Positions 1 through 64,000 of a stretch of 64,000 nt of DNA are shown here, piece by piece. The DNA lies in IMG/VR virus record IMGVR_UViG_3300008122_000001, positions 1-64,000 of that record; one strand, given 5' to 3'. Numbering within the stretch: position 1 is the first letter of the stretch; each line of letters starts with the position of its first letter. The notes beneath the pieces were generated by a model. The model made no database searches. It was not told where the DNA came from and worked only from the letters and a program-made list of their open reading frames with translations. The DNA is from a virus. Position numbers and translations under genes: made by a program.

Positions 1-1
1 A

Positions 2-274
2 GATATAAATAATCAAGTGACTTTATCAATTACTTCTAGTAATTTTTTAATTTTGAATTTAATAGAAAACATATCAGAAGTAAATAAACATACTTTTTTA
101 CAATTTATATCATATAGTTCATCTAGAGAAACTTCTTCTGTTTATGTAATGGGGTATGTAGAAGCTAGACATATAGTTAAAGGTAAAAGAATACATACTG
201 TTAATTTTGTGTTTGATTCACATACTTCTGAGTTATTACTAAAAAAAGATAAGAGTGGAATTTTATTATGTTAA
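2..274 (+). CDS. Tail-tube-like protein, N-terminal part (5' end cut by window edge)
   Basis: The reading frame is open from base 2, so the gene probably starts left of the window; the first in-window start candidate is a GTG at 17. The visible part contains SVYVMGYVEARHIVKGKR followed by a hydrophobic strand. This lines up with NVHVMGHVDPVSVAKGKR of the tail tube protein at 57113-57826 (residues 44-61) and with VYILGNGDPAFFTRGN in 55772-56347. I therefore infer a diverged member of the phage tail-tube fold. It is much shorter than the 191-237 aa relatives. Its stop overlaps the ATG of the next ORF, which resembles the missing C-terminal half. No function beyond the fold can be assigned. Confidence 0.55.
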   Translation, partial: DINNQVTLSITSSNFLILNLIENISEVNKHTFLQFISYSSSRETSSVYVMGYVEARHIVKGKRIHTVNFVFDSHTSELLLKKDKSGILLC

Positions 275-453
275 GATGGTATACTAATGATGTTTCTTTT
301 AATGTAGTATTAACTGGATCTTCATTTGTACATAAATATTTATATAATAATAGTATTAAGTTATTAAAAATACCTAATACTAGTTGTATTGATACTTGGA
401 TATATAACAAGACTAAATATGTTATACGTATTAAGTTTAAAAGAGTTTCTTAG
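268..453 (+). CDS. Tail-tube-like protein, C-terminal-half-like ORF
   Basis: This 61-aa product begins MLRWYTNDVSFNVVLTGSS and ends with a strand IRIKFKRVS. The pattern resembles the C-terminal half of the tail tube protein at 57113-57826 (MLIDQIPPFDITLVGVSES, then TFLARRIS), so I read it as the second half of one tube-like domain. The ATG overlaps the stop of the preceding ORF, and a weak GAGTGG box lies upstream. The frame here is open from 253, so a shift between 253 and 274 would join both ORFs into one protein. It may be a coupled second gene or a split gene; I cannot tell which. Confidence 0.5.
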   Translation: MLRWYTNDVSFNVVLTGSSFVHKYLYNNSIKLLKIPNTSCIDTWIYNKTKYVIRIKFKRVS

Positions 454-576
454 TTCTCTTTAAAAACTAAGATATACACAAATAATAACTACTGTACTAA
501 GTAATACTTTTGAGTACTTTACTTCTAATTTTAGTTAAAACATATTGTATTAAGACTAGCTATATAGGAAAAAATA
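454..576 (+). promoter_or_regulatory. Intergenic gap that probably carries the promoter of the repair gene block
   Basis: This is the longest plus-strand gap. It is very AT-rich and contains an imperfect hairpin (499-524) that could end transcription of the tube-like ORFs. An A/T tract follows, and a strong AGGAAAAA ribosome-binding box lies just before the ATG at 577. No convincing -35/-10 pair stands out, so the promoter role is inferred from position only. Confidence 0.3.
499..524 (+). terminator. Imperfect hairpin downstream of the tube-like ORFs
   Basis: AAGTAA (499-504) pairs with TTACTT (519-524), and TACT (505-508) pairs with AGTA (513-516), with a CT bulge and a TTTG loop. It lies about 45 bases after the stop at 453. 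There is no clean U-tract after the stem, so terminator activity is doubtful. Confidence 0.3.
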
Positions 577-1176
577 ATGGCTAAGAATTTATTAAAAATA
601 GAAAATGTTTATTTTGCTTTTGTTAAAATAGATAAACCACAAAAAAACAAATTTGATGCATCTGGACTTTTAAAAGAGTTTGGTGCAACTGTTGTGTTAT
701 CTAAAGAGCAACGTAAACAATTTAAAGAACAAAAATTGAATAAGACAGTTAAAGAAGTTGATACTGCTGATTTTGAATCTAAGTATAAATTTGCTCCTCC
801 TTATCCAGATCAAGATGAACAATATATTCTTCAAATAACTAAAAAAGCTACTTATCAAGATGGTAATTTAAAAGCTGAATGGACTTTCCCTAAAGCTTAT
901 TTTGAAAAAGAAGGTTCTATCGTTCTTAGTAATGCTACCCTTATTGGTAATGGTAGTTTTGGTGATGTACGTTTAGAATTAAATTATAATGAAAAACTTG
1001 GTCAAACTAATGTTTCTTTAGATTCTGTTTTAATAAAAAGACATATTCCATATGAATCAAAAGGTGATGAATGGGCTAGTGCAGCAGGTGTACCTACTTA
1101 TGTAGAAGCTCCAGCTCCAACTCCTAGTACTTCTCATGCACCTCCTGCTGATATGGACGATGATCTCCCGTTCTAA
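577..1176 (+). CDS. Single-stranded DNA-binding protein (T7 gp2.5 / DUF2815-like)
   Basis: This 199-aa protein should coat single-stranded DNA during phage replication and recruit replication and repair partners. The C-terminus is a proline-rich linker followed by the acidic, phenylalanine-ended tail DMDDDLPF, the hallmark of SSB and gp2.5 tails that bind partner proteins. The body contains a beta-rich segment with LIGNGSFGDVRLELNY and later SLDSVLIKRHIPYE, a pattern typical of the gp2.5/DUF2815 OB-fold family. The start is an ATG with AGGAAAAA upstream. It is followed by a strong hairpin terminator and then by the MazG-like and SbcD/SbcC genes, which fits a DNA-metabolism group. The functional class is well supported; assignment to a subfamily is by pattern only. 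Confidence 0.82.
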   Translation: MAKNLLKIENVYFAFVKIDKPQKNKFDASGLLKEFGATVVLSKEQRKQFKEQKLNKTVKEVDTADFESKYKFAPPYPDQDEQYILQITKKATYQDGNLKAEWTFPKAYFEKEGSIVLSNATLIGNGSFGDVRLELNYNEKLGQTNVSLDSVLIKRHIPYESKGDEWASAAGVPTYVEAPAPTPSTSHAPPADMDDDLPF

Positions 1177-1186
1177 TTAACAACGA

Positions 1187-1218
1187 AAAAGTAGAGTGAA
1201 ATAAGTAGCTCTACTTTT
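1187..1218 (+). terminator. Rho-independent terminator after the SSB gene
   Basis: AAAAGTAGAG (1187-1196) is exactly complementary to CTCTACTTTT (1209-1218), giving a 10-bp stem with a 12-base loop. It is followed by GATTATTTTTT. It lies 10 bases after the SSB stop and before the next gene, so it probably limits read-through from the highly needed SSB gene into the repair genes. Confidence 0.7.
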
Positions 1219-1243
1219 GATTATTTTTTATTGTGAGATAATT

Positions 1244-1558
1244 ATGTCTATGTCTTATGAACAGTTTCTTCTTTTAAAACTTGCAGAAGAAGCTTCAGAA
1301 ATAGCTCAGATAGCTTTAAAAACAGCTCAATTTGGAATGTTAGAAACTATACCTGGTGGTTCTGAAAATAATGCTGAAAGAATACATAGTGAACTTAATG
1401 ATTTACATGGAATCGTAAGTTTATTAAACGATCATACCTCTTTTGGTTATGAAATTAATGACTATGCTATAGAAGCAAAAAGATTAAAAATATTCAAATA
1501 CTTAACATATTCTGTAAATTTAGGTAATGTAGATAAAGATTCTGTACCATTAGTGTAA
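1244..1558 (+). CDS. MazG-like nucleotide pyrophosphohydrolase
   Basis: This 104-aa, probably all-alpha protein carries the divalent-metal signature of the MazG/dUTPase-like all-alpha NTP pyrophosphohydrolase fold. EEASE (E15, E16, E19) gives the EExxE motif on the first helix, and ELND (E50, D53) gives the ExxD motif. Family members hydrolyse (d)NTPs or alarmones to monophosphates; in phages they are proposed to adjust nucleotide pools or ppGpp levels. I chose the ATG at 1244 because GTGAGATAATT precedes it; a TTG at 1217 in the same frame lies partly inside the terminator hairpin. It sits between the SSB and SbcD genes. Substrate is unknown. Confidence 0.72.
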   Translation: MSMSYEQFLLLKLAEEASEIAQIALKTAQFGMLETIPGGSENNAERIHSELNDLHGIVSLLNDHTSFGYEINDYAIEAKRLKIFKYLTYSVNLGNVDKDSVPLV

Positions 1559-1567
1559 AGGTAAGTT

Positions 1568-2656
1568 GTGTTAAAAAGTACGTATAAAATAATAGGAAAA
1601 CGTAATCCTAAAATTGTAATAACTTCTTCTAGTAATGAAGAATTTGTTATACAAACTATTGGAGATCCTCATCTAGGTCGCCATTGGCGTAACAACCAAA
1701 AACATAGACTTGGTGATAGAGAAGAAAATGTTAAAGAAACTTTTGTTAAATTACTAAATGAACCTTCTGATATTACAGTTATAATGGGAGACTTATTAGA
1801 TAAGGTTGTTATAACTAATGAATGGTTTAGTTTTATATTATCAACTTTAAAAAAATCTTGTAATAAGAATCCTAATAAACAATATGTAATATTGAATGGT
1901 AATCATGATGAAGTAAAAGATAAATCTAGAATTTCTAGTTTTTCTTTAATTGAAGATTATTTTAAAAACTTAAATACCATTTTAAATCTTACTTTTGTAT
2001 CTGCTTGTAATGTTAATTTTTTTATTAACAGTGTAAATACTAGTTTAATTTTTACTAATTATAATCCGTTTAAGTCGTCTAAAAATTCTTTTGATGATAT
2101 TAAAATGGACTCTAATAATGTTTTAAAAATAGCTTTTGGTCACTATGATATTGACCATTATGATTTTATAGATAATTCTAAATTTATAGATCACTCTATT
2201 CCAGACTTTATTAAAAATAATTATGATTTAGTTGTTAATGGACATTTTCATAAACCTACTACTATAATAGACCCTATACCTATAGTTGTTACTGGTAGTA
2301 TGCAACCATATGCTTTTGGTGAAGAAATACCTGAAGATGATAAGTATTATGTAACTTTAAATATAGATGAAGTAAAGAGTATTTTAGAGAAAGACCCTGA
2401 AGCTTTTATTAACAGTAATGTAAGAATTATGTATAATAAAGGTGATGATTTGTTGTCTCCTTTTAATTGTTATTCAATTACTTATAAATTAATTCAACAA
2501 CTCCCTTCTGAAAAAGAACAAGTTGTAATAACTGAATCTATTTCTTTTTCAGATATGTTTTTAACTTCTTTAAACTCTTATTCTAATAGTGAAAACCAAC
2601 AATATATAGATAAAATAACTAAAGTATTTTTGGATAAAAATTATGAAGGTAATTAA
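1568..2656 (+). CDS. sbcD: SbcD/Mre11-type nuclease subunit (T4 gp47-like)
   Basis: This 362-aa protein is the metallophosphoesterase subunit of a DNA-end-processing nuclease. All the usual motifs are visible in order: GDPHLG (D33, H35), MGDLLDK (about residue 74), LNGNHDE (about 110), FGHYDID (about 190) and VNGHFHKP (about 224). The C-terminal part would form the capping and SbcC-binding region. The start is a GTG with AAAGGTAAG upstream. It overlaps the SbcC-like gene by 14 bases, which fits co-translation of the two subunits. In T4 the equivalent gp47/gp46 pair makes recombination-prone DNA ends and helps degrade host DNA; the same job is inferred here. Confidence 0.9.
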   Translation: MLKSTYKIIGKRNPKIVITSSSNEEFVIQTIGDPHLGRHWRNNQKHRLGDREENVKETFVKLLNEPSDITVIMGDLLDKVVITNEWFSFILSTLKKSCNKNPNKQYVILNGNHDEVKDKSRISSFSLIEDYFKNLNTILNLTFVSACNVNFFINSVNTSLIFTNYNPFKSSKNSFDDIKMDSNNVLKIAFGHYDIDHYDFIDNSKFIDHSIPDFIKNNYDLVVNGHFHKPTTIIDPIPIVVTGSMQPYAFGEEIPEDDKYYVTLNIDEVKSILEKDPEAFINSNVRIMYNKGDDLLSPFNCYSITYKLIQQLPSEKEQVVITESISFSDMFLTSLNSYSNSENQQYIDKITKVFLDKNYEGN

Positions 2657-4517
2657 TTATGTACATATTAAAGGTATGTACGCTCATAAAGATACATATC
2701 TAGAATTTACTGAAGGTAAAAATTATATTATAGGTCCTATAGGTACTGGTAAAACAGAAGTTTTACAAGCAATAGGTTTTGCTTTTTTTGGTACTTGTGC
2801 TTTAAGAGATAAAGCTGCTTCTTATAAAAATATTTATGTAGAACTTAGTTTTAACTATAAAGACGAATCTTTTATTATTAAAAGAAAAATTAACGATGCT
2901 ACTTTGTTAATGTTAGATAAAGAAACTAATCAATATTTAGAAATTGTTAACTCTACTTCTATTGTAAATCAAAAGATTATTTCTTTATTAGGTTATAATT
3001 ATGATATTTTCTTATTAAGTAATTTTTGTGAACAAAAGAAATTATCTTATTTTAGTGAACTTAAACCTGCTAAGCGTATTCAATATATAGATAAGATTAG
3101 TGGCATAGAGGAAGCTAAAGAACTTACTAAACACTTAATGGTGGAACGTAAGAGATTAAAAGATAGTATAGCTCTACTTAAAGATGTAACTAAAGAACCA
3201 AAATTAAATCCTAATATTAAATTAGATTTTGATTATGAAAAAGAAATTGAAGTATTAAATACTAAATTAAATAGTGTTAATTCTTTATATGAAGAATATA
3301 ATTCTTTACAATCTCTTTTAGTTCCTGTTACAATACCTGAGTTACAACTAAATGAATTTGAAATAGAATTAGTTCAAACTTCTGAAGAAAAGATTTCTTC
3401 TTATTTTGAATATCTTGATACAACTATAAATCTAGAAGATTGTATTGATAATACTAAGAAAGAACTTAATAGTATTCCTTTTATAAACTCTAAATTGAAA
3501 TCTAAATCATTAGAAGAAATTGAAAGTTTAATACAATCTTATAATGTAAATTTAATTAAAGATATTTCTTCTTCTATTAATATTGTATGCCCTTCTTGTT
3601 CAATAGAACACAACCTACACCCCCTCTTAAATGACGTTGTAAGCTCTTCTGTTGAATTTAACATTAAAGACCTATACAATGCACAAGAATATTTTAAAAG
3701 TGGTTACAACGTAAAAGAACAAGAATTAAAAGATAGTGTAAGAGAGATGACTTCTCAACTAGAAAACACTGTAAAAAATATCCCTCATGTTTCTTTACAT
3801 AATTATTATTCTAAAGAGTCTTTTACTAGACATCTTGAAAAAATAAATAATACTTACAATGTTTATATAGAAAAGAAAAAAGAAACGGATATTAAATTAC
3901 TTGTTTATGCTGATGTCTCTAATAAAGTATTAGCATTAAAAGATAAGATAGATTCTATTATTTCTAATCAACAAACAGACATAGAGTTAAAAGACTTATA
4001 TGTTAAATACAGTACTGAAAAAGATCTTTATTTAAAACAATTAGAATTATATTTAGATGCAAAAAGTAAGTTAGATCAATTTACTATTGAATATGATTTA
4101 ATTCAAAATGTTATTAAAGATATTGCTTCTATTTCTTTGGAAATAAAGAAACAAACTATTCCTTTAATTAACTATCATGCTTCTTCTTTTTTAAACCTTT
4201 TAACTAAAGGTAAAATGAATAGTATTGAAATAACAGATGATTATGATTTAATAGTAGATGGTTATACTATTAATGTAAGAAGTGGAGGAGAAACTGATCT
4301 TGCTTCTCTTGCTTATAGACTTTCTTTAAGTCAATCTATAATTACTGGTATGCTTAATCTTTTCATTGCCGATGAAATAGATAGTAGTGGAGGGGAAAGT
4401 GATTCAAATGATATCATTGAAGCTTTAGACATCATTTCAGATAAAGGTTTCCAGATAATAATGGTAACGCATAAAGATACAACAAATTTAGAAAATGTAA
4501 ATATAATACAACTATAA
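2643..4517 (+). CDS. sbcC: SbcC/Rad50-type SMC-like ATPase (T4 gp46-like)
   Basis: This 624-aa partner of the SbcD-like nuclease has the complete ABC/SMC plan. Walker A is GPIGTGKT at residues 31-38. Two long coiled-coil arms flank a zinc-hook CPSC (C316, C319). The signature motif is SGGE near residue 547, Walker B is LFIADEID near 573-580, and a switch histidine sits in VTHKD near 609. The length is close to that of T4 gp46 and much shorter than bacterial SbcC, so the coiled coils are short. It should dimerise through the zinc hook and use ATP to open and position DNA ends for the nuclease subunit. All catalytic residues appear intact. Confidence 0.9.
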   Translation: MKVINYVHIKGMYAHKDTYLEFTEGKNYIIGPIGTGKTEVLQAIGFAFFGTCALRDKAASYKNIYVELSFNYKDESFIIKRKINDATLLMLDKETNQYLEIVNSTSIVNQKIISLLGYNYDIFLLSNFCEQKKLSYFSELKPAKRIQYIDKISGIEEAKELTKHLMVERKRLKDSIALLKDVTKEPKLNPNIKLDFDYEKEIEVLNTKLNSVNSLYEEYNSLQSLLVPVTIPELQLNEFEIELVQTSEEKISSYFEYLDTTINLEDCIDNTKKELNSIPFINSKLKSKSLEEIESLIQSYNVNLIKDISSSINIVCPSCSIEHNLHPLLNDVVSSSVEFNIKDLYNAQEYFKSGYNVKEQELKDSVREMTSQLENTVKNIPHVSLHNYYSKESFTRHLEKINNTYNVYIEKKKETDIKLLVYADVSNKVLALKDKIDSIISNQQTDIELKDLYVKYSTEKDLYLKQLELYLDAKSKLDQFTIEYDLIQNVIKDIASISLEIKKQTIPLINYHASSFLNLLTKGKMNSIEITDDYDLIVDGYTINVRSGGETDLASLAYRLSLSQSIITGMLNLFIADEIDSSGGESDSNDIIEALDIISDKGFQIIMVTHKDTTNLENVNIIQL

Positions 4518-4527
4518 GGATACATAT

Positions 4528-4710
4528 ATGTCTTTTTTACGTCGTCGTGGTAACGAACTTAATCGCATGTTTTTTATGAAATTTCAACAACAAGTAAGTA
4601 AAGCTTCAGGTTATACACCAGCATTATCTTATGAAGATTTTATAAAAATTATTGCTGAAAATCAAAAAGCTCAAGAAGCTTTAAAAGAGACTACGGAAGT
4701 TAATGAATAA
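4528..4710 (+). CDS. Hypothetical small protein (60 aa)
   Basis: I do not recognise this gene. The product is small and basic at the N-terminus (MSFLRRRGNEL) and becomes helical and acidic toward the C-terminus (AENQKAQEALKETTEVNE). There is an AAGGA box upstream in AACTATAAGGATACATAT. It lies 10 bases after the SbcC-like gene and overlaps the next ORF by 8 bases, so all three are probably co-transcribed. A small accessory factor of the nuclease pair is possible, but nothing in the sequence shows it. Confidence 0.6.
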   Translation: MSFLRRRGNELNRMFFMKFQQQVSKASGYTPALSYEDFIKIIAENQKAQEALKETTEVNE

Positions 4711-4993
4711 GATTATTGATTTTAATATTAATGTAGCTTATGATGAAATTATAAAATATGTTAAAAATGAATCTCAATTTTATAACTTATCTGTTCAAGG
4801 TAAGATAAAACTAGAACAAGCTCTTTATAAACTACTTGATGATAGTGTTATAACTCTTGATATAAATGTTGACGAGGAAGATGGTGAAATAACCATTCTT
4901 CCTATTCTATTTAATAATAGATCTATCATTGAAGATAAAAATATATTAATAAGTAATAATAAGGTTATTAATGATGAAACAAACACAAACTAA
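4703..4993 (+). CDS. Hypothetical protein (96 aa)
   Basis: Unrecognised acidic protein, overlapping the upstream 60-aa gene by 8 bases. The first half is predicted mostly helical (YDEIIKYVKNESQFYNL, IKLEQALYKLLDD). The middle contains an acidic strand pair (DINVDEEDGEITILPILF), and the last residues are asparagine-rich. There is no signal peptide, membrane span or known motif. Its 3' end overlaps the ATG at 4974 of the frameshifted virion-like gene. Confidence 0.6.
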   Translation: MNKIIDFNINVAYDEIIKYVKNESQFYNLSVQGKIKLEQALYKLLDDSVITLDINVDEEDGEITILPILFNNRSIIEDKNILISNNKVINDETNTN

Positions 4994-6162
4994 AATGTTT
5001 TCTTTTGAAGACGTAGGGTTAGATTTTTCTTCTCGGATCTAAAGCTTTATTTACTGATAGGTTTAAAAAGATACTTTCTCAAGGTTATAATAATCAAACA
5101 GTATCTTCTTATTCTTTTGTTGGTAATCAAATAACCTTTACATACTCTGTTAATCATGGATATGTTGCTGATAGAGTTATTACTATTACTGCTAATTCAG
5201 TTGTAATAGGTGAAGTAGTTATAGATTCTGTAACAGATACAACTATCACTTTTACTTATGATAATTTTCCTAGTTCTTTAAGTAACCCTATTACTACTAA
5301 AGTATCTTCTTTAGGTTGGGAATTAGTATATGAACAAGCACATATTCATATTTATAAGTTTAAGCATATAGATGATACGGATATGTATGCACGATTATGT
5401 TTTCAAGATATTATGAATTCATCTGTAAGAGCATGTATTACGGTAGGTATTGGAAGAACTATAGATTTAGTATTAGGTACTATTACTGATCCTAATTGTT
5501 ATATGAATTTAGGTACTTGTGCGACTGTTGCACAATCTGAAAACTTACGTTGGGAATTTAGCACTAACACTTCTGGTCATAATAATTATACTTATTCTCA
5601 AGGATATTCTACTTATGGTAAAGCATCTATAATTGGTAGTAAGTATCATATTGTCTGTTTAGGAAGTACTTCTGTTACTGGGCATTATAAATATATAAAT
5701 GGGCTTTTACCTTTTTCTTCTACACACTCAGCATTAAATTATCCCTTACTTTTTGCTAATAATTGGGGGACACCAAATACAAGCTTTTCTACATCTGTAA
5801 TTACAGATGTTAGATTACAAATTGCTAATTACAGAGTAGAAGCATCTCCTACTACTTCTAGTCATTTTAATTTCTCATTTTCAAGTTCTTATTATCCTCC
5901 AGAAATAGAAACAGAAAATGTTACTAGTTGTTTCCCAATTGATCTTTATTTATATGATACTCAACAATATGTAGGAGCAGCTAAAGGTCTTTTTAATGTT
6001 TCTTTAGTTCCTGGTGCATTACCTATAGTTAATACTAATCTTCCTTCGCTACAAGCAGAAGTTGATTTTAATAATAAACTTTTAGTTCATTATTTAGGGA
6101 ACAGTGCTACTGTAGGGTTATATTTTGCATTCCCTATAGAGGAAATTAAAAGTGCTATTTAA
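4974..6162 (+). CDS. Virion-like structural protein, reading frame broken by an apparent +1 shift
   Basis: An ATG at 4974 opens a frame reading MKQTQTKMFSFEDVGLDFSS that stops at 5042. From 5023 the next frame is open without interruption to 6162 and clearly protein-like (SKALFTDRFKKILSQGY and onward). Its first ATG is only at 5383, and no ATG, GTG or TTG start lies before it. Removing one base in 5023-5042 yields a continuous 395-aa protein. The product is beta-rich, with many S/T/N residues, and lacks enzyme motifs, which is typical of tail or baseplate proteins. If no shift is made, only the 259-aa piece from 5383 is available. It overlaps the next gene by 11 bases. Confidence 0.6.
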
Positions 6163-6475
6163 AATATTTCGAAACACTGATAGGCGAGTAATAAATTTTA
6201 TTTGTTCTTCTAATGTAAATCAAGGTTTTGGTATAGTTTCTGGTAGTGTAAAAAATAATAAAGATGTAATACTACCTAATATTCCTGTTTGTATTTTTAG
6301 AAAAAATAATAGATTACTTTTATGGGAATCTAAAACAAAAGAAGATGGTACTTATTATTTTAGAAATTTAGCTGAAGGAATGGAATGTTTTATTGTAGCA
6401 TTTGATCCTGAAAAGAAATATAACTTAATAGGTCAAGATAATGTACTACCTGTTAGTGGGTTCTCTAATGAATAA
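6152..6475 (+). CDS. Small beta-sandwich protein (carboxypeptidase-regulatory/Ig-like)
   Basis: This 107-aa product contains GIVSGSVKNNKDVILPNIPV, followed by a strand with LLLWESKTKEDGTYYFRNL and later FIVAFDPEKKYN. That is the pattern of the carboxypeptidase-regulatory-like (transthyretin-type) beta-sandwich, where a variable loop precedes a conserved DGxYxF strand. Such domains serve as add-on binding or spacer modules in phage virion proteins. The start is a GTG with GAGGAAATT upstream, overlapping the stop of the preceding virion-like gene. It is probably translated with that gene and may be its partner. Confidence 0.6.
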   Translation: MLFKIFRNTDRRVINFICSSNVNQGFGIVSGSVKNNKDVILPNIPVCIFRKNNRLLLWESKTKEDGTYYFRNLAEGMECFIVAFDPEKKYNLIGQDNVLPVSGFSNE

Positions 6476-7115
6476 ATTACCAAGAAAGAAGATATCTAAA
6501 GGTAAAGTTACTGGTAAGATAAAACATAATATAGACTTAAATACAATTACTAATTCTAAAGATTGTATTACAGATTCTTTTATTTATTATCCTACTAAGT
6601 TTCAATTTTCAGATTTTTATAATAAAGAAATACAAGGTCATGATTGGATTAATAAACCTCGTTTTTTACTCCATGCTAAAAAAGGTAAATACTACACTAC
6701 TGATGAAAAGGGTGTAGAATTAGCTTTTAGAGATTTAATTTCTTATTATTATAATTTGGATGATCCTTTACAAAGATTATATGATGGTTTTCATGATTCA
6801 ATGTTTGTAAGATTTTCTTTAAAAATTGGTATGTTTACTACATTACATCATTGGAATATGGTATTAAGATCTTGGGAAGAAGCTTTATTAAAAGCTATTA
6901 GAGTATACTATTTATATATTCATCCTAAGTATGATCCAACTTCTAACATGCCTTATACTGTTTATTTTGATACGCATTTCTCAAATAGATTATATTTTGA
7001 AATGTTAGATGTTGAATATCGTAATAAAGAAATACTAGAACAAAATATAGAGTTTGTTCGTTTATCTCAATATTACGATTCTTTAGACATAAAAAAAGCA
7101 GAGAATTTTTTATAA
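6468..7115 (+). CDS. Hypothetical protein (215 aa) at the end of the plus-strand block
   Basis: I do not recognise it. I place the start at the ATG at 6468, which overlaps the previous stop; an in-frame ATG at 6441 would add nine residues deep inside the upstream gene. The N-terminus is strongly basic (MNKLPRKKISKGKVTGKIK). The middle is rich in aromatic residues (RDLISYYYNLDD, GMFTTLHHWNM, RVYYLYIHPKYDP), which suggests a compact folded protein rather than a fibre. Its last codons and stop lie inside the hairpin that also serves as terminator for the opposing late operon. Confidence 0.6.
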   Translation: MNKLPRKKISKGKVTGKIKHNIDLNTITNSKDCITDSFIYYPTKFQFSDFYNKEIQGHDWINKPRFLLHAKKGKYYTTDEKGVELAFRDLISYYYNLDDPLQRLYDGFHDSMFVRFSLKIGMFTTLHHWNMVLRSWEEALLKAIRVYYLYIHPKYDPTSNMPYTVYFDTHFSNRLYFEMLDVEYRNKEILEQNIEFVRLSQYYDSLDIKKAENFL

Positions 7116-7125
7116 TTCTCTGCTT
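7091..7125 (-). terminator. Terminator of the minus-strand late operon at the convergent junction
   Basis: AAGCAGAGAATT (7096-7107) and AATTCTCTGCTT (7114-7125) form a perfect 12-bp stem with a 6-base loop. On the minus strand the stem is followed by a run of T (complement of the A-tract 7091-7097), so it is a good intrinsic terminator for leftward transcription. On the plus strand no T-run follows, so rightward termination would be weaker. The hairpin overlaps the stop codon of the plus-strand gene and lies just after the stop of 7131-7574. Confidence 0.85.
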
Positions 7126-7130
7126 GGTTG

Positions 7131-7574
7131 TTATTCGTCTTTATATAATTCTTTTGAAATAAAATTCATATTACCTTCAATTAATTTTATCCCCATTTTC
7201 TTTTCTACTAATTTAATCCAAGCTCTAAATGCTGTAATATTTAATCTATTATCAATTGCCATTTTTTGAGCTTTAATTATTTCGTACATATCCTCCATCC
7301 CTTGTTCAAGACGTACTATACGTTCTTTTAAATCGTATTCGTCTTTACTCTCTGAAGGCAATGTCCCTGCTATATTATATTCAACTACTATTGTATAACC
7401 ATTAGGTAATACTGGTATTTCAATATAAGATTCTCCTAATTCTATAATAGTAATATTTTCTACTACATTTGTTTCTGAAACACTTTTAGCAGACACTGTT
7501 GTTGGTGAATATTTGTTACTTAATTTTAATATGACATTTCCGTCACTTAAAAAACTTTCTTTAGCTATAGTCAT
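7131..7574 (-). CDS. Small fibre-associated protein (147 aa), last gene of the late operon
   Basis: Unrecognised. It starts at ATG 7574, preceded by AGAGGTATATA and overlapping the stop of the upstream gene; an earlier in-frame ATG would overlap that gene by 22 bases. The N-terminal 70 residues look like beta strands (SDGNVILKLSNKY, TIIELGESYIEIPVLPNGY). The C-terminal part is helical with heptad character (YDLKERIVRLEQGMEDMYEI, then LVEKKMGIKLI). A short coiled coil after a beta domain is common in proteins that trimerise with fibres. It ends at the operon terminator. Confidence 0.6.
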   Translation of the reverse strand: MTIAKESFLSDGNVILKLSNKYSPTTVSAKSVSETNVVENITIIELGESYIEIPVLPNGYTIVVEYNIAGTLPSESKDEYDLKERIVRLEQGMEDMYEIIKAQKMAIDNRLNITAFRAWIKLVEKKMGIKLIEGNMNFISKELYKDE

Positions 7575-9109
7575 TATATACCTCTTATTAAACATCGACT
7601 AATAAATGGAACTGTTTTTTTATCTATACTTGTTAATTCAGCTTTTAATTTAATTGTACTTACAAATACTTGTTTTTTTAAATTCTTAATATAAATGTTA
7701 TTTATATCTGTACTATTAAAAGCATTAAGAAGTTCTATATTATTTAATGAAACATACTTATAATCATTTTTCTTTAATATTGGTTTTAACAACTTATCTG
7801 AAAAAATATTATCATCCCCTATTGTTTGTCTTAAATAATCATAATTAAAAAGATAAGAAGAAAAAACTATTTTTCTTAATCCTTTAGGTATAATAAACTC
7901 TTCTGTTACTACTTCATTATTATCTAGTAATAATGTATCTACATTAAAGTAAGATTTAAACATAGTTATATCTTCTTTAACTAGTATCCAATAAGTGCTT
8001 TGTTTTTTATTACTAATGTTCTTTAAGTATACTTCTAATTCATAGTTTAAATGGTTTTGAGTATCTTCTGGTAATATATATTGTATATCTCCTTCTGATC
8101 TTTTTACTCCTGAAAGAGATAATAAATTCAATTCTGAATCTTTAGATAATCCTATAACAGATTGTACAATATTATTCTTATCTTTATAAGAATGTATTGT
8201 ATTTATTCTCTCATATTCTCCCCCATTCAATGCAATTGAATAATCAATCTCTACATCTGATGTAAGAGTATTGTCACAAGTGTCTAGTACTAAATAAGAT
8301 AATGATTCTCCTATAGAAATATCCTTTGATTCGTATATAGTTGAATCTTGATATATTAAATCAGTTATACCTAAAATATTAATATGTAAATCAGTAGATT
8401 TGTGCATAGTAGGGTATGATCTTATTGTTACTGTATCATTTTCTTTATCTACTGGTATACTAAAATAGTTAGATAATTCTTTTTCTCTATACAACGTATT
8501 ATCTTTGTATATCTCTATTATTGCATAATTAGCTAAGTCTAAAATAATTTCAGAACTACTATTAACTAAATTGTTTAAATTTATTGTAAATTCAAAAGGT
8601 AACGTATTGTGTGTAAGATTAGATATTGTTAAATTCTCTAATACTGATCCACTTAATTTCTTAATGTTTAAATTCTTAAATATAATATTACTAATATTTA
8701 ATATATTTATATCTTCATAATCTATCTTTGTATTCGAAAGACCAAATATCACATTTTCTTTTACTGTTGCTGTCGTTGTTTCCGTGTTTGTGTATTGTGT
8801 TGTTATTGGTATTATAGTTGAATATATTGTTGATGTTGTCTTTCTTTCTACAAGAATAGCGCCTTTTATCTTTTCTACTAATTTATTAATTTTAAATTCT
8901 AATTTAGGTATATCTTGAGCTAATAGTTCAGTTACTGTTGTATTGTTTTTTACAATAGCTTTATTATCTTCATTAATATTATCTAACTTCTTAGACAAAT
9001 ATCTCTCTATTTTTTTCCTATCTTGTTCTTTATTTAAATCACCAGATAACGGATCTATATCATTTCCATATGCTACAGTATTATATATATCTAATACTTT
9101 ATTAGTCAT
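7574..9109 (-). CDS. Fibre or baseplate appendage protein (511 aa)
   Basis: Unrecognised family. The first 90 residues are charged and helical (NKEQDRKKIERYLSKKLDNI, IPKLEFKINKLVEKIKG), suggesting a coiled coil or attachment helix. The remainder is beta-rich with many T, S and N residues and no enzyme motif. The start is well marked by AGGAGATAAAG, and its ATG overlaps the end of 9102-9704. Three neighbouring genes (14861-17443, 17436-18680 and this one) share the plan of a coiled-coil head followed by long beta-rich body, so it may be one of several related appendage subunits. No receptor-binding domain is obvious. Confidence 0.6.
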   Translation of the reverse strand: MTNKVLDIYNTVAYGNDIDPLSGDLNKEQDRKKIERYLSKKLDNINEDNKAIVKNNTTVTELLAQDIPKLEFKINKLVEKIKGAILVERKTTSTIYSTIIPITTQYTNTETTTATVKENVIFGLSNTKIDYEDINILNISNIIFKNLNIKKLSGSVLENLTISNLTHNTLPFEFTINLNNLVNSSSEIILDLANYAIIEIYKDNTLYREKELSNYFSIPVDKENDTVTIRSYPTMHKSTDLHINILGITDLIYQDSTIYESKDISIGESLSYLVLDTCDNTLTSDVEIDYSIALNGGEYERINTIHSYKDKNNIVQSVIGLSKDSELNLLSLSGVKRSEGDIQYILPEDTQNHLNYELEVYLKNISNKKQSTYWILVKEDITMFKSYFNVDTLLLDNNEVVTEEFIIPKGLRKIVFSSYLFNYDYLRQTIGDDNIFSDKLLKPILKKNDYKYVSLNNIELLNAFNSTDINNIYIKNLKKQVFVSTIKLKAELTSIDKKTVPFISRCLIRGI

Positions 9110-9704
9110 CTTTATCTCCTAGTGTAACTAAGGAAACTTTAGGGCTAATTATCATTTCCTTAGTACGTGTTTCTAATTGTTCTTTTTTAGTTTGATATAT
9201 ATAAGTTAATCTTGTATTAGAATCTACTGGTATATTATATAAAGACTCTTTTGAGTATTGACGACTATCTACTTGTGCCATCTCTTGCCCTTCGAGATAT
9301 TGTATAGCTCGTTTAAATGATATTTTAACATTCTTTAATCCAGTTGAAGAATATAAAATACCATTATCATAGTCTACTGAAAATAAACCTTCTCGTTTAT
9401 TTTTAGCTTTAGAAATATAAGTAATGTATGTATAAGTAAATTCACTAGTTAATGAATTATTATTTATTTTTATAATAGCTACATCATTTTCTACTGCAAG
9501 TAACCATGAACTAGGTATTGTTAAGTCTTTTTCAGAATATACTTGTTTCTTAAATAATGAAACATCTCCTGAAAACTTTATACTATCTATAGATGGGTTT
9601 CCTCTTAATACAAATCTATTACTTCCTTTTTCAAGTAACTCTGTAATATATTCTGATTCTATAAACTCTTGTACACCATCTATATAATCTACTTCTTCAT
9701 ACAT
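9102..9704 (-). CDS. Hypothetical fibre-cluster protein (200 aa)
   Basis: Not recognised. I start it at ATG 9704 with GTGAGAATAAGT upstream, directly after the stop of the DPHGDRA-repeat fibre; a longer version reaching 9752 would overlap that gene by 40 bases. The product is beta-rich with VDYIDGVQEFIESEYIT, ISFKRAIQYLEGQEM and a C-terminal YIYQTKKEQLETRTKEM. There is no signal peptide or membrane segment. Position between two appendage genes and tight coupling to both suggest a virion or fibre-assembly role. The overlap with the next start is 8 bases. Confidence 0.55.
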   Translation of the reverse strand: MYEEVDYIDGVQEFIESEYITELLEKGSNRFVLRGNPSIDSIKFSGDVSLFKKQVYSEKDLTIPSSWLLAVENDVAIIKINNNSLTSEFTYTYITYISKAKNKREGLFSVDYDNGILYSSTGLKNVKISFKRAIQYLEGQEMAQVDSRQYSKESLYNIPVDSNTRLTYIYQTKKEQLETRTKEMIISPKVSLVTLGDKDD

Positions 9705-9712
9705 ACTTATTC

Positions 9713-11845
9713 TCACAATTCTACTGTTGTTATCTTTAAATTCGCAGACCATTTTGTAGTAACGTTTTCACTATTACTTACATTAATTAAAAGAATACCA
9801 TCTTCCATTACTAAAGTAGCTACGTAATTATTTTTACTGTTTAGATTCTCTTTGTTTTCTCTAATTACTTTAAATTCACTAGATATTACTTTAGGTAACT
9901 CTACAGGTTTATTAGTTTCATCAACAGAAGGAACTAACAATAGTTCTGTAGTATATGTGACTGCATCTTTAGTTACAACTACATTTAAAGCTTCTATATC
10001 TAATTCTACACTAATATCTCCATTAAATACACCACTACCATTTACTACAAGAGTTCCTAGTTCTGTAATATTATCTAATATTTTAACTGTTGAATTTGGT
10101 TCTGCTTTACCTTGTATTCTAGTTCTTGCATTGTTTAATTTAACTTCTGAAGGTGGAACAATAGTAGCAAGTTTACAAGCATACTCTACAGTAGCGGTAA
10201 TAGCATACGCATTAGTTACTTTAACTTCTACATCTTGTTCTTCTATTACAGCTTCACTTAATGTTACAGTGAAAAAACCATCGTTATTACTAGTTGCTGT
10301 TCCTATTTCTATAGCACCAGTTTTTAAAATGCTAATAGTAGAATTTCTTTCTGCAACACCTGTTAAAGATAATCCAGTAGAATTTACAGCTAATAATGTC
10401 GGTTGTCTTACAGTAACTTTATTAGGAGTATAAAGTATAACACCTTCACTTCTTGCAAGACCATCTACAGTATAAACATATAAAGGAGAGCCATCTGTAA
10501 TTGGTGTAGTTAAGTTAGCTGTAAAGTTTGTATCTGCTAATACGTTAGCAGTACTCACTTCTGCAAATAAGCTATTATAAATTTTAACTTGTTTATTAGC
10601 CAATGCTTTACCAGTTATTACACTACCTGCACTATTAATAGCAAGATCAGTTGGTATTGCTATTTCTTCTAGTACGCCAAAAAGACCTACAGAAGCATCT
10701 ATAGATATTCTTTCGTTATTTGTTACATACTTAGTTTCACCAGAAGTATTAAAAGAAATACAATCAATATTACCTTTTATATTATATACATTTGTATCTT
10801 CTAATAAAGAAAGTATATCAGGTTTTGAGCCATTCTTACTTTCTAAATTTACAACTGTATCATCTAAACTAGTAACTTCATAAGTATAAACATTATCTGT
10901 AATAATAATATTATCTTCATTATCTATTAAACTTAAAGAAGATTCAGTTACAATGTTTTTAAGACTAACTACTCTATCTACTGATGTTTCTTTTATTAAA
11001 CTGTTTTTAGTTTCTAAATCTACAGAATTAATTATTTCACCAATTTTATTATCGTACTCAGTTTTTAATGCTTGAGTTAAATACTTTCTATCTACATTTA
11101 CCCCTTGTGTAACATTATCAGTAGTTAAATTTAAATTAGCTACATCTACTTCAGGTGTTAAATTAATATAAGTAGTACCATTCCATCTGTAAATATCATT
11201 GTTTGTAGTATCAGTATACAATAAAGATGCTGAACCTGTAGTTGGGAAACTTACTCTAGGATTAAAAACAACAACCTCTGGTACATATTGAGTAGGTATT
11301 TTACCATCAACTAAAGGAGCAAGTGTAACACCTTTTTGTGTGGTTACTTTAAGATTTATTTCTGAATCTGTATAAGCTTTAGAAGCTGTTAAATTATCTA
11401 TTACCTTACCATCTGTATATGCCCTATCACCATGAGGATCTATTGCAGAACTATGAGCCTGTATAGAAGTAGTAGTAAAAGCTCTATCACCATGAGGATC
11501 ATTAGCTGATGTGTGTTCTTGTAGAGTTGTAGTTAATTTATTATCACTATAAGCTCTATCACCGTGAGGGTCATTACCTGTTACGTGATTTTGTAATAAG
11601 GTATTAGCAAATGCTCTGTCTCCGTGAGGATCAGAAGCATTTGTATGTTGTGCTACCTTTGAAGAGACACTAGTATCAATAAAAGTAGAAAATAAAGTAG
11701 AATTAACTAAATAACTACTTAAATTTTGTAGACTAACTTTCTCAGCCTTATCTATCCCAGTTCTTTGAACTGGGAAGTAAGTATTATCTGCTAATGAAGG
11801 TGCTGGAGTTAATCCTAGTATTTGAATTCCAATTAAATCTGCCAT
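9713..11845 (-). CDS. Tail fibre with DPHGDRA repeats and Ig-like modules (710 aa)
   Basis: The N-terminus (GLTPAPSLADNTYFPVQRTG) resembles fibre attachment segments. Residues about 70-145 hold four copies of a 20-24-residue unit with core DPHGDRA preceded at fixed distance by H (for example HTNASDPHGDRAF and HSSAIDPHGDRAY). Such H...DPH units occur in trimeric phage fibres, where histidines may bind metal along the axis. After a helical/beta spacer, about residues 390-640 hold three to four similar Ig-like modules with G-x-A-x-x-N-S-T and D-G-F-F-T-V-T-L patterns (for example GVAERNSTISIL and NNDGFFTVTL). It is a modular receptor-binding or spacer fibre. A +-strand ORF over this region is only a shadow of the repeats. 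Confidence 0.72.
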   Translation of the reverse strand: MADLIGIQILGLTPAPSLADNTYFPVQRTGIDKAEKVSLQNLSSYLVNSTLFSTFIDTSVSSKVAQHTNASDPHGDRAFANTLLQNHVTGNDPHGDRAYSDNKLTTTLQEHTSANDPHGDRAFTTTSIQAHSSAIDPHGDRAYTDGKVIDNLTASKAYTDSEINLKVTTQKGVTLAPLVDGKIPTQYVPEVVVFNPRVSFPTTGSASLLYTDTTNNDIYRWNGTTYINLTPEVDVANLNLTTDNVTQGVNVDRKYLTQALKTEYDNKIGEIINSVDLETKNSLIKETSVDRVVSLKNIVTESSLSLIDNEDNIIITDNVYTYEVTSLDDTVVNLESKNGSKPDILSLLEDTNVYNIKGNIDCISFNTSGETKYVTNNERISIDASVGLFGVLEEIAIPTDLAINSAGSVITGKALANKQVKIYNSLFAEVSTANVLADTNFTANLTTPITDGSPLYVYTVDGLARSEGVILYTPNKVTVRQPTLLAVNSTGLSLTGVAERNSTISILKTGAIEIGTATSNNDGFFTVTLSEAVIEEQDVEVKVTNAYAITATVEYACKLATIVPPSEVKLNNARTRIQGKAEPNSTVKILDNITELGTLVVNGSGVFNGDISVELDIEALNVVVTKDAVTYTTELLLVPSVDETNKPVELPKVISSEFKVIRENKENLNSKNNYVATLVMEDGILLINVSNSENVTTKWSANLKITTVEL
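11419..11632 (-). repeat. Four in-frame repeats encoding DPHGDRA units
   Basis: Near-identical 20-base cores (plus-strand gctctatcaccatgaggatc) begin at about 11421, 11481, 11553 and 11613, that is 60, 72 and 60 bases apart. Each encodes DPHGDRA with variable flanks. The spacing is a multiple of three, so gain or loss of units would keep the frame. Confidence 0.85.
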
Positions 11846-11847
11846 TA

Positions 11848-12546
11848 TTATTCCTGTAAATAAGTATCTATATCCACTTCTAAGTAAGCTGGATCTTCTG
11901 TTGTATTGACATTAATATATCTTAATTTGCTTGTAGGTGTAGAAGTATAATCTTCGCCATTTTCATAATGTTCTTCAATTATTAAACTACCTTTTTCTAT
12001 AGATGTATTAGTTAATTTAACTATGTTTTTTAAATCTTCATCACCTATAATTTGTTCAGAATAATAAGTAAAATTCTCATCAGTTCTTTTTAAGTAGTTT
12101 CCATTTGTATAGTTTACTACCTTAACAACATCTATCTCTGTTTTAATTAATTCTATTCCTTTTATTTTAACTAAAACATCCTTTCCAGTTATTATCTTTC
12201 CTCTTTCTAGTCCAAACTCATTTTCTTCTAATTCTTTTAATGGGTAAAGTTTATTATATACATATCCTTCTACTTCTATAGGGTCAAATAATATATCAAC
12301 TAAGCTTAAAAAATAATACGTTATATCTTGTCCTATACCATCTAACTCTTTAATAGATAGTAAAGTTTCTTTTTTAACTTCCTCTATTACTTCTCCTATA
12401 CTATTTTTTATTAGTATATCTTCGAATGGTACATTAATAAGAGTAGAAGAACTATTAAGTACAAAAGGAGTAGTTAAATCTATTTGTACAGATTTCTTAC
12501 TCTCTTTACTTATTATTGTATAAACATCTTCTGCTATATTTGTCAT
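11848..12546 (-). CDS. Hypothetical fibre-cluster protein (232 aa)
   Basis: Unrecognised. The protein is acidic and beta-rich, with alternating short strands (TPFVLNSSSTLINVPFEDIL, IDFDPIEVEGYVYNKL-like segments) and ends in the acidic LEVDIDTYLQE. No repeats, motifs, signal peptide or membrane span are visible. It sits between the LRR/FN3 protein and the DPHGDRA fibre with 2-6 base gaps, so it is probably made together with them; a fibre connector or chaperone is possible. Confidence 0.55.
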   Translation of the reverse strand: MTNIAEDVYTIISKESKKSVQIDLTTPFVLNSSSTLINVPFEDILIKNSIGEVIEEVKKETLLSIKELDGIGQDITYYFLSLVDILFDPIEVEGYVYNKLYPLKELEENEFGLERGKIITGKDVLVKIKGIELIKTEIDVVKVVNYTNGNYLKRTDENFTYYSEQIIGDEDLKNIVKLTNTSIEKGSLIIEEHYENGEDYTSTPTSKLRYINVNTTEDPAYLEVDIDTYLQE

Positions 12547-12551
12547 TTATT

Positions 12552-13733
12552 TTATCCTGTATATGTACTTAATAATTTTACTTTATACCCTATCCCTTTT
12601 CCAGTGAAATAAGTAAGATAATCATTAAAGTAAACATCTGCTACATATATATTATCAATGTTTACTCCACCTAAAGCTGAATTAGAAATTGTTGGTAATG
12701 GTCCAGTAAAGATTAAAGTTTTTAAATTGGAACTTCCACTAAAAACGTATGAACTTAAATTTGTTAAACCAGTACCAAAGGTTACTTTAGTTAAACTCGT
12801 ATTTATAGAAAAAGCTTGCTCCCCTATTGTAGTTACACTATTAGGTATAGTTATTTCTGGTATTTTAAAACACTCACCAAAAGCATAGCTTTCAATTGTT
12901 AGTAACCCTTCATTTAATGTTACACTAGTTAATTGATCCCAAAACCTAAAACTCTGATAACCTATATTTTGTATAGGTCTTGCTCCTTCTGAATTAATAA
13001 ATAATTCTGTAGCAGTTGATCTATAAACTTCATCTCTAAAACTGTCTTTAGTTACTGTATTACTTTGAATATCTTCTGAATATAATGTTCCATTAGATAT
13101 ATATCTAATATTCCAATAAGGCTCTGCTATAATTCGTTCATATTTACAAAGATTCCAATCATAATCAAAAATAATCATAGAATTAGATACTAATTTAAAC
13201 TTAAATTTTAAATCTTGAATTGTATCATTTTCAAAAGTTAACTCTAACTCTGTTTCATCTCCGCTTATTCTAGAGTCCATGTAAATATAATCACCTATAT
13301 CTGTATCTTGATATAACCTCTCAATTCCTATCTCAAGAGCACCATCTGCACCTGCATTAACTGAATCTGAAGATAATACTATTCCATTTTTATCTTCTAT
13401 TATATATGACATTATTGCTGATGTACTTGGTGTATATTGTCGTACTATAGATACATCAACATAATAAGATGTACATGAATATTCCTCCCCTTCTTCTTCA
13501 ATAATAACTTCTAATAATTCACTTATTTTTCTTTCATTCCCTTTTACAGATTCTATTCTGTAATAATATTTTGAATCTAAATCCAATGGTAATGTATCTG
13601 TATAAGATTTAGTTGTTACTCCTTCCGCTACTGGAAATGGTAGCGGAAATGTTGGGAAAGGTTGGTTAACTCTATATATAGTATAACTATCTATATTACC
13701 GTCAGCTTTCCAAGTTATATTTACTTGTTTCAT
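12552..13733 (-). CDS. FN3 plus BspA-type leucine-rich-repeat adhesin (393 aa)
   Basis: Residues about 1-85 look like a fibronectin type III domain: VNITWKADGNIDSYTIYRV, then YTDTLPLDLDSKYYYRIESV. A central beta region (90-240) follows. Residues about 245-365 form a BspA-type (LRR_5) solenoid, with repeats such as LTSVTLNEGLLTIESYAF, IPEITIPNSVTTIGEQAF and LTKVTFGTGLTNLSSYVF. This repeat class is common in bacterial and protozoan surface adhesins and rare in phage fibres, so it is a likely receptor-binding module of this appendage. Start is an ATG with GAGGAAAAA upstream. The fold assignment is by repeat pattern; the ligand is unknown. Confidence 0.72.
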   Translation of the reverse strand: MKQVNITWKADGNIDSYTIYRVNQPFPTFPLPFPVAEGVTTKSYTDTLPLDLDSKYYYRIESVKGNERKISELLEVIIEEEGEEYSCTSYYVDVSIVRQYTPSTSAIMSYIIEDKNGIVLSSDSVNAGADGALEIGIERLYQDTDIGDYIYMDSRISGDETELELTFENDTIQDLKFKFKLVSNSMIIFDYDWNLCKYERIIAEPYWNIRYISNGTLYSEDIQSNTVTKDSFRDEVYRSTATELFINSEGARPIQNIGYQSFRFWDQLTSVTLNEGLLTIESYAFGECFKIPEITIPNSVTTIGEQAFSINTSLTKVTFGTGLTNLSSYVFSGSSNLKTLIFTGPLPTISNSALGGVNIDNIYVADVYFNDYLTYFTGKGIGYKVKLLSTYTG

Positions 13734-13742
13734 TTTTTCCTC

Positions 13743-14795
13743 TTATGTTGCAATTATATCTACTATTACACTCGGACTACCTATATTAGGAACAACCAAT
13801 ACTTTTAATACTGTACCTAAACCTACACTTTGTAGTTCTTCATTTGTAAATAAAATATTTTTATCACTTGTCATTTTAGATAATAAGGAATAAAGACCTG
13901 TTTCGTTTAATAACTGAACTTCGTATGTAGTTCCAATTACTTCATTTTCTACATCATAATGTACAGTAATGTCAAAATTAGAATCAATAGTTGCTGAGAT
14001 ATTAATAGGTATTGTTATAGGTTCTGGTTCATAAGGAGATGCATTTTCATTAAAAATATCATCTGAATAAGGTGTATTATCTTGTATTTGTTCTACATAA
14101 TTTAATCCCATAAAGAAGCCCTTATACCTATCATCAAAAGTAATTGAATCTTTCATTACTTGAGGATAAGCCCATGCTAGTTGTTTCTTAATTCCTATAT
14201 TTTCATTATTTCTAATATCCCCCACTATTCGTTTCCAAATAGGTTCTCTATAATTTGACGTATGTTCAAATTTATAAATATAAGCAATAGCAGAATCAGG
14301 AACAAAACCTGATAAATAAGCAACTTTATTAACTGGATATCCAAGTTCTCCTACTGGTATTTCATTTACAGCTTGATGACTTAAATCCAATCTAGGTGTT
14401 TTTTCTATAATCCAATCATAAGCTTCTGTCATAACATAATCAAAATTAGGATAAGCATAATGTTCAGAAGGGTAGTTAATATATGTAGCTAAACTTTCTT
14501 GATGTGTTCTAATACTAGGGAAGAAAAGTAAAGGACATACTTCTACACTTTGACCTTCATAATAATTTTTTAACATAGTTCTGATGTTTTGACATGTCTC
14601 TCCTAATTTATTTCTTAACCATAATTTAAAGGCTACAGACACTTCATCTACTTTATTAACAGCTTCATAAATAGTACCTAAATCTGGAGCATAATACCCT
14701 GTATCCGCATTAAAAGCTAATCTTGTCTGATAATCATAAACACAAGGATTAAGAGAATCCGTATTAAACCACCACCAAGGTTCTCCTATTTGCAT
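13743..14795 (-). CDS. C-terminal part of a frameshifted tail protein (TIM-barrel-like half plus Ig-like end)
   Basis: This ORF has an ATG at 14795 but no obvious ribosome-binding site, and its frame is open back to 14903. The residues encoded upstream of that ATG (SFNTNGLDYIHKVYKEFADTL) read as a natural continuation of the 860-aa ORF at 14861-17443. Together they form one protein of about 1233 aa split by one base. The first part has QIGEPWWWFNTDS and many W/Y residues, reminiscent of glycoside-hydrolase-like TIM barrels seen in tail proteins. The last 100 residues (ISATIDSNFDITVHYDV and so on) look like an Ig or FN3-like domain. Whether the barrel is catalytic is unknown. Confidence 0.65.
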   Translation of the reverse strand: MQIGEPWWWFNTDSLNPCVYDYQTRLAFNADTGYYAPDLGTIYEAVNKVDEVSVAFKLWLRNKLGETCQNIRTMLKNYYEGQSVEVCPLLFFPSIRTHQESLATYINYPSEHYAYPNFDYVMTEAYDWIIEKTPRLDLSHQAVNEIPVGELGYPVNKVAYLSGFVPDSAIAYIYKFEHTSNYREPIWKRIVGDIRNNENIGIKKQLAWAYPQVMKDSITFDDRYKGFFMGLNYVEQIQDNTPYSDDIFNENASPYEPEPITIPINISATIDSNFDITVHYDVENEVIGTTYEVQLLNETGLYSLLSKMTSDKNILFTNEELQSVGLGTVLKVLVVPNIGSPSVIVDIIAT

Positions 14796-14860
14796 ATTTA
14801 TATTACATCCACCCGTAACTAAAGTATCTGCAAACTCTTTGTAAACTTTATGTATATAAT

Positions 14861-17443
14861 CTAAACCATTAGTATTAAAAGACTTAAGAAGTAAGAAGGA
14901 GGTTCATAACCAGTTTTACCTAATCTGTCATTAAATTCTCTTTGACACCATTCTTCTCTTGCTCCTAATGAGTACAACTCCCAACTTACTGAGAACACTG
15001 GTTCAAAATTATTTTGATTTAATATTCTAGAATAAGCTTCATGCCATTTTATTGTTGGAGTATTTACAACTTTTTCATCAGTAACTAAAGTATCAGGTAT
15101 ATAGAATCTATTTAATTCTGTATTCCAATTAATAACAGGATAATGTGACATACCACAATAGTGATTAATAAATCCACTATAACCTAGTGCTTTAAAGTTA
15201 TTAACTAATCTTTGTGGGTTTAAATCATAATGATCATCATAACTTGTACACATACCTATACTATTTTCACTAACTTCTACTCTATTTAAATCTAACTGAG
15301 AATTTGTGCCAGTTACAATAGAATTTAAAACTCTTAAATATCCGCTTTTTGTCTGCGCTAAAGGGGTATTATTTTTACTATAGTCTGTGGTATACGCTCC
15401 TAAATACATTTTAGTAATATGATTAACATTTAAAATCACATCTGCATTAAATCCAGCTTTTATAGTATTAAAATCTAAAGTTATACTATATGTTCTTCCT
15501 ACTGTATTAGTTACATAATTAAATAAAGCAACATATCCTATACCTTTACGACCTAAATTATCTAAGTATTCTATAGTTAATGTCGGAGCTAACTGCTCAT
15601 TTGTAATTAGTGGCATTGTATCTGATAATTCTAAATCAAAACTCCAAACTACATTACTATAATCATAATTAGTATTATATTTTATTAGGCTATGATCTTT
15701 ATCGTCAACTGTATCCCAAACTATACCTACAAAATCGTTTTCTAATCTACTTTCAAAATTAACTTCAAAACCATTATCTATTGATACTATAGAAAAAGAA
15801 GCAGAAGAAGGTCCATCTACTCTCCAATAAGTAGGATCAAATCTATTTATTTTTTCGACAAAAGTTCTTAAGGTAGGGATAGACTCTACAACAGTACCTT
15901 GTAAATCATAAGGTGCAGAGAAATCTTCTTCAATTGGTGGTATAACCTCAGTCTCTTCTTTTACTTTTTCTCGTTTTAAATAAAAACAAAGATTATCTTT
16001 TTGCCTAGTATTAATTGTTTCTTCAATATCTCTAGGATAGATATCATATACTTTAGCATTAGCTAAATCATAATTTACACAACTACTTACAGTATTCGCA
16101 TTTAGTCTTTTTAATTTTAATTCTGCCCCTATACCACCATTATTAATAGTTGTTGTGCTAGACACAGAATAAGGTGTTTCAACTAATCCTATAACTTTAG
16201 ATACGCCATTTACTTCAATATACTCTAAACACTTTACATTAAAATCTTTAATATTTAAGTTGTCTATAAATTGATAATCACCATGTATAAAATCAGAGTT
16301 TTTAACTTTATAAACAGAAAACAAATTGTCTTCTATTGTCTCTAATACATCATTATTTAATGAGTTATCTTCTCTAACAGTGTTGTATATATCTACAGTA
16401 CTATCTTCATTTGTTAATATACTAGACGTTAAATTTATTTTAATATAAAAAGTATAAATATCTTCATTTGTTTTAATACTCTTAGCATTTACAGTATTAA
16501 AAGATAATATTTTAGTATTCGTATCACTAGTTATAATAGAGCTACTATCTAATTTTAACCAATATTCTAGATCAGTACTAAATTCAAAAGAAGCTCCAGT
16601 TGAAATATCTTCTGTATCTAATGCTACTTTTAATAAAGGAGTATTCGTATGTATAGGTCCTAGTATTATTTCTCCAGTTTCTACTTCTCTTTTAAAATAT
16701 GTTTTTATATCTTTTAACGTTATAGAAGAACTTGTTTTTGATGTGAACTCTATTATAATTTGATCAGTTAATATAGAAGATATATCTATTACATACTTAT
16801 TATCTACTTCTCTATAATAATCTAAATCGTAGTTTGTAGAAGTATTATTAAGTATAATTGCAGTCTGTTCTATATTATCTTTATCTATATATTTGATACT
16901 ATTAATTAAAGGATAAGATTCTGTTAACAATCCTAATTGAATTTCTATACTATTTATTTGTTCTAATGATGTATATCGTAAGTTTAAGTTAAATGTATAT
17001 CTAGTAGTAGGAAATGTAATAGTAGTATCAATAGCTGTTTTTAAGAAAGAATCTATATCTGTTTTTTTATTATCAGAGGTAGTTAATGTGTACTTTTCTA
17101 AAGAAGATATACTGGAATCTTTTACAGATATTTCTTTTCTGTTTTTAATAGAAGTGTCTAATTCAAATTTATCATTAGATATCCTAATGCCATTATTTTC
17201 AATTACAGGTACTGTAGAAAGATTTATAACATTTTTTGCTGTACCATTTAATACTCTAAGATCAGTAAACATATCACTTAAAACACCAATCTTATTTTTA
17301 ATAGTTGTTACTTCTTGAGTAACATTAGAAATAGTATTGTATGTTTTTGTAGCATTATTGTTTGTATCGGAAGTTGTAGAAGTATACTCGTCATTTAACT
17401 TATATTTTAATTCTTCTATCTTACTTAATATTAATCTATTCAT
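14861..17443 (-). CDS. N-terminal part of a frameshifted tail appendage protein (860 aa as read)
   Basis: The protein begins with a coiled-coil-like segment (MNRLILSKIEELKYKLNDEY, then SNVTQEVTTIKNKIGVLSDM), then a long beta-rich body. Near the end, from about residue 745, it enters a folded W/Y/C-rich domain (GMCTSYDDHYDLNP, HYCGMSHYPVINWN, FSVSWELYSLGAREEW). This domain is cut at YEPPSYFLSLLILMV by a TAG at 14861. The neighbouring frame continues the domain without interruption into 13743-14795, so a one-base shift in 14861-14903 separates two parts of one gene. The start overlaps the upstream stop (ATGAATAG). Role: large tail or baseplate appendage, possibly with a barrel-type sugar-binding or hydrolase domain. 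Confidence 0.65.
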   Translation of the reverse strand: MNRLILSKIEELKYKLNDEYTSTTSDTNNNATKTYNTISNVTQEVTTIKNKIGVLSDMFTDLRVLNGTAKNVINLSTVPVIENNGIRISNDKFELDTSIKNRKEISVKDSSISSLEKYTLTTSDNKKTDIDSFLKTAIDTTITFPTTRYTFNLNLRYTSLEQINSIEIQLGLLTESYPLINSIKYIDKDNIEQTAIILNNTSTNYDLDYYREVDNKYVIDISSILTDQIIIEFTSKTSSSITLKDIKTYFKREVETGEIILGPIHTNTPLLKVALDTEDISTGASFEFSTDLEYWLKLDSSSIITSDTNTKILSFNTVNAKSIKTNEDIYTFYIKINLTSSILTNEDSTVDIYNTVREDNSLNNDVLETIEDNLFSVYKVKNSDFIHGDYQFIDNLNIKDFNVKCLEYIEVNGVSKVIGLVETPYSVSSTTTINNGGIGAELKLKRLNANTVSSCVNYDLANAKVYDIYPRDIEETINTRQKDNLCFYLKREKVKEETEVIPPIEEDFSAPYDLQGTVVESIPTLRTFVEKINRFDPTYWRVDGPSSASFSIVSIDNGFEVNFESRLENDFVGIVWDTVDDKDHSLIKYNTNYDYSNVVWSFDLELSDTMPLITNEQLAPTLTIEYLDNLGRKGIGYVALFNYVTNTVGRTYSITLDFNTIKAGFNADVILNVNHITKMYLGAYTTDYSKNNTPLAQTKSGYLRVLNSIVTGTNSQLDLNRVEVSENSIGMCTSYDDHYDLNPQRLVNNFKALGYSGFINHYCGMSHYPVINWNTELNRFYIPDTLVTDEKVVNTPTIKWHEAYSRILNQNNFEPVFSVSWELYSLGAREEWCQREFNDRLGKTGYEPPSYFLSLLILMV

Positions 17444-18680
17444 ACTTAGTTATACCTACGAGTAGTTTCAATGTTGGACTTAAATTATTATTGAAAGAAA
17501 AAAATTCTAATTTAGGGTACACCTTAATATTCTTTATATTTCTATTTTTAAACACTATTCCTTGATTATTTAGAATAGTATAATAATTATTTAATTTGTC
17601 TTTTTCTTCTATCTTAGATTTATATATAACATAAATCTCATTTTTATTTACTAAAGATTCTAAATATTCTTTAGTTATTTTATCTTTCTTATTTTCTTTG
17701 TAATGGTTATTAACATAAATACCTAATATATTCTCTACAGTATTAAAATTTATATTGCTTAAACTTTTACATACTGTTTGAGAACCTAAAGAAAGTAATG
17801 GTGAAATAGTGTTAATTCTATTTTCATTTACATCTAATAGATCAATATCTAAACTTAAGTTTAGAAAAGTATTAGCAGGTAAGCTAGTATTATTAATAAA
17901 ATTAAAAATTCTATCTGCACTATATGTTAAGGGTTGTAGATTTAAAATACCTTCAGAAAGATATTCATAATCCATTAAAGACAATTTTAAACTTTTATAA
18001 TATTCTTGTTCTTCTGGAGGTAATGCTAATATATTCACATTAAATTCTACAGAGATTTGAGTTGATGTTAAATAATCATGCTTAATATATAAAGAGTTTT
18101 TAGAGAAATTTGTAAAAGGAAGTCTAAGAGTAGTACCATCTCCTTTAATTAGTAAGATATTTTTAATAGATAATATATCTAAATATTCTGAATGAAGAAT
18201 AATGCCACTATGATAACTTAAGTTAGTATTGTAGTACACAAATATTTGTCCATCCACTATTTCTTTTGGGCAACTAAAATTATTTGATACACTTCTTAAT
18301 GTTAACCCTTTTTGTTCTTCATCAAAAATTATATTAGTATTTCCTACACTTTCTCTTAAATTATATGTCTGTATATCTAATACATTATTCATATCATAAA
18401 AAGAATTTATATATAGTAACATATCAGATAGATCTTCAATATACTCTAATTTGGTATTTAAAACATCTATTATTTGTTTATATTCTTTTAAGTTTTCTTC
18501 AGAACCTAATCTAGTTAAAGTAGATAACTCTTGGAGTTTAGAGCTAATATCTTCTAATTGCTGATTTATTAAATTTAACTCCAAATTAGATAAGTTATTA
18601 GGGAAACTAGTTAAAGTATTAACTTTAATTATAAACATATCTTGGAAATTTTGTACGAAGTTATAAACGTTTTGTCCCAT
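17436..18680 (-). CDS. Coiled-coil-headed appendage protein (414 aa)
   Basis: Residues about 1-90 have clear heptad character (LSNLELNLINQQLEDISSKL, YKQIIDVLNTKLEYIEDL), suggesting oligomerisation. The rest is beta-rich with no recognised motif. Start ATG is preceded by AGAGTAAAAT. It overlaps the following 860-aa gene by 8 bases and follows 18684-19964 after 3 bases. The plan of helical N-terminus and beta body is shared with the next gene, so the two may be related subunits of one fibre. Function inferred from context only. Confidence 0.6.
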   Translation of the reverse strand: MGQNVYNFVQNFQDMFIIKVNTLTSFPNNLSNLELNLINQQLEDISSKLQELSTLTRLGSEENLKEYKQIIDVLNTKLEYIEDLSDMLLYINSFYDMNNVLDIQTYNLRESVGNTNIIFDEEQKGLTLRSVSNNFSCPKEIVDGQIFVYYNTNLSYHSGIILHSEYLDILSIKNILLIKGDGTTLRLPFTNFSKNSLYIKHDYLTSTQISVEFNVNILALPPEEQEYYKSLKLSLMDYEYLSEGILNLQPLTYSADRIFNFINNTSLPANTFLNLSLDIDLLDVNENRINTISPLLSLGSQTVCKSLSNINFNTVENILGIYVNNHYKENKKDKITKEYLESLVNKNEIYVIYKSKIEEKDKLNNYYTILNNQGIVFKNRNIKNIKVYPKLEFFSFNNNLSPTLKLLVGITKYE

Positions 18681-18683
18681 ATT

Positions 18684-19964
18684 TTACTCTTTAGTGTATA
18701 TTTTATTATCTGAACTTGTTGGTTGTACTTCTAATATATTACCTATCCTATTTTTTAACTCATTTAAATTGTTTAAAAAATTAGGAGGAAGATCTTCTAC
18801 AGTTTTATTGTTATATTCATTTTGAAAATTTAATTTATTATATTGATATATAGTATCACCATTATCTACTAAATAGATTGATCTATCTCTGTACACACTA
18901 TCAAAATCTAAATTTAATTTCTCTGTTCCAAATTTTATATCATTATAGCTATTATACTTATCATAAACACTATCTTCATATACTAAACTAAAATTCTCAC
19001 CTAACGGTTTCTTTATCTCTATCTCTGTAAAAGGATTAATGGTTACTTCATTTTCTATTATTGAGTAATCACTAGAAAACATAAATAATAAATTAGAATT
19101 GTCTTCTTTATATAGAGACTGTAATACTAAATCTGTAGCGTTAGGGCTGTTTAGTTTTAAGTAGTAATAATACTTTGTTTTTAACTTTTCATCAAATAAT
19201 AAATTAGATCTCCAACTATCATAAAAAAACCAATTACTTTCAAATCCAGAGAAAGCAATAACAGGGTCTTTAACTTCATAACTGTTTTCATTGTATTCTG
19301 TTTTATTAAGTACGTTGAAACTACTATTATATAAATAATATTGGTTATTATTTATAGTAACAATTGCTTCAGGTATCTCTTTAAAATTCTTATATACAAC
19401 AGGTTCAAATACATATTTTGAACCTAAATCTACTCTCGCTAGTAAGCCTTTAATATTTTTAATTGTTATCTTAAATCTATCTTTTAATTTTCTTACTTTT
19501 ACATTTGGAGTCCTAGTTACTGGATTACCTATATTATACAAGTATTCACTTCTTAATTTTAATAAATCTTCTTCTTTATTAAAGTATAAAACGAATCCAT
19601 CAGTTTTATCTATCTTATACTCAGCTATACCTTCAATATACTCTGAGATCATGTCATCAATAATAGCTTCTTGATTTTCTATGTCATCTTCATTATTTAT
19701 ATAAAATTCTCTATAGTGATATAAAGGTATTCCTGAATCTGTAAAGACATCAGTTACTTTTATATTTAATGTGTTACTATAAATAATTAATTGATTTTCT
19801 TTTCTTTCAATATTATATATTTTAGTTTCAAAACTTTCATTTACTGTTATCTTTTCTTCTTTCTTTATTTCTAAATTAAAGAAAGAGTTTTGTGGAGCGT
19901 CTTTAACTACTTCTGCTGTAGCTAATTCTCTATAAATAGGTATGTTATATTTTTTTATTATCAT
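18684..19964 (-). CDS. Hypothetical appendage protein (426 aa)
   Basis: Unrecognised. It is rich in Y, N, D and K, mostly strands and turns (YNIERKENQLIIYSNTLNIK, FESNWFFYDSWRSNLLFDEK), and has a short helical C-terminus (LNNLNELKNRIGNILEV). A good AGAGGTTTTA box precedes the ATG. It lies 8 bases after the glycine-rich tip protein. No enzyme, LamG or Ig signature is evident. The N-terminal strand IPIYRELATAEVVKDAPQNSF resembles an anchoring peptide, but that is speculation. Confidence 0.55.
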   Translation of the reverse strand: MIIKKYNIPIYRELATAEVVKDAPQNSFFNLEIKKEEKITVNESFETKIYNIERKENQLIIYSNTLNIKVTDVFTDSGIPLYHYREFYINNEDDIENQEAIIDDMISEYIEGIAEYKIDKTDGFVLYFNKEEDLLKLRSEYLYNIGNPVTRTPNVKVRKLKDRFKITIKNIKGLLARVDLGSKYVFEPVVYKNFKEIPEAIVTINNNQYYLYNSSFNVLNKTEYNENSYEVKDPVIAFSGFESNWFFYDSWRSNLLFDEKLKTKYYYYLKLNSPNATDLVLQSLYKEDNSNLLFMFSSDYSIIENEVTINPFTEIEIKKPLGENFSLVYEDSVYDKYNSYNDIKFGTEKLNLDFDSVYRDRSIYLVDNGDTIYQYNKLNFQNEYNNKTVEDLPPNFLNNLNELKNRIGNILEVQPTSSDNKIYTKE

Positions 19965-19972
19965 TAAAACCT

Positions 19973-21550
19973 CTATATTGATTTAACATGAGCAAAACCA
20001 TGCAACCCTTTAAATCCTCTTTTTCCTTCAGTCATGTCAAAGTTTATTCCTTGTGACCCAACAAATAATTTCATAGTTAAAGGCATAGAAGTATTATTTA
20101 ATACAACTCCTTTAACTAACGCTCCAGAACCACCGCCACCGCCAGGTCCATATTCTTGAGGATTATATCCACTCGCAGCTTTACCTCCAGAACCGTCATA
20201 ACCCTCTGGGGTTAAATTTGGTGCAACTGTTACTCCACCTAATGCTGGGGAAGTCATAGAATACTGACCAGCATTACCTTTAATGCTTTCTGTAACTGTT
20301 ATTAAATTTTCTATATTAGAAATTACAACATCTCCACCATAACCTGCAGCTCCTGGTATAAAAGTTGAACTACCTATAGTTTTACCCATACCTCCACCTC
20401 CTCCACCATTAGCCGAAATACGATGATCTCTTATAATGATATAAGTATCACCTCCAGGTTCTCCTTTACCATCTACTGGGAAGTTATCACTACTCTGAGG
20501 TCTAGCCGTAGCTCCTCCTGCTCCTCCTCCTCCAACAAGTAAGAAAGAATAAGAGTTATAAGGTTGTAATGCAACAGTATAAGAACCAGGAAAGAAAACA
20601 CCTTCGTATTCATCGCTTGGAAAATCTGCAAATGTATTAACGTATACAACAGCCGATATTTTTGGATAGTCTTTTATCCAAAGTCTTACATATCTAGTAC
20701 TTGAAAAATTTTCTACCAAAGAAGTAGGTATATTAATAATAACACTTCCTGTTTCATCTGTTGTAAGAAAGTCACTATATACAAAACCAGTAGAAGTATC
20801 TACCCATTCATAATATATTTGATAGTTTTTTCTAATGTGTTGATATGAAATTCTAAAGCTTGCTTCTTCTCCCTCATATATATTTGAGAAAACAGATTCA
20901 ACTTGTATTTTAGGTTTTGTAGGAGGTGTATAAGGAGGATATGGAGTTGGAGGGGTATAATTATTAGTAAATAAAGCACTTACAGAATGTTGTGGCATAT
21001 AGTATAAACTTAAATTAAACACTCTATCTATTTCTGATAATTTACTAATTTTATTTTTAAACGTTTTAGTTGAACTTAAATTAGAATCTAATTCAAAAAA
21101 ACCATACTCATTGCTATAGATAAAATCAAAAGCTCTTACACCTTTCATCATATCATCTTCATTTTGTATTGTTTTTAAAGTAGCTCTAAATGTTCTACTT
21201 ATTTCATCTTTATCTAATGGGTTTTTATATTTATATAATATATCACTTACTTTTTCTAATTCAACTAAGTCCCCCGAAAGTTGTTCTACTGTTAATAGAT
21301 TAACACCTAAAGGTTCAGAAAGAATAACATGAAGATAATAATAATCGGTATCTGTATCATATGTAAAATCTATTAATGCAACATCACTTCCAAAAGGAGA
21401 TTGTCCACTAAGAATTCTATAAGGGATTTGTAGCCCTTCTTTAGCTTCTTCGCCATTTGCCACTAATGTTACAGTAAATTCCTCATTATATGCAACTAAT
21501 TGTTTACTTATTTGTAAATTTATATTTGTATTTTTAAGTACTTTATTCAT
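19973..21550 (-). CDS. Glycine-rich receptor-binding tip/adhesin (525 aa)
   Basis: I start this at ATG 21550 with TAGAGATTATT upstream. The longer frame to 21619 would run through a terminator hairpin and the end of the upstream fibre gene. Residues 1-195 are an N-terminal beta region. A proline-threonine linker lies at about 197-215 (TPPTPYPPYTPPTKP). An Ig-like section follows at about 215-325. From about 333 there are poly-glycine stretches (LLVGGGGAGG, NGGGGGGMG, PGGGGGSG) typical of glycine-rich phage adhesins and the gp38-type polyglycine sandwich. It follows the collar-type fibre, as adhesins often follow the fibre they cap, so it probably determines host range. Confidence 0.75.
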   Translation of the reverse strand: MNKVLKNTNINLQISKQLVAYNEEFTVTLVANGEEAKEGLQIPYRILSGQSPFGSDVALIDFTYDTDTDYYYLHVILSEPLGVNLLTVEQLSGDLVELEKVSDILYKYKNPLDKDEISRTFRATLKTIQNEDDMMKGVRAFDFIYSNEYGFFELDSNLSSTKTFKNKISKLSEIDRVFNLSLYYMPQHSVSALFTNNYTPPTPYPPYTPPTKPKIQVESVFSNIYEGEEASFRISYQHIRKNYQIYYEWVDTSTGFVYSDFLTTDETGSVIINIPTSLVENFSSTRYVRLWIKDYPKISAVVYVNTFADFPSDEYEGVFFPGSYTVALQPYNSYSFLLVGGGGAGGATARPQSSDNFPVDGKGEPGGDTYIIIRDHRISANGGGGGGMGKTIGSSTFIPGAAGYGGDVVISNIENLITVTESIKGNAGQYSMTSPALGGVTVAPNLTPEGYDGSGGKAASGYNPQEYGPGGGGGSGALVKGVVLNNTSMPLTMKLFVGSQGINFDMTEGKRGFKGLHGFAHVKSI

Positions 21551-21560
21551 AATAATCTCT

Positions 21561-21590
21561 AAAATAAGGGAGCTATCTCTAACTCCCTTA
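21561..21590 (-). terminator. Hairpin between the collar fibre and the glycine-rich tip gene
   Basis: TAAGGGAG (21565-21572) and CTCCCTTA (21583-21590) form an 8-bp stem with a 10-base loop. On the minus strand the stem is followed by TTTT. It lies in the 50-base gap between the stop of 21601-24909 and the ATG at 21550, so it would partly stop transcription after the fibre and lower expression of the tip gene. Confidence 0.65.
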
Positions 21591-21600
21591 GTAGCCTTAT

Positions 21601-24600
21601 TTAACCAATCCTTTCCCAAATATGTGTTATGATAATAGGGTGTGTATTGTTATGTGATTTCCCACCCCCAACTTCTCTTGTACTTGCTACAATACCTCTA
21701 TCATAACCTGCTGCTACACCACCACCACCAGATGTACCACCATAACCACCATAAGGGTGTGAGTGAGCTGGTGTTTCATCTAATGTTAATTCATGAGTAT
21801 AGTCACCATATTTAAGACCAGCATTGTTTAGTGTTAAACCTGGAGGTACATCTAAGTAATCATCTACTTGTTCTCCTATACCAGTTCCCGCTGCACCTAA
21901 TATAGAACGACCTACAGCATATCTTCTCCATACACTGTTCTCCCAATTTAAAATTATTTTAGGATTACGTCCATCAGTAGAGTTCTCATACACAGTACCT
22001 ATTGGATAAACTTGTTCTAATGTAGCTCTAGTTATATTATTTATTTGATCGAGTAACATATCTAAAGTAACAATAGCTTTTTCTTTACCACTTAGATCCA
22101 TAGCTGAAAGATCAATTGTTTCTTTTAAAAATCTACCCTTTTCAACGCCATCTACTCTAAAGACTAAATCACTATTATTTTGTTCTTCAATATTTTCTTC
22201 ACAAAATAATCCAGTATCTCCATCAGGTGTACCATTAGTTGAAGCAAATGAATAACCACCAGTAGTATCACCATTACCTGAAGGTGTACCTTTACCAGCA
22301 AAATACTTACCACCTGATACTACACCATTTGTACCTAATCTTACTTCATTACTAGCTAAATAAAGACCAGTAACTTTTCTGTTATCTTCTATTTCCTTAT
22401 TACCTAAGACTATAAAATTATTACTATCAGGCATAGTTACATTATTATTAAATTGTACAGTACCTTCAAATTCAGAATTAGCTACTCTATTAGTTTGTAA
22501 TAAAGTATTAAATCTTAATTCTTCTAATACTTCTACATTATTATATGTAGCCTTATCGGAAACATTTAATTGATTAGTATTTACAACTTGAGCATCAACT
22601 GTATTAGCTGTTAACTTATCAGTAAAGGTTACTGGTTTATTAAATAAGATATCACTATTAAACTCAGTTGTACCATTAATAGTTAATCGATGATTAAGTG
22701 GAACAATAATATTGCCATAAAAACCTGCATCAGTATCTTTATTACCTACGGCTGTAAAAGTTTTAGCAGTAATCTTACCATAATTAATAACAGGACCTAC
22801 AGGGTTGTAAGATGAAGTTATAAGAACTCCAGTATTACTTTGGATAATAGTAGATATATTTTCAGTCAAATCTCTTTGAGCAAATACTTTATTATTATTA
22901 TTTAATATAACACCGTTAGTTAAAGATTCATCATATTCAATACTAATATTGCTTACATAGTTTGTATCACTGTATATATTAGATCTTGGAACAGTATGTA
23001 AACTAGTTACACCTGGATTATAAGTATAATCTGAAGATATAAAATAAGTATCACGTTTAGTTTCAATAAATAAATCTGTATATTCAATACTATCTAAAAT
23101 AGGGAAACCTTGAGAAGTAGCAGTATAAATATATTGTCTACCATCTAAAGTTAACCCAGTTCTTCTACCATTATTAGAGAAGTTTACAGCATTAGTAGTC
23201 TTAACATTTAACTTTTCATCTTTATAATTAATGAATTGTGTTTTCTCACTTGTATGAGAAACATCTCCAAAAGTTATCTTTTGTTCTTCAGTTAAATGAA
23301 GTTCTTTAGCGTCTAAATGATCTACAGTAATAGTGTCAGCCACAACAGGTATATCAAAATTAACTTTAGTAGTATCTGTTAATTGCCCTTCTGATTCTGT
23401 TTTAAAATGTAATCCATCTTCTTCTAAAACTAATTCAATAACTCCAGGATCACCAAAAGTTATTTTAGCTCCATTATCTATTACTAAATCTTCTTTAATT
23501 AAAGAGATAGAAAATTCAGAAGCATAACTTAAAAATTTAGCTTGATCATCATCTGTAGTTATTCCATCATTTACTACTTTACGTGTTAACTTAAATACTC
23601 CTAATTCCTCATTAGTAGTTGTCTTAAGAGATAATTTTAATGCCTTATCAGTATTACTAGATATATGCTGAGTATCCACAAAAGAGTGGTCATTAATACT
23701 TAATGCTCTTTTTTCTCTAGGTGTTACTAATTTAATACCATCTCTACTTATACTGTCTAACCATAAGCAATCATCACCATAGTTATAATAGAAGCGTGGT
23801 CCACTACTATATTCTCCAAATACTAACTTAACGCTATTAGCTTCCAAGTTATTCTTTCTATTACTATTTGAAGTAGATGCTAAAAATAAGTCACCTAAAA
23901 TTCCATTATTATATACAGAACTATCTTGAATATAACCTTCTCTATTTAAGTATTGAGGATGATCATAATTAGACTTATTTGTTGATTGATACGTAATAGC
24001 ATCAGTGTTTTCATAGAGTCCTAATATACTATTATGGTTAACTCCATTACCACCATTACTTCCATGATCATGAGCATAGAATAATCTGTAAAGACACTCT
24101 ATAAGTTTTCCTAATGAAGCATTAGCTACATATATTTGTATAGGAGTATTTATAATACCATCGTAAGCAAATCTTACATAAGTATTAGTAATCTCATAAT
24201 TAAAGACTTCTAATCTTTCTCCTTCACTATAAATAGCAACGTACTTATCTAAATCTTGAGGATTATTATTTATTACGTTTTGAATAAATACAGAACATAA
24301 AGATTTAAAATCAAAACCACTAGTAGTAAAAACACCATCATTTTCTACAACATTAAACTCTTTAATAATTGTATTATCATACTGTTTTACTTGGAGTACA
24401 TTATACTTTAATTCAAAAGGCCAATCTGAATTGTCATCAGGAGTTGTAGTATTAAATCCTTTATATGTTATTTTTAAAGTAGATGTATCAGACGGGGATT
24501 TACCTAATATAATTTTTCTTTCTACGAAGGTAAAATCAGTTGGATTTTCTAGTATTCCACTATGCTTGTATTCATAAGTTACTGATGGATTAGTAACGTC

Positions 24601-24909
24601 ATGAATAGATACAGTATTTAAATCTTCTACTAATAAAGAAGGATATAAATCTAACGATGCTGATTGAGAATTGATTGGGAAGTAAAGAGTTTGAACGTAG
24701 TTATTAATCCACCCTTTTTCAGGTACATATTCTCTAATGTACTTATTATCTAAATCCCCTATACTACTATTTATAGATGCATTTTTTTGATCATCTTGAA
24801 ATAGCACTTCTTCTACTTTATTAAAAGCATCATTAACTTCTGTAGCTAAATTTTCTACTTGATTAACAACAGTAGTTGATTGAGGTGTATGTTCAAAAAA
24901 TTGAGTCAT
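21601..24909 (-). CDS. Long tail fibre with collar-type C-terminal domain (1102 aa)
   Basis: The C-terminal 150 residues have the phage tail-collar signature: YPIGTVYENSTDGRNP, then WENSVWRRYAVGRSILG, HELTLDETPAHSHPYGGY and a final HPIIITHIWERIG. This is the arrangement of T4 gp12-like and many short-tail-fibre proteins, whose HxH histidines coordinate metal in the trimer. A glycine/histidine loop (DHGSNGGNGVNH) at about residue 285 resembles T4 gp10-like fibre segments. The central 600 residues are repetitive strand-turn stretches that fit a trimeric beta shaft. RBS TTAGGAATTATT. The next gene downstream is a glycine-rich tip. High confidence as a fibre; the receptor is unknown. Confidence 0.85.
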   Translation of the reverse strand: MTQFFEHTPQSTTVVNQVENLATEVNDAFNKVEEVLFQDDQKNASINSSIGDLDNKYIREYVPEKGWINNYVQTLYFPINSQSASLDLYPSLLVEDLNTVSIHDVTNPSVTYEYKHSGILENPTDFTFVERKIILGKSPSDTSTLKITYKGFNTTTPDDNSDWPFELKYNVLQVKQYDNTIIKEFNVVENDGVFTTSGFDFKSLCSVFIQNVINNNPQDLDKYVAIYSEGERLEVFNYEITNTYVRFAYDGIINTPIQIYVANASLGKLIECLYRLFYAHDHGSNGGNGVNHNSILGLYENTDAITYQSTNKSNYDHPQYLNREGYIQDSSVYNNGILGDLFLASTSNSNRKNNLEANSVKLVFGEYSSGPRFYYNYGDDCLWLDSISRDGIKLVTPREKRALSINDHSFVDTQHISSNTDKALKLSLKTTTNEELGVFKLTRKVVNDGITTDDDQAKFLSYASEFSISLIKEDLVIDNGAKITFGDPGVIELVLEEDGLHFKTESEGQLTDTTKVNFDIPVVADTITVDHLDAKELHLTEEQKITFGDVSHTSEKTQFINYKDEKLNVKTTNAVNFSNNGRRTGLTLDGRQYIYTATSQGFPILDSIEYTDLFIETKRDTYFISSDYTYNPGVTSLHTVPRSNIYSDTNYVSNISIEYDESLTNGVILNNNNKVFAQRDLTENISTIIQSNTGVLITSSYNPVGPVINYGKITAKTFTAVGNKDTDAGFYGNIIVPLNHRLTINGTTEFNSDILFNKPVTFTDKLTANTVDAQVVNTNQLNVSDKATYNNVEVLEELRFNTLLQTNRVANSEFEGTVQFNNNVTMPDSNNFIVLGNKEIEDNRKVTGLYLASNEVRLGTNGVVSGGKYFAGKGTPSGNGDTTGGYSFASTNGTPDGDTGLFCEENIEEQNNSDLVFRVDGVEKGRFLKETIDLSAMDLSGKEKAIVTLDMLLDQINNITRATLEQVYPIGTVYENSTDGRNPKIILNWENSVWRRYAVGRSILGAAGTGIGEQVDDYLDVPPGLTLNNAGLKYGDYTHELTLDETPAHSHPYGGYGGTSGGGGVAAGYDRGIVASTREVGGGKSHNNTHPIIITHIWERIG

Positions 24910-24917
24910 AATAATTC

Positions 24918-25499
24918 CTAATTAAACCCTTGTAGTTTAAATTTTAATCTTAATTTATCTGTCATACCTACTCTCAAAAGCTTAGTATGTTTTGATACTT
25001 CTTGTAGTTCATACTCTATTGTATACCTATCTCTAAGTAATCTACAACAGAGTTTATTAGTTAAACTATTAACATAAAATAATACTATATCTGAACTATT
25101 AGTTTGTGTTGTTCTTAAATCATCATATATTAATTTTGGCGTACTCATGTTGTCGAAAGTTATTTCTTTGTACTGTTGTAAAACAGTATCATAATAGTTT
25201 AAATAACATTTATCAAGTTTTTTATAAATATAAGTTAATAACATATTTAATGTAAATGCAAAAGACAATTCAGAAACTTCTGTAACTGTCTTTACATCTA
25301 TCCTTCTATTATTAGTTAACGATCTTAATTTTATTATGTTAGCTTCATAAGTCATTTCCCACATTTGATATGTTAAAGCTTCAGAAACATCTTGTATATC
25401 TTTACCACCAATATGTTGATATACAAGATCTTCTTCTACATTATCATATAACCAATCACTTTCAACAAATTCTTCAGTAATTTGATTATTCGGGATCAT
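24918..25499 (-). CDS. Hypothetical baseplate/fibre connector (193 aa)
   Basis: Unrecognised. Mixed alpha/beta, with acidic N-terminus (ITEEFVESDWLYDNVEEDL), a helical centre (FTLNMLLTYIYKKLDKCYLN) and basic strands at the end. It overlaps 25486-26403 by 14 bases and ends 8 bases before the collar-fibre start, so it is translated between two virion fibre proteins. A connector or fibre-assembly chaperone fits the place. No motif proves either. Confidence 0.55.
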   Translation of the reverse strand: MIPNNQITEEFVESDWLYDNVEEDLVYQHIGGKDIQDVSEALTYQMWEMTYEANIIKLRSLTNNRRIDVKTVTEVSELSFAFTLNMLLTYIYKKLDKCYLNYYDTVLQQYKEITFDNMSTPKLIYDDLRTTQTNSSDIVLFYVNSLTNKLCCRLLRDRYTIEYELQEVSKHTKLLRVGMTDKLRLKFKLQGFN

Positions 25500-26403
25500 A
25501 TCTTCCCCAAGATAAAGTATAATTCATAGTTAATGTTTTAAAACTATCTTTAGGAATAGCAGGAGAATAACCAACTTGCCATCTACATTTATCAGTATTA
25601 ATTATTGTTGATTGAATACCACCTGCGAGATTAGCATCATTTAATCCTACACCATATATTACACTCCTTTGTAAGGAATTTTGAGAATATGCTCCATAAG
25701 ATGTACCTCCTGCACTTGAACCTGTTCCTGAAGGTGAACCTGTAATTGTACCTATTGCACCATTATAATGACTACATTGTGAACTACTAAACCAACTAAC
25801 AAAATGATCAAAGAAATATGAATTACTAGAAGGGCTATTTGTTACATTAGCAGGTCTAACTGTTACTACATGATCAACACCAAGTAAAGTAATATTAAAT
25901 GTTTTATCTGCTAAATCTTGATAAATTCTTAATTCATAAGTTACGTCTAACCATTCATCAGATAATATAGTTAATGTTGTAGGATTACCCTCAGAATCAA
26001 CTATTAAAGCTCTAGAGAATAAACTAGAGCCACCACCATAAGTAACACCAACTTCCGTTAAGTTACCAGCAGCAACTCCTTGATTGAATCTAAAGGTTCT
26101 TCTACCCCATGTATAATAAGGAGGAGAAGTATTTCTACCAGTAGAGCTAGTTTGTTGTGTAGAAGTAGTTGCTAAAGGCGTTGCTAAATCTGTTTGAGAA
26201 GCAACAACAGGAGTAACACCAGTACCTACTTTACAAGCAGAGACTACGCTAGTAGTCCCTAATGCATTTAACCCAACATCTAAGATTAAGTTCTTGTGAT
26301 CTTCTGCTATAATACCTGAAAGATCTCTAGATTCTCCTTTGCTATTACTAACTTTAAAAGAATAAAAACCTTCCATTCTTATTTTTTCATTTATACTTAT
26401 CAT
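25486..26403 (-). CDS. Baseplate/fibre-associated virion protein (305 aa)
   Basis: Begins with a short strand module (GFYSFKVSNSKGESRDLSG), followed by KNLILDVGLNALG, CKVGTGVTPV and VGVTYGGGSSLFSRALI. This pattern (a protein that names a default line, then a glycine/threonine-rich counter motif and an SRAL-like strand) occurs in many phage tail proteins linked to fibres. The last part is serine/glycine-rich. A GGTGATATA box lies before the ATG, and the gene overlaps the LamG protein by 4 bases. I take it as a fibre-docking baseplate protein, by analogy only. Confidence 0.6.
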   Translation of the reverse strand: MISINEKIRMEGFYSFKVSNSKGESRDLSGIIAEDHKNLILDVGLNALGTTSVVSACKVGTGVTPVVASQTDLATPLATTSTQQTSSTGRNTSPPYYTWGRRTFRFNQGVAAGNLTEVGVTYGGGSSLFSRALIVDSEGNPTTLTILSDEWLDVTYELRIYQDLADKTFNITLLGVDHVVTVRPANVTNSPSSNSYFFDHFVSWFSSSQCSHYNGAIGTITGSPSGTGSSAGGTSYGAYSQNSLQRSVIYGVGLNDANLAGGIQSTIINTDKCRWQVGYSPAIPKDSFKTLTMNYTLSWGRYDPE

Positions 26404-29400
26404 GTTAATATATCACCTTCTATTACTGGATAAGCATGAACATCAGTAGCTATCCCATTTAGTATTCTTATTTGTTTTATTTTACCATTAAAACCTTTGT
26501 TAAAATCTTTATTGTTCCCTATACATACCGTCTTACTTGTTTCAAAACTATTTGTATATACAGCAGTTCTGTTTTTTCTAACACCGTTAAAAAATATAGC
26601 AATATAACCTAAAGATCTAACAACTTTTAGACGAAATTCTGTATTAGCTACTAAACTATTTACACCAGTATTTATATTATAAGTGTAACTAGTCGTTGCA
26701 GTAGAAATACCTAAAGATATTGTTAAACTAGTAGGATCTGATGGGCTTTGTCTTATCAATATTCCATTAAAAGAAGAGCCTGAAAGTCTATTATCAAACA
26801 ACACAGCTTCTGTTATTATCTGAGAAGGAGTGGCTATAATATCAATCGTCCAGTTTTGAGTAGTAAAATTAAATAAGTCATTTTCAGTACTTAATAACCT
26901 ATTACTTACAGAACTTAATACTAATTGATTATTAGATACAGTACAACCCGAATTATTCCAAGTAATATTTGGATTAAAACTATCTACCTTTGTAGTAAAT
27001 CCTACATCATCATTAGTAAAAGTTAATAAAGATTTAGTTGTAATATTTTTATCTAATACTGTTGGAGTATAATCTCCAGTATATAAACATTCACCTTTAT
27101 TGAAATAAAAGTTCTTCATATACCCTTTAAAGTGCTTTTCAGCAATATTGTCATTATACAGTGTACCAACTTTACCTAAAAACACATTATGGTTTAAATC
27201 AGAACTATCTTCATCAAATGTATAATTAGAATTATCTACAGCTTCAGCTACTTTTACTCCATTTAAGAATATACGTAAATTATAATTACTATCTCTAGTA
27301 ATTGCTAATCTATATTTTGTATCTAAGCTTATTGCATTTGTTGTAGTACTTACTTTAACAGTACCTCTATTTAAGAATCTGATTTCTCTATTTGATGTTA
27401 TCTCTATAGCATACCAAGATTCAGTTTTACCACAAGATAAAATATGGTAGTTATTAGTTGAAGGAGATTTTGTTATAACAAAATCTAATTCAATTGTAAA
27501 CTTATCTAGACCAAATTTCCATGAATATCCATTAGCAGTCAAAGAAGAAAGACCATTGAAATACATCAGTTGTTCGTCTTGATAGTTTCTCACAGTTACT
27601 TTATTAGTACTAGACAATTGATACCAACTAGTATTAAACGTATCTGCTCTATTCATAGTTAAAGGATAATCTCTAACAACTGTTAAGTTAGTACTATTTT
27701 CAGCAACATCAAAAGTATCATCTACAGTTACTGTAATAGGGTAAGTACCATCTAAACCATCATTTAATACTTTTATTTGTAAATCATAATCTTGTTCTAT
27801 TCCATTACTACTACCACGAGAAGTTAGTGTTATATTAGATTGGTCTACTTCACTACCATTAAACATTACTGTTACAGTAGGTAATAAATCTGCATATCTT
27901 ATAACGCCATACACATTTGTATAAGAACCTTCAACAGGATTTTCTACAGTACTTGGTGTATTTAAAGCTAAAGTAATAGGAGTATAGTCATCTTCTCCCC
28001 CTCCACTCTCTTCTTCAGATTCTAATAATGTTAAATCAGTTGTATTTCTTAGAACTTTTAATGCATAAACTTGACCTTTGAAAAATGAAGAATTAAATAA
28101 TCTATAGCCAATAAATGTATTATCACCTATATTACCATTAAGAGTGTAGTTGAAATCTTTTGATATAATAGTACCATTTAAATTCAAATATAAAATACCA
28201 TTAGTTCTATAAATAATTAAATTATTAATTTGATTTAGTGGGACTTCATCACCAAATAATGATTGTGTAACATTATTATATGTTGTTATAAAATGTATTC
28301 TCTTTGATTCAGTACCAGCTTGTGTACCTGCCACCGCTATTAATAATCTTCCATTTGTTGCTGTTGTACCACCTGAATGTAATAAAAAATAACTATTATT
28401 ACCATTGAAGTAATCTTGTATTTTAAAACTCATACTAATTATAAAATCATCTAAACCAAAATTAAATAGATCATTTTTACCAAATTCAAGATATTGATTA
28501 GTACCATTAAAAGTACAGCAATATTGACTATCTTGATAATCACGCTGAGTTATATTAACTGGATGTATAATACACTTATTATTTTTATCTTTGAATAAAT
28601 ATGATTTTCTAGTTGGTTCAAAAGTTAAATCAAGAACTTTTTTATCATTATAAGTTTCAGGTATTTCACTTGTACCGACAAACATTTTAAAGTTAGACAT
28701 GTATCCAAAAAAAGGTTGTGTACCTTCTGTTCTACCTATATTAGTGTTATTTACTGTAAAATTAACTCCGTTTGAAAATGTTGTATTTGAAACTTCGCTA
28801 TTCAAACTAATATAGACATTATTATTGATTCGCCACAACTTAAGATTATTCCACGTGTTAAGAATAGCCTGATTTGGTGGTGATATTGTATTTTCAACTC
28901 CACTAACCCTAACACGAAACCCAACTAACATATTCCATATGTAAATTTGACATAAATTATTTCCCCAAGCCTGTGTATCTGAAACAAGACCCTGTGTATA
29001 TATTGATGAAACAGTTGGATAAAAATCGAATTCAATATAGAAATCAGAATTTGTACCTAAATTAAAAATATTATTACTAGTAATAGATAAATATTTTCCA
29101 CTTTCAAACTTAATACATTTTTTACCATCAATTATAGCATAAGTAGGAGAACCATTTTCAGTTATAGTTAAATTAGTAAATCCGATATTAGTGCTATTAG
29201 TTTCTAGTGGTAAATGTACTGCTGCTTTATCAATAATAATATCTTCATTATATCCTTTAATAGATTCAAAATTATCAATATAACCTTGAATTCCAACAGC
29301 TGTATTATGAAACGATGTTGTACACTTACCTATTCGTAAAGAACCACCATTAACCATATTAAAAATCTGAGTATTGGAGATATTTTGAACGCCAACTAGA

Positions 29401-31814
29401 ACTCCATTACTTTTTGCTAAAAGAGTTCCTTGTTTTCGGCTAACACTATAATTATAATAGTTGTTAATATAATTTCTTGTTTGTAAATTATTTAAAGACC
29501 CATCTTCAAAGTAATCAAAACCAATACCCGATGCAGAAGATGCTACCCAAACAGAGCCAGCTGAACTAGCTGAAATGCTATTTGAGATTATTTCTCTACC
29601 ACTACTTTTATTTGTTTCTTTTATATCAAAAGAAAATGTAAAATCATTAGTGCCATAATTTAAACTAGGGCTACTTGTTTCTAGATAGTCTTGTGTATTG
29701 TCAAAATAAGCACTATACCCTTTAACAGAATTAACTTGATCAAAAGTAACTCCATTATTAGTCCAAGTTGAATTATTATAATTATCTAATAGATTATTAT
29801 CAAAATCTAATTGAATCTTTCCTACTGGAGATTCAGGAATAACTGCAACACCTTTATAGATTTTAAAATTTTTGATGTATCCATTATAATCCCTTGTAGT
29901 AAGCATCGCGCTCCTACCAATTACTAGCTTAGACATCAAGTAAGATGTGTTGTCTACAAAATCATTGCCAACTTTAATTCTATCAACATATAGTGAAGTA
30001 ATTCCGTTTTTTCTAACTACAGCAATATGCTGTTGTGTTCCTATTTTTAATGTATTTACAGGAGCACTGATAACATCCTGCCCACCAACATACAATACTA
30101 AGGTAGTATATGGTGAACTATTTAGATTATATAACATCAGATCATTTGATGTTGCTACACCAGTAGGTCTACAATCAAAGTGACTAATAGGTTTTGTTGC
30201 GGACTGATAACATAAAAATTCTATTGTGAAATCATCCAATCCTATAGGTTCTATTGATGTAGTTGTTAAATAATCCCCACTACCATCTAAAGATAGACTA
30301 CTAAATCCATCAAACTTTTGAGTAGTACTTAGTTTAGCCGTTCCGTTAACTACCCAATTAGATTTTAACGTACCATTATCAACAATTTTTGTACTATTAT
30401 TTTCACCATCAAATGAAAGATCAACAACTAATTTATCAGCATGTTCATCATAATCACGAACAATCCTAGCTTCACCGTCAAATATATTAACATTATCAAT
30501 TAGACCAAATGAATTTCTTGTGTAACCACTTAATTCTTTTAAGAAATAATATGGATTAGTTCCTTTTGTAAAATAACCAGTTAAAGTACCTTTTATTATT
30601 TCAAGAATATCATTAATAAATAATCTAAATGCAGATCCATCATAACTCATTGTTATTTTGTTTATTTCGTTAAGATTAAATTTGGACTTTGACCTAATAG
30701 TGTCATCTGATACGTTCAAAGTATTACCACTAGTAAACACTTGCCCTGTTGTAATACTTCTTGATATGGCTTTATAATTCTCATTATCAATTGTTGAACA
30801 AAATATTGGAATATTGTATAAGACATTTATATTCTCAGATGTTAGTAACAAATAAAATTCAATAGTAAACGGAGTACTACCTCCAGTAATAATATTACTA
30901 TTAGTATATAAACTATCACCTAAAGCTTTAGTTTCAAAACTATTAGATCCAAATATTTTATTAACGCTATTAATACTAGCTGTACCTTCTGTATTCCATA
31001 TTGTAGTAGCTATCTTATCTACAATACCATTTTCAAAATCTAATGCAGAAGTAGTGTATTCATCAACAATTACTTCAGGGTCTTTAGGTAAATTAGATTG
31101 TTTTCTACCAAATATTAAAACTACATTTTTAGCATCTACCTCTCCTAATGGTTCTCTAAATATTAAAGTATATCCACTTGTATCTGTTGTAGTAGATGTA
31201 GGAGAAGCACTAAAAGACATAGTTTGTACAGTTGAGGTAAACATAACATTATTCATTACAACAGGGTAACTATAAACATTTGATGTGCCTTTAACATAAG
31301 ATTCAAAAGAAAGTTGAACATTATTATAAATAGCATCTAATGCACTCATTAATGTTACAGTGTTTTCTTGTTTATAGAAGCTATATACAATTAAAGCGGA
31401 ACGCAATACGCCTGATATACCAGTAAAAGATGTTAAAGTATTTTCTACCTTCATTGTATTAGAAAGTAATAATAAACGAAGGATACCAGTAACACTTGAC
31501 ATGCTACTTTGTACTTTATCTATCTCTTCTTCAGTTCTTGAATATTGATAAACTTTAAGAGCTACTTTAAGAGTTCCAGAAATATTAGTAAAACTAGTTG
31601 ACGTAGTATCTTGATTAAATCTTTGTACTCCTAAATCATCTTTATGACTAGATCTACCATCCACATTTAAAACAGAAGTAGATAAATCATCTAAGAATTC
31701 TAAAGGATATATAGTAGAAGTTAAATAATAATAACTTGGTTTTGTAACTATGGTTAAATCTTTTATTTGAGTATTATATCCAAATGATTTTCCAACTTCT
31801 GTTTTATATTGCAT
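26400..31814 (-). CDS. Giant LamG-module adhesin (1804 aa)
   Basis: After an N-terminal 300-residue beta region the protein carries seven copies of a LamG/concanavalin A-like jelly-roll. Each has a core like DDFTIEF and a later strand pair like LYVDRIKVGN or LRIFLNGVKVAEA. The cores lie near residues 314, 525, 721, 921, 1121, 1434 and 1651. The first five are spaced about 200 residues apart; a cadherin/Ig-like module (TVENPVEGSYTNVYG, YPITVTVDD) separates the last two. Such domains bind polysaccharides, so the protein is a likely glycan-binding arm. The start is set by AGTAGGTAATTT. No transmembrane segment or enzyme motif. Confidence 0.78.
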   Translation of the reverse strand: MQYKTEVGKSFGYNTQIKDLTIVTKPSYYYLTSTIYPLEFLDDLSTSVLNVDGRSSHKDDLGVQRFNQDTTSTSFTNISGTLKVALKVYQYSRTEEEIDKVQSSMSSVTGILRLLLLSNTMKVENTLTSFTGISGVLRSALIVYSFYKQENTVTLMSALDAIYNNVQLSFESYVKGTSNVYSYPVVMNNVMFTSTVQTMSFSASPTSTTTDTSGYTLIFREPLGEVDAKNVVLIFGRKQSNLPKDPEVIVDEYTTSALDFENGIVDKIATTIWNTEGTASINSVNKIFGSNSFETKALGDSLYTNSNIITGGSTPFTIEFYLLLTSENINVLYNIPIFCSTIDNENYKAISRSITTGQVFTSGNTLNVSDDTIRSKSKFNLNEINKITMSYDGSAFRLFINDILEIIKGTLTGYFTKGTNPYYFLKELSGYTRNSFGLIDNVNIFDGEARIVRDYDEHADKLVVDLSFDGENNSTKIVDNGTLKSNWVVNGTAKLSTTQKFDGFSSLSLDGSGDYLTTTSIEPIGLDDFTIEFLCYQSATKPISHFDCRPTGVATSNDLMLYNLNSSPYTTLVLYVGGQDVISAPVNTLKIGTQQHIAVVRKNGITSLYVDRIKVGNDFVDNTSYLMSKLVIGRSAMLTTRDYNGYIKNFKIYKGVAVIPESPVGKIQLDFDNNLLDNYNNSTWTNNGVTFDQVNSVKGYSAYFDNTQDYLETSSPSLNYGTNDFTFSFDIKETNKSSGREIISNSISASSAGSVWVASSASGIGFDYFEDGSLNNLQTRNYINNYYNYSVSRKQGTLLAKSNGVLVGVQNISNTQIFNMVNGGSLRIGKCTTSFHNTAVGIQGYIDNFESIKGYNEDIIIDKAAVHLPLETNSTNIGFTNLTITENGSPTYAIIDGKKCIKFESGKYLSITSNNIFNLGTNSDFYIEFDFYPTVSSIYTQGLVSDTQAWGNNLCQIYIWNMLVGFRVRVSGVENTISPPNQAILNTWNNLKLWRINNNVYISLNSEVSNTTFSNGVNFTVNNTNIGRTEGTQPFFGYMSNFKMFVGTSEIPETYNDKKVLDLTFEPTRKSYLFKDKNNKCIIHPVNITQRDYQDSQYCCTFNGTNQYLEFGKNDLFNFGLDDFIISMSFKIQDYFNGNNSYFLLHSGGTTATNGRLLIAVAGTQAGTESKRIHFITTYNNVTQSLFGDEVPLNQINNLIIYRTNGILYLNLNGTIISKDFNYTLNGNIGDNTFIGYRLFNSSFFKGQVYALKVLRNTTDLTLLESEEESGGGEDDYTPITLALNTPSTVENPVEGSYTNVYGVIRYADLLPTVTVMFNGSEVDQSNITLTSRGSSNGIEQDYDLQIKVLNDGLDGTYPITVTVDDTFDVAENSTNLTVVRDYPLTMNRADTFNTSWYQLSSTNKVTVRNYQDEQLMYFNGLSSLTANGYSWKFGLDKFTIELDFVITKSPSTNNYHILSCGKTESWYAIEITSNREIRFLNRGTVKVSTTTNAISLDTKYRLAITRDSNYNLRIFLNGVKVAEAVDNSNYTFDEDSSDLNHNVFLGKVGTLYNDNIAEKHFKGYMKNFYFNKGECLYTGDYTPTVLDKNITTKSLLTFTNDDVGFTTKVDSFNPNITWNNSGCTVSNNQLVLSSVSNRLLSTENDLFNFTTQNWTIDIIATPSQIITEAVLFDNRLSGSSFNGILIRQSPSDPTSLTISLGISTATTSYTYNINTGVNSLVANTEFRLKVVRSLGYIAIFFNGVRKNRTAVYTNSFETSKTVCIGNNKDFNKGFNGKIKQIRILNGIATDVHAYPVIEGDILT

Positions 31815-31824
31815 AAATTACCTA

Positions 31825-32862
31825 CTAGAATAATTTTAATGTTATTGGATTTTGTTTCATAAAAGTATTGTGATTTTCTTTATTTATTATTTTTAATAAA
31901 TAATTACCATAATCAGTACTGTTACTTTCTAAATGTACTTTATCTAATTTATCAGAATAAGTATCTAATTGATTTTTTATAGAGGTATTTAAATTCAGAT
32001 ATTCTATATTTACTATATCTGCTTCTCCAACTTTTTTTATAACTATTGTTTCATTTTTATCTATAAAAAAGGTTTGATCTTTTTCTATTATAACACCATC
32101 TACAGTGTATAAGTTACTTTCTAATGGAATAGATACAACAATGTTTTTTAAGGAAGTTAATAATAAAGTATCAGTGTCTATTTGATTTATCTTTATAAAA
32201 TTATTGTTAGGTAGGTTTTTAATAGTATAAAAACCTGAAAAATATTCTTCTATTTTTAAAAAACCTCTTGGTATTATCTTTAAAGGAACTACATTAAATA
32301 TACCAAACACTAATAATATATTATTAGCTTCGTATACTTCTATAGTCCCTGCTATATAGTCAACATCTTCATCTAATATTTGAACTTCACCTTGCATATT
32401 CACACTAAAGAAATAACTATCATATTTATCTATACCGCAATAAGGTAAATTAAATACAGTATATCCATTTTCTTTCGTATAAAACTCTTGAGCAATTACT
32501 CCCATTTCATTTTTAAACTGTTGTCCAACTAATAATTCAGTATCTTCTTTTGTTAAAGTATGTATTTTTTTAGGGTTCTGTTCTATAAATTTATAAGCCC
32601 CATTTTCTTTTACTACATATTTAAATTGATCACTGTTTGGAACTCTTACAGAAGGTTCAGATATATTATCAACATATTCTACACAAATATCTTTACTCAA
32701 ATAAATAGTATTTGTTATGTCTTCTCTCTTATTTTGAGATAAGAAGTTTTTATTAATTATTACATTATTAAAATTATCATAAACTTTCTCTACCATTATA
32801 TCTTCTAAGTTAATTAAACTATCAACATTATTTAAACCTATTGGTATATTTACTTCTATCAT
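31825..32862 (-). CDS. Hypothetical baseplate/fibre protein (345 aa)
   Basis: Unrecognised, beta-rich, with I/V/N/D-rich strands (VNIPIGLNNVDSLINLEDI, GFLKIEEYFSGFYTIKNLPN). It contains a motif YKFIEQNPKKIHTLTKEDTEL and a YCGIDKYDSYFFSVNMQGEV segment. The final 40 residues include the helical NQLDTYSDKLDKV. It overlaps 32859-33488 by 4 bases with TAGGTGGACATTT as RBS and precedes the LamG adhesin. The context suggests an attachment protein for that adhesin. Confidence 0.55.
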   Translation of the reverse strand: MIEVNIPIGLNNVDSLINLEDIMVEKVYDNFNNVIINKNFLSQNKREDITNTIYLSKDICVEYVDNISEPSVRVPNSDQFKYVVKENGAYKFIEQNPKKIHTLTKEDTELLVGQQFKNEMGVIAQEFYTKENGYTVFNLPYCGIDKYDSYFFSVNMQGEVQILDEDVDYIAGTIEVYEANNILLVFGIFNVVPLKIIPRGFLKIEEYFSGFYTIKNLPNNNFIKINQIDTDTLLLTSLKNIVVSIPLESNLYTVDGVIIEKDQTFFIDKNETIVIKKVGEADIVNIEYLNLNTSIKNQLDTYSDKLDKVHLESNSTDYGNYLLKIINKENHNTFMKQNPITLKLF

Positions 32863-33488
32863 AAATGTCCACCTAAATTAGCTATACTAGTTCCATTGTA
32901 TATAGTCTTATTATTATAATCTCCGAATATATAAAACTGAGAAGAAATTGTTGTATGGTATATTTTAACTGTTTCTCCTACTGAATAAAATATTGAATTA
33001 TCTTTTAAAGAATATGGTAAAACTTTATTAGAACTTAAATCAATTATCTTAATATCAGGATTTAAGTTCTGTATGCTATATATAGTTTTATTTTTTGGGA
33101 TATGCTTTAGAAGGAATGGAGAAATTTCTCCATTAAAAACATTAATATATGTATTATCAAAATCAGAGAGGAAGTGAGTAGGAAGAAGTAAACAATCAGT
33201 GAAATGATCTACTATTTGAATATTTATACCATTAGACAACAATAGATCATAAAACTCTTGTAGCTTATAAGTACCAACATCATATTTTATATTATCTATA
33301 CTTAAAATACCATGTTGGTATTTTATTTTTTTATTTGTTTCAATAAAAAGTAAAGGTATCTTAGATTCATAAGTTGTATCTATTTTATTTTTTTCAGTAT
33401 ATTCATAACTCTTATACTTAGGTACAGGGATATCTTCATTGATAGTAAGCCTTTCATATAATCCTTCTTTATATATTACTTTACTCAT
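32859..33488 (-). CDS. Hypothetical baseplate protein (209 aa)
   Basis: Unrecognised. The protein contains strand-rich stretches (SKIPLLFIETNKKIKYQHG, FSSVYINVFNGEISPFLL-like segments) and ends with a glycine-rich NLGGHL. RBS AGGGAGGATAGAG precedes the ATG at 33488, which overlaps the stop of the 59-aa gene 33481-33660. It links the wedge region to the adhesin cluster; a small baseplate or fibre-base protein is plausible. Confidence 0.55.
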   Translation of the reverse strand: MSKVIYKEGLYERLTINEDIPVPKYKSYEYTEKNKIDTTYESKIPLLFIETNKKIKYQHGILSIDNIKYDVGTYKLQEFYDLLLSNGINIQIVDHFTDCLLLPTHFLSDFDNTYINVFNGEISPFLLKHIPKNKTIYSIQNLNPDIKIIDLSSNKVLPYSLKDNSIFYSVGETVKIYHTTISSQFYIFGDYNNKTIYNGTSIANLGGHL

Positions 33489-33660
33489 CTCTATCCTCCC
33501 TTAAATCTATGATGTCGGTTAATTTATATTTATCATAAAATAATTCATATTTATATTTATCTAAAAGAACAATAGATGAACTGTTTGAATCATATTCATA
33601 ACTCAAAGGTTCATCTATGTATAAAATGTTTGTTGTGTTAGTTGTATGTTTAATAATCAT
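33481..33660 (-). CDS. Small 59-aa protein between the wedge and fibre genes
   Basis: This frame falls between two large genes and is easy to miss because it is under 60 codons. It starts at ATG 33660 with GGAGAGGTAGTAA upstream and overlaps the preceding stop. It ends with a stop that overlaps the ATG of 32859-33488. The product begins MIIKHTTNTTNILYIDEPLS, has YEYDSNSSSIVLLDKYKYEL and ends LREDRDE. The strong RBS and the double overlap argue that it is translated. The function is unknown; a small structural clip is possible. Confidence 0.65.
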   Translation of the reverse strand: MIIKHTTNTTNILYIDEPLSYEYDSNSSSIVLLDKYKYELFYDKYKLTDIIDLREDRDE

Positions 33661-35785
33661 TTACTACCTCTCCTACTAAGGTAGATATATTAACCTTATA
33701 TTCAAATTTGTCAACTATATCTTCTATTTGTTTCGGATGTAATATAAATTCTGATTTAAGGTTTCCCTTCATTACTATAAGTTTGCAAGAAGTATCTGTA
33801 CCTATAATACCATTATTTATATTGAATGCCACGCCTACTTTAAATTCTTCTACATCTAACTTAGAAACATCTATCTTTAAATATATAGGTAATTCATAGT
33901 TAGTATCTCTAGTTATATACTTAAATATTTCTGAATTTAAATTTGTTTCATTATCTGATATAAAATATTCATTGAAATCTATTTTATAACTTAATGACGA
34001 ATAACCTTTCCAATCAAATATTAAAGATAAATATTCATCTTCTTCTACTATTATTTCTTTTGTAGTTGTTAAGTCTTTTGTGTACAAGTAATTATCGAAT
34101 AATATTACATCACATTTTCCTTGAACTGTTTCTACTTTATATGGCACAACCGTATGATCTGTACTACTACAAGATACTTTGTGTTTTAAATTACTTGATA
34201 ATAAAGTAATTAAATAAGGAGAATCATTTTCTATATTAATTTCTAAATTAATATTCTCTATATTTAATGTTTGATTATAGTTTATAACTTTGTTAGTTGT
34301 TATGCTTTTATTCTCAACATCATAATAAAACAAGTTATTATTGTTTCTTATTTGAATTAAAAATGCTTCATCTTTTACTTTAGATACCCAATCAGTTATT
34401 TTTACATTAACTTCAACCCAATCTCCAGTACTTGTATTTTGATCAGATACTGAAATGAATTCATTATTATTGTTTGTAATACTGTTGTATATGTTTTTAC
34501 TAAAATCTATTCCTAGTTTTCCATAATTAATAACTGTTGTATTATCTTTAAAGTAAGTATAAATAATATCCATATCTTCTGTTAAGTATATAGATCTTAT
34601 CTCTACGTTTTCATCACCTATTGTAAACTTTAATTCTTCAATAACTCTTTCGTTAGTTGGGTTATATATATTTATTGTATTGTAAGTTTTTTCTTTATTT
34701 GTTTGTTTTCTTAATAAAGGTTTAAATGTTCTGAAATCAGAATCAACTATAGGAGGAATAATATAGTTATTATTAATTACAAAATGATTAGTGTTTAGAT
34801 CTACATAATTACTAATTTCAATATTTGAATTAGAGTGTTTTATATCTTCTATTACATAAAAAATATTTTGAGTTTTTGTATATAAGTCTTTTCTTAATAA
34901 GATACTTTCTACTACTCTTTCATCATATTGATTGTAACCAGTTATGATACAAGTTTCATATTTATTTTCATTAGAAGAATTATTTTTAAGATATAGTGGT
35001 AAAGGTAAGCTAGAATTTATTAAATCTAGTTCATCTTTATTTTCTTTATACCCTTCAAGGATGACAGTATATAATGATAAATCATTTTCATCTACCATAG
35101 TACTAAAGTTCTTTATTGACGAAAATATATCATTTGTTTCAATAAGCTCTATAGTATCACTTCCATAGTATCTTACTACAGCAGATGGTCTTTCATTCAA
35201 AGTTATTCTACTATAGGTTAATGGCACATAATTTGAATCATAAGATTGTCTTAAATATTCATTAACCTTAAAGTAAGAACTACTAAAATGAGAATGAAAT
35301 TTATCTAACATCTTAATACCATTAGATAATGTATTTTTTCTAATAGTACCCCAGCTAGGAGACATCATTCTAGTTCTTAATGTTAGTAAATTAGATTCTA
35401 CAATAGCTTTGACACCACTTATATAATTAAAAGATTTAGAAGTATTTTTTAATCCAACTAGTTTTATTTCTTTTTTTAATGTAACAGAAGGTAATCCAAA
35501 TATAGTTAATTCGATAAAATCTATATTAGCTTTTTCAGAGGATTGGTGATCAACTATAAAATTAAAAAAATAGTCCACTTCACCTTGAAGACCCGAATTA
35601 GCAGAGATCAATTTATATTTAAATCCTGATTTAGAATCTAAAAAAGAAACTTTAAAAAAATCTACTACAAGAGAAGACTGAGACTCTACATGTATAGTAT
35701 AAACTAATTCTCTTTTATCATATGGTGTATAGATATAGCCTTCTTTAAGATCATAATCACTACAAGTTATATTTACTATTTTCAT
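33650..35785 (-). CDS. Probable baseplate wedge protein (711 aa)
   Basis: Unrecognised by motif, but it lies directly after a gp6/baseplate-J-like wedge gene, 3 bases apart, which is where a large wedge subunit is expected. The N-terminus is a C2-like or beta sandwich (MKIVNITCSDYDLKEGYIYT). Residues about 115-215 contain conserved-looking LRTRMMSPSWGTIRK and YLRQSYDSNYVPLTYSR, and the rest is beta-rich. Size and order suggest a T4 gp7- or gp10-like role, by analogy only; no sequence similarity to those proteins is visible. Confidence 0.6.
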   Translation of the reverse strand: MKIVNITCSDYDLKEGYIYTPYDKRELVYTIHVESQSSLVVDFFKVSFLDSKSGFKYKLISANSGLQGEVDYFFNFIVDHQSSEKANIDFIELTIFGLPSVTLKKEIKLVGLKNTSKSFNYISGVKAIVESNLLTLRTRMMSPSWGTIRKNTLSNGIKMLDKFHSHFSSSYFKVNEYLRQSYDSNYVPLTYSRITLNERPSAVVRYYGSDTIELIETNDIFSSIKNFSTMVDENDLSLYTVILEGYKENKDELDLINSSLPLPLYLKNNSSNENKYETCIITGYNQYDERVVESILLRKDLYTKTQNIFYVIEDIKHSNSNIEISNYVDLNTNHFVINNNYIIPPIVDSDFRTFKPLLRKQTNKEKTYNTINIYNPTNERVIEELKFTIGDENVEIRSIYLTEDMDIIYTYFKDNTTVINYGKLGIDFSKNIYNSITNNNNEFISVSDQNTSTGDWVEVNVKITDWVSKVKDEAFLIQIRNNNNLFYYDVENKSITTNKVINYNQTLNIENINLEINIENDSPYLITLLSSNLKHKVSCSSTDHTVVPYKVETVQGKCDVILFDNYLYTKDLTTTKEIIVEEDEYLSLIFDWKGYSSLSYKIDFNEYFISDNETNLNSEIFKYITRDTNYELPIYLKIDVSKLDVEEFKVGVAFNINNGIIGTDTSCKLIVMKGNLKSEFILHPKQIEDIVDKFEYKVNISTLVGEVVNDY

Positions 35786-35788
35786 ATT

Positions 35789-36868
35789 TTATTCCGTTCT
35801 AGTTATAGAAGATAAATGTATAAATCTACCTTTAGGTAATATTATATCTGAAGATTCTGCTGTTAATGTAAACGTCTCTTCTGATACATATGGTGATGTA
35901 AATATAAAATCAATACTCAACAAATCAGTAGAACTTACTCCTAATTCGCTCTTAATGAAATCTTCTAACACTTCTCTATTGATTTGTTTATATGAAACAA
36001 AGAAATTATTAAATGCTGTTTTTACATTCTCTAAGAGTACATTACTAGTTCTATTATTAGTATTAAAAGTTAAATTAACATTTAAGATTAAAGCTTCTGG
36101 TTTTAGTACTTCAACAAATTGACCATTCAATACTTTACCTCTTAAATTAGATTCTATTAATGGTAATATTAAAATATCTAAATAAGAGTCCATACCATTA
36201 TCTACAAGTTCTTGTGTGTAAGGGTATATTGTTTTAATAGCTCTGCCATTAGTATAGTCATCTACTTCTAAGAACGTAATAAAAGGAACTTCTTTAGCTA
36301 CACTAGATATTAAAGAGTTTGCGCCATTGTTTGCAATGTAAGTTGATTCATATATTCTTAATTTATAATCTTCTTCAATTTCTTGTAAAACTGCAAGACC
36401 TACTGGTCTGTTAAATTTTAATGTAAAAGTAGGTAATAAATTAGTTAGTGTTTGATTAGTACTTGTTACTGAATATTCACTGTTTTCAGGTATAGTGTAA
36501 TTATTGAGAGAACTAGATAAAGATATCGTTACAGAAGCATACTTTACGTCATTAATACCACTGATACTAATTGGAGAGATACACTCTATAATTATATTAT
36601 CATCAGCATATATTAAATCACCTTTTTTATAAACAATATAAGGTGAATCTATTTCTGTAACCATAGCATCTATTTTATTAACACTTATACTAACAGCTTC
36701 TTGATAATTATATATAGCTATGTTGTTATAGTTTTTTCTATATACACCGTTCTGATTTCCGAACAATTCAAGAAATTCTGATGACATTGTTGTTAAAAAA
36801 CCATTAGCTACAGCGTCATCTACGTTGGTTGCATAATTAACATTTTCAGCAGAATAAGTATCTGCCAT
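35789..36868 (-). CDS. Baseplate J-like wedge protein (T4 gp6 type), 359 aa
   Basis: The order of segments matches the baseplate-J family: an N-terminal region with FLTTMSSEFLELFG and AVSISVNKIDAMVTEI, and a middle with the long EVDDYTNGRAIKTIYP. The C-terminal half carries MDSYLDILILPLIESN, NLTFNTNNRTSNVLLENVKT and INREVLEDFIKSELGV, like the C-terminal domain of gp6/gpJ that makes the wedge ring. In T4, gp6 forms the core ring of the baseplate. It sits between the gp25-like gene and the large wedge candidate, the same relative position as gp6 after gp25 in many myoviruses. Confidence 0.7.
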   Translation of the reverse strand: MADTYSAENVNYATNVDDAVANGFLTTMSSEFLELFGNQNGVYRKNYNNIAIYNYQEAVSISVNKIDAMVTEIDSPYIVYKKGDLIYADDNIIIECISPISISGINDVKYASVTISLSSSLNNYTIPENSEYSVTSTNQTLTNLLPTFTLKFNRPVGLAVLQEIEEDYKLRIYESTYIANNGANSLISSVAKEVPFITFLEVDDYTNGRAIKTIYPYTQELVDNGMDSYLDILILPLIESNLRGKVLNGQFVEVLKPEALILNVNLTFNTNNRTSNVLLENVKTAFNNFFVSYKQINREVLEDFIKSELGVSSTDLLSIDFIFTSPYVSEETFTLTAESSDIILPKGRFIHLSSITRTE

Positions 36869-36873
36869 CTTTT

Positions 36874-37290
36874 TTAGATTAGAACCATCAAGTTTATACC
36901 CTCTCTATCGTATGTTACTATTATTTGTATTTCTTCAGCTAATGTACTTATATATGTATATATTTTTATAGTGTTGCCCATAACTACAGAGAGTATCTCT
37001 AATTCATTGTTATTTAAAAAGTTATCGTAAGTTAATGAGTATCTAAATCGAGTTACCATATCTTCTGCTAATCTTTCATCAATCCCTCTCCCTATGAAGT
37101 CTTCTAAACTTGCTCCATAGTTAGGATTAAGATTAAAATCATTTAAATTTGTTTTAAATCTTTCTATTACTGTATGTTTTAATATTTCTTTACTAGATCT
37201 AGTCATATAAATATCATTACCTACAATTTCAAAATCACCATAGTTAGAATCTATTTTTAAATCTGTTTTTACGTTATTCCAATAACTCAT
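36874..37290 (-). CDS. gp25-like baseplate wedge protein (138 aa)
   Basis: The protein matches the T4 gp25 / GPW family in size and order. MYMTRSSKEILKHTVI-like segments are followed by IERFKTNLNDFNLNPNYGASL, then EDFIGRGIDERL and a C-terminal beta hairpin with IQIIVTYDREGINLMV. The family motif RxxTxxGxxxxxPxxGxxL is echoed here. Start ATG at 37290 with GAGGAAATT upstream; an in-frame TTG at 37317 would give a longer but poorer start. gp25-type proteins bind the sheath end and start its polymerisation. Confidence 0.75.
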   Translation of the reverse strand: MSYWNNVKTDLKIDSNYGDFEIVGNDIYMTRSSKEILKHTVIERFKTNLNDFNLNPNYGASLEDFIGRGIDERLAEDMVTRFRYSLTYDNFLNNNELEILSVVMGNTIKIYTYISTLAEEIQIIVTYDREGINLMVLI

Positions 37291-37297
37291 AATTTCC

Positions 37298-37585
37298 TCA
37301 TAAAATAGATAAAGCAACAGTTGCTATTTTACTCATAGTGCTTATATTACCTATAGGTAAATCTATCATTAAAACTGGCATAGGTGTTACCATACTAGAA
37401 GGTATACCTGTTGATAACATAGGATTAAATCTAAATATACCACCAACCTTAATATTTTCTATTGAACTACTAAAAGAAGTAGGACCATGTATAAAATTAC
37501 CTGCATCATTAGTAGTTGTTATTGAATTAGGTCCAGATGCTATTTGACTATACCAACTAGTATATCGTTTGTAGGTATTATATTT
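37298..37585 (-). CDS. Open frame without a usable start: possible frameshift extension of the spike gene
   Basis: The gap between 36874-37290 and 37540-38223 is fully open in one minus-strand frame from 37585 to a TGA at 37298. It reads SQIASGPNSITTTNDAGNF, then GPTSFSSSIENIKVGG and IPSSMVTPMPVLMIDLP. The text looks protein-like, but no ATG, GTG or TTG occurs before an internal ATG 120 bases from the end. Joining it to the upstream gene by a -1 shift between 37540 and 37585 gives a 308-aa protein. The sequence is consistent with a spike C-terminal part. It may also be a single-base deletion or error. Confidence 0.45.
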   Translation of the reverse strand, partial: KYNTYKRYTSWYSQIASGPNSITTTNDAGNFIHGPTSFSSSIENIKVGGIFRFNPMLSTGIPSSMVTPMPVLMIDLPIGNISTMSKIATVALSIL

Positions 37586-38223
37586 TCATCTTTAGAAAGC
37601 CCTGCTGTATCTTTAAACCATAAAGCTTCACCTTCAAAAGTATTTATTTTACTAGTCATAGCTTCTACATATTTAAAGTCACTTAGAGCTTGTATATCTT
37701 CATCAGTATACCCTTCATCTTTAAAATACTTCTTACCTATATCTGAAAATAAATCTGTAGTTTGACCAGCTATAGCCGTCCTAACTTTTCTAATAAGATT
37801 AGCTGGTATAATTGAAATAGTAGGTAATCCTAAATTTACTTCGGCAAATACAGCAACATTGTTTTTAACAACAACCTTAGCAGTTTTACCTATATACCTT
37901 GATAATTTATTATTAGAAGCATCTATGTTAGTAAGAACAGCTACTTCAGGGACTGTCATATCTTCATTTGGAATACCATCAGAGCCATTAAATAAACTGT
38001 CTCCATGATCTACTAAATCCCCTGATGGGGAAAAAGTAGATCCTTCATTTTTTCTAATAACTGCAAATACAGAATCATTAAGAATATATAAACTTTCTAT
38101 TGTACCTTCTAATATCAGTAAACTAGAATCATTAGCTCTAGTAACAAAATCTGTAGCATCAATACTAGGAGTATTTATTGCTTTAGTAATTCCATTTAAT
38201 ACGTTATTAATTTTATATGTCAT
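37540..38223 (-). CDS. Hub-associated spike/OB-type protein (227 aa)
   Basis: Located between the hub and the gp25-like wedge gene, where T4 gp5/gpV-like spike proteins usually sit. The N-terminal 120 residues are beta-rich with FVTRANDSSLLILEGTIES and SRYIGKTAKVVVKNNVAVFA, compatible with an OB-fold; the rest includes a helix ALSDFKYVEAMTSKI. The ATG at 38223 overlaps the hub gene's stop; a TTG at 38238 would extend it by five codons. The frame ends with TAG at 37540, directly before an open reading frame that looks like its continuation. Assignment as spike is by position and beta content. Confidence 0.5.
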   Translation of the reverse strand: MTYKINNVLNGITKAINTPSIDATDFVTRANDSSLLILEGTIESLYILNDSVFAVIRKNEGSTFSPSGDLVDHGDSLFNGSDGIPNEDMTVPEVAVLTNIDASNNKLSRYIGKTAKVVVKNNVAVFAEVNLGLPTISIIPANLIRKVRTAIAGQTTDLFSDIGKKYFKDEGYTDEDIQALSDFKYVEAMTSKINTFEGEALWFKDTAGLSKDENIIPTNDILVGIVK

Positions 38224-41200
38224 TAGTATAACTTCCAACTGAACTTGTATTTATCTTTTGAATTAATTGTTGTTTCATAACTTCTTCGTCAGATAAATAT
38301 GAAGCCATTTTTTTCTTATTATCAGCAGCTAATTGTTTATTGTTTGTTACTTTATTATCCGCAACTACAATTTTATTACCATCTGAATCTGTTTGATATA
38401 ATGGCGCACTTGTTCTTTGTTTGGAATTAGATGCAATACCACTAATAAGTGAGATATAAAACGGTCTATCTCCTGATAAATTAGTTACATCACTATTACC
38501 TACTAAGATACTTGCAGCCTTTTGTACTTCTTTAATTGTTTTACCAGCTTCTAATTTCTGAGAATCCAACCAAGAATTTCTTGTAACACCAGCCATACCA
38601 CCTACATAAGGTTTTCCATGTCTTACTATAGGGAAGTAAAGTAATGGTTGTCTCATTAATTGATTCTCTTCTACTTTAGCCATACCGTATTGAATAGCAG
38701 CAAATAAAATAATATCTAATGCAATTGTTAACGGATTTGATAATGTAACTGCTAACATAGAACTATAAAGAACACGACCTGTAACTTTAGCTGCTTCTAT
38801 AGTTGCTTTAGTTCCTAAACCTAATATTGGTTTAGTTGCTTTCCACACTAACCCTGATTTTCTATTTGTTCGTATCTCATTTACTTTTTCCATAAACTTA
38901 CTACTAGCTATAATAGCTTTTGGTTGACTGATAATACCACGAACATCTAAAGAACTCTTATTAACCCACATAGAAGCCTTACCAGCTTGTGTTTTAGCTA
39001 ATTGAGTGATCTTAGATCTAGTTCTTTCCCATAACCAAAGATCAGTTCTATTAACAAATATTCTATAGAAGTTTTTACTAAATCCAACAGCACCAGATGA
39101 ATATTGAACTCCAGCAAATTTAAGTATAGAGTTTTTACCACTCATGCCTATAGTGTTTGCAAGTGAGTTTACTAAATAAGCAGACAAACCAACTGTGGCT
39201 GCATAAATAGCTGCAACTTCTTTCTCAGTAGGGTTTGAATTAACCTTATCCATTTCTAATTCAGCTTGTCTTAGAATAGTTAAATAATCTGAAACCATAT
39301 TAAAGTCTTCACTAGAAAAGTTAGAACCAACTACAGTTTTCATTTTAGATGTTACAATTTTACATGCACAAATTAAATTTAACCATAAAGAAGAATACAT
39401 AAAATTAGCTGCTTCTACATACTGACCCGGTACTATCTCAGTTACAAAACCTACCTTCTCATTGAAATGATGGTAACATTCTCTAACCAATACTAGTCCA
39501 TGCATTCTCATATCAGAATCATCTAAGAATACATAATCACCAGCTTTTAACGTTGGATTACCTACTATTAGTATTTTTCCTTGATACATTTTTTCAGCTT
39601 CTTTTTTAAGTTCCTCTGTTCCATAAAGGAATGCAGAGTATTTACTTAAACAACCACTTAATGTTAATTCTTTAGCTCTAATATCAAAAGGATATAAATT
39701 ATCATCAGCTTTAGCATCATATACTTCTAAATCCCAAGGCTTACCACCTAATGCATCACTTCTATCTTCATAATAATTAACTCTAACTTTAGTTGAATAT
39801 GTTGAATTCAATCTTAAACCATTATTAATTAAATTATTATTAGAAGTAACTAAATGGATATTTGAGACTGGAGCCATTCTCTCTCTACGTCTATTATAAT
39901 ACGTAGCTAAATCAAAACCAATACCAGTGTCTTTTTGATCCGCAGCAGATATTTGTAAAGCTTTAGTTAAATCTTTTTTGAAGTACATTTGTTCTTTTAT
40001 TCCGTAGAATAAAGTCATACGATCTTCATATAACATAGGCTTACAAATAGTGTTAGGGTGTCTATATTCCATTTGTTTCATACATTGCCAAGGTGTCATT
40101 TTATAGACTGCAAAAGGATATCCTCCAGCATGGTTAGAGAACCAACTAGCAATATTAGTAATCCAACCACTATAGTTAGAATACTCATCATCTATTTTTT
40201 CAATTTCAGGAGCAAATACGTTCATAAACAATCTACTCTTATATGAAGCTTTTGTAAAATCAACAAACCAATTATAAGAGAAACTGAAACGACCAGGAGC
40301 TAAAGATCTATCTTCTGGGTCTGTACTGTTTCTAAATTTATCTGATACAAACCCACTATTATAACCAAAGTGTTCTATAGTCTCATTAACTAAAGCTTCA
40401 CCAATAACAGAAGCAGTACTTATATTATCATTTTGATCATTCATGAAAGTAGGTTTTTCAGTTGCTAATAGATCACTAAGTAACTCTTTACCATACCCTT
40501 CTAAAATTAAATTAAGATTTTGATTACTAGTTTCTAAATCTACAATAGATCCATTAAATACTATTTCTAGTTCATTAGGGTCATTACCGTAACCTAATCT
40601 TACTTGTATTTTGTTACCAGGTTTTAATTGTATTCTATTGTTTTTAAACTGTATTTCTTCAGATAAACCAATAGCATTTACATTAACACCTTGCATTTTA
40701 GAAATACCTGCAAACCCATCAGTATTTAAGAAGGAAGGATCAGCAATAGAAATAACGGCTGTATCTATAGGGTTAGAATCATTATTACAACTCATTCCAA
40801 AAGACTTAACACCTTTTATTTCATAATAAAGAATATCACCTTTTAAAGTATCTAACCAAAACTTATCGTTTTCATTACCTATAGTCATATAAACTTTGAT
40901 AGACGGTAAAGATGCTTTTAGACCTACATTAGTGTTTTTATAAATGTTTTCAAAAATAGCATCAGCTAATTTATCTTCATTAAATACTGTATTTTCATCA
41001 GTAACACCTTTACGAGTTCTTTCTAAAGAAGGTAATTCATCTGAAACAACTCTATTAGATATATTTGCCATTTGACTTGGATTGTCACCAGGTTTATATA
41101 GTGCTAATTCTTTAGTTCCAAATGGATTAACTGGAGTACCATTATATCTTACTTCATAGTGTAAATGAGCACCAGTACTTCTACCAGTATTACCTACTTC

Positions 41201-44200
41201 ACCTATTTTTTGACCTTGAATAACACTAGCACCATTAGCTACAGATGCAGCTCTTAAGTGTGCATATAAAGATAAGAAACCATTTCCATGATCTATTTTT
41301 ACATGTAATCCATAACCAGAACTTCCTGAATTTATTACAGTAGCTTTACCTGAAGCAGCAGCTATTACTGTTCCACCTTGAACTTTATAAGTAGCTAAAT
41401 CTATACCAGTATGTCTGTAACTCTTACCTTTAGCATTTGTTCTTGCTTCACCAAAAGGTGCAGATATTCTGTACTTAACTTCTGTACCTAAAGGTATGAA
41501 ATTATTTAAAGCATTTGCATTTGCTTTTTTAGCATACTCAAAATCTTTTTCAGTAAACTTTTGATAGTTAACATTATTCTTTAAATTGTTTAAAGTATTA
41601 TTACTTAACTTAGTTAAATCTACTCTGTTTTCACTTCTCGGTTTAGTAAGTACACCGTCAGGGTAAGACCATAATCCTTTTTGATTTTGTTTAGCTTGAC
41701 TCTCTGCTTTTGTGTATTCACCTGTAACTGTAAACCCTTCAGGTACAAAACCAAAACCATTTCTTAACATTGTTAATGAAACATTAGTACCATCAGCTAA
41801 TTTAACTAAACCAACATTACGATCATACGTAGGTCCACCTAATTGTACTGTAACATTTTTACCATTAACTAAAGCTGTTAATGCATCTTTAGCATTTTTA
41901 CCAAATATCTCAAGATCTTCAAGACTAACACTTTCAGGTGTATCTAAACCATACAAACGTACTTTATGAGTTTTATTAGTCTTAGTGTCTCTTACAACTA
42001 TTGTATCACCATCTGTTATACTTATTACTACTCCTTTAATAGTTTTAGAACTTGTAGTATTAGATGTATTTTTATCTTCTTTAGATTTAGATGCTTCTTG
42101 ATATGCTTTATTAGCAGAATCAATAGCTTCTTGTTGTTTCTTAAATGGTATAAAAGCTTTAGTACCACTATTAGTTAATTTTTTATTCTGTTCAGATAAG
42201 TTATCAAGTAGTTTGTCTGCTTGGCTTTTAACAGTATCTGATGCATTAATTTTATTATAACTTGGTACATTATCAATAGACATAGCTTTTGCCATATGGC
42301 TATAATAATTTCTTACTGTCTGTACATCATTACTACCTATAAATGAAGCTGATTGTGCTCTAATTAAAGATCTTACTTCTCCTGGTATACTAGTAGCTCC
42401 ATTCTCTAAAACAGCTTTAACAGCGTTTAAACCACCTCTACCGATGTTATGTTGAATGAAAGAATAAACAGGGTCAGTTACCCCTCCTTTTTGAGTTCCA
42501 CCGTATTGCTCTTTAATATGTTTTTCAATAAACATTTGAGCATTTAAATACAAATCATTCATAGATGTATTTTTAACTTGGTTTACAAAATTACTAGATG
42601 GGTTTGCAGAATAACCTACTCTACCACCATTTGAATATTCTAATTTATTATTAGAATATTGTATTAAATCTTTTACAGCTATATAGGTAAATTGGAATAA
42701 ACCTACAGCACCTGTTCCTGATTTCATATTAGTACCATTAGCACTTTCTTTTAACAGTACAGCATAAACATAAGATCTAAATCCTTCATCTTTATCTTTA
42801 CCATATTTTTTAAGAGCTTTTTCGATAGCTTGAGAAATTTGTGGACTTACTTTTTTAGCTGATGCAGTACCTCCAGTAACTTTACCCATATTAGTAGCTA
42901 ATCCAGAACCAAAACCAATTGAATCTCCATAAATTTGACTTGTATCTAAAGGTATATAATCTATCTCTTCTAGTTTTCTATAAGTTACTTGTAAGTTAGG
43001 TACTGTTGCATCTACCTTATCTGTTTCTTCTGATGGTACAGAATTTAAATTAGTTAATAAGTCTTTATTGTAGTTAGAATCTCTATACATTTTTTCATAA
43101 ACTTGATTAAATTCATTTCCATTTAAAATAGTTTTTTCTTTTATAAAGAAAAATGGATCTATTCTTGGAACAAGTAAATCAGTTAATCTATTATATGCAT
43201 TAGGTGCTAATATTTCATAATCTAAATCTTCAATATTATAACCAAAGAATACTTTTGAATATTTCTCAGTAATGTTTTCTAATACTTCTTTTACTTCTTC
43301 ATTATTAAGAGCTTTCTCATTTACAATTGCTCCCTCTTTAATACCTGAATTAATTTTACTAATAATACTTAAAGCTAAATTATTAAATCTACCTGATGAA
43401 GTATAACTTACACTTGGTAATGTTGTTCCTAAACCTTTTTGTAAATTAGATCTAGTTTTTAAAATGTACACCATAAATGGGATTAAAGAATTATGTAATT
43501 GTAAACTAGTTAAAGAAATACCTTCTTTCTTAGCTTCTTTTCTTTTCTTTTCAGCTTCTTTTATATAAGCAATATTTGATGCATTCCCACCATACTTACT
43601 ATCTAATACACCTTCTGTAGCTACATCTACATTATGATTTTCTAAATAAGGTTTGTATAATTTATATCTAGAAAGTTCTTTAGTATAAGTAGTATCTATC
43701 TTTTTGTATTTTCTAATTATATTACTTCCAGGTTTTAAATCTGAAGAATTATCAATAGCACTTGTTATAGCTTCATATTGAGGATAACCATTCATAGTCA
43801 TCTCTGACATAGCTTCTTTACTTAATTCTATTATAGCTTTATAAATAGTTAGTATATGTATGTTTGTTAAGTTATTATTAGAATCTCTACTATTTAAAAT
43901 ATTAGCTAAAGATTGTGGCATACCGATAAGCCATTGAATAATTATATCGATAATTTTTTCTTGGCTCTTATCTAAACTATTAGCACCACTAGCTTCTACT
44001 CTACCTTGCTCAACAAATTCAGTTAAATCACTTTCATTAAATGAATATTGTATATTTTCTAATCCTTGAGAATTAGCACTAGCTGATACGACAGATTGTG
44101 ATGGTAAAAATGCTTCACAATCAAATAAGAAAGTGGCAAGAGATTGTATTTTAATATAGTTATATGTTTCAGCTTCTGGTATTGCAATTCTATTATAATC

Positions 44201-45523
44201 TAGAACATTTAGTACTTGCTTAATAAAAACATTTACTGGTGGTTCATTAGTTTTATAAATATCATAATTAACAGAAGACATAGTTACATTAACGTTAACA
44301 GGGTACTTACCTAAGTATTGAACTATAGGATGTTTATAAGAACCAATTTGATGTGTTACTAATCTATTCTTTCTTCTTATTTCAATTTTATTTACACCTA
44401 AAGCTAAAGACTGAATATCAGTACCTACCCAATCAATGAAAACATCTTTTGATCCCATAGGCATAGTTGATTTTGCTTTATCTTTATTAGTGTTAGATTG
44501 TTTAATTTGATCTTTATATTCTTGTGCTACTTCTATAAATGGGTTTACAATTTCATTACTTTCAGATTTATCTTTTGGTTTTTCTTCTTTTTTAGAAGTT
44601 TTAATTTCACCTTGTTTAATTCTATCTTCTGAATTAATAGTTTGAATCTTTTCAGTATTTACAAATTCAGGTCCATCGAAACTAAAATCTTGTTGAGATA
44701 AAGTAGCTAATAAGTTTTCAAATGTACCTTCATCATATTTAGATATATCTGTAACAGTTATTACTTTAGTACCTTTACCTACATATCTACCATCTTCTAC
44801 ATTTTCAATACCTTCACTAATTACACTCATAGTAGGAGCTAAAATTTTAACTCCCATCATAGGGTGTGCAGATTTAGTATTAGTAATTGTATAATCTAAC
44901 AAACTAGATTCAGTAAGATTTTCAAGAACTTTTTTAACTCTTGGATTCATATATTGTTTCCAAACTTCTGAATCTCTTAATGAGTTAACAACTACTGCTC
45001 CAGTATCATCTTCATAAGGCATACCTTGACTATTTAAAGCTACATTTAAATTAGATCTAAATTCAAAATCTTGAATCAATGGAGTATGGTTATAGTATTG
45101 TAAAACAACTTCTAAGAAAACCATATTAGATGCAGCTGCATCTTGAACAAGAGCTATTTCATCTACAGCAAATATCATATAGTCTGTAACAGACATATTA
45201 GTTGGAGAGATATAAGCTTTTATTCTATTATTTTTTATAAAACAAAAAGGGTAAGCATTTAATTCTGAAACTAGCTTAATACAGTTATATGTATTATTTA
45301 AACCTGTCTTATCTTCTTCTGTTAAATATGTAATCTGAAAAGGTATATTAAGAACTACTTTTGTTGCAGAATATTTTGAACGATAACAAAAGACAGCTTT
45401 AGATCTTAAATAACTGTCTTCCATAACCCAGTTGTCATCCATTACTTGAATATCAGACGGATTTATTTCCATTTCTATATCATTTATTATAAAAACTTCT
45501 TGTTGTTTATTATTAGCAACCAT
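38213..45523 (-). CDS. Multi-enzyme baseplate hub: SLT, SNase, M23 and gp27/gpD-like domains (2436 aa)
   Basis: Domains, by residue: about 1-170 and 350-520 hold two beta-rich baseplate-like segments. An SLT-type lytic transglycosylase lies at 895-1080, with LLKESANG around the catalytic E926 and GLFQFT. A staphylococcal-nuclease-like domain lies at 1159-1290, with ITDGDTIVV, RLYGLDTPE (R1188, E1196) and YDRNVG (R1235). An M23 metallopeptidase lies at 1345-1475, with HTGID (H1371, D1375) and HLHYE (H1453, H1455). At about 1534-2037 is a gp27/late-control-D-like hub (KASLPSIKVYMTIG, RIQLKPGNKIQVRLGYG). The C-terminal 400 residues include hydrophobic stretches. It should sit at the tail tip, cut peptidoglycan and attach the spike. 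All catalytic residues named are present. Confidence 0.85.
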   Translation of the reverse strand: MVANNKQQEVFIINDIEMEINPSDIQVMDDNWVMEDSYLRSKAVFCYRSKYSATKVVLNIPFQITYLTEEDKTGLNNTYNCIKLVSELNAYPFCFIKNNRIKAYISPTNMSVTDYMIFAVDEIALVQDAAASNMVFLEVVLQYYNHTPLIQDFEFRSNLNVALNSQGMPYEDDTGAVVVNSLRDSEVWKQYMNPRVKKVLENLTESSLLDYTITNTKSAHPMMGVKILAPTMSVISEGIENVEDGRYVGKGTKVITVTDISKYDEGTFENLLATLSQQDFSFDGPEFVNTEKIQTINSEDRIKQGEIKTSKKEEKPKDKSESNEIVNPFIEVAQEYKDQIKQSNTNKDKAKSTMPMGSKDVFIDWVGTDIQSLALGVNKIEIRRKNRLVTHQIGSYKHPIVQYLGKYPVNVNVTMSSVNYDIYKTNEPPVNVFIKQVLNVLDYNRIAIPEAETYNYIKIQSLATFLFDCEAFLPSQSVVSASANSQGLENIQYSFNESDLTEFVEQGRVEASGANSLDKSQEKIIDIIIQWLIGMPQSLANILNSRDSNNNLTNIHILTIYKAIIELSKEAMSEMTMNGYPQYEAITSAIDNSSDLKPGSNIIRKYKKIDTTYTKELSRYKLYKPYLENHNVDVATEGVLDSKYGGNASNIAYIKEAEKKRKEAKKEGISLTSLQLHNSLIPFMVYILKTRSNLQKGLGTTLPSVSYTSSGRFNNLALSIISKINSGIKEGAIVNEKALNNEEVKEVLENITEKYSKVFFGYNIEDLDYEILAPNAYNRLTDLLVPRIDPFFFIKEKTILNGNEFNQVYEKMYRDSNYNKDLLTNLNSVPSEETDKVDATVPNLQVTYRKLEEIDYIPLDTSQIYGDSIGFGSGLATNMGKVTGGTASAKKVSPQISQAIEKALKKYGKDKDEGFRSYVYAVLLKESANGTNMKSGTGAVGLFQFTYIAVKDLIQYSNNKLEYSNGGRVGYSANPSSNFVNQVKNTSMNDLYLNAQMFIEKHIKEQYGGTQKGGVTDPVYSFIQHNIGRGGLNAVKAVLENGATSIPGEVRSLIRAQSASFIGSNDVQTVRNYYSHMAKAMSIDNVPSYNKINASDTVKSQADKLLDNLSEQNKKLTNSGTKAFIPFKKQQEAIDSANKAYQEASKSKEDKNTSNTTSSKTIKGVVISITDGDTIVVRDTKTNKTHKVRLYGLDTPESVSLEDLEIFGKNAKDALTALVNGKNVTVQLGGPTYDRNVGLVKLADGTNVSLTMLRNGFGFVPEGFTVTGEYTKAESQAKQNQKGLWSYPDGVLTKPRSENRVDLTKLSNNTLNNLKNNVNYQKFTEKDFEYAKKANANALNNFIPLGTEVKYRISAPFGEARTNAKGKSYRHTGIDLATYKVQGGTVIAAASGKATVINSGSSGYGLHVKIDHGNGFLSLYAHLRAASVANGASVIQGQKIGEVGNTGRSTGAHLHYEVRYNGTPVNPFGTKELALYKPGDNPSQMANISNRVVSDELPSLERTRKGVTDENTVFNEDKLADAIFENIYKNTNVGLKASLPSIKVYMTIGNENDKFWLDTLKGDILYYEIKGVKSFGMSCNNDSNPIDTAVISIADPSFLNTDGFAGISKMQGVNVNAIGLSEEIQFKNNRIQLKPGNKIQVRLGYGNDPNELEIVFNGSIVDLETSNQNLNLILEGYGKELLSDLLATEKPTFMNDQNDNISTASVIGEALVNETIEHFGYNSGFVSDKFRNSTDPEDRSLAPGRFSFSYNWFVDFTKASYKSRLFMNVFAPEIEKIDDEYSNYSGWITNIASWFSNHAGGYPFAVYKMTPWQCMKQMEYRHPNTICKPMLYEDRMTLFYGIKEQMYFKKDLTKALQISAADQKDTGIGFDLATYYNRRRERMAPVSNIHLVTSNNNLINNGLRLNSTYSTKVRVNYYEDRSDALGGKPWDLEVYDAKADDNLYPFDIRAKELTLSGCLSKYSAFLYGTEELKKEAEKMYQGKILIVGNPTLKAGDYVFLDDSDMRMHGLVLVRECYHHFNEKVGFVTEIVPGQYVEAANFMYSSLWLNLICACKIVTSKMKTVVGSNFSSEDFNMVSDYLTILRQAELEMDKVNSNPTEKEVAAIYAATVGLSAYLVNSLANTIGMSGKNSILKFAGVQYSSGAVGFSKNFYRIFVNRTDLWLWERTRSKITQLAKTQAGKASMWVNKSSLDVRGIISQPKAIIASSKFMEKVNEIRTNRKSGLVWKATKPILGLGTKATIEAAKVTGRVLYSSMLAVTLSNPLTIALDIILFAAIQYGMAKVEENQLMRQPLLYFPIVRHGKPYVGGMAGVTRNSWLDSQKLEAGKTIKEVQKAASILVGNSDVTNLSGDRPFYISLISGIASNSKQRTSAPLYQTDSDGNKIVVADNKVTNNKQLAADNKKKMASYLSDEEVMKQQLIQKINTSSVGSYTNDI

Positions 45524-45544
45524 ATTCTTAATATACCTATATAA

Positions 45545-48500
45545 TTAGTTTGTTTGTAATCTTGCAGATCTTATACCTTCTCCAAAGAGAGAGTTAGATA
45601 AATTATAGATTTGATCTTGTACGTTTCCAGAATCTAACATACTGTTATACTCATTATACATATCACTCATACCATTAACCATTTCGCCACCTACTTTTAT
45701 ACCCTTAGCTCCGAAAGTTTTAGGTAATATGTATCCTGCTTTATTTGGATTTGTTTCTACACCCATTGGTGTATTATTTTGGGTTTCACCATCATAAGCT
45801 CCTGGAGATCTTAACATACTAGCACTATGTTGTCTAGCAGCTGATCTACTATCAGAGAAACTTGGTTGTTCTCTTCCTAATAAAGCTACACCTGCCATAG
45901 CAGCTAAACCTCCTCCTATTAACATCTTATTGTTTTTAACAATATCAGTAATAAAATCAGTAGCTCCTAAAGCAACTTGACCTGTAGATTTTTTCAAGTG
46001 TTTTAATCCACTCTCATAATCCATTTCAGTTATACCTTGTTCTTTTATAATACTATTTAAAGTATCTATAAATTCTCCACTAGAACTTCCAAAACGTTTA
46101 TCATTTAAATCTAAAGGTGTAAACGGAGTATCTGTAACTTGTCTTGCATGATTTATTTCAGAAGAAATAATACTTTCCATGATCTTAACAGATTCAGCTT
46201 TAGTTTGTTTTCCTAAAAGAGTAGAAGTATCAATATTATTAATACCTAAGAAACTTGGTAAAGTATTTTTAAGTTCTTCTGCATATTGTTTAGTAGTAAC
46301 ACCTTCATAACCTTTCTTACCTAAGAATCCACTTCTCATTCTAGTTAATCTTTCTACATCTTGTTCAGTAACAAGTTGGAAAGAGTCTGTGTCTAAGTGA
46401 GCAGATTTCAAAAGGTTCTCAACTAATTGGTGAATCATTACACGACCTTGTGTTAATTCCTTACTAGTACTACCTAAATGTCCAAGATTCATCTCTAATG
46501 CTTTAGCATATGAAACAGCTAATCCAGTTGCTGGAGCAGCTAGTGTTTTTCTGTTTCTACCTTTTAACCCACCTGATACTCTATACGTAGCATATTCTTC
46601 TGCATTTTGAAAATCAAGTGCAGATTTCATATTAGCCTTATTACCTTTAACTTTCATAGCTTTAGTTACCTCAGCCATTTCAAAGAAAGATTGTCTAATA
46701 GGTGCTCGTTTTCTTTCAATATCTTCATATTGACTTCTAGTTTGGAAATCACCTAAAAGTGTTTGAACCATATCCTGATCACCGTCACCAAACATTGCAT
46801 TGTAATAAATATCATTACTAATAGGTATAAAAATGTTTCCAGCATTATTTTTATTTAAGGTTGTATCTACATATAAAGAAATTAAATCAGAAGATAAAGG
46901 ACCTTGAGCTGGTTCCCTAGTTATTAAACTTGCTAAAGGTATTACATCATTACCTCTTTTAAAAACTGGTCGTTTAAGATTATCATATCCATCTACTGTT
47001 TCCCAATTCAAATCAACACCAAGTTGTTTAGCTTTTTGTCTAGCATCATCTTCAGAAACAAACCAAGCATGTCTGTTTTCTTTTAATTCTGAAGTGGCAA
47101 ATTTATCAGCGTTACCACCAATATATTTAACCTGCATAATACTTGATTTATCAGAGTATAAAGATAAACCAGTTTTAAGTAAGTTATTATCACCAGACAT
47201 CATGTTCTTAGTGAAAATATCATATTTTTCTAGTTTTTCTTTTAATACTTGTTCTGTTCTTATTCTTTCTTCTTTAGTTTTACTATCTCTGAAAGCTAAG
47301 TCAGATACCATTATATCTATCTTTCTTTTCTCTAAATCTTTAAGGATTTTTAAATCTGAATCTTCATACAACCCACTTCTATTAGTTGTTAATCTTGAGA
47401 AATTAATTGATTGTACATCACCTGATCTGAAAGATAAATTATATGTTAAATATGGATTATTCTCTAATATATCCACAGACCTTCCGAAAGAACTTCTAAG
47501 TAATTCTAAACGTTGTTCTGGTGTATTATTTTGAGTAATAATATTTAAGAATCTTCCTTCTTTCCCTTGTATTACAGAATTAATAGAATTTTTAGATATT
47601 CTTCTTTCTTCGCTTATACTTCTTAATTCATATAAAGCTTCTTCATTTTTTAAACCAAACAATGAAAGATCTTTTGATGTAAATCCAGAAGATTTTAAGT
47701 TAGTAATAGCAGCCCATGATAATTTAGCTTTTTTATCTTTACCTACAATTGAAGCACCTTTGTTAAAACTACCTACAGCTAAACTATGACCAGATAAATA
47801 ATTATTAACTAAATCAGAACTAGCAACAATGTTATAAGCTCTTTGTAAAAAATCACCTTTATTTTCTGCATTCCTAAAATTGTCAATATTAAAATGATAT
47901 AGAAAATCTTCTCTAAATGAAGAATTTAATGCACCTTTTTTTATCTTATTTTCAATATCAACAGCTAAAGTAGTAGTTAAATCTACAGCACCTTTATGCT
48001 CAGAAAATAAAGCAGAAACCATCGCTGAACCTGCTACTGAATTATTTCTTTTCATTAACAGATCATAAATATTGTTACCCCTTGCACCTTCTCTAAGCAT
48101 AGTTCTGATTTTAGAAGCACCAGTATCTTCTGCTCTTGAGATTAATGTTATAGGATTTACTACAGTATTGTCTTTAGTTTCTAATGTTTTACTTAAAGCT
48201 GAAATTAATGATGATCTTGAACTATGATTTACACCATCTAAATCAAAAGAACCATTTGCAAGTTCTGTTACTCGTCCTTGATTTATTGCTGTACCTAATG
48301 CAGTAAGAACATTAAATCTAGATTCAGTTAAACCAGTGTTTAAAGATTTAGTACCAGTAGAATAGAATTTCATGTTCTGCTCAGTAGTAGGATCAAAAAT
48401 AGATTCTGTAACTAAACGAATATCTTTTTCAGTCATAAAACCATCAATGATTTTACCTTCTGTATACATTTTATTTAGATGTATAGGACTTCCATTTTCT

Positions 48501-50725
48501 TTGTAAGCTAATGGAGAGTTATCTATAGAAATAGGATTATTTTGTAAGTATTCACTTAAACCCTCAGAAGAGGTTAAACCAGTTAATAGATCTTGATTAG
48601 CTATTGCCATATTATTAGACAACGGGATCTTTATAGTAGATTTATCACTTATACGTAAAGAATCGACATCACCCATATTAAAGAAACCAGCACCATCACC
48701 AAGAACCATATCATTACCATAAAGATAGGTTGCTAAACTATTGAATAGCTTGTCATCCATAATATCTAAACGGTTTAATACTTGAGAACTTGAAAATTGC
48801 CTATTAAATCTATCAGAACCTATCATAGATTCTAAAGACTGAGTATTTAAGTTTTTATTTACAACATTAGTACCTCTATTACCTACACTTGTTTCTCCTC
48901 TTTCATTAGGAGCTAAAACAGCTAAACTAGTATATCCTTGAGTATTTATAGAAGTAAGATTACCTAAAGATAACCCATCAAATAAATGTGCAGCTTGTTC
49001 AGGAGGTAATTCTTGAGCTAATTTTAAAAAAGCTCTTTGTCTTTCTGAAGACATATTTTTTATTGAAGATTGTTTTAAAGATCTTAAAGGATATTTTTGA
49101 TCTATCTCTCCATACTGGTTATATCTAACTAACCTCTTAGTTCCATCTATATTAACTTCTAGTCCATCTACATATGCTTTAGAATAAGGGTTAAATTGAG
49201 AAGCTACACTGTAATTACCATTACCCATATTATGATATCTAGTTCCATCTTTATTGTAAGATGTTAAAGGTATACTAACTCTTTCATTACTCACTTTATC
49301 TACAAAAGATGCAACACCATCTTTTAACACCATTTCTCCAGAAGATCTATTAAATAATAATCTAGCTTTTTCTTCTGCATCTACAGCATTGTTACCTAAT
49401 TGATTTTTTAACCAATTAGTGATTTGAGATAAATTATCAGCAACAATTAATTTAGAATCCCATTTATTAACTTTTAACTGAGATTGATTAATGTATCTAG
49501 TATTATTATCTTTTAATATAGTATTAACTTTAGTTAAGATACTAACATCATTAGTGTTATTTAAAGTATGAAATATCTCTTCTCTTGTATTACCAACATT
49601 AATACCGTTACTTTTAAGTACATTCTTAATATTATCAAATACTTGTTGTTCATCTTGATATCTAGATGTTACTCTATTTACTTTAGTTTCATACTTACTT
49701 ATTCTATTTTTTCTTTTAGAATAAATATTATCTTGTGAAGAATTTACCCAATTGCTTACATTTTCTTTTCTAGTATTAAAGTTATCAGAAAGTCTAGCTA
49801 GTGCTTCTTCTCTTTGTTTATTAGTTTCAACTTTAAAATCATCAAATAATAAACTACTTCTTAATTCGAAATTAGAAATCTCTTCTTTATTCTTTAGTTG
49901 AAAATCTTTCATCCAAGGATTAAATAAATCTTTCTTATCTGCATGTAATCTTTTATTATAGTACTCTTGTCTTTTTAATACAGGCTTGAATACATTATTA
50001 TTCTTAGTTGTGTATTCTTTAAATAAATCATTTCTTAAGTCTGTAATGTCACGACCACTCAGATGCGATTTAAGAGACTTTTGCTTCTCTATCCACTGAT
50101 CATAAGCTTTAAGTTCTTTTCTTCCTCTAGGAGTCTCTAGATAGCGAGAAATAGATGATTCTTCTCTACTTGTCATCCTATTGTAGAATTCTATTTCTTT
50201 ATTCTTTTCTAATACAGAAAGATTACCTTTTTTATACTCTAATAGATCATTAGAAAAGTTTAATCGTTTTTCTAATATAGAATCATACTTATTATTTATT
50301 CTACTAACAGATTTTTGATAACTATCATCTAGCTTCATCTGAGCTTGTATTTGACGTTTTACTAAGTCAGAGGGTGTTAACCTATCTCTAGAGTTAAACG
50401 AGCTACTAAGAGCATTTAAACGAGAATCAAGAGGGGTTTTAGTTCTGTTATAGAAAGAATTAAATTTATCTTTTAATAACGCTAAGTCTTCTCCTAATTC
50501 TTGCCTAAGTTGTTGTTCTCTAATGTAATCCATGTTAACAACTGGACCTACATTCACTTTAGAATTATTCATTAAAGAAGTAGTAGGAATATTTAGAAAA
50601 GCACCTACTCCAGCTCCTATTCCTGTTGTGATAATACCAGATAAAGGATTTTCAGTTATATCTGAAGTATAAGCTCCAAACGCACCACCTGCTATCATAG
50701 CACCTGTTCTAATATCAATTCCCAT
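45545..50725 (-). CDS. Tape-measure-region giant protein (1726 aa)
   Basis: I start at ATG 50725 with AGAGAGAAG upstream; a GTG at 50752 would add nine residues. The N-terminus has a glycine/alanine-rich hydrophobic stretch (GAMIAGGAFGAYTS, TTGIGAGVGAFL). Residues about 60-400 are charged alpha-helical. A long S/N-rich middle follows, and near 1640 a second hydrophobic stretch MLIGGGLAAMAGVALLG. Charged helices plus hydrophobic patches, position between tail tube/chaperones and the hub, and size all fit a tape measure protein that is ejected into the host envelope. The 1276-aa neighbour is a second candidate, so which one sets tail length is unclear. Confidence 0.6.
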   Translation of the reverse strand: MGIDIRTGAMIAGGAFGAYTSDITENPLSGIITTGIGAGVGAFLNIPTTSLMNNSKVNVGPVVNMDYIREQQLRQELGEDLALLKDKFNSFYNRTKTPLDSRLNALSSSFNSRDRLTPSDLVKRQIQAQMKLDDSYQKSVSRINNKYDSILEKRLNFSNDLLEYKKGNLSVLEKNKEIEFYNRMTSREESSISRYLETPRGRKELKAYDQWIEKQKSLKSHLSGRDITDLRNDLFKEYTTKNNNVFKPVLKRQEYYNKRLHADKKDLFNPWMKDFQLKNKEEISNFELRSSLLFDDFKVETNKQREEALARLSDNFNTRKENVSNWVNSSQDNIYSKRKNRISKYETKVNRVTSRYQDEQQVFDNIKNVLKSNGINVGNTREEIFHTLNNTNDVSILTKVNTILKDNNTRYINQSQLKVNKWDSKLIVADNLSQITNWLKNQLGNNAVDAEEKARLLFNRSSGEMVLKDGVASFVDKVSNERVSIPLTSYNKDGTRYHNMGNGNYSVASQFNPYSKAYVDGLEVNIDGTKRLVRYNQYGEIDQKYPLRSLKQSSIKNMSSERQRAFLKLAQELPPEQAAHLFDGLSLGNLTSINTQGYTSLAVLAPNERGETSVGNRGTNVVNKNLNTQSLESMIGSDRFNRQFSSSQVLNRLDIMDDKLFNSLATYLYGNDMVLGDGAGFFNMGDVDSLRISDKSTIKIPLSNNMAIANQDLLTGLTSSEGLSEYLQNNPISIDNSPLAYKENGSPIHLNKMYTEGKIIDGFMTEKDIRLVTESIFDPTTEQNMKFYSTGTKSLNTGLTESRFNVLTALGTAINQGRVTELANGSFDLDGVNHSSRSSLISALSKTLETKDNTVVNPITLISRAEDTGASKIRTMLREGARGNNIYDLLMKRNNSVAGSAMVSALFSEHKGAVDLTTTLAVDIENKIKKGALNSSFREDFLYHFNIDNFRNAENKGDFLQRAYNIVASSDLVNNYLSGHSLAVGSFNKGASIVGKDKKAKLSWAAITNLKSSGFTSKDLSLFGLKNEEALYELRSISEERRISKNSINSVIQGKEGRFLNIITQNNTPEQRLELLRSSFGRSVDILENNPYLTYNLSFRSGDVQSINFSRLTTNRSGLYEDSDLKILKDLEKRKIDIMVSDLAFRDSKTKEERIRTEQVLKEKLEKYDIFTKNMMSGDNNLLKTGLSLYSDKSSIMQVKYIGGNADKFATSELKENRHAWFVSEDDARQKAKQLGVDLNWETVDGYDNLKRPVFKRGNDVIPLASLITREPAQGPLSSDLISLYVDTTLNKNNAGNIFIPISNDIYYNAMFGDGDQDMVQTLLGDFQTRSQYEDIERKRAPIRQSFFEMAEVTKAMKVKGNKANMKSALDFQNAEEYATYRVSGGLKGRNRKTLAAPATGLAVSYAKALEMNLGHLGSTSKELTQGRVMIHQLVENLLKSAHLDTDSFQLVTEQDVERLTRMRSGFLGKKGYEGVTTKQYAEELKNTLPSFLGINNIDTSTLLGKQTKAESVKIMESIISSEINHARQVTDTPFTPLDLNDKRFGSSSGEFIDTLNSIIKEQGITEMDYESGLKHLKKSTGQVALGATDFITDIVKNNKMLIGGGLAAMAGVALLGREQPSFSDSRSAARQHSASMLRSPGAYDGETQNNTPMGVETNPNKAGYILPKTFGAKGIKVGGEMVNGMSDMYNEYNSMLDSGNVQDQIYNLSNSLFGEGIRSARLQTN

Positions 50726-50789
50726 ATTCTTCTCTCTTTGTCTCAGGGTCACTATTATATAACAATAATGATAATAATATTTATTATTT

Positions 50790-50857
50790 GTAATGTAAAC
50801 ATTACTATTATAAATGTAATGTTATATTTATATATATACCTACATAATTAACATTAC
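50790..50857. promoter_or_regulatory. Cluster of four GTAATGT-type inverted half-sites
   Basis: In the gap between the two giant proteins the plus strand reads GTAATGT (50790-50796), AACATTAC (50798-50805), GTAATGTT (50816-50823) and AACATTAC (50850-50857). The first two make a 16-base near-palindrome with a 2-base centre; the second and third are an 8-bp stem with a 10-base loop. This could be a protein-binding operator or an RNA structure. A TATAAATA-like string on the minus strand (50825-50832) is T4 late-promoter-like, but AT-rich DNA makes chance matches likely. Confidence 0.45.
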
Positions 50858-50878
50858 ATTTCATATTCATCAATACCT

Positions 50879-50898
50879 ATATAGCTTTTTAGCTATAT
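50879..50898. terminator. AT-rich hairpin in the gap before the 1726-aa gene
   Basis: ATATAGCT (50879-50886) and AGCTATAT (50891-50898) form an 8-bp stem with a four-base loop. No T-run follows on the minus strand, so a terminator is possible but weak. It lies 30 bases after the 1276-aa gene's stop, so a role in RNA processing or partial termination can be considered. Confidence 0.35.
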
Positions 50899-50929
50899 TT
50901 TACCTTAAAATTAACAACATGAAAAATTT

Positions 50930-53900
50930 TCATTCTTCTCTTATCAATATAGAATTATAATTACTATCTACTAGATCTATCTTAGAAGGTTTAAACCCAT
51001 TATCAAACATAACATTTTCTATACTTCTTTTCATTCTTCTATCACTTCTTATATCTTCTTTAATTCTATCTATATCAGTAAATACTGTATCTGTGTTAAC
51101 AATACCTTGTAATCTATTCATTCTTTCTTCATCTTTCTTCCAATATCCAAATCTTTTAAGATCTTGACCACCAATAGATAAAGTTCTTATTTTAATATCA
51201 TCCATTGTTAAACGGGGGTCCCATCCTACAAATCCTGTATTAGGTACACCAGTTTTAGAGTTAACATAAGTTAATGCTTCTCTATCAGCCATCTTACGTC
51301 TTAATAATTCATCTTCTGTATATTGAATTCTCTTAGAAGTATTAATACCTTGTCCTACATAGTTATCAGAATTAGCCGCAACTTTAGCTCTAGCCTTTTG
51401 TTTATCTTCTGCTGTTAAATCAACATTATATAAAGAACTAAGTCTGTCTGTTTGCTCACTTAAACTATCACCTATAGCTTCTTGTATATTACTTCCTCTG
51501 CTTCTAGCTTTTTTAGCTATATCCATATTATGCCAGATTTGTTCATAACCTCTTCTAACATCTTCAGGTAACATAGCCCTAATTTTATTTCTTTTATCTA
51601 TATTAGTTTCTTGAGAAAAAGAATCAAAATAATCTTTTTGATCATCTTGTAAAGAACGTTTAAATTTTAATACTTTATCTTTAGTATTTAAACCAGACAT
51701 ACTAGCACCTATAACAGTACTATCAGATTGAAATTCACTGTTAGCTCTTCTAGCCTTTAAGTATTTAAATTTATCAAAGTATTCATCAATATTAAACTTC
51801 TCTTTAGCTTCTTCAGGAATAAAAGTACCACTAACATCTAAAGATTGTCTAGTTTTATTTAAAGCTGGTTTTATAAAGTGCGAATAAGGATTTGTCCAAA
51901 TAGCTGTATCAGGTCCACCTAATTGTGTCTCCATATAATCTTCTATTGCCGTTCTTTTATGTAAGAATTTAGCAGCAGGTCTAATAGGAGTTAACATTTC
52001 TAAAGGAGATTCTGCATTAGCTCTCATAGTTTCCCATAAAGCGTTATGAACACTTCCTATAGGTCCTTGAAACTTACTAGGAGTATCATAGAAATCTTTC
52101 TTTCTATCTCTTTCTAATTCTTGATCTAAAGTAGTACCAAGTATATCTATTTCATTAGCTGATAATTTACCTTGTTGATATGCATCTATAGCTTGTTTAC
52201 GAGCATTAATAAATTCTTCCGAACCTTTTGCTACATTAGATAGAATCTTATGTTTAAATACTAAAGGATAGTCTTCTGCATTTACCCCTTTCAATTCAGG
52301 ATATAAGGATTCTAGTCCAACACCAGGTAATCTTTCTTCCCCTCTATCTATAGCATCATACATATTACCATGTTTAAAATCTACAAAATATTTAGATTTA
52401 TCTGAAGGCAACCAACTAGGAGCATTATTAGCAATAGGGTTAAATCTATCAGGAAGTGCTCCAGATGATGTAGGTAATAGCTTTCTTTGGAATTCACCAG
52501 CACCCATCAAGTCACCTAAGTTTTGCTCTAATAGATCTCTAGCACCATTAGATGCTTCACCAGATCTTGCTAACTGAATAGAATTAACCCCAGGCTCTAA
52601 TCCTAATCCATCAACAACTAAAGAAGAACCCCAACCTTTAATACCTGTAAAATCCATTAAAGCTCTATATGATAAACTCATACCTTCTTGATTAGGATCA
52701 TATCCAGGAGTATTAGGAGCTAACATTAATCCTTCATTAATTAGTGAAGAATCTTTATTATCTATCCCTTGTAGTTTTTTATTAGAACTAGAACTAAATA
52801 AGCTCTTAGATGCTTCTATAAACGATTTACCAACGTTTTGTTTAACATGTAATACATCAGAAGCAACTGTTCCTAAAGTCCCTACACCACCTTCTGATGA
52901 AGCTACAGGGGTATACTCAGTTCCTTGCATAATCGCATCTTTATAAGCTGGATTAATAACATCAGGTTTAATAATCTGACCGACAGTTCTTTCAAATATT
53001 TTACCAAAGAAACTACCATAACTAACATCCATACCCCAAACTGGGTATGGCATACTCTCTGCATTTCTCTTTTCTAATTTATATGGATCTTTAAGGTAAC
53101 TGAAAGGATGTAAAAAAGGATCTAATTTCTTTTTAGTTTCATCATCACCATATCTTACTTTATCTGTAGCATCAGCTCTAGCACGAGCTACCCAGTTCTT
53201 AGTATGGTATTTAACACTACCACCATCCCAAGCACCACCACCAAATAACCAAAACTTAGTAGATTTCTCAGGAACTTCTTTTTCACCACTGTATAATTGT
53301 CTGAGTTCTTCTGAAGAAGATCCTATTAAAGCTCCTGGTAAAAATGGTAAAGCAAGAGAACCACCAATTAAACCACCAATCAATGCATTACGTTTCATTG
53401 GTTTTAATTTAGTATCAAAGTTTAAAACAGATTTAAGAACTTTTGATTCTTTTTCTACGTTATATATATTAGCAGCTTGATCTATACCTTTTATAGACGA
53501 CATACCTATTCTATTAAAATAAGCAACTTGAGCACCAGCTAAAGCACCCACTAACGGAAATGCTAACAGTGTACTTAAATCTGTACTACCAGGAGCTGAT
53601 TGTTCTTGTTGTTCTTTATAACCTTGAAATTTATCACTCCATACTTTAGCAAATGCTATTCTACTACTCGCATATATGTTTGCTAAACCAGTACCAAGTC
53701 CTTCTGAGAATATACCATTCTCAGGGCTAAGGTTTCTTAATACACTATCAACACCTTGATAAGCTAAATAAGTAGCACCACCTTTTACTGCAATATTTTT
53801 AGCAGATAATTTTAATGATTCTTTAATACCTAAATTATAATTACCATTAGTACCTAATTGAACTTTTCCTGAAATCTCTTTCATCTTGTTCCATATATTA

Positions 53901-54760
53901 GATTGGAACACACCAGTGTATCCAGCCCCAACTCCATGAAACATTTCTTCAATACCCGCTAAAGGATTGTCTAAAGTTTTATAACCTACTTCCATAGAAA
54001 ATCTAAGAGTAGATTGTGCCCACTTGGATGAGAAATCCATACCACTTTTAGCACCAACAACCATTAACGGAGAATTTTTAGCTCCAGTTTTATCAATCGA
54101 ACTTCCTAGAATATTAGCAAACTTTTCTAAGATATGGTTGTTAGAATATATCTCACCATTTTTTAAAGAACCCATAGTTAATCTAGCATTCTTTATTATT
54201 ACATCATCTAAGTTTATTGCACCTTTAGAATCAATACCATATAAAGTATTATTCTTAAAAAACATACCTCTAGTTAAATCTTTAATTTCTAATTTTCTTT
54301 TTATCTTTCTTTGTTCATCTTCATTAATGTATTTAATTAAAGATTCATAGTAGTGTTGTTGATTTCTAATACTATTTGCAGAAATATGTACAGTTTCATT
54401 ATTACTACTTAAAGGAGTAAAAGGTTGTAAAAAATTAGATATTTGAAGTGTTCTTAAAACGTGTAAAGGAGAAGCTTCTTCTAAAGCCATAAATTGAGAG
54501 AGTAAAACTTTCTGTAACGATTGTTCAGAATTTGAAAGGAGTTGAGAGGAAGTTGTAGAAACTAAGGTTCTGTTCATTTGATTGTTTAAATAATCAGAAC
54601 CAACTAGTTTTTGAGAAAATTTAGTTAACTTATCTGTCACACCCCATGCTTCATTCTTATTTTGTAAATAACCTAATGCAGGTAAACCTGCTGTTAAAGC
54701 CCCTACCGTAAAAATATCATGTAATAGGGGATCATTATTTGATGGGTCTGTGAAAGACAT
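50930..54760 (-). CDS. Tape-measure-region giant protein (1276 aa)
   Basis: Not recognised as a family, but it follows the tube and the two chaperone-like genes, the usual tape measure position. The N-terminus (FTVGALTAGLPALGYLQ), residues about 400-420 (STLLAFPLVGALAGAQVAYF) and about 457-475 (IGGLIGGSLALPFLPGALIG) are hydrophobic stretches with glycine spacing, as expected for a protein that enters a membrane on ejection. The rest is mixed, with charged helices in the last 300 residues. Strong AGGTAGGTTAAT box. It could be a second ejected protein or the tape measure itself. Confidence 0.6.
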   Translation of the reverse strand: MSFTDPSNNDPLLHDIFTVGALTAGLPALGYLQNKNEAWGVTDKLTKFSQKLVGSDYLNNQMNRTLVSTTSSQLLSNSEQSLQKVLLSQFMALEEASPLHVLRTLQISNFLQPFTPLSSNNETVHISANSIRNQQHYYESLIKYINEDEQRKIKRKLEIKDLTRGMFFKNNTLYGIDSKGAINLDDVIIKNARLTMGSLKNGEIYSNNHILEKFANILGSSIDKTGAKNSPLMVVGAKSGMDFSSKWAQSTLRFSMEVGYKTLDNPLAGIEEMFHGVGAGYTGVFQSNIWNKMKEISGKVQLGTNGNYNLGIKESLKLSAKNIAVKGGATYLAYQGVDSVLRNLSPENGIFSEGLGTGLANIYASSRIAFAKVWSDKFQGYKEQQEQSAPGSTDLSTLLAFPLVGALAGAQVAYFNRIGMSSIKGIDQAANIYNVEKESKVLKSVLNFDTKLKPMKRNALIGGLIGGSLALPFLPGALIGSSSEELRQLYSGEKEVPEKSTKFWLFGGGAWDGGSVKYHTKNWVARARADATDKVRYGDDETKKKLDPFLHPFSYLKDPYKLEKRNAESMPYPVWGMDVSYGSFFGKIFERTVGQIIKPDVINPAYKDAIMQGTEYTPVASSEGGVGTLGTVASDVLHVKQNVGKSFIEASKSLFSSSSNKKLQGIDNKDSSLINEGLMLAPNTPGYDPNQEGMSLSYRALMDFTGIKGWGSSLVVDGLGLEPGVNSIQLARSGEASNGARDLLEQNLGDLMGAGEFQRKLLPTSSGALPDRFNPIANNAPSWLPSDKSKYFVDFKHGNMYDAIDRGEERLPGVGLESLYPELKGVNAEDYPLVFKHKILSNVAKGSEEFINARKQAIDAYQQGKLSANEIDILGTTLDQELERDRKKDFYDTPSKFQGPIGSVHNALWETMRANAESPLEMLTPIRPAAKFLHKRTAIEDYMETQLGGPDTAIWTNPYSHFIKPALNKTRQSLDVSGTFIPEEAKEKFNIDEYFDKFKYLKARRANSEFQSDSTVIGASMSGLNTKDKVLKFKRSLQDDQKDYFDSFSQETNIDKRNKIRAMLPEDVRRGYEQIWHNMDIAKKARSRGSNIQEAIGDSLSEQTDRLSSLYNVDLTAEDKQKARAKVAANSDNYVGQGINTSKRIQYTEDELLRRKMADREALTYVNSKTGVPNTGFVGWDPRLTMDDIKIRTLSIGGQDLKRFGYWKKDEERMNRLQGIVNTDTVFTDIDRIKEDIRSDRRMKRSIENVMFDNGFKPSKIDLVDSNYNSILIREE

Positions 54761-54761
54761 A

Positions 54762-55286
54762 TTAACCTACCTTACTTTCTTGTTCTTCTTGGAATTCTAT
54801 AGGAGGTACACCACTAAAAGACATAGAACATAATGTATATCTTTTAATAATTTCATCTATAGGTAATGCTTGTGTAAACTCATAAGTATTATTTGTATAA
54901 TGAGCTACTACCATAATTAACCTATCCATGAGAGATACACTACTAAAATATGCTTGATATGATTGTTCTAAATCTTTAATAAGCATAAAAGAATTTAGTT
55001 TAATTTTAGTAGCTAAATGATCAATAATACCCGCTGGGCTATTCTCTATATCTAATTCCTCATTTTCAAATCCTAATATAGATATCAAACATTTATTTAC
55101 TATTTCTTCATTGATAGTGGATTCTTTCATTCCTGAAGACTCCATCATTTCAATTTTATTAAGATCAGGATAAGATAATAATTTAAATTTTAAATTTGGT
55201 GATACTAATACATTCCCTGATTTACAAGTTATTGTTAACTCTTTTAGGTTTAATAGATAGTAATCAATACCAGATTTTAGATACAT
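54762..55286 (-). CDS. Probable tail assembly chaperone (174 aa)
   Basis: Placed directly before the giant tape-measure-region gene, 1 base apart. It has an N-terminal beta segment (SGIDYYLLNLKELTITCKSG), then a helical acidic part, NEEIVNKCLISILGFEN, and IDHLATKIKLNSFMLIKD. A pattern of NEE(I/V)V.KC(L/V) followed by helical segments is seen in tail assembly chaperones that coat the tape measure protein. The neighbour 55297-55770 has a similar VLVEKCLLFP segment. RBS AAGGAGAG. No shift signal like that of the lambda G/GT pair is visible. The role is inferred from position and weak similarity. Confidence 0.55.
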   Translation of the reverse strand: MYLKSGIDYYLLNLKELTITCKSGNVLVSPNLKFKLLSYPDLNKIEMMESSGMKESTINEEIVNKCLISILGFENEELDIENSPAGIIDHLATKIKLNSFMLIKDLEQSYQAYFSSVSLMDRLIMVVAHYTNNTYEFTQALPIDEIIKRYTLCSMSFSGVPPIEFQEEQESKVG

Positions 55287-55296
55287 AATACTCTCC

Positions 55297-55770
55297 TTAA
55301 ATTATTTTAATAAGAGATAACGCTTCTTGTTGAGGAACAAAACCAGATTTGTATGCTATCTGTTTACCTACGGTAGTTATAATACCCGCATCACTAGTTA
55401 ATCTCCACTTCGTTGTTGGATGTGGAAATAATAGACATTTTTCTACTAAAACTTCATTCCCTTTTTCTTCGTTTTCAAAAACACCTTGATCTTGAAGTTT
55501 TTTAAAATCAGATCTTTTAATAGTGGTAAATATATAATAATCTTCAGAAGATGAAGAAACTTTAGATACAAATAAACTCTTATGTTTATCTTTCCATGCT
55601 TCTAGTACAGAAAGTAAAGGAGCATTTTCACCATAAATTTCAGATAGTAAAGAATGCAAATCTAACAGATCTTTATCTATTTGTGGTTCTTCATAAACTG
55701 GGTATTCTTCTTCTGTTGCTTGAGGTGGAATATACACATCTTTTTCTGCATGTTTATCTCTTATTTTCAT
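55297..55770 (-). CDS. Probable tail assembly chaperone (157 aa)
   Basis: The N-terminus is charged and proline-rich (ATEEEYPVYEEPQ). The centre is helical (LLDLHSLLSEIYGENAPLLS, AWKDKHKSLFVSKV) and the C-terminus has VLVEKCLLFPHPTTKWRLTS and TTVGKQIAYKSGFVPQQEAL. Position between tube paralogues and the tape-measure region is where most myoviruses place one or two assembly chaperones. It ends 10 bases before the next gene. No slippery heptamer is visible near its stop, so the two genes seem to be translated separately. Confidence 0.55.
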   Translation of the reverse strand: MKIRDKHAEKDVYIPPQATEEEYPVYEEPQIDKDLLDLHSLLSEIYGENAPLLSVLEAWKDKHKSLFVSKVSSSSEDYYIFTTIKRSDFKKLQDQGVFENEEKGNEVLVEKCLLFPHPTTKWRLTSDAGIITTVGKQIAYKSGFVPQQEALSLIKII

Positions 55771-55771
55771 A

Positions 55772-56347
55772 TTAGAGTTCTCTTAAATTTTTAGCCATAA
55801 ATGTTAATCTATCAACTAGGACGCTTTCTTCAGTAGAGTATACATTAGTGCTTGAACTGTTAAATTTTAACCCTTCTAAAACAACTGATTCAGTTACACC
55901 TGTTTTATTAGAATTAGTATTATTAAATTCTATAATAAGTTCAAATTCATGAAATATTTCACTAATAGATATTGAAGTCATATCCGTTATTATTTCATTT
56001 TGTAATTGACCATATCTCAGCACTTCTTCTTTAGAAGCTGTGTTATCTCTTACTTTAATATACAAGTCTGCTTTTTCATCATTTAAATCTGCTTTACTTA
56101 ATAAATAACTAATACCTGTCTTTAAATATTTTATAGATTTATGAGCTAAATCTAAGTTACCTTGAACTAAAGAATTACCTCTTGTAAAAAAAGCTGGATC
56201 ACCATTTCCTAATATATATACTGGAGCAGTAGATATAGAATGGTTATAACCTATTCCCATAGCTTTATCAATATGTACTCTTTTATCTGTTAATGGATAG
56301 TAAAGATATACGTTTACATCTGAACCAGTATAATAATTATCATACAT
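55772..56347 (-). CDS. Tail-tube-fold protein, third copy (191 aa)
   Basis: I start at ATG 56347 because AGGAGTTTTATA sits just upstream; the longer frame to 56419 overlaps the previous gene. The protein contains VYILGNGDPAFFTRGNS (about 45-61), a form of the tube-protein loop seen in 57113-57826, and near the C-terminus LEGLKFNSSSTNVYSTEESV then LTFMAKNL. This is close to VHGVQFNSDQGGSSVDDLIL then TFLARRI of the tube. I infer a tube initiator, terminator or baseplate-tube adaptor using the same fold. It lies 10 bases after its sister 56358-57050. Confidence 0.68.
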   Translation of the reverse strand: MYDNYYTGSDVNVYLYYPLTDKRVHIDKAMGIGYNHSISTAPVYILGNGDPAFFTRGNSLVQGNLDLAHKSIKYLKTGISYLLSKADLNDEKADLYIKVRDNTASKEEVLRYGQLQNEIITDMTSISISEIFHEFELIIEFNNTNSNKTGVTESVVLEGLKFNSSSTNVYSTEESVLVDRLTFMAKNLREL

Positions 56348-56357
56348 TATAAAACTC

Positions 56358-57050
56358 CTAAAGTAAAGATGATATAGATTTAAATGCAGTATTACTAGAG
56401 AACCCTCTAGAGTAATCACTAGGGTCAGACGCTGTTCTTACAGCTTTAGCTTGAAAACTAAAAGTACTTTCTGTTATTAAATCTTCTATCGAATATGTTT
56501 GTCCATTATTAATAATCATAGCACCTATGATCATTTCTTGTTTCATAAAAGGAGCATTACTAGTATAATTTTTTAATTCTTCTGATACAGAAACCATGTA
56601 AATATTAAAATAAGATAAATCGTCTTTCATGAATGCTAATTGATCTTTTAAAGGAACACCAGTAGACATCTTACCATCTAGGTTATCTAGTCTATCTTGG
56701 ATTTGTTCTTGATTTAATAAATAACAATTAGTTTGAAATTCAGATAATCTATCAGTCATAAATACTGATCTTATCATTGTACCAGCAACAGTTTTAACAC
56801 CTAACCCATAACCATCTACACTGTTTTGACCTAAAGTTACAACTGGAACTTTAACTCTAAATACAGAATAAGATAAAGTCATAACATCGTCTAACTCAAT
56901 TACCGCAGATCTCCCATCTTCACTGTAGTTAGGAAATTCTATTAATACTTTAACAATAGTCCCAGGTATAGTTTTATATGTTTGTTCCAATTCATATGTT
57001 GTATCAGGTCTTGCAGTTGATTTTAAAGTTTCTAAAGTTGTTGTTGCCAT
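56358..57050 (-). CDS. Tail-tube-fold protein, second copy (230 aa)
   Basis: The first half has a beta domain with YSVFRVKVPVVTLGQNSVDG and VKTVAGTMIRSVFMTDRLSE, at the place where the tube has KRATTGACVFAIFEKDRLLE. The end has GAMIINNGQTYSIEDLITES followed by FSFQAKAV, again like the tube end VHGVQFNSDQGG and TFLARRI. I therefore read it as a paralogue of the tube, most likely an adaptor between tube and baseplate or head. RBS AAAAAGGATTATT. A terminator hairpin sits between it and the tube gene. Confidence 0.65.
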   Translation of the reverse strand: MATTTLETLKSTARPDTTYELEQTYKTIPGTIVKVLIEFPNYSEDGRSAVIELDDVMTLSYSVFRVKVPVVTLGQNSVDGYGLGVKTVAGTMIRSVFMTDRLSEFQTNCYLLNQEQIQDRLDNLDGKMSTGVPLKDQLAFMKDDLSYFNIYMVSVSEELKNYTSNAPFMKQEMIIGAMIINNGQTYSIEDLITESTFSFQAKAVRTASDPSDYSRGFSSNTAFKSISSLL

Positions 57051-57070
57051 AATAATCCTTTTTATAAAAC

Positions 57071-57101
57071 AAAAAAAGGAGAAGCCTAAAAAGACTCCTC
57101 C
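57071..57101 (-). terminator. Strong terminator after the tail tube gene
   Basis: On the minus strand GGAGGAGTCT and AGGCTTCTCC (complement of 57092-57101 and 57078-57087) form a 10-bp stem including two G-U pairs. The loop is four bases, and a run of seven T follows (57071-57077). It lies 12 bases after the tube stop and would make sheath and tube messages far more abundant than the downstream genes. Confidence 0.85.
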
Positions 57102-57112
57102 TAGATTTTCAA

Positions 57113-57826
57113 TTAAATTGAAATACCAGTTGTGTTGGTATTAGATGTTGTAACACTCGTACCACCCTCAAGATCAGTTAACTGAGTCCAAGGAGAAATA
57201 CGTCTAGCTAAGAATGTAACTTGACGTTCTAAGATAAGATCATCAACACTTGAACCACCTTGATCACTATTGAATTGAACACCGTGAACGACCATACGAG
57301 ATGCGTCACCAGTAGATTCAGAAACACCAACCAATGTAATATCAAATGGAGGTATTTGGTCAATTAACATTGGAGCAACTTCTTGTCCAAAGTTAGATTT
57401 AGCAAATACAGAATAACCCATGTTATCAACACTACTTGCAGAGATCGTACCATCAACACGAACTGTACCACCTGCTCTATTCGCATTGCTACGAGTAGAA
57501 GAGTTAGATAACTTATCACGTTGATTTAAAGTACCATAGTTAGCTAATTCATGATTAGTTAAGAATACTTTATGATCTTTAGCCATAGCTTCTAATAGAC
57601 GATCTTTTTCAAATATTGCAAATACACATGCACCAGTAGTAGCACGTTTCCCTTTAGCTACTGATACAGGATCTACATGACCCATAACGTGAACGTTAGC
57701 CGTATCACGTTGAGTCGCATATTTAATCATATGAAGATCACCAAATTTTTCGTTACCAAATACTGCTTGTATTTCTACACCAGATTTAGAGGTATAGAAA
57801 CCTGATTCACTTGTAGTAACTGCCAT
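57113..57826 (-). CDS. Major tail tube protein (237 aa)
   Basis: This protein directly follows the sheath gene after 14 bases, with a very strong AAGGAG box, and is followed by a strong terminator, the arrangement of abundant tube proteins. NVHVMGHVDPVSVAKGKR (44-61) followed by TTGACVFAIFEKDRLLEAM, and a C-terminal VVHGVQFNSDQGGSSVDDL and VTFLARRISPW, are the pattern of contractile-tail tube proteins. It forms the inner rigid tube through which DNA passes. Codon use is more C-rich at third positions than in the fibres. Three other genes in the window share the same loop. Confidence 0.88.
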   Translation of the reverse strand: MAVTTSESGFYTSKSGVEIQAVFGNEKFGDLHMIKYATQRDTANVHVMGHVDPVSVAKGKRATTGACVFAIFEKDRLLEAMAKDHKVFLTNHELANYGTLNQRDKLSNSSTRSNANRAGGTVRVDGTISASSVDNMGYSVFAKSNFGQEVAPMLIDQIPPFDITLVGVSESTGDASRMVVHGVQFNSDQGGSSVDDLILERQVTFLARRISPWTQLTDLEGGTSVTTSNTNTTGISI

Positions 57827-57840
57827 TTATAAACTCCTTA

Positions 57841-59856
57841 TTATAGACTAATCAAAGCATTTTCAGATAAAGCAAGAGTCATTGAAATAGATCTTAATTC
57901 ATCTTTAGCTTGTAATGTTAATGGTAATGACAACTCATTCGCTGTTCTACCTATTAAGTTGAAGTTATAACCATTGATATAACCTAATGCAACCGCAGCT
58001 TTTAATTCTACGTCAATAGCGTTATATAAAGCAGCCATTAGAGTTGAACTAATACCACGACCAATATACGGATCAGTGATTACTTTCAATCTACCAACTA
58101 CATAAGTAACAGCAATAGCAGTAGAGATATAATCATAATCTGAAGTAGATTGAGTCGCAAGATCACCTGAATAAACAGTTAATCCTTTAGTTTTTTCTTC
58201 TAATGCTACATAGCCAAGTTCACTTAACTCTTGTATTTTAGATTGTTTTAATCTAAACAATGCAGTAACGTTTGGTAATACTTGGTTAGTAGTACTATCA
58301 CCTACAGTAATAGTATTAACAAGACCTGCATATACACCAGCAGCTGAACGAACATTTACCTGATTACCAGTTAAACTTTCAGCACTAATATATACTGGCA
58401 TTACGTTGATACTTAAGAACTTACCAAGATCAATTAAAACATCCCCTGTATCATACTTAGGAGCACCATCTGGATAACCTGTATCAGTTGCATAGAAACC
58501 AGCAGAACGAGTAGTTGTACCAGCCATGAATCTGTTACCTAACAATCCAGTACCATTTTCTATAATATTACCATATATATCTTTAGTAGGGGCTTTACCT
58601 AACCAACGATTAATAGCAATAGTATAGTTAGCCGCAGGAGGTCTAACACCAATGTTTGCATTAATGAATGTAGAAGCACTAGATTGACTATATGCCCACA
58701 TACCTAAACGGTGTGCAAAATCTACTTCATTATACTGTTCTTTTACAAGAGGTTGACCTAAATCATCTAAAGCAGCCAAATCAGGGTCAGTAGTTGTTAA
58801 AGTTTCATCAGTAGCTAATTGATATATGTATTTATGATCAGACCATTTGTAAGTAAAACCAGTTTCAGTTTCAGTTCTTTGAACATAAGTTAAACGATCA
58901 GAAGAGTCATCAGAACCATCTGCTATGTTTCTTACATTAAATAAGTCTGGAAGTAATACACTAAATATATCTACGTTTTCAAGATTAACAAATGCAGTAT
59001 CAAACAACTCATAAAGTTTATTCAATGTTACATTCATACTATCTTTAGCAGCAGTATAAGTAATTTCTTCTGCTGTTAACTCAATTGGAGTTAATTTAGT
59101 TAAAGTTGCTACTTCGATAATGTCATCTTCATCTGCACCAACAGTCAAAGTAAGACCAGTATATGCACCAGCAGTACCAACAAGAGTATAAGCTGAAGAA
59201 GGTATAACTGTAGTAACAGAACCAACAGTCTTAGTAACTGTACCTACACTTGTAACAGTAGCATTAAATGTAAATTCAGTCTGAGAAGCTGTAGCAGTAA
59301 ATGTTTCACTTCCTTTCTTATTTACATTATTAATTACTTCTGCAAAAGCAACAGGTTCAGAAAGTGTTCCGATTTGATATTGGAAAGTATCAGCATCAAA
59401 GCCTTCAACGTTCACTATACCTAAGTCAACAGTCTTACCAGGAGCGTTAGAATAAACAACTTTAGTACCTTGAGTGATTACTAATGTTGATTTTTCTGTA
59501 TTAGTTTGTCTTGGACCTGCATATACTTTTAGATCAACACCAGCTCCAACTTTACTTGAAACGGTTTCTAATAGAGTATAAGCACCAAAGATATTGTTTA
59601 TAATAGCACCACTACCACCGATACGGTACAACATTACATCTGTAGCACCACCAGCATATGCGTGTCTCATCCCTTGGATGATAGGTGAATTAGCACCGTA
59701 AATTACTTTAGCTTTTTGAGTATCTGTAACTAAAAATAATTCATCACTTGGTCCATCATAAGCTCTATCAATTACTAATACAACACCGTCAGGAATATTT
59801 GTTTTAGGATTTAGTTTTCCATCTAAAATTTCAGTAGATAAACCTACATTCGCCAT
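57841..59856 (-). CDS. Tail sheath protein (671 aa)
   Basis: The N-terminus has DGVVLVIDRAYDGPSDELF and YAGGATDVMLYRIGGSG, and the last 150 residues carry KVITDPYIGRGISSTLMAAL and LPLTLQAKDELRSISMTLAL. These are the typical parts of a contractile sheath, whose C-terminal domain is the conserved core. About residues 185-265 hold an inserted Ig-like domain (SETFTATASQTEFTFNATVT, then SAYTLVGTAGAYTGLTLTVG) that would sit on the outer sheath surface. RBS AAGGAAATAAA. The length is somewhat greater than T4 gp18, mainly because of the insert. High confidence. Confidence 0.93.
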   Translation of the reverse strand: MANVGLSTEILDGKLNPKTNIPDGVVLVIDRAYDGPSDELFLVTDTQKAKVIYGANSPIIQGMRHAYAGGATDVMLYRIGGSGAIINNIFGAYTLLETVSSKVGAGVDLKVYAGPRQTNTEKSTLVITQGTKVVYSNAPGKTVDLGIVNVEGFDADTFQYQIGTLSEPVAFAEVINNVNKKGSETFTATASQTEFTFNATVTSVGTVTKTVGSVTTVIPSSAYTLVGTAGAYTGLTLTVGADEDDIIEVATLTKLTPIELTAEEITYTAAKDSMNVTLNKLYELFDTAFVNLENVDIFSVLLPDLFNVRNIADGSDDSSDRLTYVQRTETETGFTYKWSDHKYIYQLATDETLTTTDPDLAALDDLGQPLVKEQYNEVDFAHRLGMWAYSQSSASTFINANIGVRPPAANYTIAINRWLGKAPTKDIYGNIIENGTGLLGNRFMAGTTTRSAGFYATDTGYPDGAPKYDTGDVLIDLGKFLSINVMPVYISAESLTGNQVNVRSAAGVYAGLVNTITVGDSTTNQVLPNVTALFRLKQSKIQELSELGYVALEEKTKGLTVYSGDLATQSTSDYDYISTAIAVTYVVGRLKVITDPYIGRGISSTLMAALYNAIDVELKAAVALGYINGYNFNLIGRTANELSLPLTLQAKDELRSISMTLALSENALISL

Positions 59857-59879
59857 TTTATTTCCTTAGTTAATAAATT

Positions 59880-60554
59880 TTATTTTTTGTGTGTTTCTGT
59901 AAATCTTATAGATTTTAATTGTTCTAGTTCTTTGACAAAATATTCTAAAGTAACTACAGAGAACTGCATTTCCCTAGAAAATATCCTATCTTTCTCATCA
60001 TATCTATCTGTAAACTGAATACTGTTCATACCAATAAATATAACTTCAAATACGTGTTTCTTTAAATAACTAGAATACTTAAAGAACAAAGACTCCAATA
60101 TTCTAGTCATATTGTTTAATGTTCTAGTCTTATTAGAAAACACCGTTAATGATATTGTATTAGTAAATGCACAAGAATACATTTCTTCAGAATTACCAGT
60201 AATTAAGTTATATTTTTCTTTTTCAAACTTAGGTTTAACTAAAGTAGTACTACCTGCTATCACTTTACTATTAGCAATTAAAGGTACTCTTCTAACAATA
60301 TCATAAGTAATTATATTAGATTCATCATATGTTTCATCAGGGTAAGCTGCTATAAATCTAAATTTAGATTTATCATTATTTAAAGCATTAGTTAGTAAAT
60401 CTAACGAGTCGAATAAGTCATAAAGTACTTCGAAAAATTTATAAATACTTACACCAAAATTAGCATCCATTTCTTCAATGTTCTTATAAGGATTACTAAG
60501 TATTTCTTCTATTTCACTTCTTTCTTCTTTTATCTTATTAAATACACTTGTCAT
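59880..60554 (-). CDS. Probable tail terminator/completion protein (224 aa)
   Basis: Lies just before the sheath gene, the usual place of a tail terminator. The N-terminal part is helical (IKEERSEIEEILSNPYKNIE, FFEVLYDLFDSLDLLTNAL); the C-terminal part is beta-rich with SCAFTNTISLTVFSNKTRTL and a final REMQFSVVTLEYFV. Tail terminator proteins are similar in size and finish with beta strands that cap the tube. No direct motif, so inference is by position. It overlaps nothing and starts 2 bases after the zinc-ribbon gene. Confidence 0.5.
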   Translation of the reverse strand: MTSVFNKIKEERSEIEEILSNPYKNIEEMDANFGVSIYKFFEVLYDLFDSLDLLTNALNNDKSKFRFIAAYPDETYDESNIITYDIVRRVPLIANSKVIAGSTTLVKPKFEKEKYNLITGNSEEMYSCAFTNTISLTVFSNKTRTLNNMTRILESLFFKYSSYLKKHVFEVIFIGMNSIQFTDRYDEKDRIFSREMQFSVVTLEYFVKELEQLKSIRFTETHKK

Positions 60555-60556
60555 AC

Positions 60557-61066
60557 TTAACCACCTAGTAAAGCAACATTAAAATCTGCTTTATTTTGAC
60601 TAGCTTTAAAATATCTAGAGTATGTACATTTACATACTTCATTAATATTTAATGGTATCGCTATCTTACCGTCAATGTTTAAATCTGGTATTAGTATTCT
60701 ATCTTCTAATCCTATAGATACCTTATTATCAGTAAATAATAAATATCTAGAAACATCAGTAGTACCAGCCGTAGTTTTCATCCATAAGTTACCAAAATCT
60801 CTAGTAACACCTTGTTTATATAAATAACCTGAAAATAATAATTCATCAAAAATATATCCTAAACCTTTACAGTAAGGACATTCTTGTTGCCCTTCTACAT
60901 AAGGGCTATCTTCTCTATTACAAGAAGTGCATCTAACTTTTCTGTTATCAGATGTTCTCCTAAATTTTCTCCACACATAAGGGGAGTTAATAGGAGAACA
61001 ATCTGTATCTGTAAACAGTAAGTCATATACTTCTTCAGCAATATTTAACTCTGGCGTTTGAAACAT
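60557..61066 (-). CDS. Zinc-ribbon neck/head-completion protein (169 aa)
   Basis: Contains CTSC (C46, C49) and CPYCKGLGY (C63, C66). These four cysteines could bind one zinc ion, and the second pair followed by KGLG resembles the DnaJ-type CxxCxGxG. The remainder is beta-rich with DFGNLWMKTTAGTTDVSRYL and a conserved-looking end ASQNKADFNVALLGG. It sits between two neck candidates with TAATG overlap to the upstream gene. Zinc-containing neck and head-completion proteins exist in several phages, which fits. Function is inferred from place and motif. Confidence 0.55.
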   Translation of the reverse strand: MFQTPELNIAEEVYDLLFTDTDCSPINSPYVWRKFRRTSDNRKVRCTSCNREDSPYVEGQQECPYCKGLGYIFDELLFSGYLYKQGVTRDFGNLWMKTTAGTTDVSRYLLFTDNKVSIGLEDRILIPDLNIDGKIAIPLNINEVCKCTYSRYFKASQNKADFNVALLGG

Positions 61067-61785
61067 TAATCATTTTTCCTTTCAGGGTCATCACTAATTC
61101 TATAATAGTCATTTAAAGGCATCCCCGAATATCTACTATAGTGATCTAAATTAAATGAACCAGCTTTATATGCATTACCATCTCTATAATATTTCTTACT
61201 TCCATATCCATCTACTATCTTTTCAGGTAACTCACTGTGCCACCATAATCTATTAGAGTTTATAGTTTTAGGATTATATCTACCCTTAACAAAAGAACGA
61301 GGTAATATAGAACTACTTATAAGATCTTCTATGATATCTTTCATTTCTGAAATACAATCACCAGAATCTCTAATTAATTGTAGTAATACAGTACTATCGC
61401 CTTTCTTAGATGTAGATACTGAGAAATCACCTAAAGATTTAGATCTTGAAATAGAAGATGCTAAGTCTTTATTTATTTGTTTAGCCATTTCGTTAGTAAC
61501 TATACAAATAACAAAATCTCTACGTAATAAGAATAAATCTTCTGAAGATATAACCGATAAACCTTCTAGAGGTTTAGTTAATCTATATACAGTAAGAGAT
61601 GCATTAAAAAGTAATTTTCTAATCCAAGGAAAATCCTTATCTTCTAAATTAGAGAAAGGTGTAATAACATCTGATTCTAGTGCGTAAAGAGGGGTTAACA
61701 TTAAATGAGAAGAAATATTTAAAAAAGTTTCTTCATTTGTTTCTTGGTTAATTAAAGGTAACTTTAATTTAAAATCAATATTCAT
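61066..61785 (-). CDS. Neck/head-completion candidate (239 aa)
   Basis: Unrecognised. N-terminal beta segment (FKLKLPLINQETNEETFLNI), a helical core (SSEDLFLLRRDFVICIVTNE, LLQLIRDSGDCISEMKDI) and a tyrosine-rich C-terminus (SKKYYRDGNAYKAGSFNLDH, NDYYRISDDPERKND). It overlaps the following zinc-ribbon gene by one base and 61775-62179 by 11. It belongs with the run of genes between the capsid and the sheath, where connector and neck proteins are encoded. Confidence 0.5.
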   Translation of the reverse strand: MNIDFKLKLPLINQETNEETFLNISSHLMLTPLYALESDVITPFSNLEDKDFPWIRKLLFNASLTVYRLTKPLEGLSVISSEDLFLLRRDFVICIVTNEMAKQINKDLASSISRSKSLGDFSVSTSKKGDSTVLLQLIRDSGDCISEMKDIIEDLISSSILPRSFVKGRYNPKTINSNRLWWHSELPEKIVDGYGSKKYYRDGNAYKAGSFNLDHYSRYSGMPLNDYYRISDDPERKND

Positions 61786-62179
61786 CTAAATACTCCAAGA
61801 TTATATTAACACTCTTACTTGCTTTATGTTTGTTATCAGATGTATCTACTTTTAACCATACAGTTATAAAAGATAAACTAGGTAATATAAAATTACTTAA
61901 TTCTAACATACTTAAATAAGTAACAGTTTGATTTGAGTCATACTCAACCAAAGTGTTTAATAATATACCTTGTTCATTTGATACTATACCTAACAGTACA
62001 TCATCAACACCTAAAGTACTAATATTCTGTAATATTTTATTTTCTGTTGTTTCATTTTTAATATATAAACAACAATATCTTAAATCTTCATTCATATCAA
62101 AAATAGTAGAATTAGACGTAGTATCTATACTACCACCTTTACCATTATTAATAGATTTATATATACTAATTTCAGACAT
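61775..62179 (-). CDS. Neck/head-completion candidate (134 aa)
   Basis: Unrecognised small protein, strand-rich (TSNSTIFDMNEDLRYCCLYI, LEYDSNQTVTYLSMLELSN-like segments) ending DEY. It overlaps 61066-61785 by 11 bases. Its beta-sandwich-like composition could match a head-fibre or neck decoration, but there is no motif. Placed in the neck block by context. Confidence 0.5.
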   Translation of the reverse strand: MSEISIYKSINNGKGGSIDTTSNSTIFDMNEDLRYCCLYIKNETTENKILQNISTLGVDDVLLGIVSNEQGILLNTLVEYDSNQTVTYLSMLELSNFILPSLSFITVWLKVDTSDNKHKASKSVNIILEYLDEY

Positions 62180-62184
62180 AATAT

Positions 62185-63219
62185 TTACTCCAAATTATCT
62201 AAGTTAAATATTACTGTATCTGTTTGAGTACTATCTTTAGAGTAAGTAAGCTCAAATATAACTTCATTCTCAAATTCATCTATATATATAGTACATACAT
62301 ATTTTAAAGATGAATCATAAAGTTTCAAAGATTCTAATATATAGTTATTAAAGGCTAATGTAAGACTATACTTAAAGGTTGCTGTTTTATTAATAGAATA
62401 ACCTTCAGGTAGTTTAATTGAAAATACATTGTAATTAAGATACTTAGGGTATGCTTTTTCTATTACAGTAGGTTTATTAGTATTTATTGTATTATAAAAA
62501 TTTAATATATCTAAGTTTGAAATAGTAGTAGAGGTTTCTTCTTTAGGGATAGGTTTGATAGAACTAGAGTTAACAGTATAAATATAAGTCTGTAATTCTT
62601 CATCTATAGTTGCAGAAGGATCTATATCTATTAAAAATTCTTCACCTTTTACATATATAGTATCTTCTAAACTTATTTCTAAATTATTTAATATGACTTT
62701 ATTTTGAGATCTAACATCTAAAGTAACAAGCCTTCCGTCTAAGGATACACGAACAATATTTTTATTATTACTAATGTATGACGTATCTTCTATTTTTAAA
62801 ATATATTGTGATTTTACAGTAAAATTATCTTTTAAATTTACAGTAATATCTGATTGAGATTTAGAATTACTTTTAGTTATATTTAAAAACTTAGAACCTA
62901 GTCTGTTACTTATATACAAACAATAGGTAGAATCTAGATTTAAAAGTTTCTTAGGAGTACATGATATAGTAAAACCAACATCACTTGTCTCTACTTTAAA
63001 ATTCATTTCTGTTCTATCAAAAGTTTCTTTTAAGTAGCCTAAATTATAACTATATGGTTCAGATAAACTTATTAATTGATTTTCTGATTGTAGTCTAAAT
63101 AAAATAATATTATCTGCAAAGACTGCTTCCTCTAATAATTCAGTAGAGGAGAGCTTAATACTTTGAGAAATAGGGAAAGAATTTAATTCAGTGGTCGTAT
63201 TTAATATTGTAATCGCCAT
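62185..63219 (-). CDS. Neck or portal-side virion protein candidate (344 aa)
   Basis: Unrecognised. Alternating strands with SQSIKLSSTELLEEAVFADN, FTVKSQYILKIEDTSYISNN and VRVSLDGRLVTLDVRSQNKV, giving an all-beta look, without enzyme motifs. It follows the E/K-rich gene by 18 bases. Position between capsid and tail genes suggests a connector, decoration or neck protein. The long run of S/T/N residues resembles the fibre genes; a head fibre is another possibility. Confidence 0.5.
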   Translation of the reverse strand: MAITILNTTTELNSFPISQSIKLSSTELLEEAVFADNIILFRLQSENQLISLSEPYSYNLGYLKETFDRTEMNFKVETSDVGFTISCTPKKLLNLDSTYCLYISNRLGSKFLNITKSNSKSQSDITVNLKDNFTVKSQYILKIEDTSYISNNKNIVRVSLDGRLVTLDVRSQNKVILNNLEISLEDTIYVKGEEFLIDIDPSATIDEELQTYIYTVNSSSIKPIPKEETSTTISNLDILNFYNTINTNKPTVIEKAYPKYLNYNVFSIKLPEGYSINKTATFKYSLTLAFNNYILESLKLYDSSLKYVCTIYIDEFENEVIFELTYSKDSTQTDTVIFNLDNLE

Positions 63220-63237
63220 ACTTCTTTCCTTTCTCTC

Positions 63238-63672
63238 TTATTTTTTAACTGTTGTAGTACGTTTACGAGCAGTAGTTTTAGGAACTTCTTTTACTTCTTC
63301 CTCAACTTTAACTTCGTCTTTTACTTCAACAACTTCCTGAACTTCAGGCTCAGGTTGAATTTCAACAACTGGTTGTTTTATTTCTTCAATAACTTCTTCG
63401 ATTTTTTCTTTTATTTCAGCAATTGAAGCTTCTTTAGGTTCTTCTTTTTTCTTAGTAGTAAAAGTTTCAGCTTTAGCGTATAACTCTGCTTCACCTTCTA
63501 TAGCTTTAATAACACCTGTTTTAGCCGCTCTAGTAAGACCAATAACTTCTTGTTTACTTAGTTTATCTAAGTCTACAGTTAAAGGATTGTCAGAACTATT
63601 TAGTATACTTAAAGCAACTGAACCACAGAAATAATAACTTAATCGACTTGTTATAATTAATTTAATATTCAT
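63238..63672 (-). CDS. Small capsid-side protein with Glu/Lys-rich tail (144 aa)
   Basis: The first 70 residues are a compact beta/alpha part (MNIKLIITSRLSYYFCGSVA, LSKQEVIGLTRAAKTGVIK). The second half is very rich in E, K, P and V (TTKKKEEPKEASIAEIKEKI, EVQEVVEVKDEVKVEEEV), and the last residues are basic (ARKRTTTVKK). Such charged tails are found in capsid-associated linkers. AGGATATAAA precedes the ATG. The gene lies between the capsid gene and the neck genes. Function unknown. Confidence 0.5.
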   Translation of the reverse strand: MNIKLIITSRLSYYFCGSVALSILNSSDNPLTVDLDKLSKQEVIGLTRAAKTGVIKAIEGEAELYAKAETFTTKKKEEPKEASIAEIKEKIEEVIEEIKQPVVEIQPEPEVQEVVEVKDEVKVEEEVKEVPKTTARKRTTTVKK

Positions 63673-63706
63673 TTTATATCCTATATGAGTTTTTAATTAT
63701 TAGAGA

Positions 63707-63726
63707 AGAGGGCTGTTACACCCTCT
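63707..63726 (-). terminator. Hairpin after the capsid-type gene
   Basis: AGAGGG (63707-63712) and CCCTCT (63721-63726) form a 6-bp GC-containing stem with an 8-base loop in the gap after the stop at 63750. A T-run is lacking, so a partial terminator is likely at best. Confidence 0.45.
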
Positions 63727-63749
63727 CCTTTACATCTTAAATCCTTATA

Positions 63750-64000
63750 TTAAGGAGCTAAGTCGTTAATAACAATCTGAGGATCGTTAAAGATTTCGTT
63801 AGGAACAAGTGGAATATTCTTAGCTACAGCAATACCACGACCTTCATCGATTACGTCTACAGAATACGCTTCTTTAATACGTACTACAGAGATTTCACGA
63901 GAATACTCTTCCCATGCATCAACAGTAAGAGGTACTTGCTCATTCAATATAGCCGATGCTGAAGTATCAATAAGGATCAAACTAGTTGTCTTAGTGATGT
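63750..64000 (-). CDS. C-terminal end of a virion protein, probably the major capsid protein (partial)
   Basis: The frame is open to the window edge, so only the last 83 residues are visible. It reads TKTTSLILIDTSASAILN, then VTVDAWEEYSREISVVRIKE-like segments (DAWEEYSREISVVRIKEAYS) and VVIDEGRGIAVAKNIPLVPN-like text, ending VINDLAP. It has more C-rich third positions than neighbours, as in the tube and sheath genes, which suggests high expression. Being at the start of a head-neck-sheath run, the capsid protein is the best guess; the sequence shows no diagnostic motif. Confidence 0.5.
   Translation of the reverse strand, partial: ITKTTSLILIDTSASAILNEQVPLTVDAWEEYSREISVVRIKEAYSVDVIDEGRGIAVAKNIPLVPNEIFNDPQIVINDLAP

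Follow-up and report, generated by a model that had tools for sequence, protein, structure and literature searches.

Tail-tip hydrolases are commonly taken as murein openers. Hubs of the lineage considered here are thought to carry hydrolases at the position of the tail lysozyme, and in 2007 Hardies et al. described SNase as part of the hub chain in BtI1, a related element from Bacillus, with the remark that its use was "not obvious" (PMC2147016). In the literature we found no test of the function of a tail-tip nuclease, and SNase went unmentioned in a jumbo-phage review. We know of no characterised precedent for a nuclease function at the entry stage.

The stretch analysed here (the window: 64,000 nucleotides of a virus record, IMGVR_UViG_3300008122_000001) encodes a hub that resembles that of BtI1, a phage-like element of Bacillus thuringiensis israelensis, in belonging to the gp27/gpD family and the same lineage and in having SNase on the chain (PMC2147016). 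The two differ in architecture. The BtI1 SNase is described as N-terminal, whereas that of the window is internal, between an SLT and an M23 domain; the murein hydrolases of BtI1 are separate genes directly downstream, whereas those of the window are fused into the hub (PMC2147016). What is new is therefore the internal SNase flanked by two murein hydrolases, the presence of SNase on a hub being already known.

The hub gene and its tail operon

The hub is encoded by a single unbroken minus-strand frame with an ATG start and no internal stops, in agreement with the first-pass annotation, which had placed one 2436-aa chain at 38213-45523. The gene, its conserved ends, its hub domain and the neighbouring genes are as follows.

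38213..45523, minus strand: hub ORF, ortholog of ME3 gp37 (homology, phrog_8809)
45014..45493, minus strand: conserved N-terminal structural domain, residues 11-170 (alignment of three homologs)
39374..41005, minus strand: gp27/gpD/VgrG-type hub domain, residues 1507-2050 (AF2 and Foldseek)
38594..38749, minus strand: conserved C-terminal stretch of residues 2259-2310, a hydrophobic segment and then the motif EEN-QPLL-P-HGKPY-GM-G (homolog alignment)
37540..38238, minus strand: downstream baseplate-region gene, ME3_38 ortholog, 31% (ME3 comparison)
45545..50752, minus strand: upstream gene, 1735 aa, ME3_36 ortholog (ME3 comparison)
50930..54760, minus strand: 1276-aa gene, ME3_35 ortholog, 51%, a 0305phi8-36-type virion structural protein (ME3 comparison)

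The tail operon is syntenic, gene by gene, with that of Acinetobacter phage vB_AbaM_ME3 (KU935715), and the hub gene sits among the sheath (phrog_16991, E 4e-94), tape-measure-like and baseplate wedge (phrog_6, E 2e-6) genes of this contractile-tail operon. ME3 gp37 is a distant ortholog of the hub (34% identity across 96%), a second full-length homolog is the hub of IMG/VR IMGVR_3300047477_000310 (43% identity), and phrog_8809, the ME3-type hub family, is co-linear with residues 5-2346 (1326 bits). Within residues 11-160, 79 of 150 columns were invariant when the three homologs were aligned, and the N-terminal domain is also discernible in the relatives L005, L007 and L009; the Bacillus hub consensus has a motif similar to the C-terminal one. 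Searched against genome contigs, the ME3-type alignment gave no relatives and the Bacillus-type alignment matched solely a partial MAG fragment (L109). Against viral contigs, the hub of Bacillus phage KLEB27-3 gave no match as a lone query, and a three-sequence alignment gave 15 loci. Plasmids were searched with the hub piece alone, a query with the whole cassette having drowned in M23 matches.

The hub part had no match among PDB sequences, and the profile of the hub domain ties the window hub to all hub relatives. The AF2 model of this part, of modest confidence (pTM 0.50), matched AlgoCIS 7aef_q (E 5.5e-13), Mu gp44 (1wru), T4 gp27 (1k28_D, E 8e-8), VgrG and eCIS spike proteins in Foldseek. 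The protein is presumably present in the virion, as a trimer at the tube end.

Domains of the SLT-SNase-M23 cassette

Ahead of the hub domain, the chain carries the following segments.

42299..42871, minus strand: probable SLT transglycosylase, residues 885-1075, putative catalytic E926 (Pfam SLT, motif conservation)
42044..42298, minus strand: polar linker between SLT and SNase, residues 1076-1160 (sequence, low pLDDT)
41654..42043, minus strand: SNase domain, residues 1161-1290 (Pfam, PDB profile, AF2/Foldseek, residue conservation)
41480..41653, minus strand: polar linker between SNase and M23, residues 1291-1348 (sequence, low pLDDT)
41114..41479, minus strand: M23 metallopeptidase, residues 1349-1470, HxxxD...HxH site (Pfam, PDB, NCBIfam)

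The first-pass annotation had read SLT, SNase, M23 and a gp27/gpD-like hub in one chain. Profiles and folds supported this reading, with SLT marginal only: in the profile search it had named, SNase and M23 scored over the Pfam cut-offs and SLT below. The Pfam SNase model (PF00565) matched residues 1187-1286 with E 1.1e-13 (52.0 bits, cut-off 21), and the PDB profile search matched the region to staphylococcal nuclease (best E 1e-8). The structure prediction, the second check named, also gave a nuclease fold: the AF2 model, with a core pLDDT mostly of 67-88, matched the OB fold of staphylococcal nuclease in Foldseek (E 1.8e-7, TMt 0.74-0.78). NCBIfam matches were to Ca-activated and secreted thermonucleases (EcnA, NucI), under the equivalog cut-offs.

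D1171, D1173, R1189, D1194, T1195, E1197 and R1235 correspond to D19, D21, R35, D40, T41, E43 and R87 of staphylococcal nuclease, so the catalytic residues R1189, E1197 and R1235 and the Ca ligands D1173 (D21) and D1194 (D40) are all present. The first-pass annotation had R1235 and the four M23 residues in the right positions, and its "R1188" and "E1196" were one off, V occupying position 1188 and P position 1196. All seven functional residues were invariant in the three full-length homologs, as against just 31 of the 123 domain columns (chance 4e-5), showing that their conservation is not due to chance. Most likely, the SNase of the window hub is a functional DNA/RNA nuclease that depends on Ca2+.

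The M23 domain was recognised by Pfam Peptidase_M23 (PF01551) at 1370-1467 (E 2.1e-27, 95.6 bits, cut-off 28.7) and matched 3slu in the PDB (E 6e-21). It is closest to the MepM/ShyA DD-endopeptidases (NCBIfam MepM model, E 2.5e-24, under its equivalog cut-off), and its zinc site H1371, D1375, H1453 and H1455 is invariant across the three homologs. For SLT, the full protein gave a Pfam match at 910-954 with E 0.003 and 17.6 bits, below the cut-off of 21.3; the region scanned as an isolated piece reached 21.6 bits, barely over it. Homolog L002 scored 23.0 bits, the ME3 hub had no Pfam SLT match, and the PDB profile search with the SLT region gave no matches. The E926-S and G-L-x-Q motifs are invariant across the three full-length homologs, and an SLT domain in the window hub is probable. 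The AlphaFold model of residues 885-1490, built from a three-row alignment, was poor except for SNase, which has polar linkers on both sides, and the layout of the domains in space is not readable from it.

SNase domains on other hubs and in other phages

In each of the full-length homologs (window, ME3 and 3300047477_000310), SNase comes after the SLT region and before M23, and a divergent SNase stands at the N-terminus of eight further hubs of the 0305phi8-36-like branch. The equivalents of D19, D21, R35, E43 and R87 are kept in all 11 hubs, although overall identity is low. D40 is kept in each of the three internal-type SNases and replaced (Q, E, N, N) in four of the eight N-terminal ones, in which the use of Ca2+ may differ. 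That the domains look active, as the first-pass annotation had put it, is thus supported at the level of residue conservation, for SNase in 11 divergent hubs and for M23 in three. In the SNase tree, the 11 hub SNases fall on one side of a branch (support 88/62) and the branches are long; the tree fits either one origin with relocation or two acquisitions.

Among the best 80 SNase matches in viral contigs, 79 were stand-alone proteins (median 136 aa). Stand-alone being the normal form of a phage SNase, the association with the hub is specific. A nuclease in a tail-tip protein, which the first-pass annotation had called unusual, is indeed so by frequency but is not new (PMC2147016, 2007). Although phrog_6700 covers the SNase-M23 region of the window hub, we do not claim a third SNase-fusion architecture from it, as large SNase fusions were confined to this hub family in the phage records searched. 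Candidates for further fusions, the SNases of Mycobacterium phage Adler, Moraxella Mcat8, Staphylococcus Pel11 and Curvibacter TJ1 and those in four unannotated phage fragments, were all stand-alone ORFs of at most 333 aa. SNase is commonly absent from hubs (those of L005, L007 and L009 and of the Paenibacillus and B. licheniformis types lack it), and therefore the domain is dispensable for entry in general.

Possible roles of the nuclease and comparison with known systems

Staphylococcal nuclease is a secreted Ca2+ enzyme. Staphylococcal Nuc2 is, according to the title of the report on it, surface-attached and extracellular (PMC3994088). We propose that the hub SNase is a virion-borne, Ca2+-dependent nuclease, tethered with the murein hydrolases and acting on nucleic acid in the periplasm or on the cell surface; taken jointly with the view that the protein forms the baseplate hub in a contractile-tailed jumbo phage belonging to the ME3/0305phi8-36 lineage, this proposal has about an even chance of being correct. 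The SLT-SNase-M23 cassette would be held on flexible linkers just ahead of the hub domain, in the role of the T4 gp5 lysozyme. When the tail contracts, the murein would be opened by SLT cleaving glycan strands and M23 cleaving peptide cross-bridges. SNase would share this extracytoplasmic space with them and act on nucleic acid encountered there, on the surface of the cell or within the periplasm. Among the three uses that the first-pass annotation had offered, action at the envelope appears to fit best; cutting of host DNA in the cytoplasm and processing of the genome end found no support in this analysis. A nuclease beside the DNA exit channel puts the phage's own genome at risk, a point against the proposal.

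A variant with a distinct phenotype, whose probability overlaps with that of the proposal as a sub-case of it, is that SNase removes extracellular DNA of biofilm or lysate that traps virions, before adsorption and not during entry. Nucleases of the staphylococcal type are secreted Ca2+ enzymes and are reported to modulate biofilm (PMC3214024). Hub SNases also span phages of Gram-negative (Acinetobacter) and Gram-positive (Bacillus, Cytobacillus) hosts, so that their use is not bound to an outer membrane. However, a virion presumably has no more than three copies of the hub, and until contraction the baseplate usually covers them, so that the hub is poorly suited to clearing a matrix; depolymerases are typically on fibres, and we consider this variant unlikely, though worth keeping in mind.

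SNase could instead be a structural or nucleic-acid-binding OB fold that needs no catalysis. Some SNase-domain proteins have lost catalysis, such as the SND1 repeats, and D40 is missing from four of the N-terminal hub SNases, but the five residues kept throughout the 11 hubs at low identity, and the complete set of seven in the internal type, make this improbable. We regard it as still more improbable that SNase travels with or before the phage DNA and, once in the cytoplasm, degrades the chromosome of the host or plasmids that it carries. Its catalytic residues are conserved, and stand-alone SNases, frequent in phages, may in some cases act on host DNA; the hub SNase, however, is covalently part of a protein in which a gp27-type domain forms the end of the tail tube, and we know of no delivery of hub or spike parts to the cytoplasm. 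In addition, the cytoplasm is poor in free Ca2+, nucleases for host takeover are usually synthesised after infection, and both neighbours of SNase are cell-wall enzymes. Very improbable is an action on the phage's own DNA, trimming its leading end in the tail or freeing jammed ejections: this genome would be the nearest DNA to an SNase adjoining the tube exit, but a non-specific SNase would wreck it, hubs of the same family cope without SNase, and the site of SNase relative to the hub ring varies (internal or N-terminal).

Returning to the envelope-acting nuclease, its conservation at the tail tip would mean that some phages need nucleic acid to be cut before or during exit of the genome from the tube. 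A broader generalisation, that in jumbo phages of this lineage a working tail-tip nuclease is a regular entry tool, recruited at two hub sites and acting on envelope nucleic acid, is doubtful; if true, it would give jumbo phages an entry-stage nuclease function. Its target might perhaps be the DNA of rival phages or plasmids crossing the periplasm. The use of the hub SNase, a question left open in 2007, is now testable: two architectures are represented among 11 divergent hubs whose catalytic residues are intact, family members that lack SNase can serve as natural controls, and ME3 is an isolated phage with the domain order of the window hub.

Among known systems, T4 gp27-gp5 and Mu gp44 share the hub fold, and the T4 tail lysozyme likewise adjoins the hub, but they are much smaller, have the lysozyme on a separate chain and lack a nuclease. 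Staphylococcal thermonuclease (Nuc/NucI, PF00565) has the fold and catalytic residues of the window SNase but is a secreted, single-domain protein outside any virion. Gp147 of Bacillus phage 0305phi8-36 is, like the window hub, fused to SLT and M23; it differs in having M23 at the C-terminus and an NLP domain, and no SNase is reported for it (PMC2147016). KLEB27-3 gp035 and the hubs of the phage-like plasmids pAD3 and pN497-ZHONG (annotated "nuclease") carry a divergent SNase with R35, E43 and R87 kept, but at the N-terminus and with no murein hydrolase domain in the chain by Pfam, and KLEB27-3 has lost D40, unlike the window. In ME3 gp37, Pfam SLT is undetected and the record gives merely a baseplate hub protein or peptidase, leaving SNase unnamed; nevertheless, its SNase, M23 and hub domains follow one another as in the window, its operon is the same, and the SLT-region glutamate is kept.

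Domain composition of the hub protein

The hub protein is encoded by an uninterrupted frame and carries its enzyme domains upstream of the hub domain:

38213-45523, minus strand: hub ORF, 2436-aa protein
Residues 910-954: probable SLT domain (Pfam, sub-threshold in the whole protein)
Residues 1187-1286: SNase domain (Pfam, E 1.1e-13)
Residues 1370-1467: Peptidase_M23 domain (Pfam, E 2.1e-27)

The first-pass annotation had placed SLT, SNase and M23 in one chain with a hub, an observation that Pfam, AlphaFold and Foldseek confirmed. The SLT domain is probable rather than certain, since the isolated piece lies narrowly above the Pfam cut-off and its counterpart in L002 (IMGVR_3300047477_000310) exceeds it at 23.0 bits; its would-be catalytic glutamate, E926, and the neighbouring residues are invariant in three homologs. 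The M23 domain most resembles MepM/ShyA DD-endopeptidases, and solved M23 structures, 3slu for example, match it as well. Staph nuclease structures were matched by the SNase profile, and the AlphaFold model of residues 885-1490 is good over the SNase core only (pLDDT there mostly 67-88; order b-b-b-a-b-b-a-a). In Foldseek, this core aligned to Staph nuclease (E 1.8e-7, TMt 0.74-0.78), so the non-nuclease fold that the annotation had named as the opposing outcome was not found. Its numbering was correct for R1235 and the four M23 residues, whereas the catalytic arginine and glutamate, given as R1188 and E1196, are really R1189 and E1197; its interpretation, in which the domains look active, is partly supported overall.

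The hub part (residues 1500-2060) had no sequence match in the PDB, and its predicted fold matches T4 gp27, Mu gp44, VgrG and eCIS spike proteins. The C-terminus (residues 2259-2310, window 38594-38749) holds a conserved hydrophobic segment and an EEN-QPLL-P-HGKPY-GM-G motif, whose counterpart can be recognised in Bacillus-type hubs; segment and motif are possibly a membrane-active or tube-contact element.

Genomic surroundings and probable host

The window covers positions 1 to 64,000 of an IMG/VR virus record of 183,705 bases. Its tail operon corresponds gene for gene to that of Acinetobacter phage vB_AbaM_ME3, from near the head genes to the wedge proteins (identity to ME3 orthologs: sheath 52%, ME3_35 ortholog 51%, hub 34%). 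No second SNase was found in the whole 183.7-kb record. Since ME3 was the sole isolated phage found among full-length hub relatives, a Gram-negative host is likely. Other genes in the window are:

1568-2656, plus strand: SbcD-like phosphoesterase at the window start (weak, E 0.0017)
2643-4517, plus strand: SbcC-like ATPase, paired with the preceding gene
54762-55286 and 55297-55770, minus strand: small genes, both lying upstream of the ME3_35 ortholog
55772-56419, 56358-57050 and 57113-57826, minus strand: consecutive genes after the sheath, all matching phrog_9206 (labelled major head protein)

The phrog_9206 genes occupy the place of ME3_30-32, a position that suggests tail-tube paralogs. 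The two small genes lie where 0305phi8-36 is described as having a split tail chaperonin, and ME3_33 is annotated as a putative tail chaperonin.

Conservation, distribution and history of the SNase

ME3 gp37 and L002 are two further full-length homologs, in which SNase likewise precedes M23. Across the three SNase domains 31/123 columns are invariant, and so are all seven tested residues (equivalents of D19, D21, R35, D40, T41, E43 and R87 in Staph nuclease numbering; chance 4e-5). Among 11 distinct hub SNases, D19, D21, R35, E43 and R87 are kept in every one and D40 in seven, with Q, E, N and N in four N-terminal types. As a control, ORF size was checked for a sample, the best 80 of the SNase matches listed in viral contigs: 79 of these listed matches, which do not include L002, were stand-alone ORFs (median 136 aa), and the single fusion was the ME3 hub. 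A tblastn search of 50,697 phage records with the SNase found no other large fusion. Therefore, phages rarely carry an SNase as part of a giant structural protein, and the combination recurs within this one hub family.

More distant hubs vary in their enzymes: M23 only in locus L005, Amidase_2 in L007, and at the C-terminus a glucosaminidase (Paenibacillus plasmid) or a lysozyme-like domain (Bacillus halotolerans plasmid); no enzyme domain was recognisable in the L009 hub. The relatives at L007:3299-13693 and L009:9938-19807 (~3290-3465 aa) have large inserts splitting the hub domain. In a third arrangement, a divergent SNase lies at the hub N-terminus, in Bacillus phage KLEB27-3 gp035 (preceding the N-terminal structural domain), in the phage-like plasmids pAD3 (B. 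velezensis) and pN497-ZHONG (Cytobacillus), both with separate murein hydrolase genes downstream, and at IMG/VR loci L110, L111/L117, L112, L113-L116 and L118. Several 200-240 kb PLSDB 'plasmids' of Bacillus, Cytobacillus and Paenibacillus (L021-L026) look like phage-plasmids, since they carry 0305phi8-36-like jumbo tail genes.

In the hub-core tree (midpoint root, long branches), internal-SNase and N-terminal-SNase hubs form two groups with SNase-free hubs between them, and the insertion sites differ. This points to the SNase having been acquired either twice or once and then relocated; the SNase tree, in which branches are long and one group has support 88/62, is compatible with either.

Proposed role and known precedents

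The domains and linkers, the hub fold, the operon context and the conserved residues are established. On the proposed reading, the cassette may take the role of the T4 tail lysozyme: SLT and M23 would open murein, and the SNase, whose family consists of Ca2+ enzymes, would act in the same extracytoplasmic space. The tether to the hub and the low Ca2+ level of the cytoplasm speak against delivery of the SNase into that compartment. Action on the phage's own genome is likewise disfavoured, since SNases are unspecific and related phages do without the domain. The conserved catalytic set makes an OB fold with a purely structural role less likely. For the extracytoplasmic role, clearing of matrix or lysate DNA and action during penetration would fit the sequence equally. 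Good comparative material on the function of the hub SNase is now in hand.

Exchangeable enzyme domains on the gp27-family hub of this lineage were described by Hardies et al. 2007 (PMC2147016), including transglycosylase, NLP and M23 domains in 0305phi8-36 gp147. A nuclease on a hub of this lineage has been known since then, because the BtI1 homolog described there carries an SNase at its N-terminus, while its two murein hydrolases are encoded by separate genes downstream; the pAD3 and pN497-ZHONG hubs share this N-terminal arrangement. As far as the literature searched shows, what is added here is the internal cassette of SLT, SNase and M23, together with the finding that 11 hubs retain catalytic residues.
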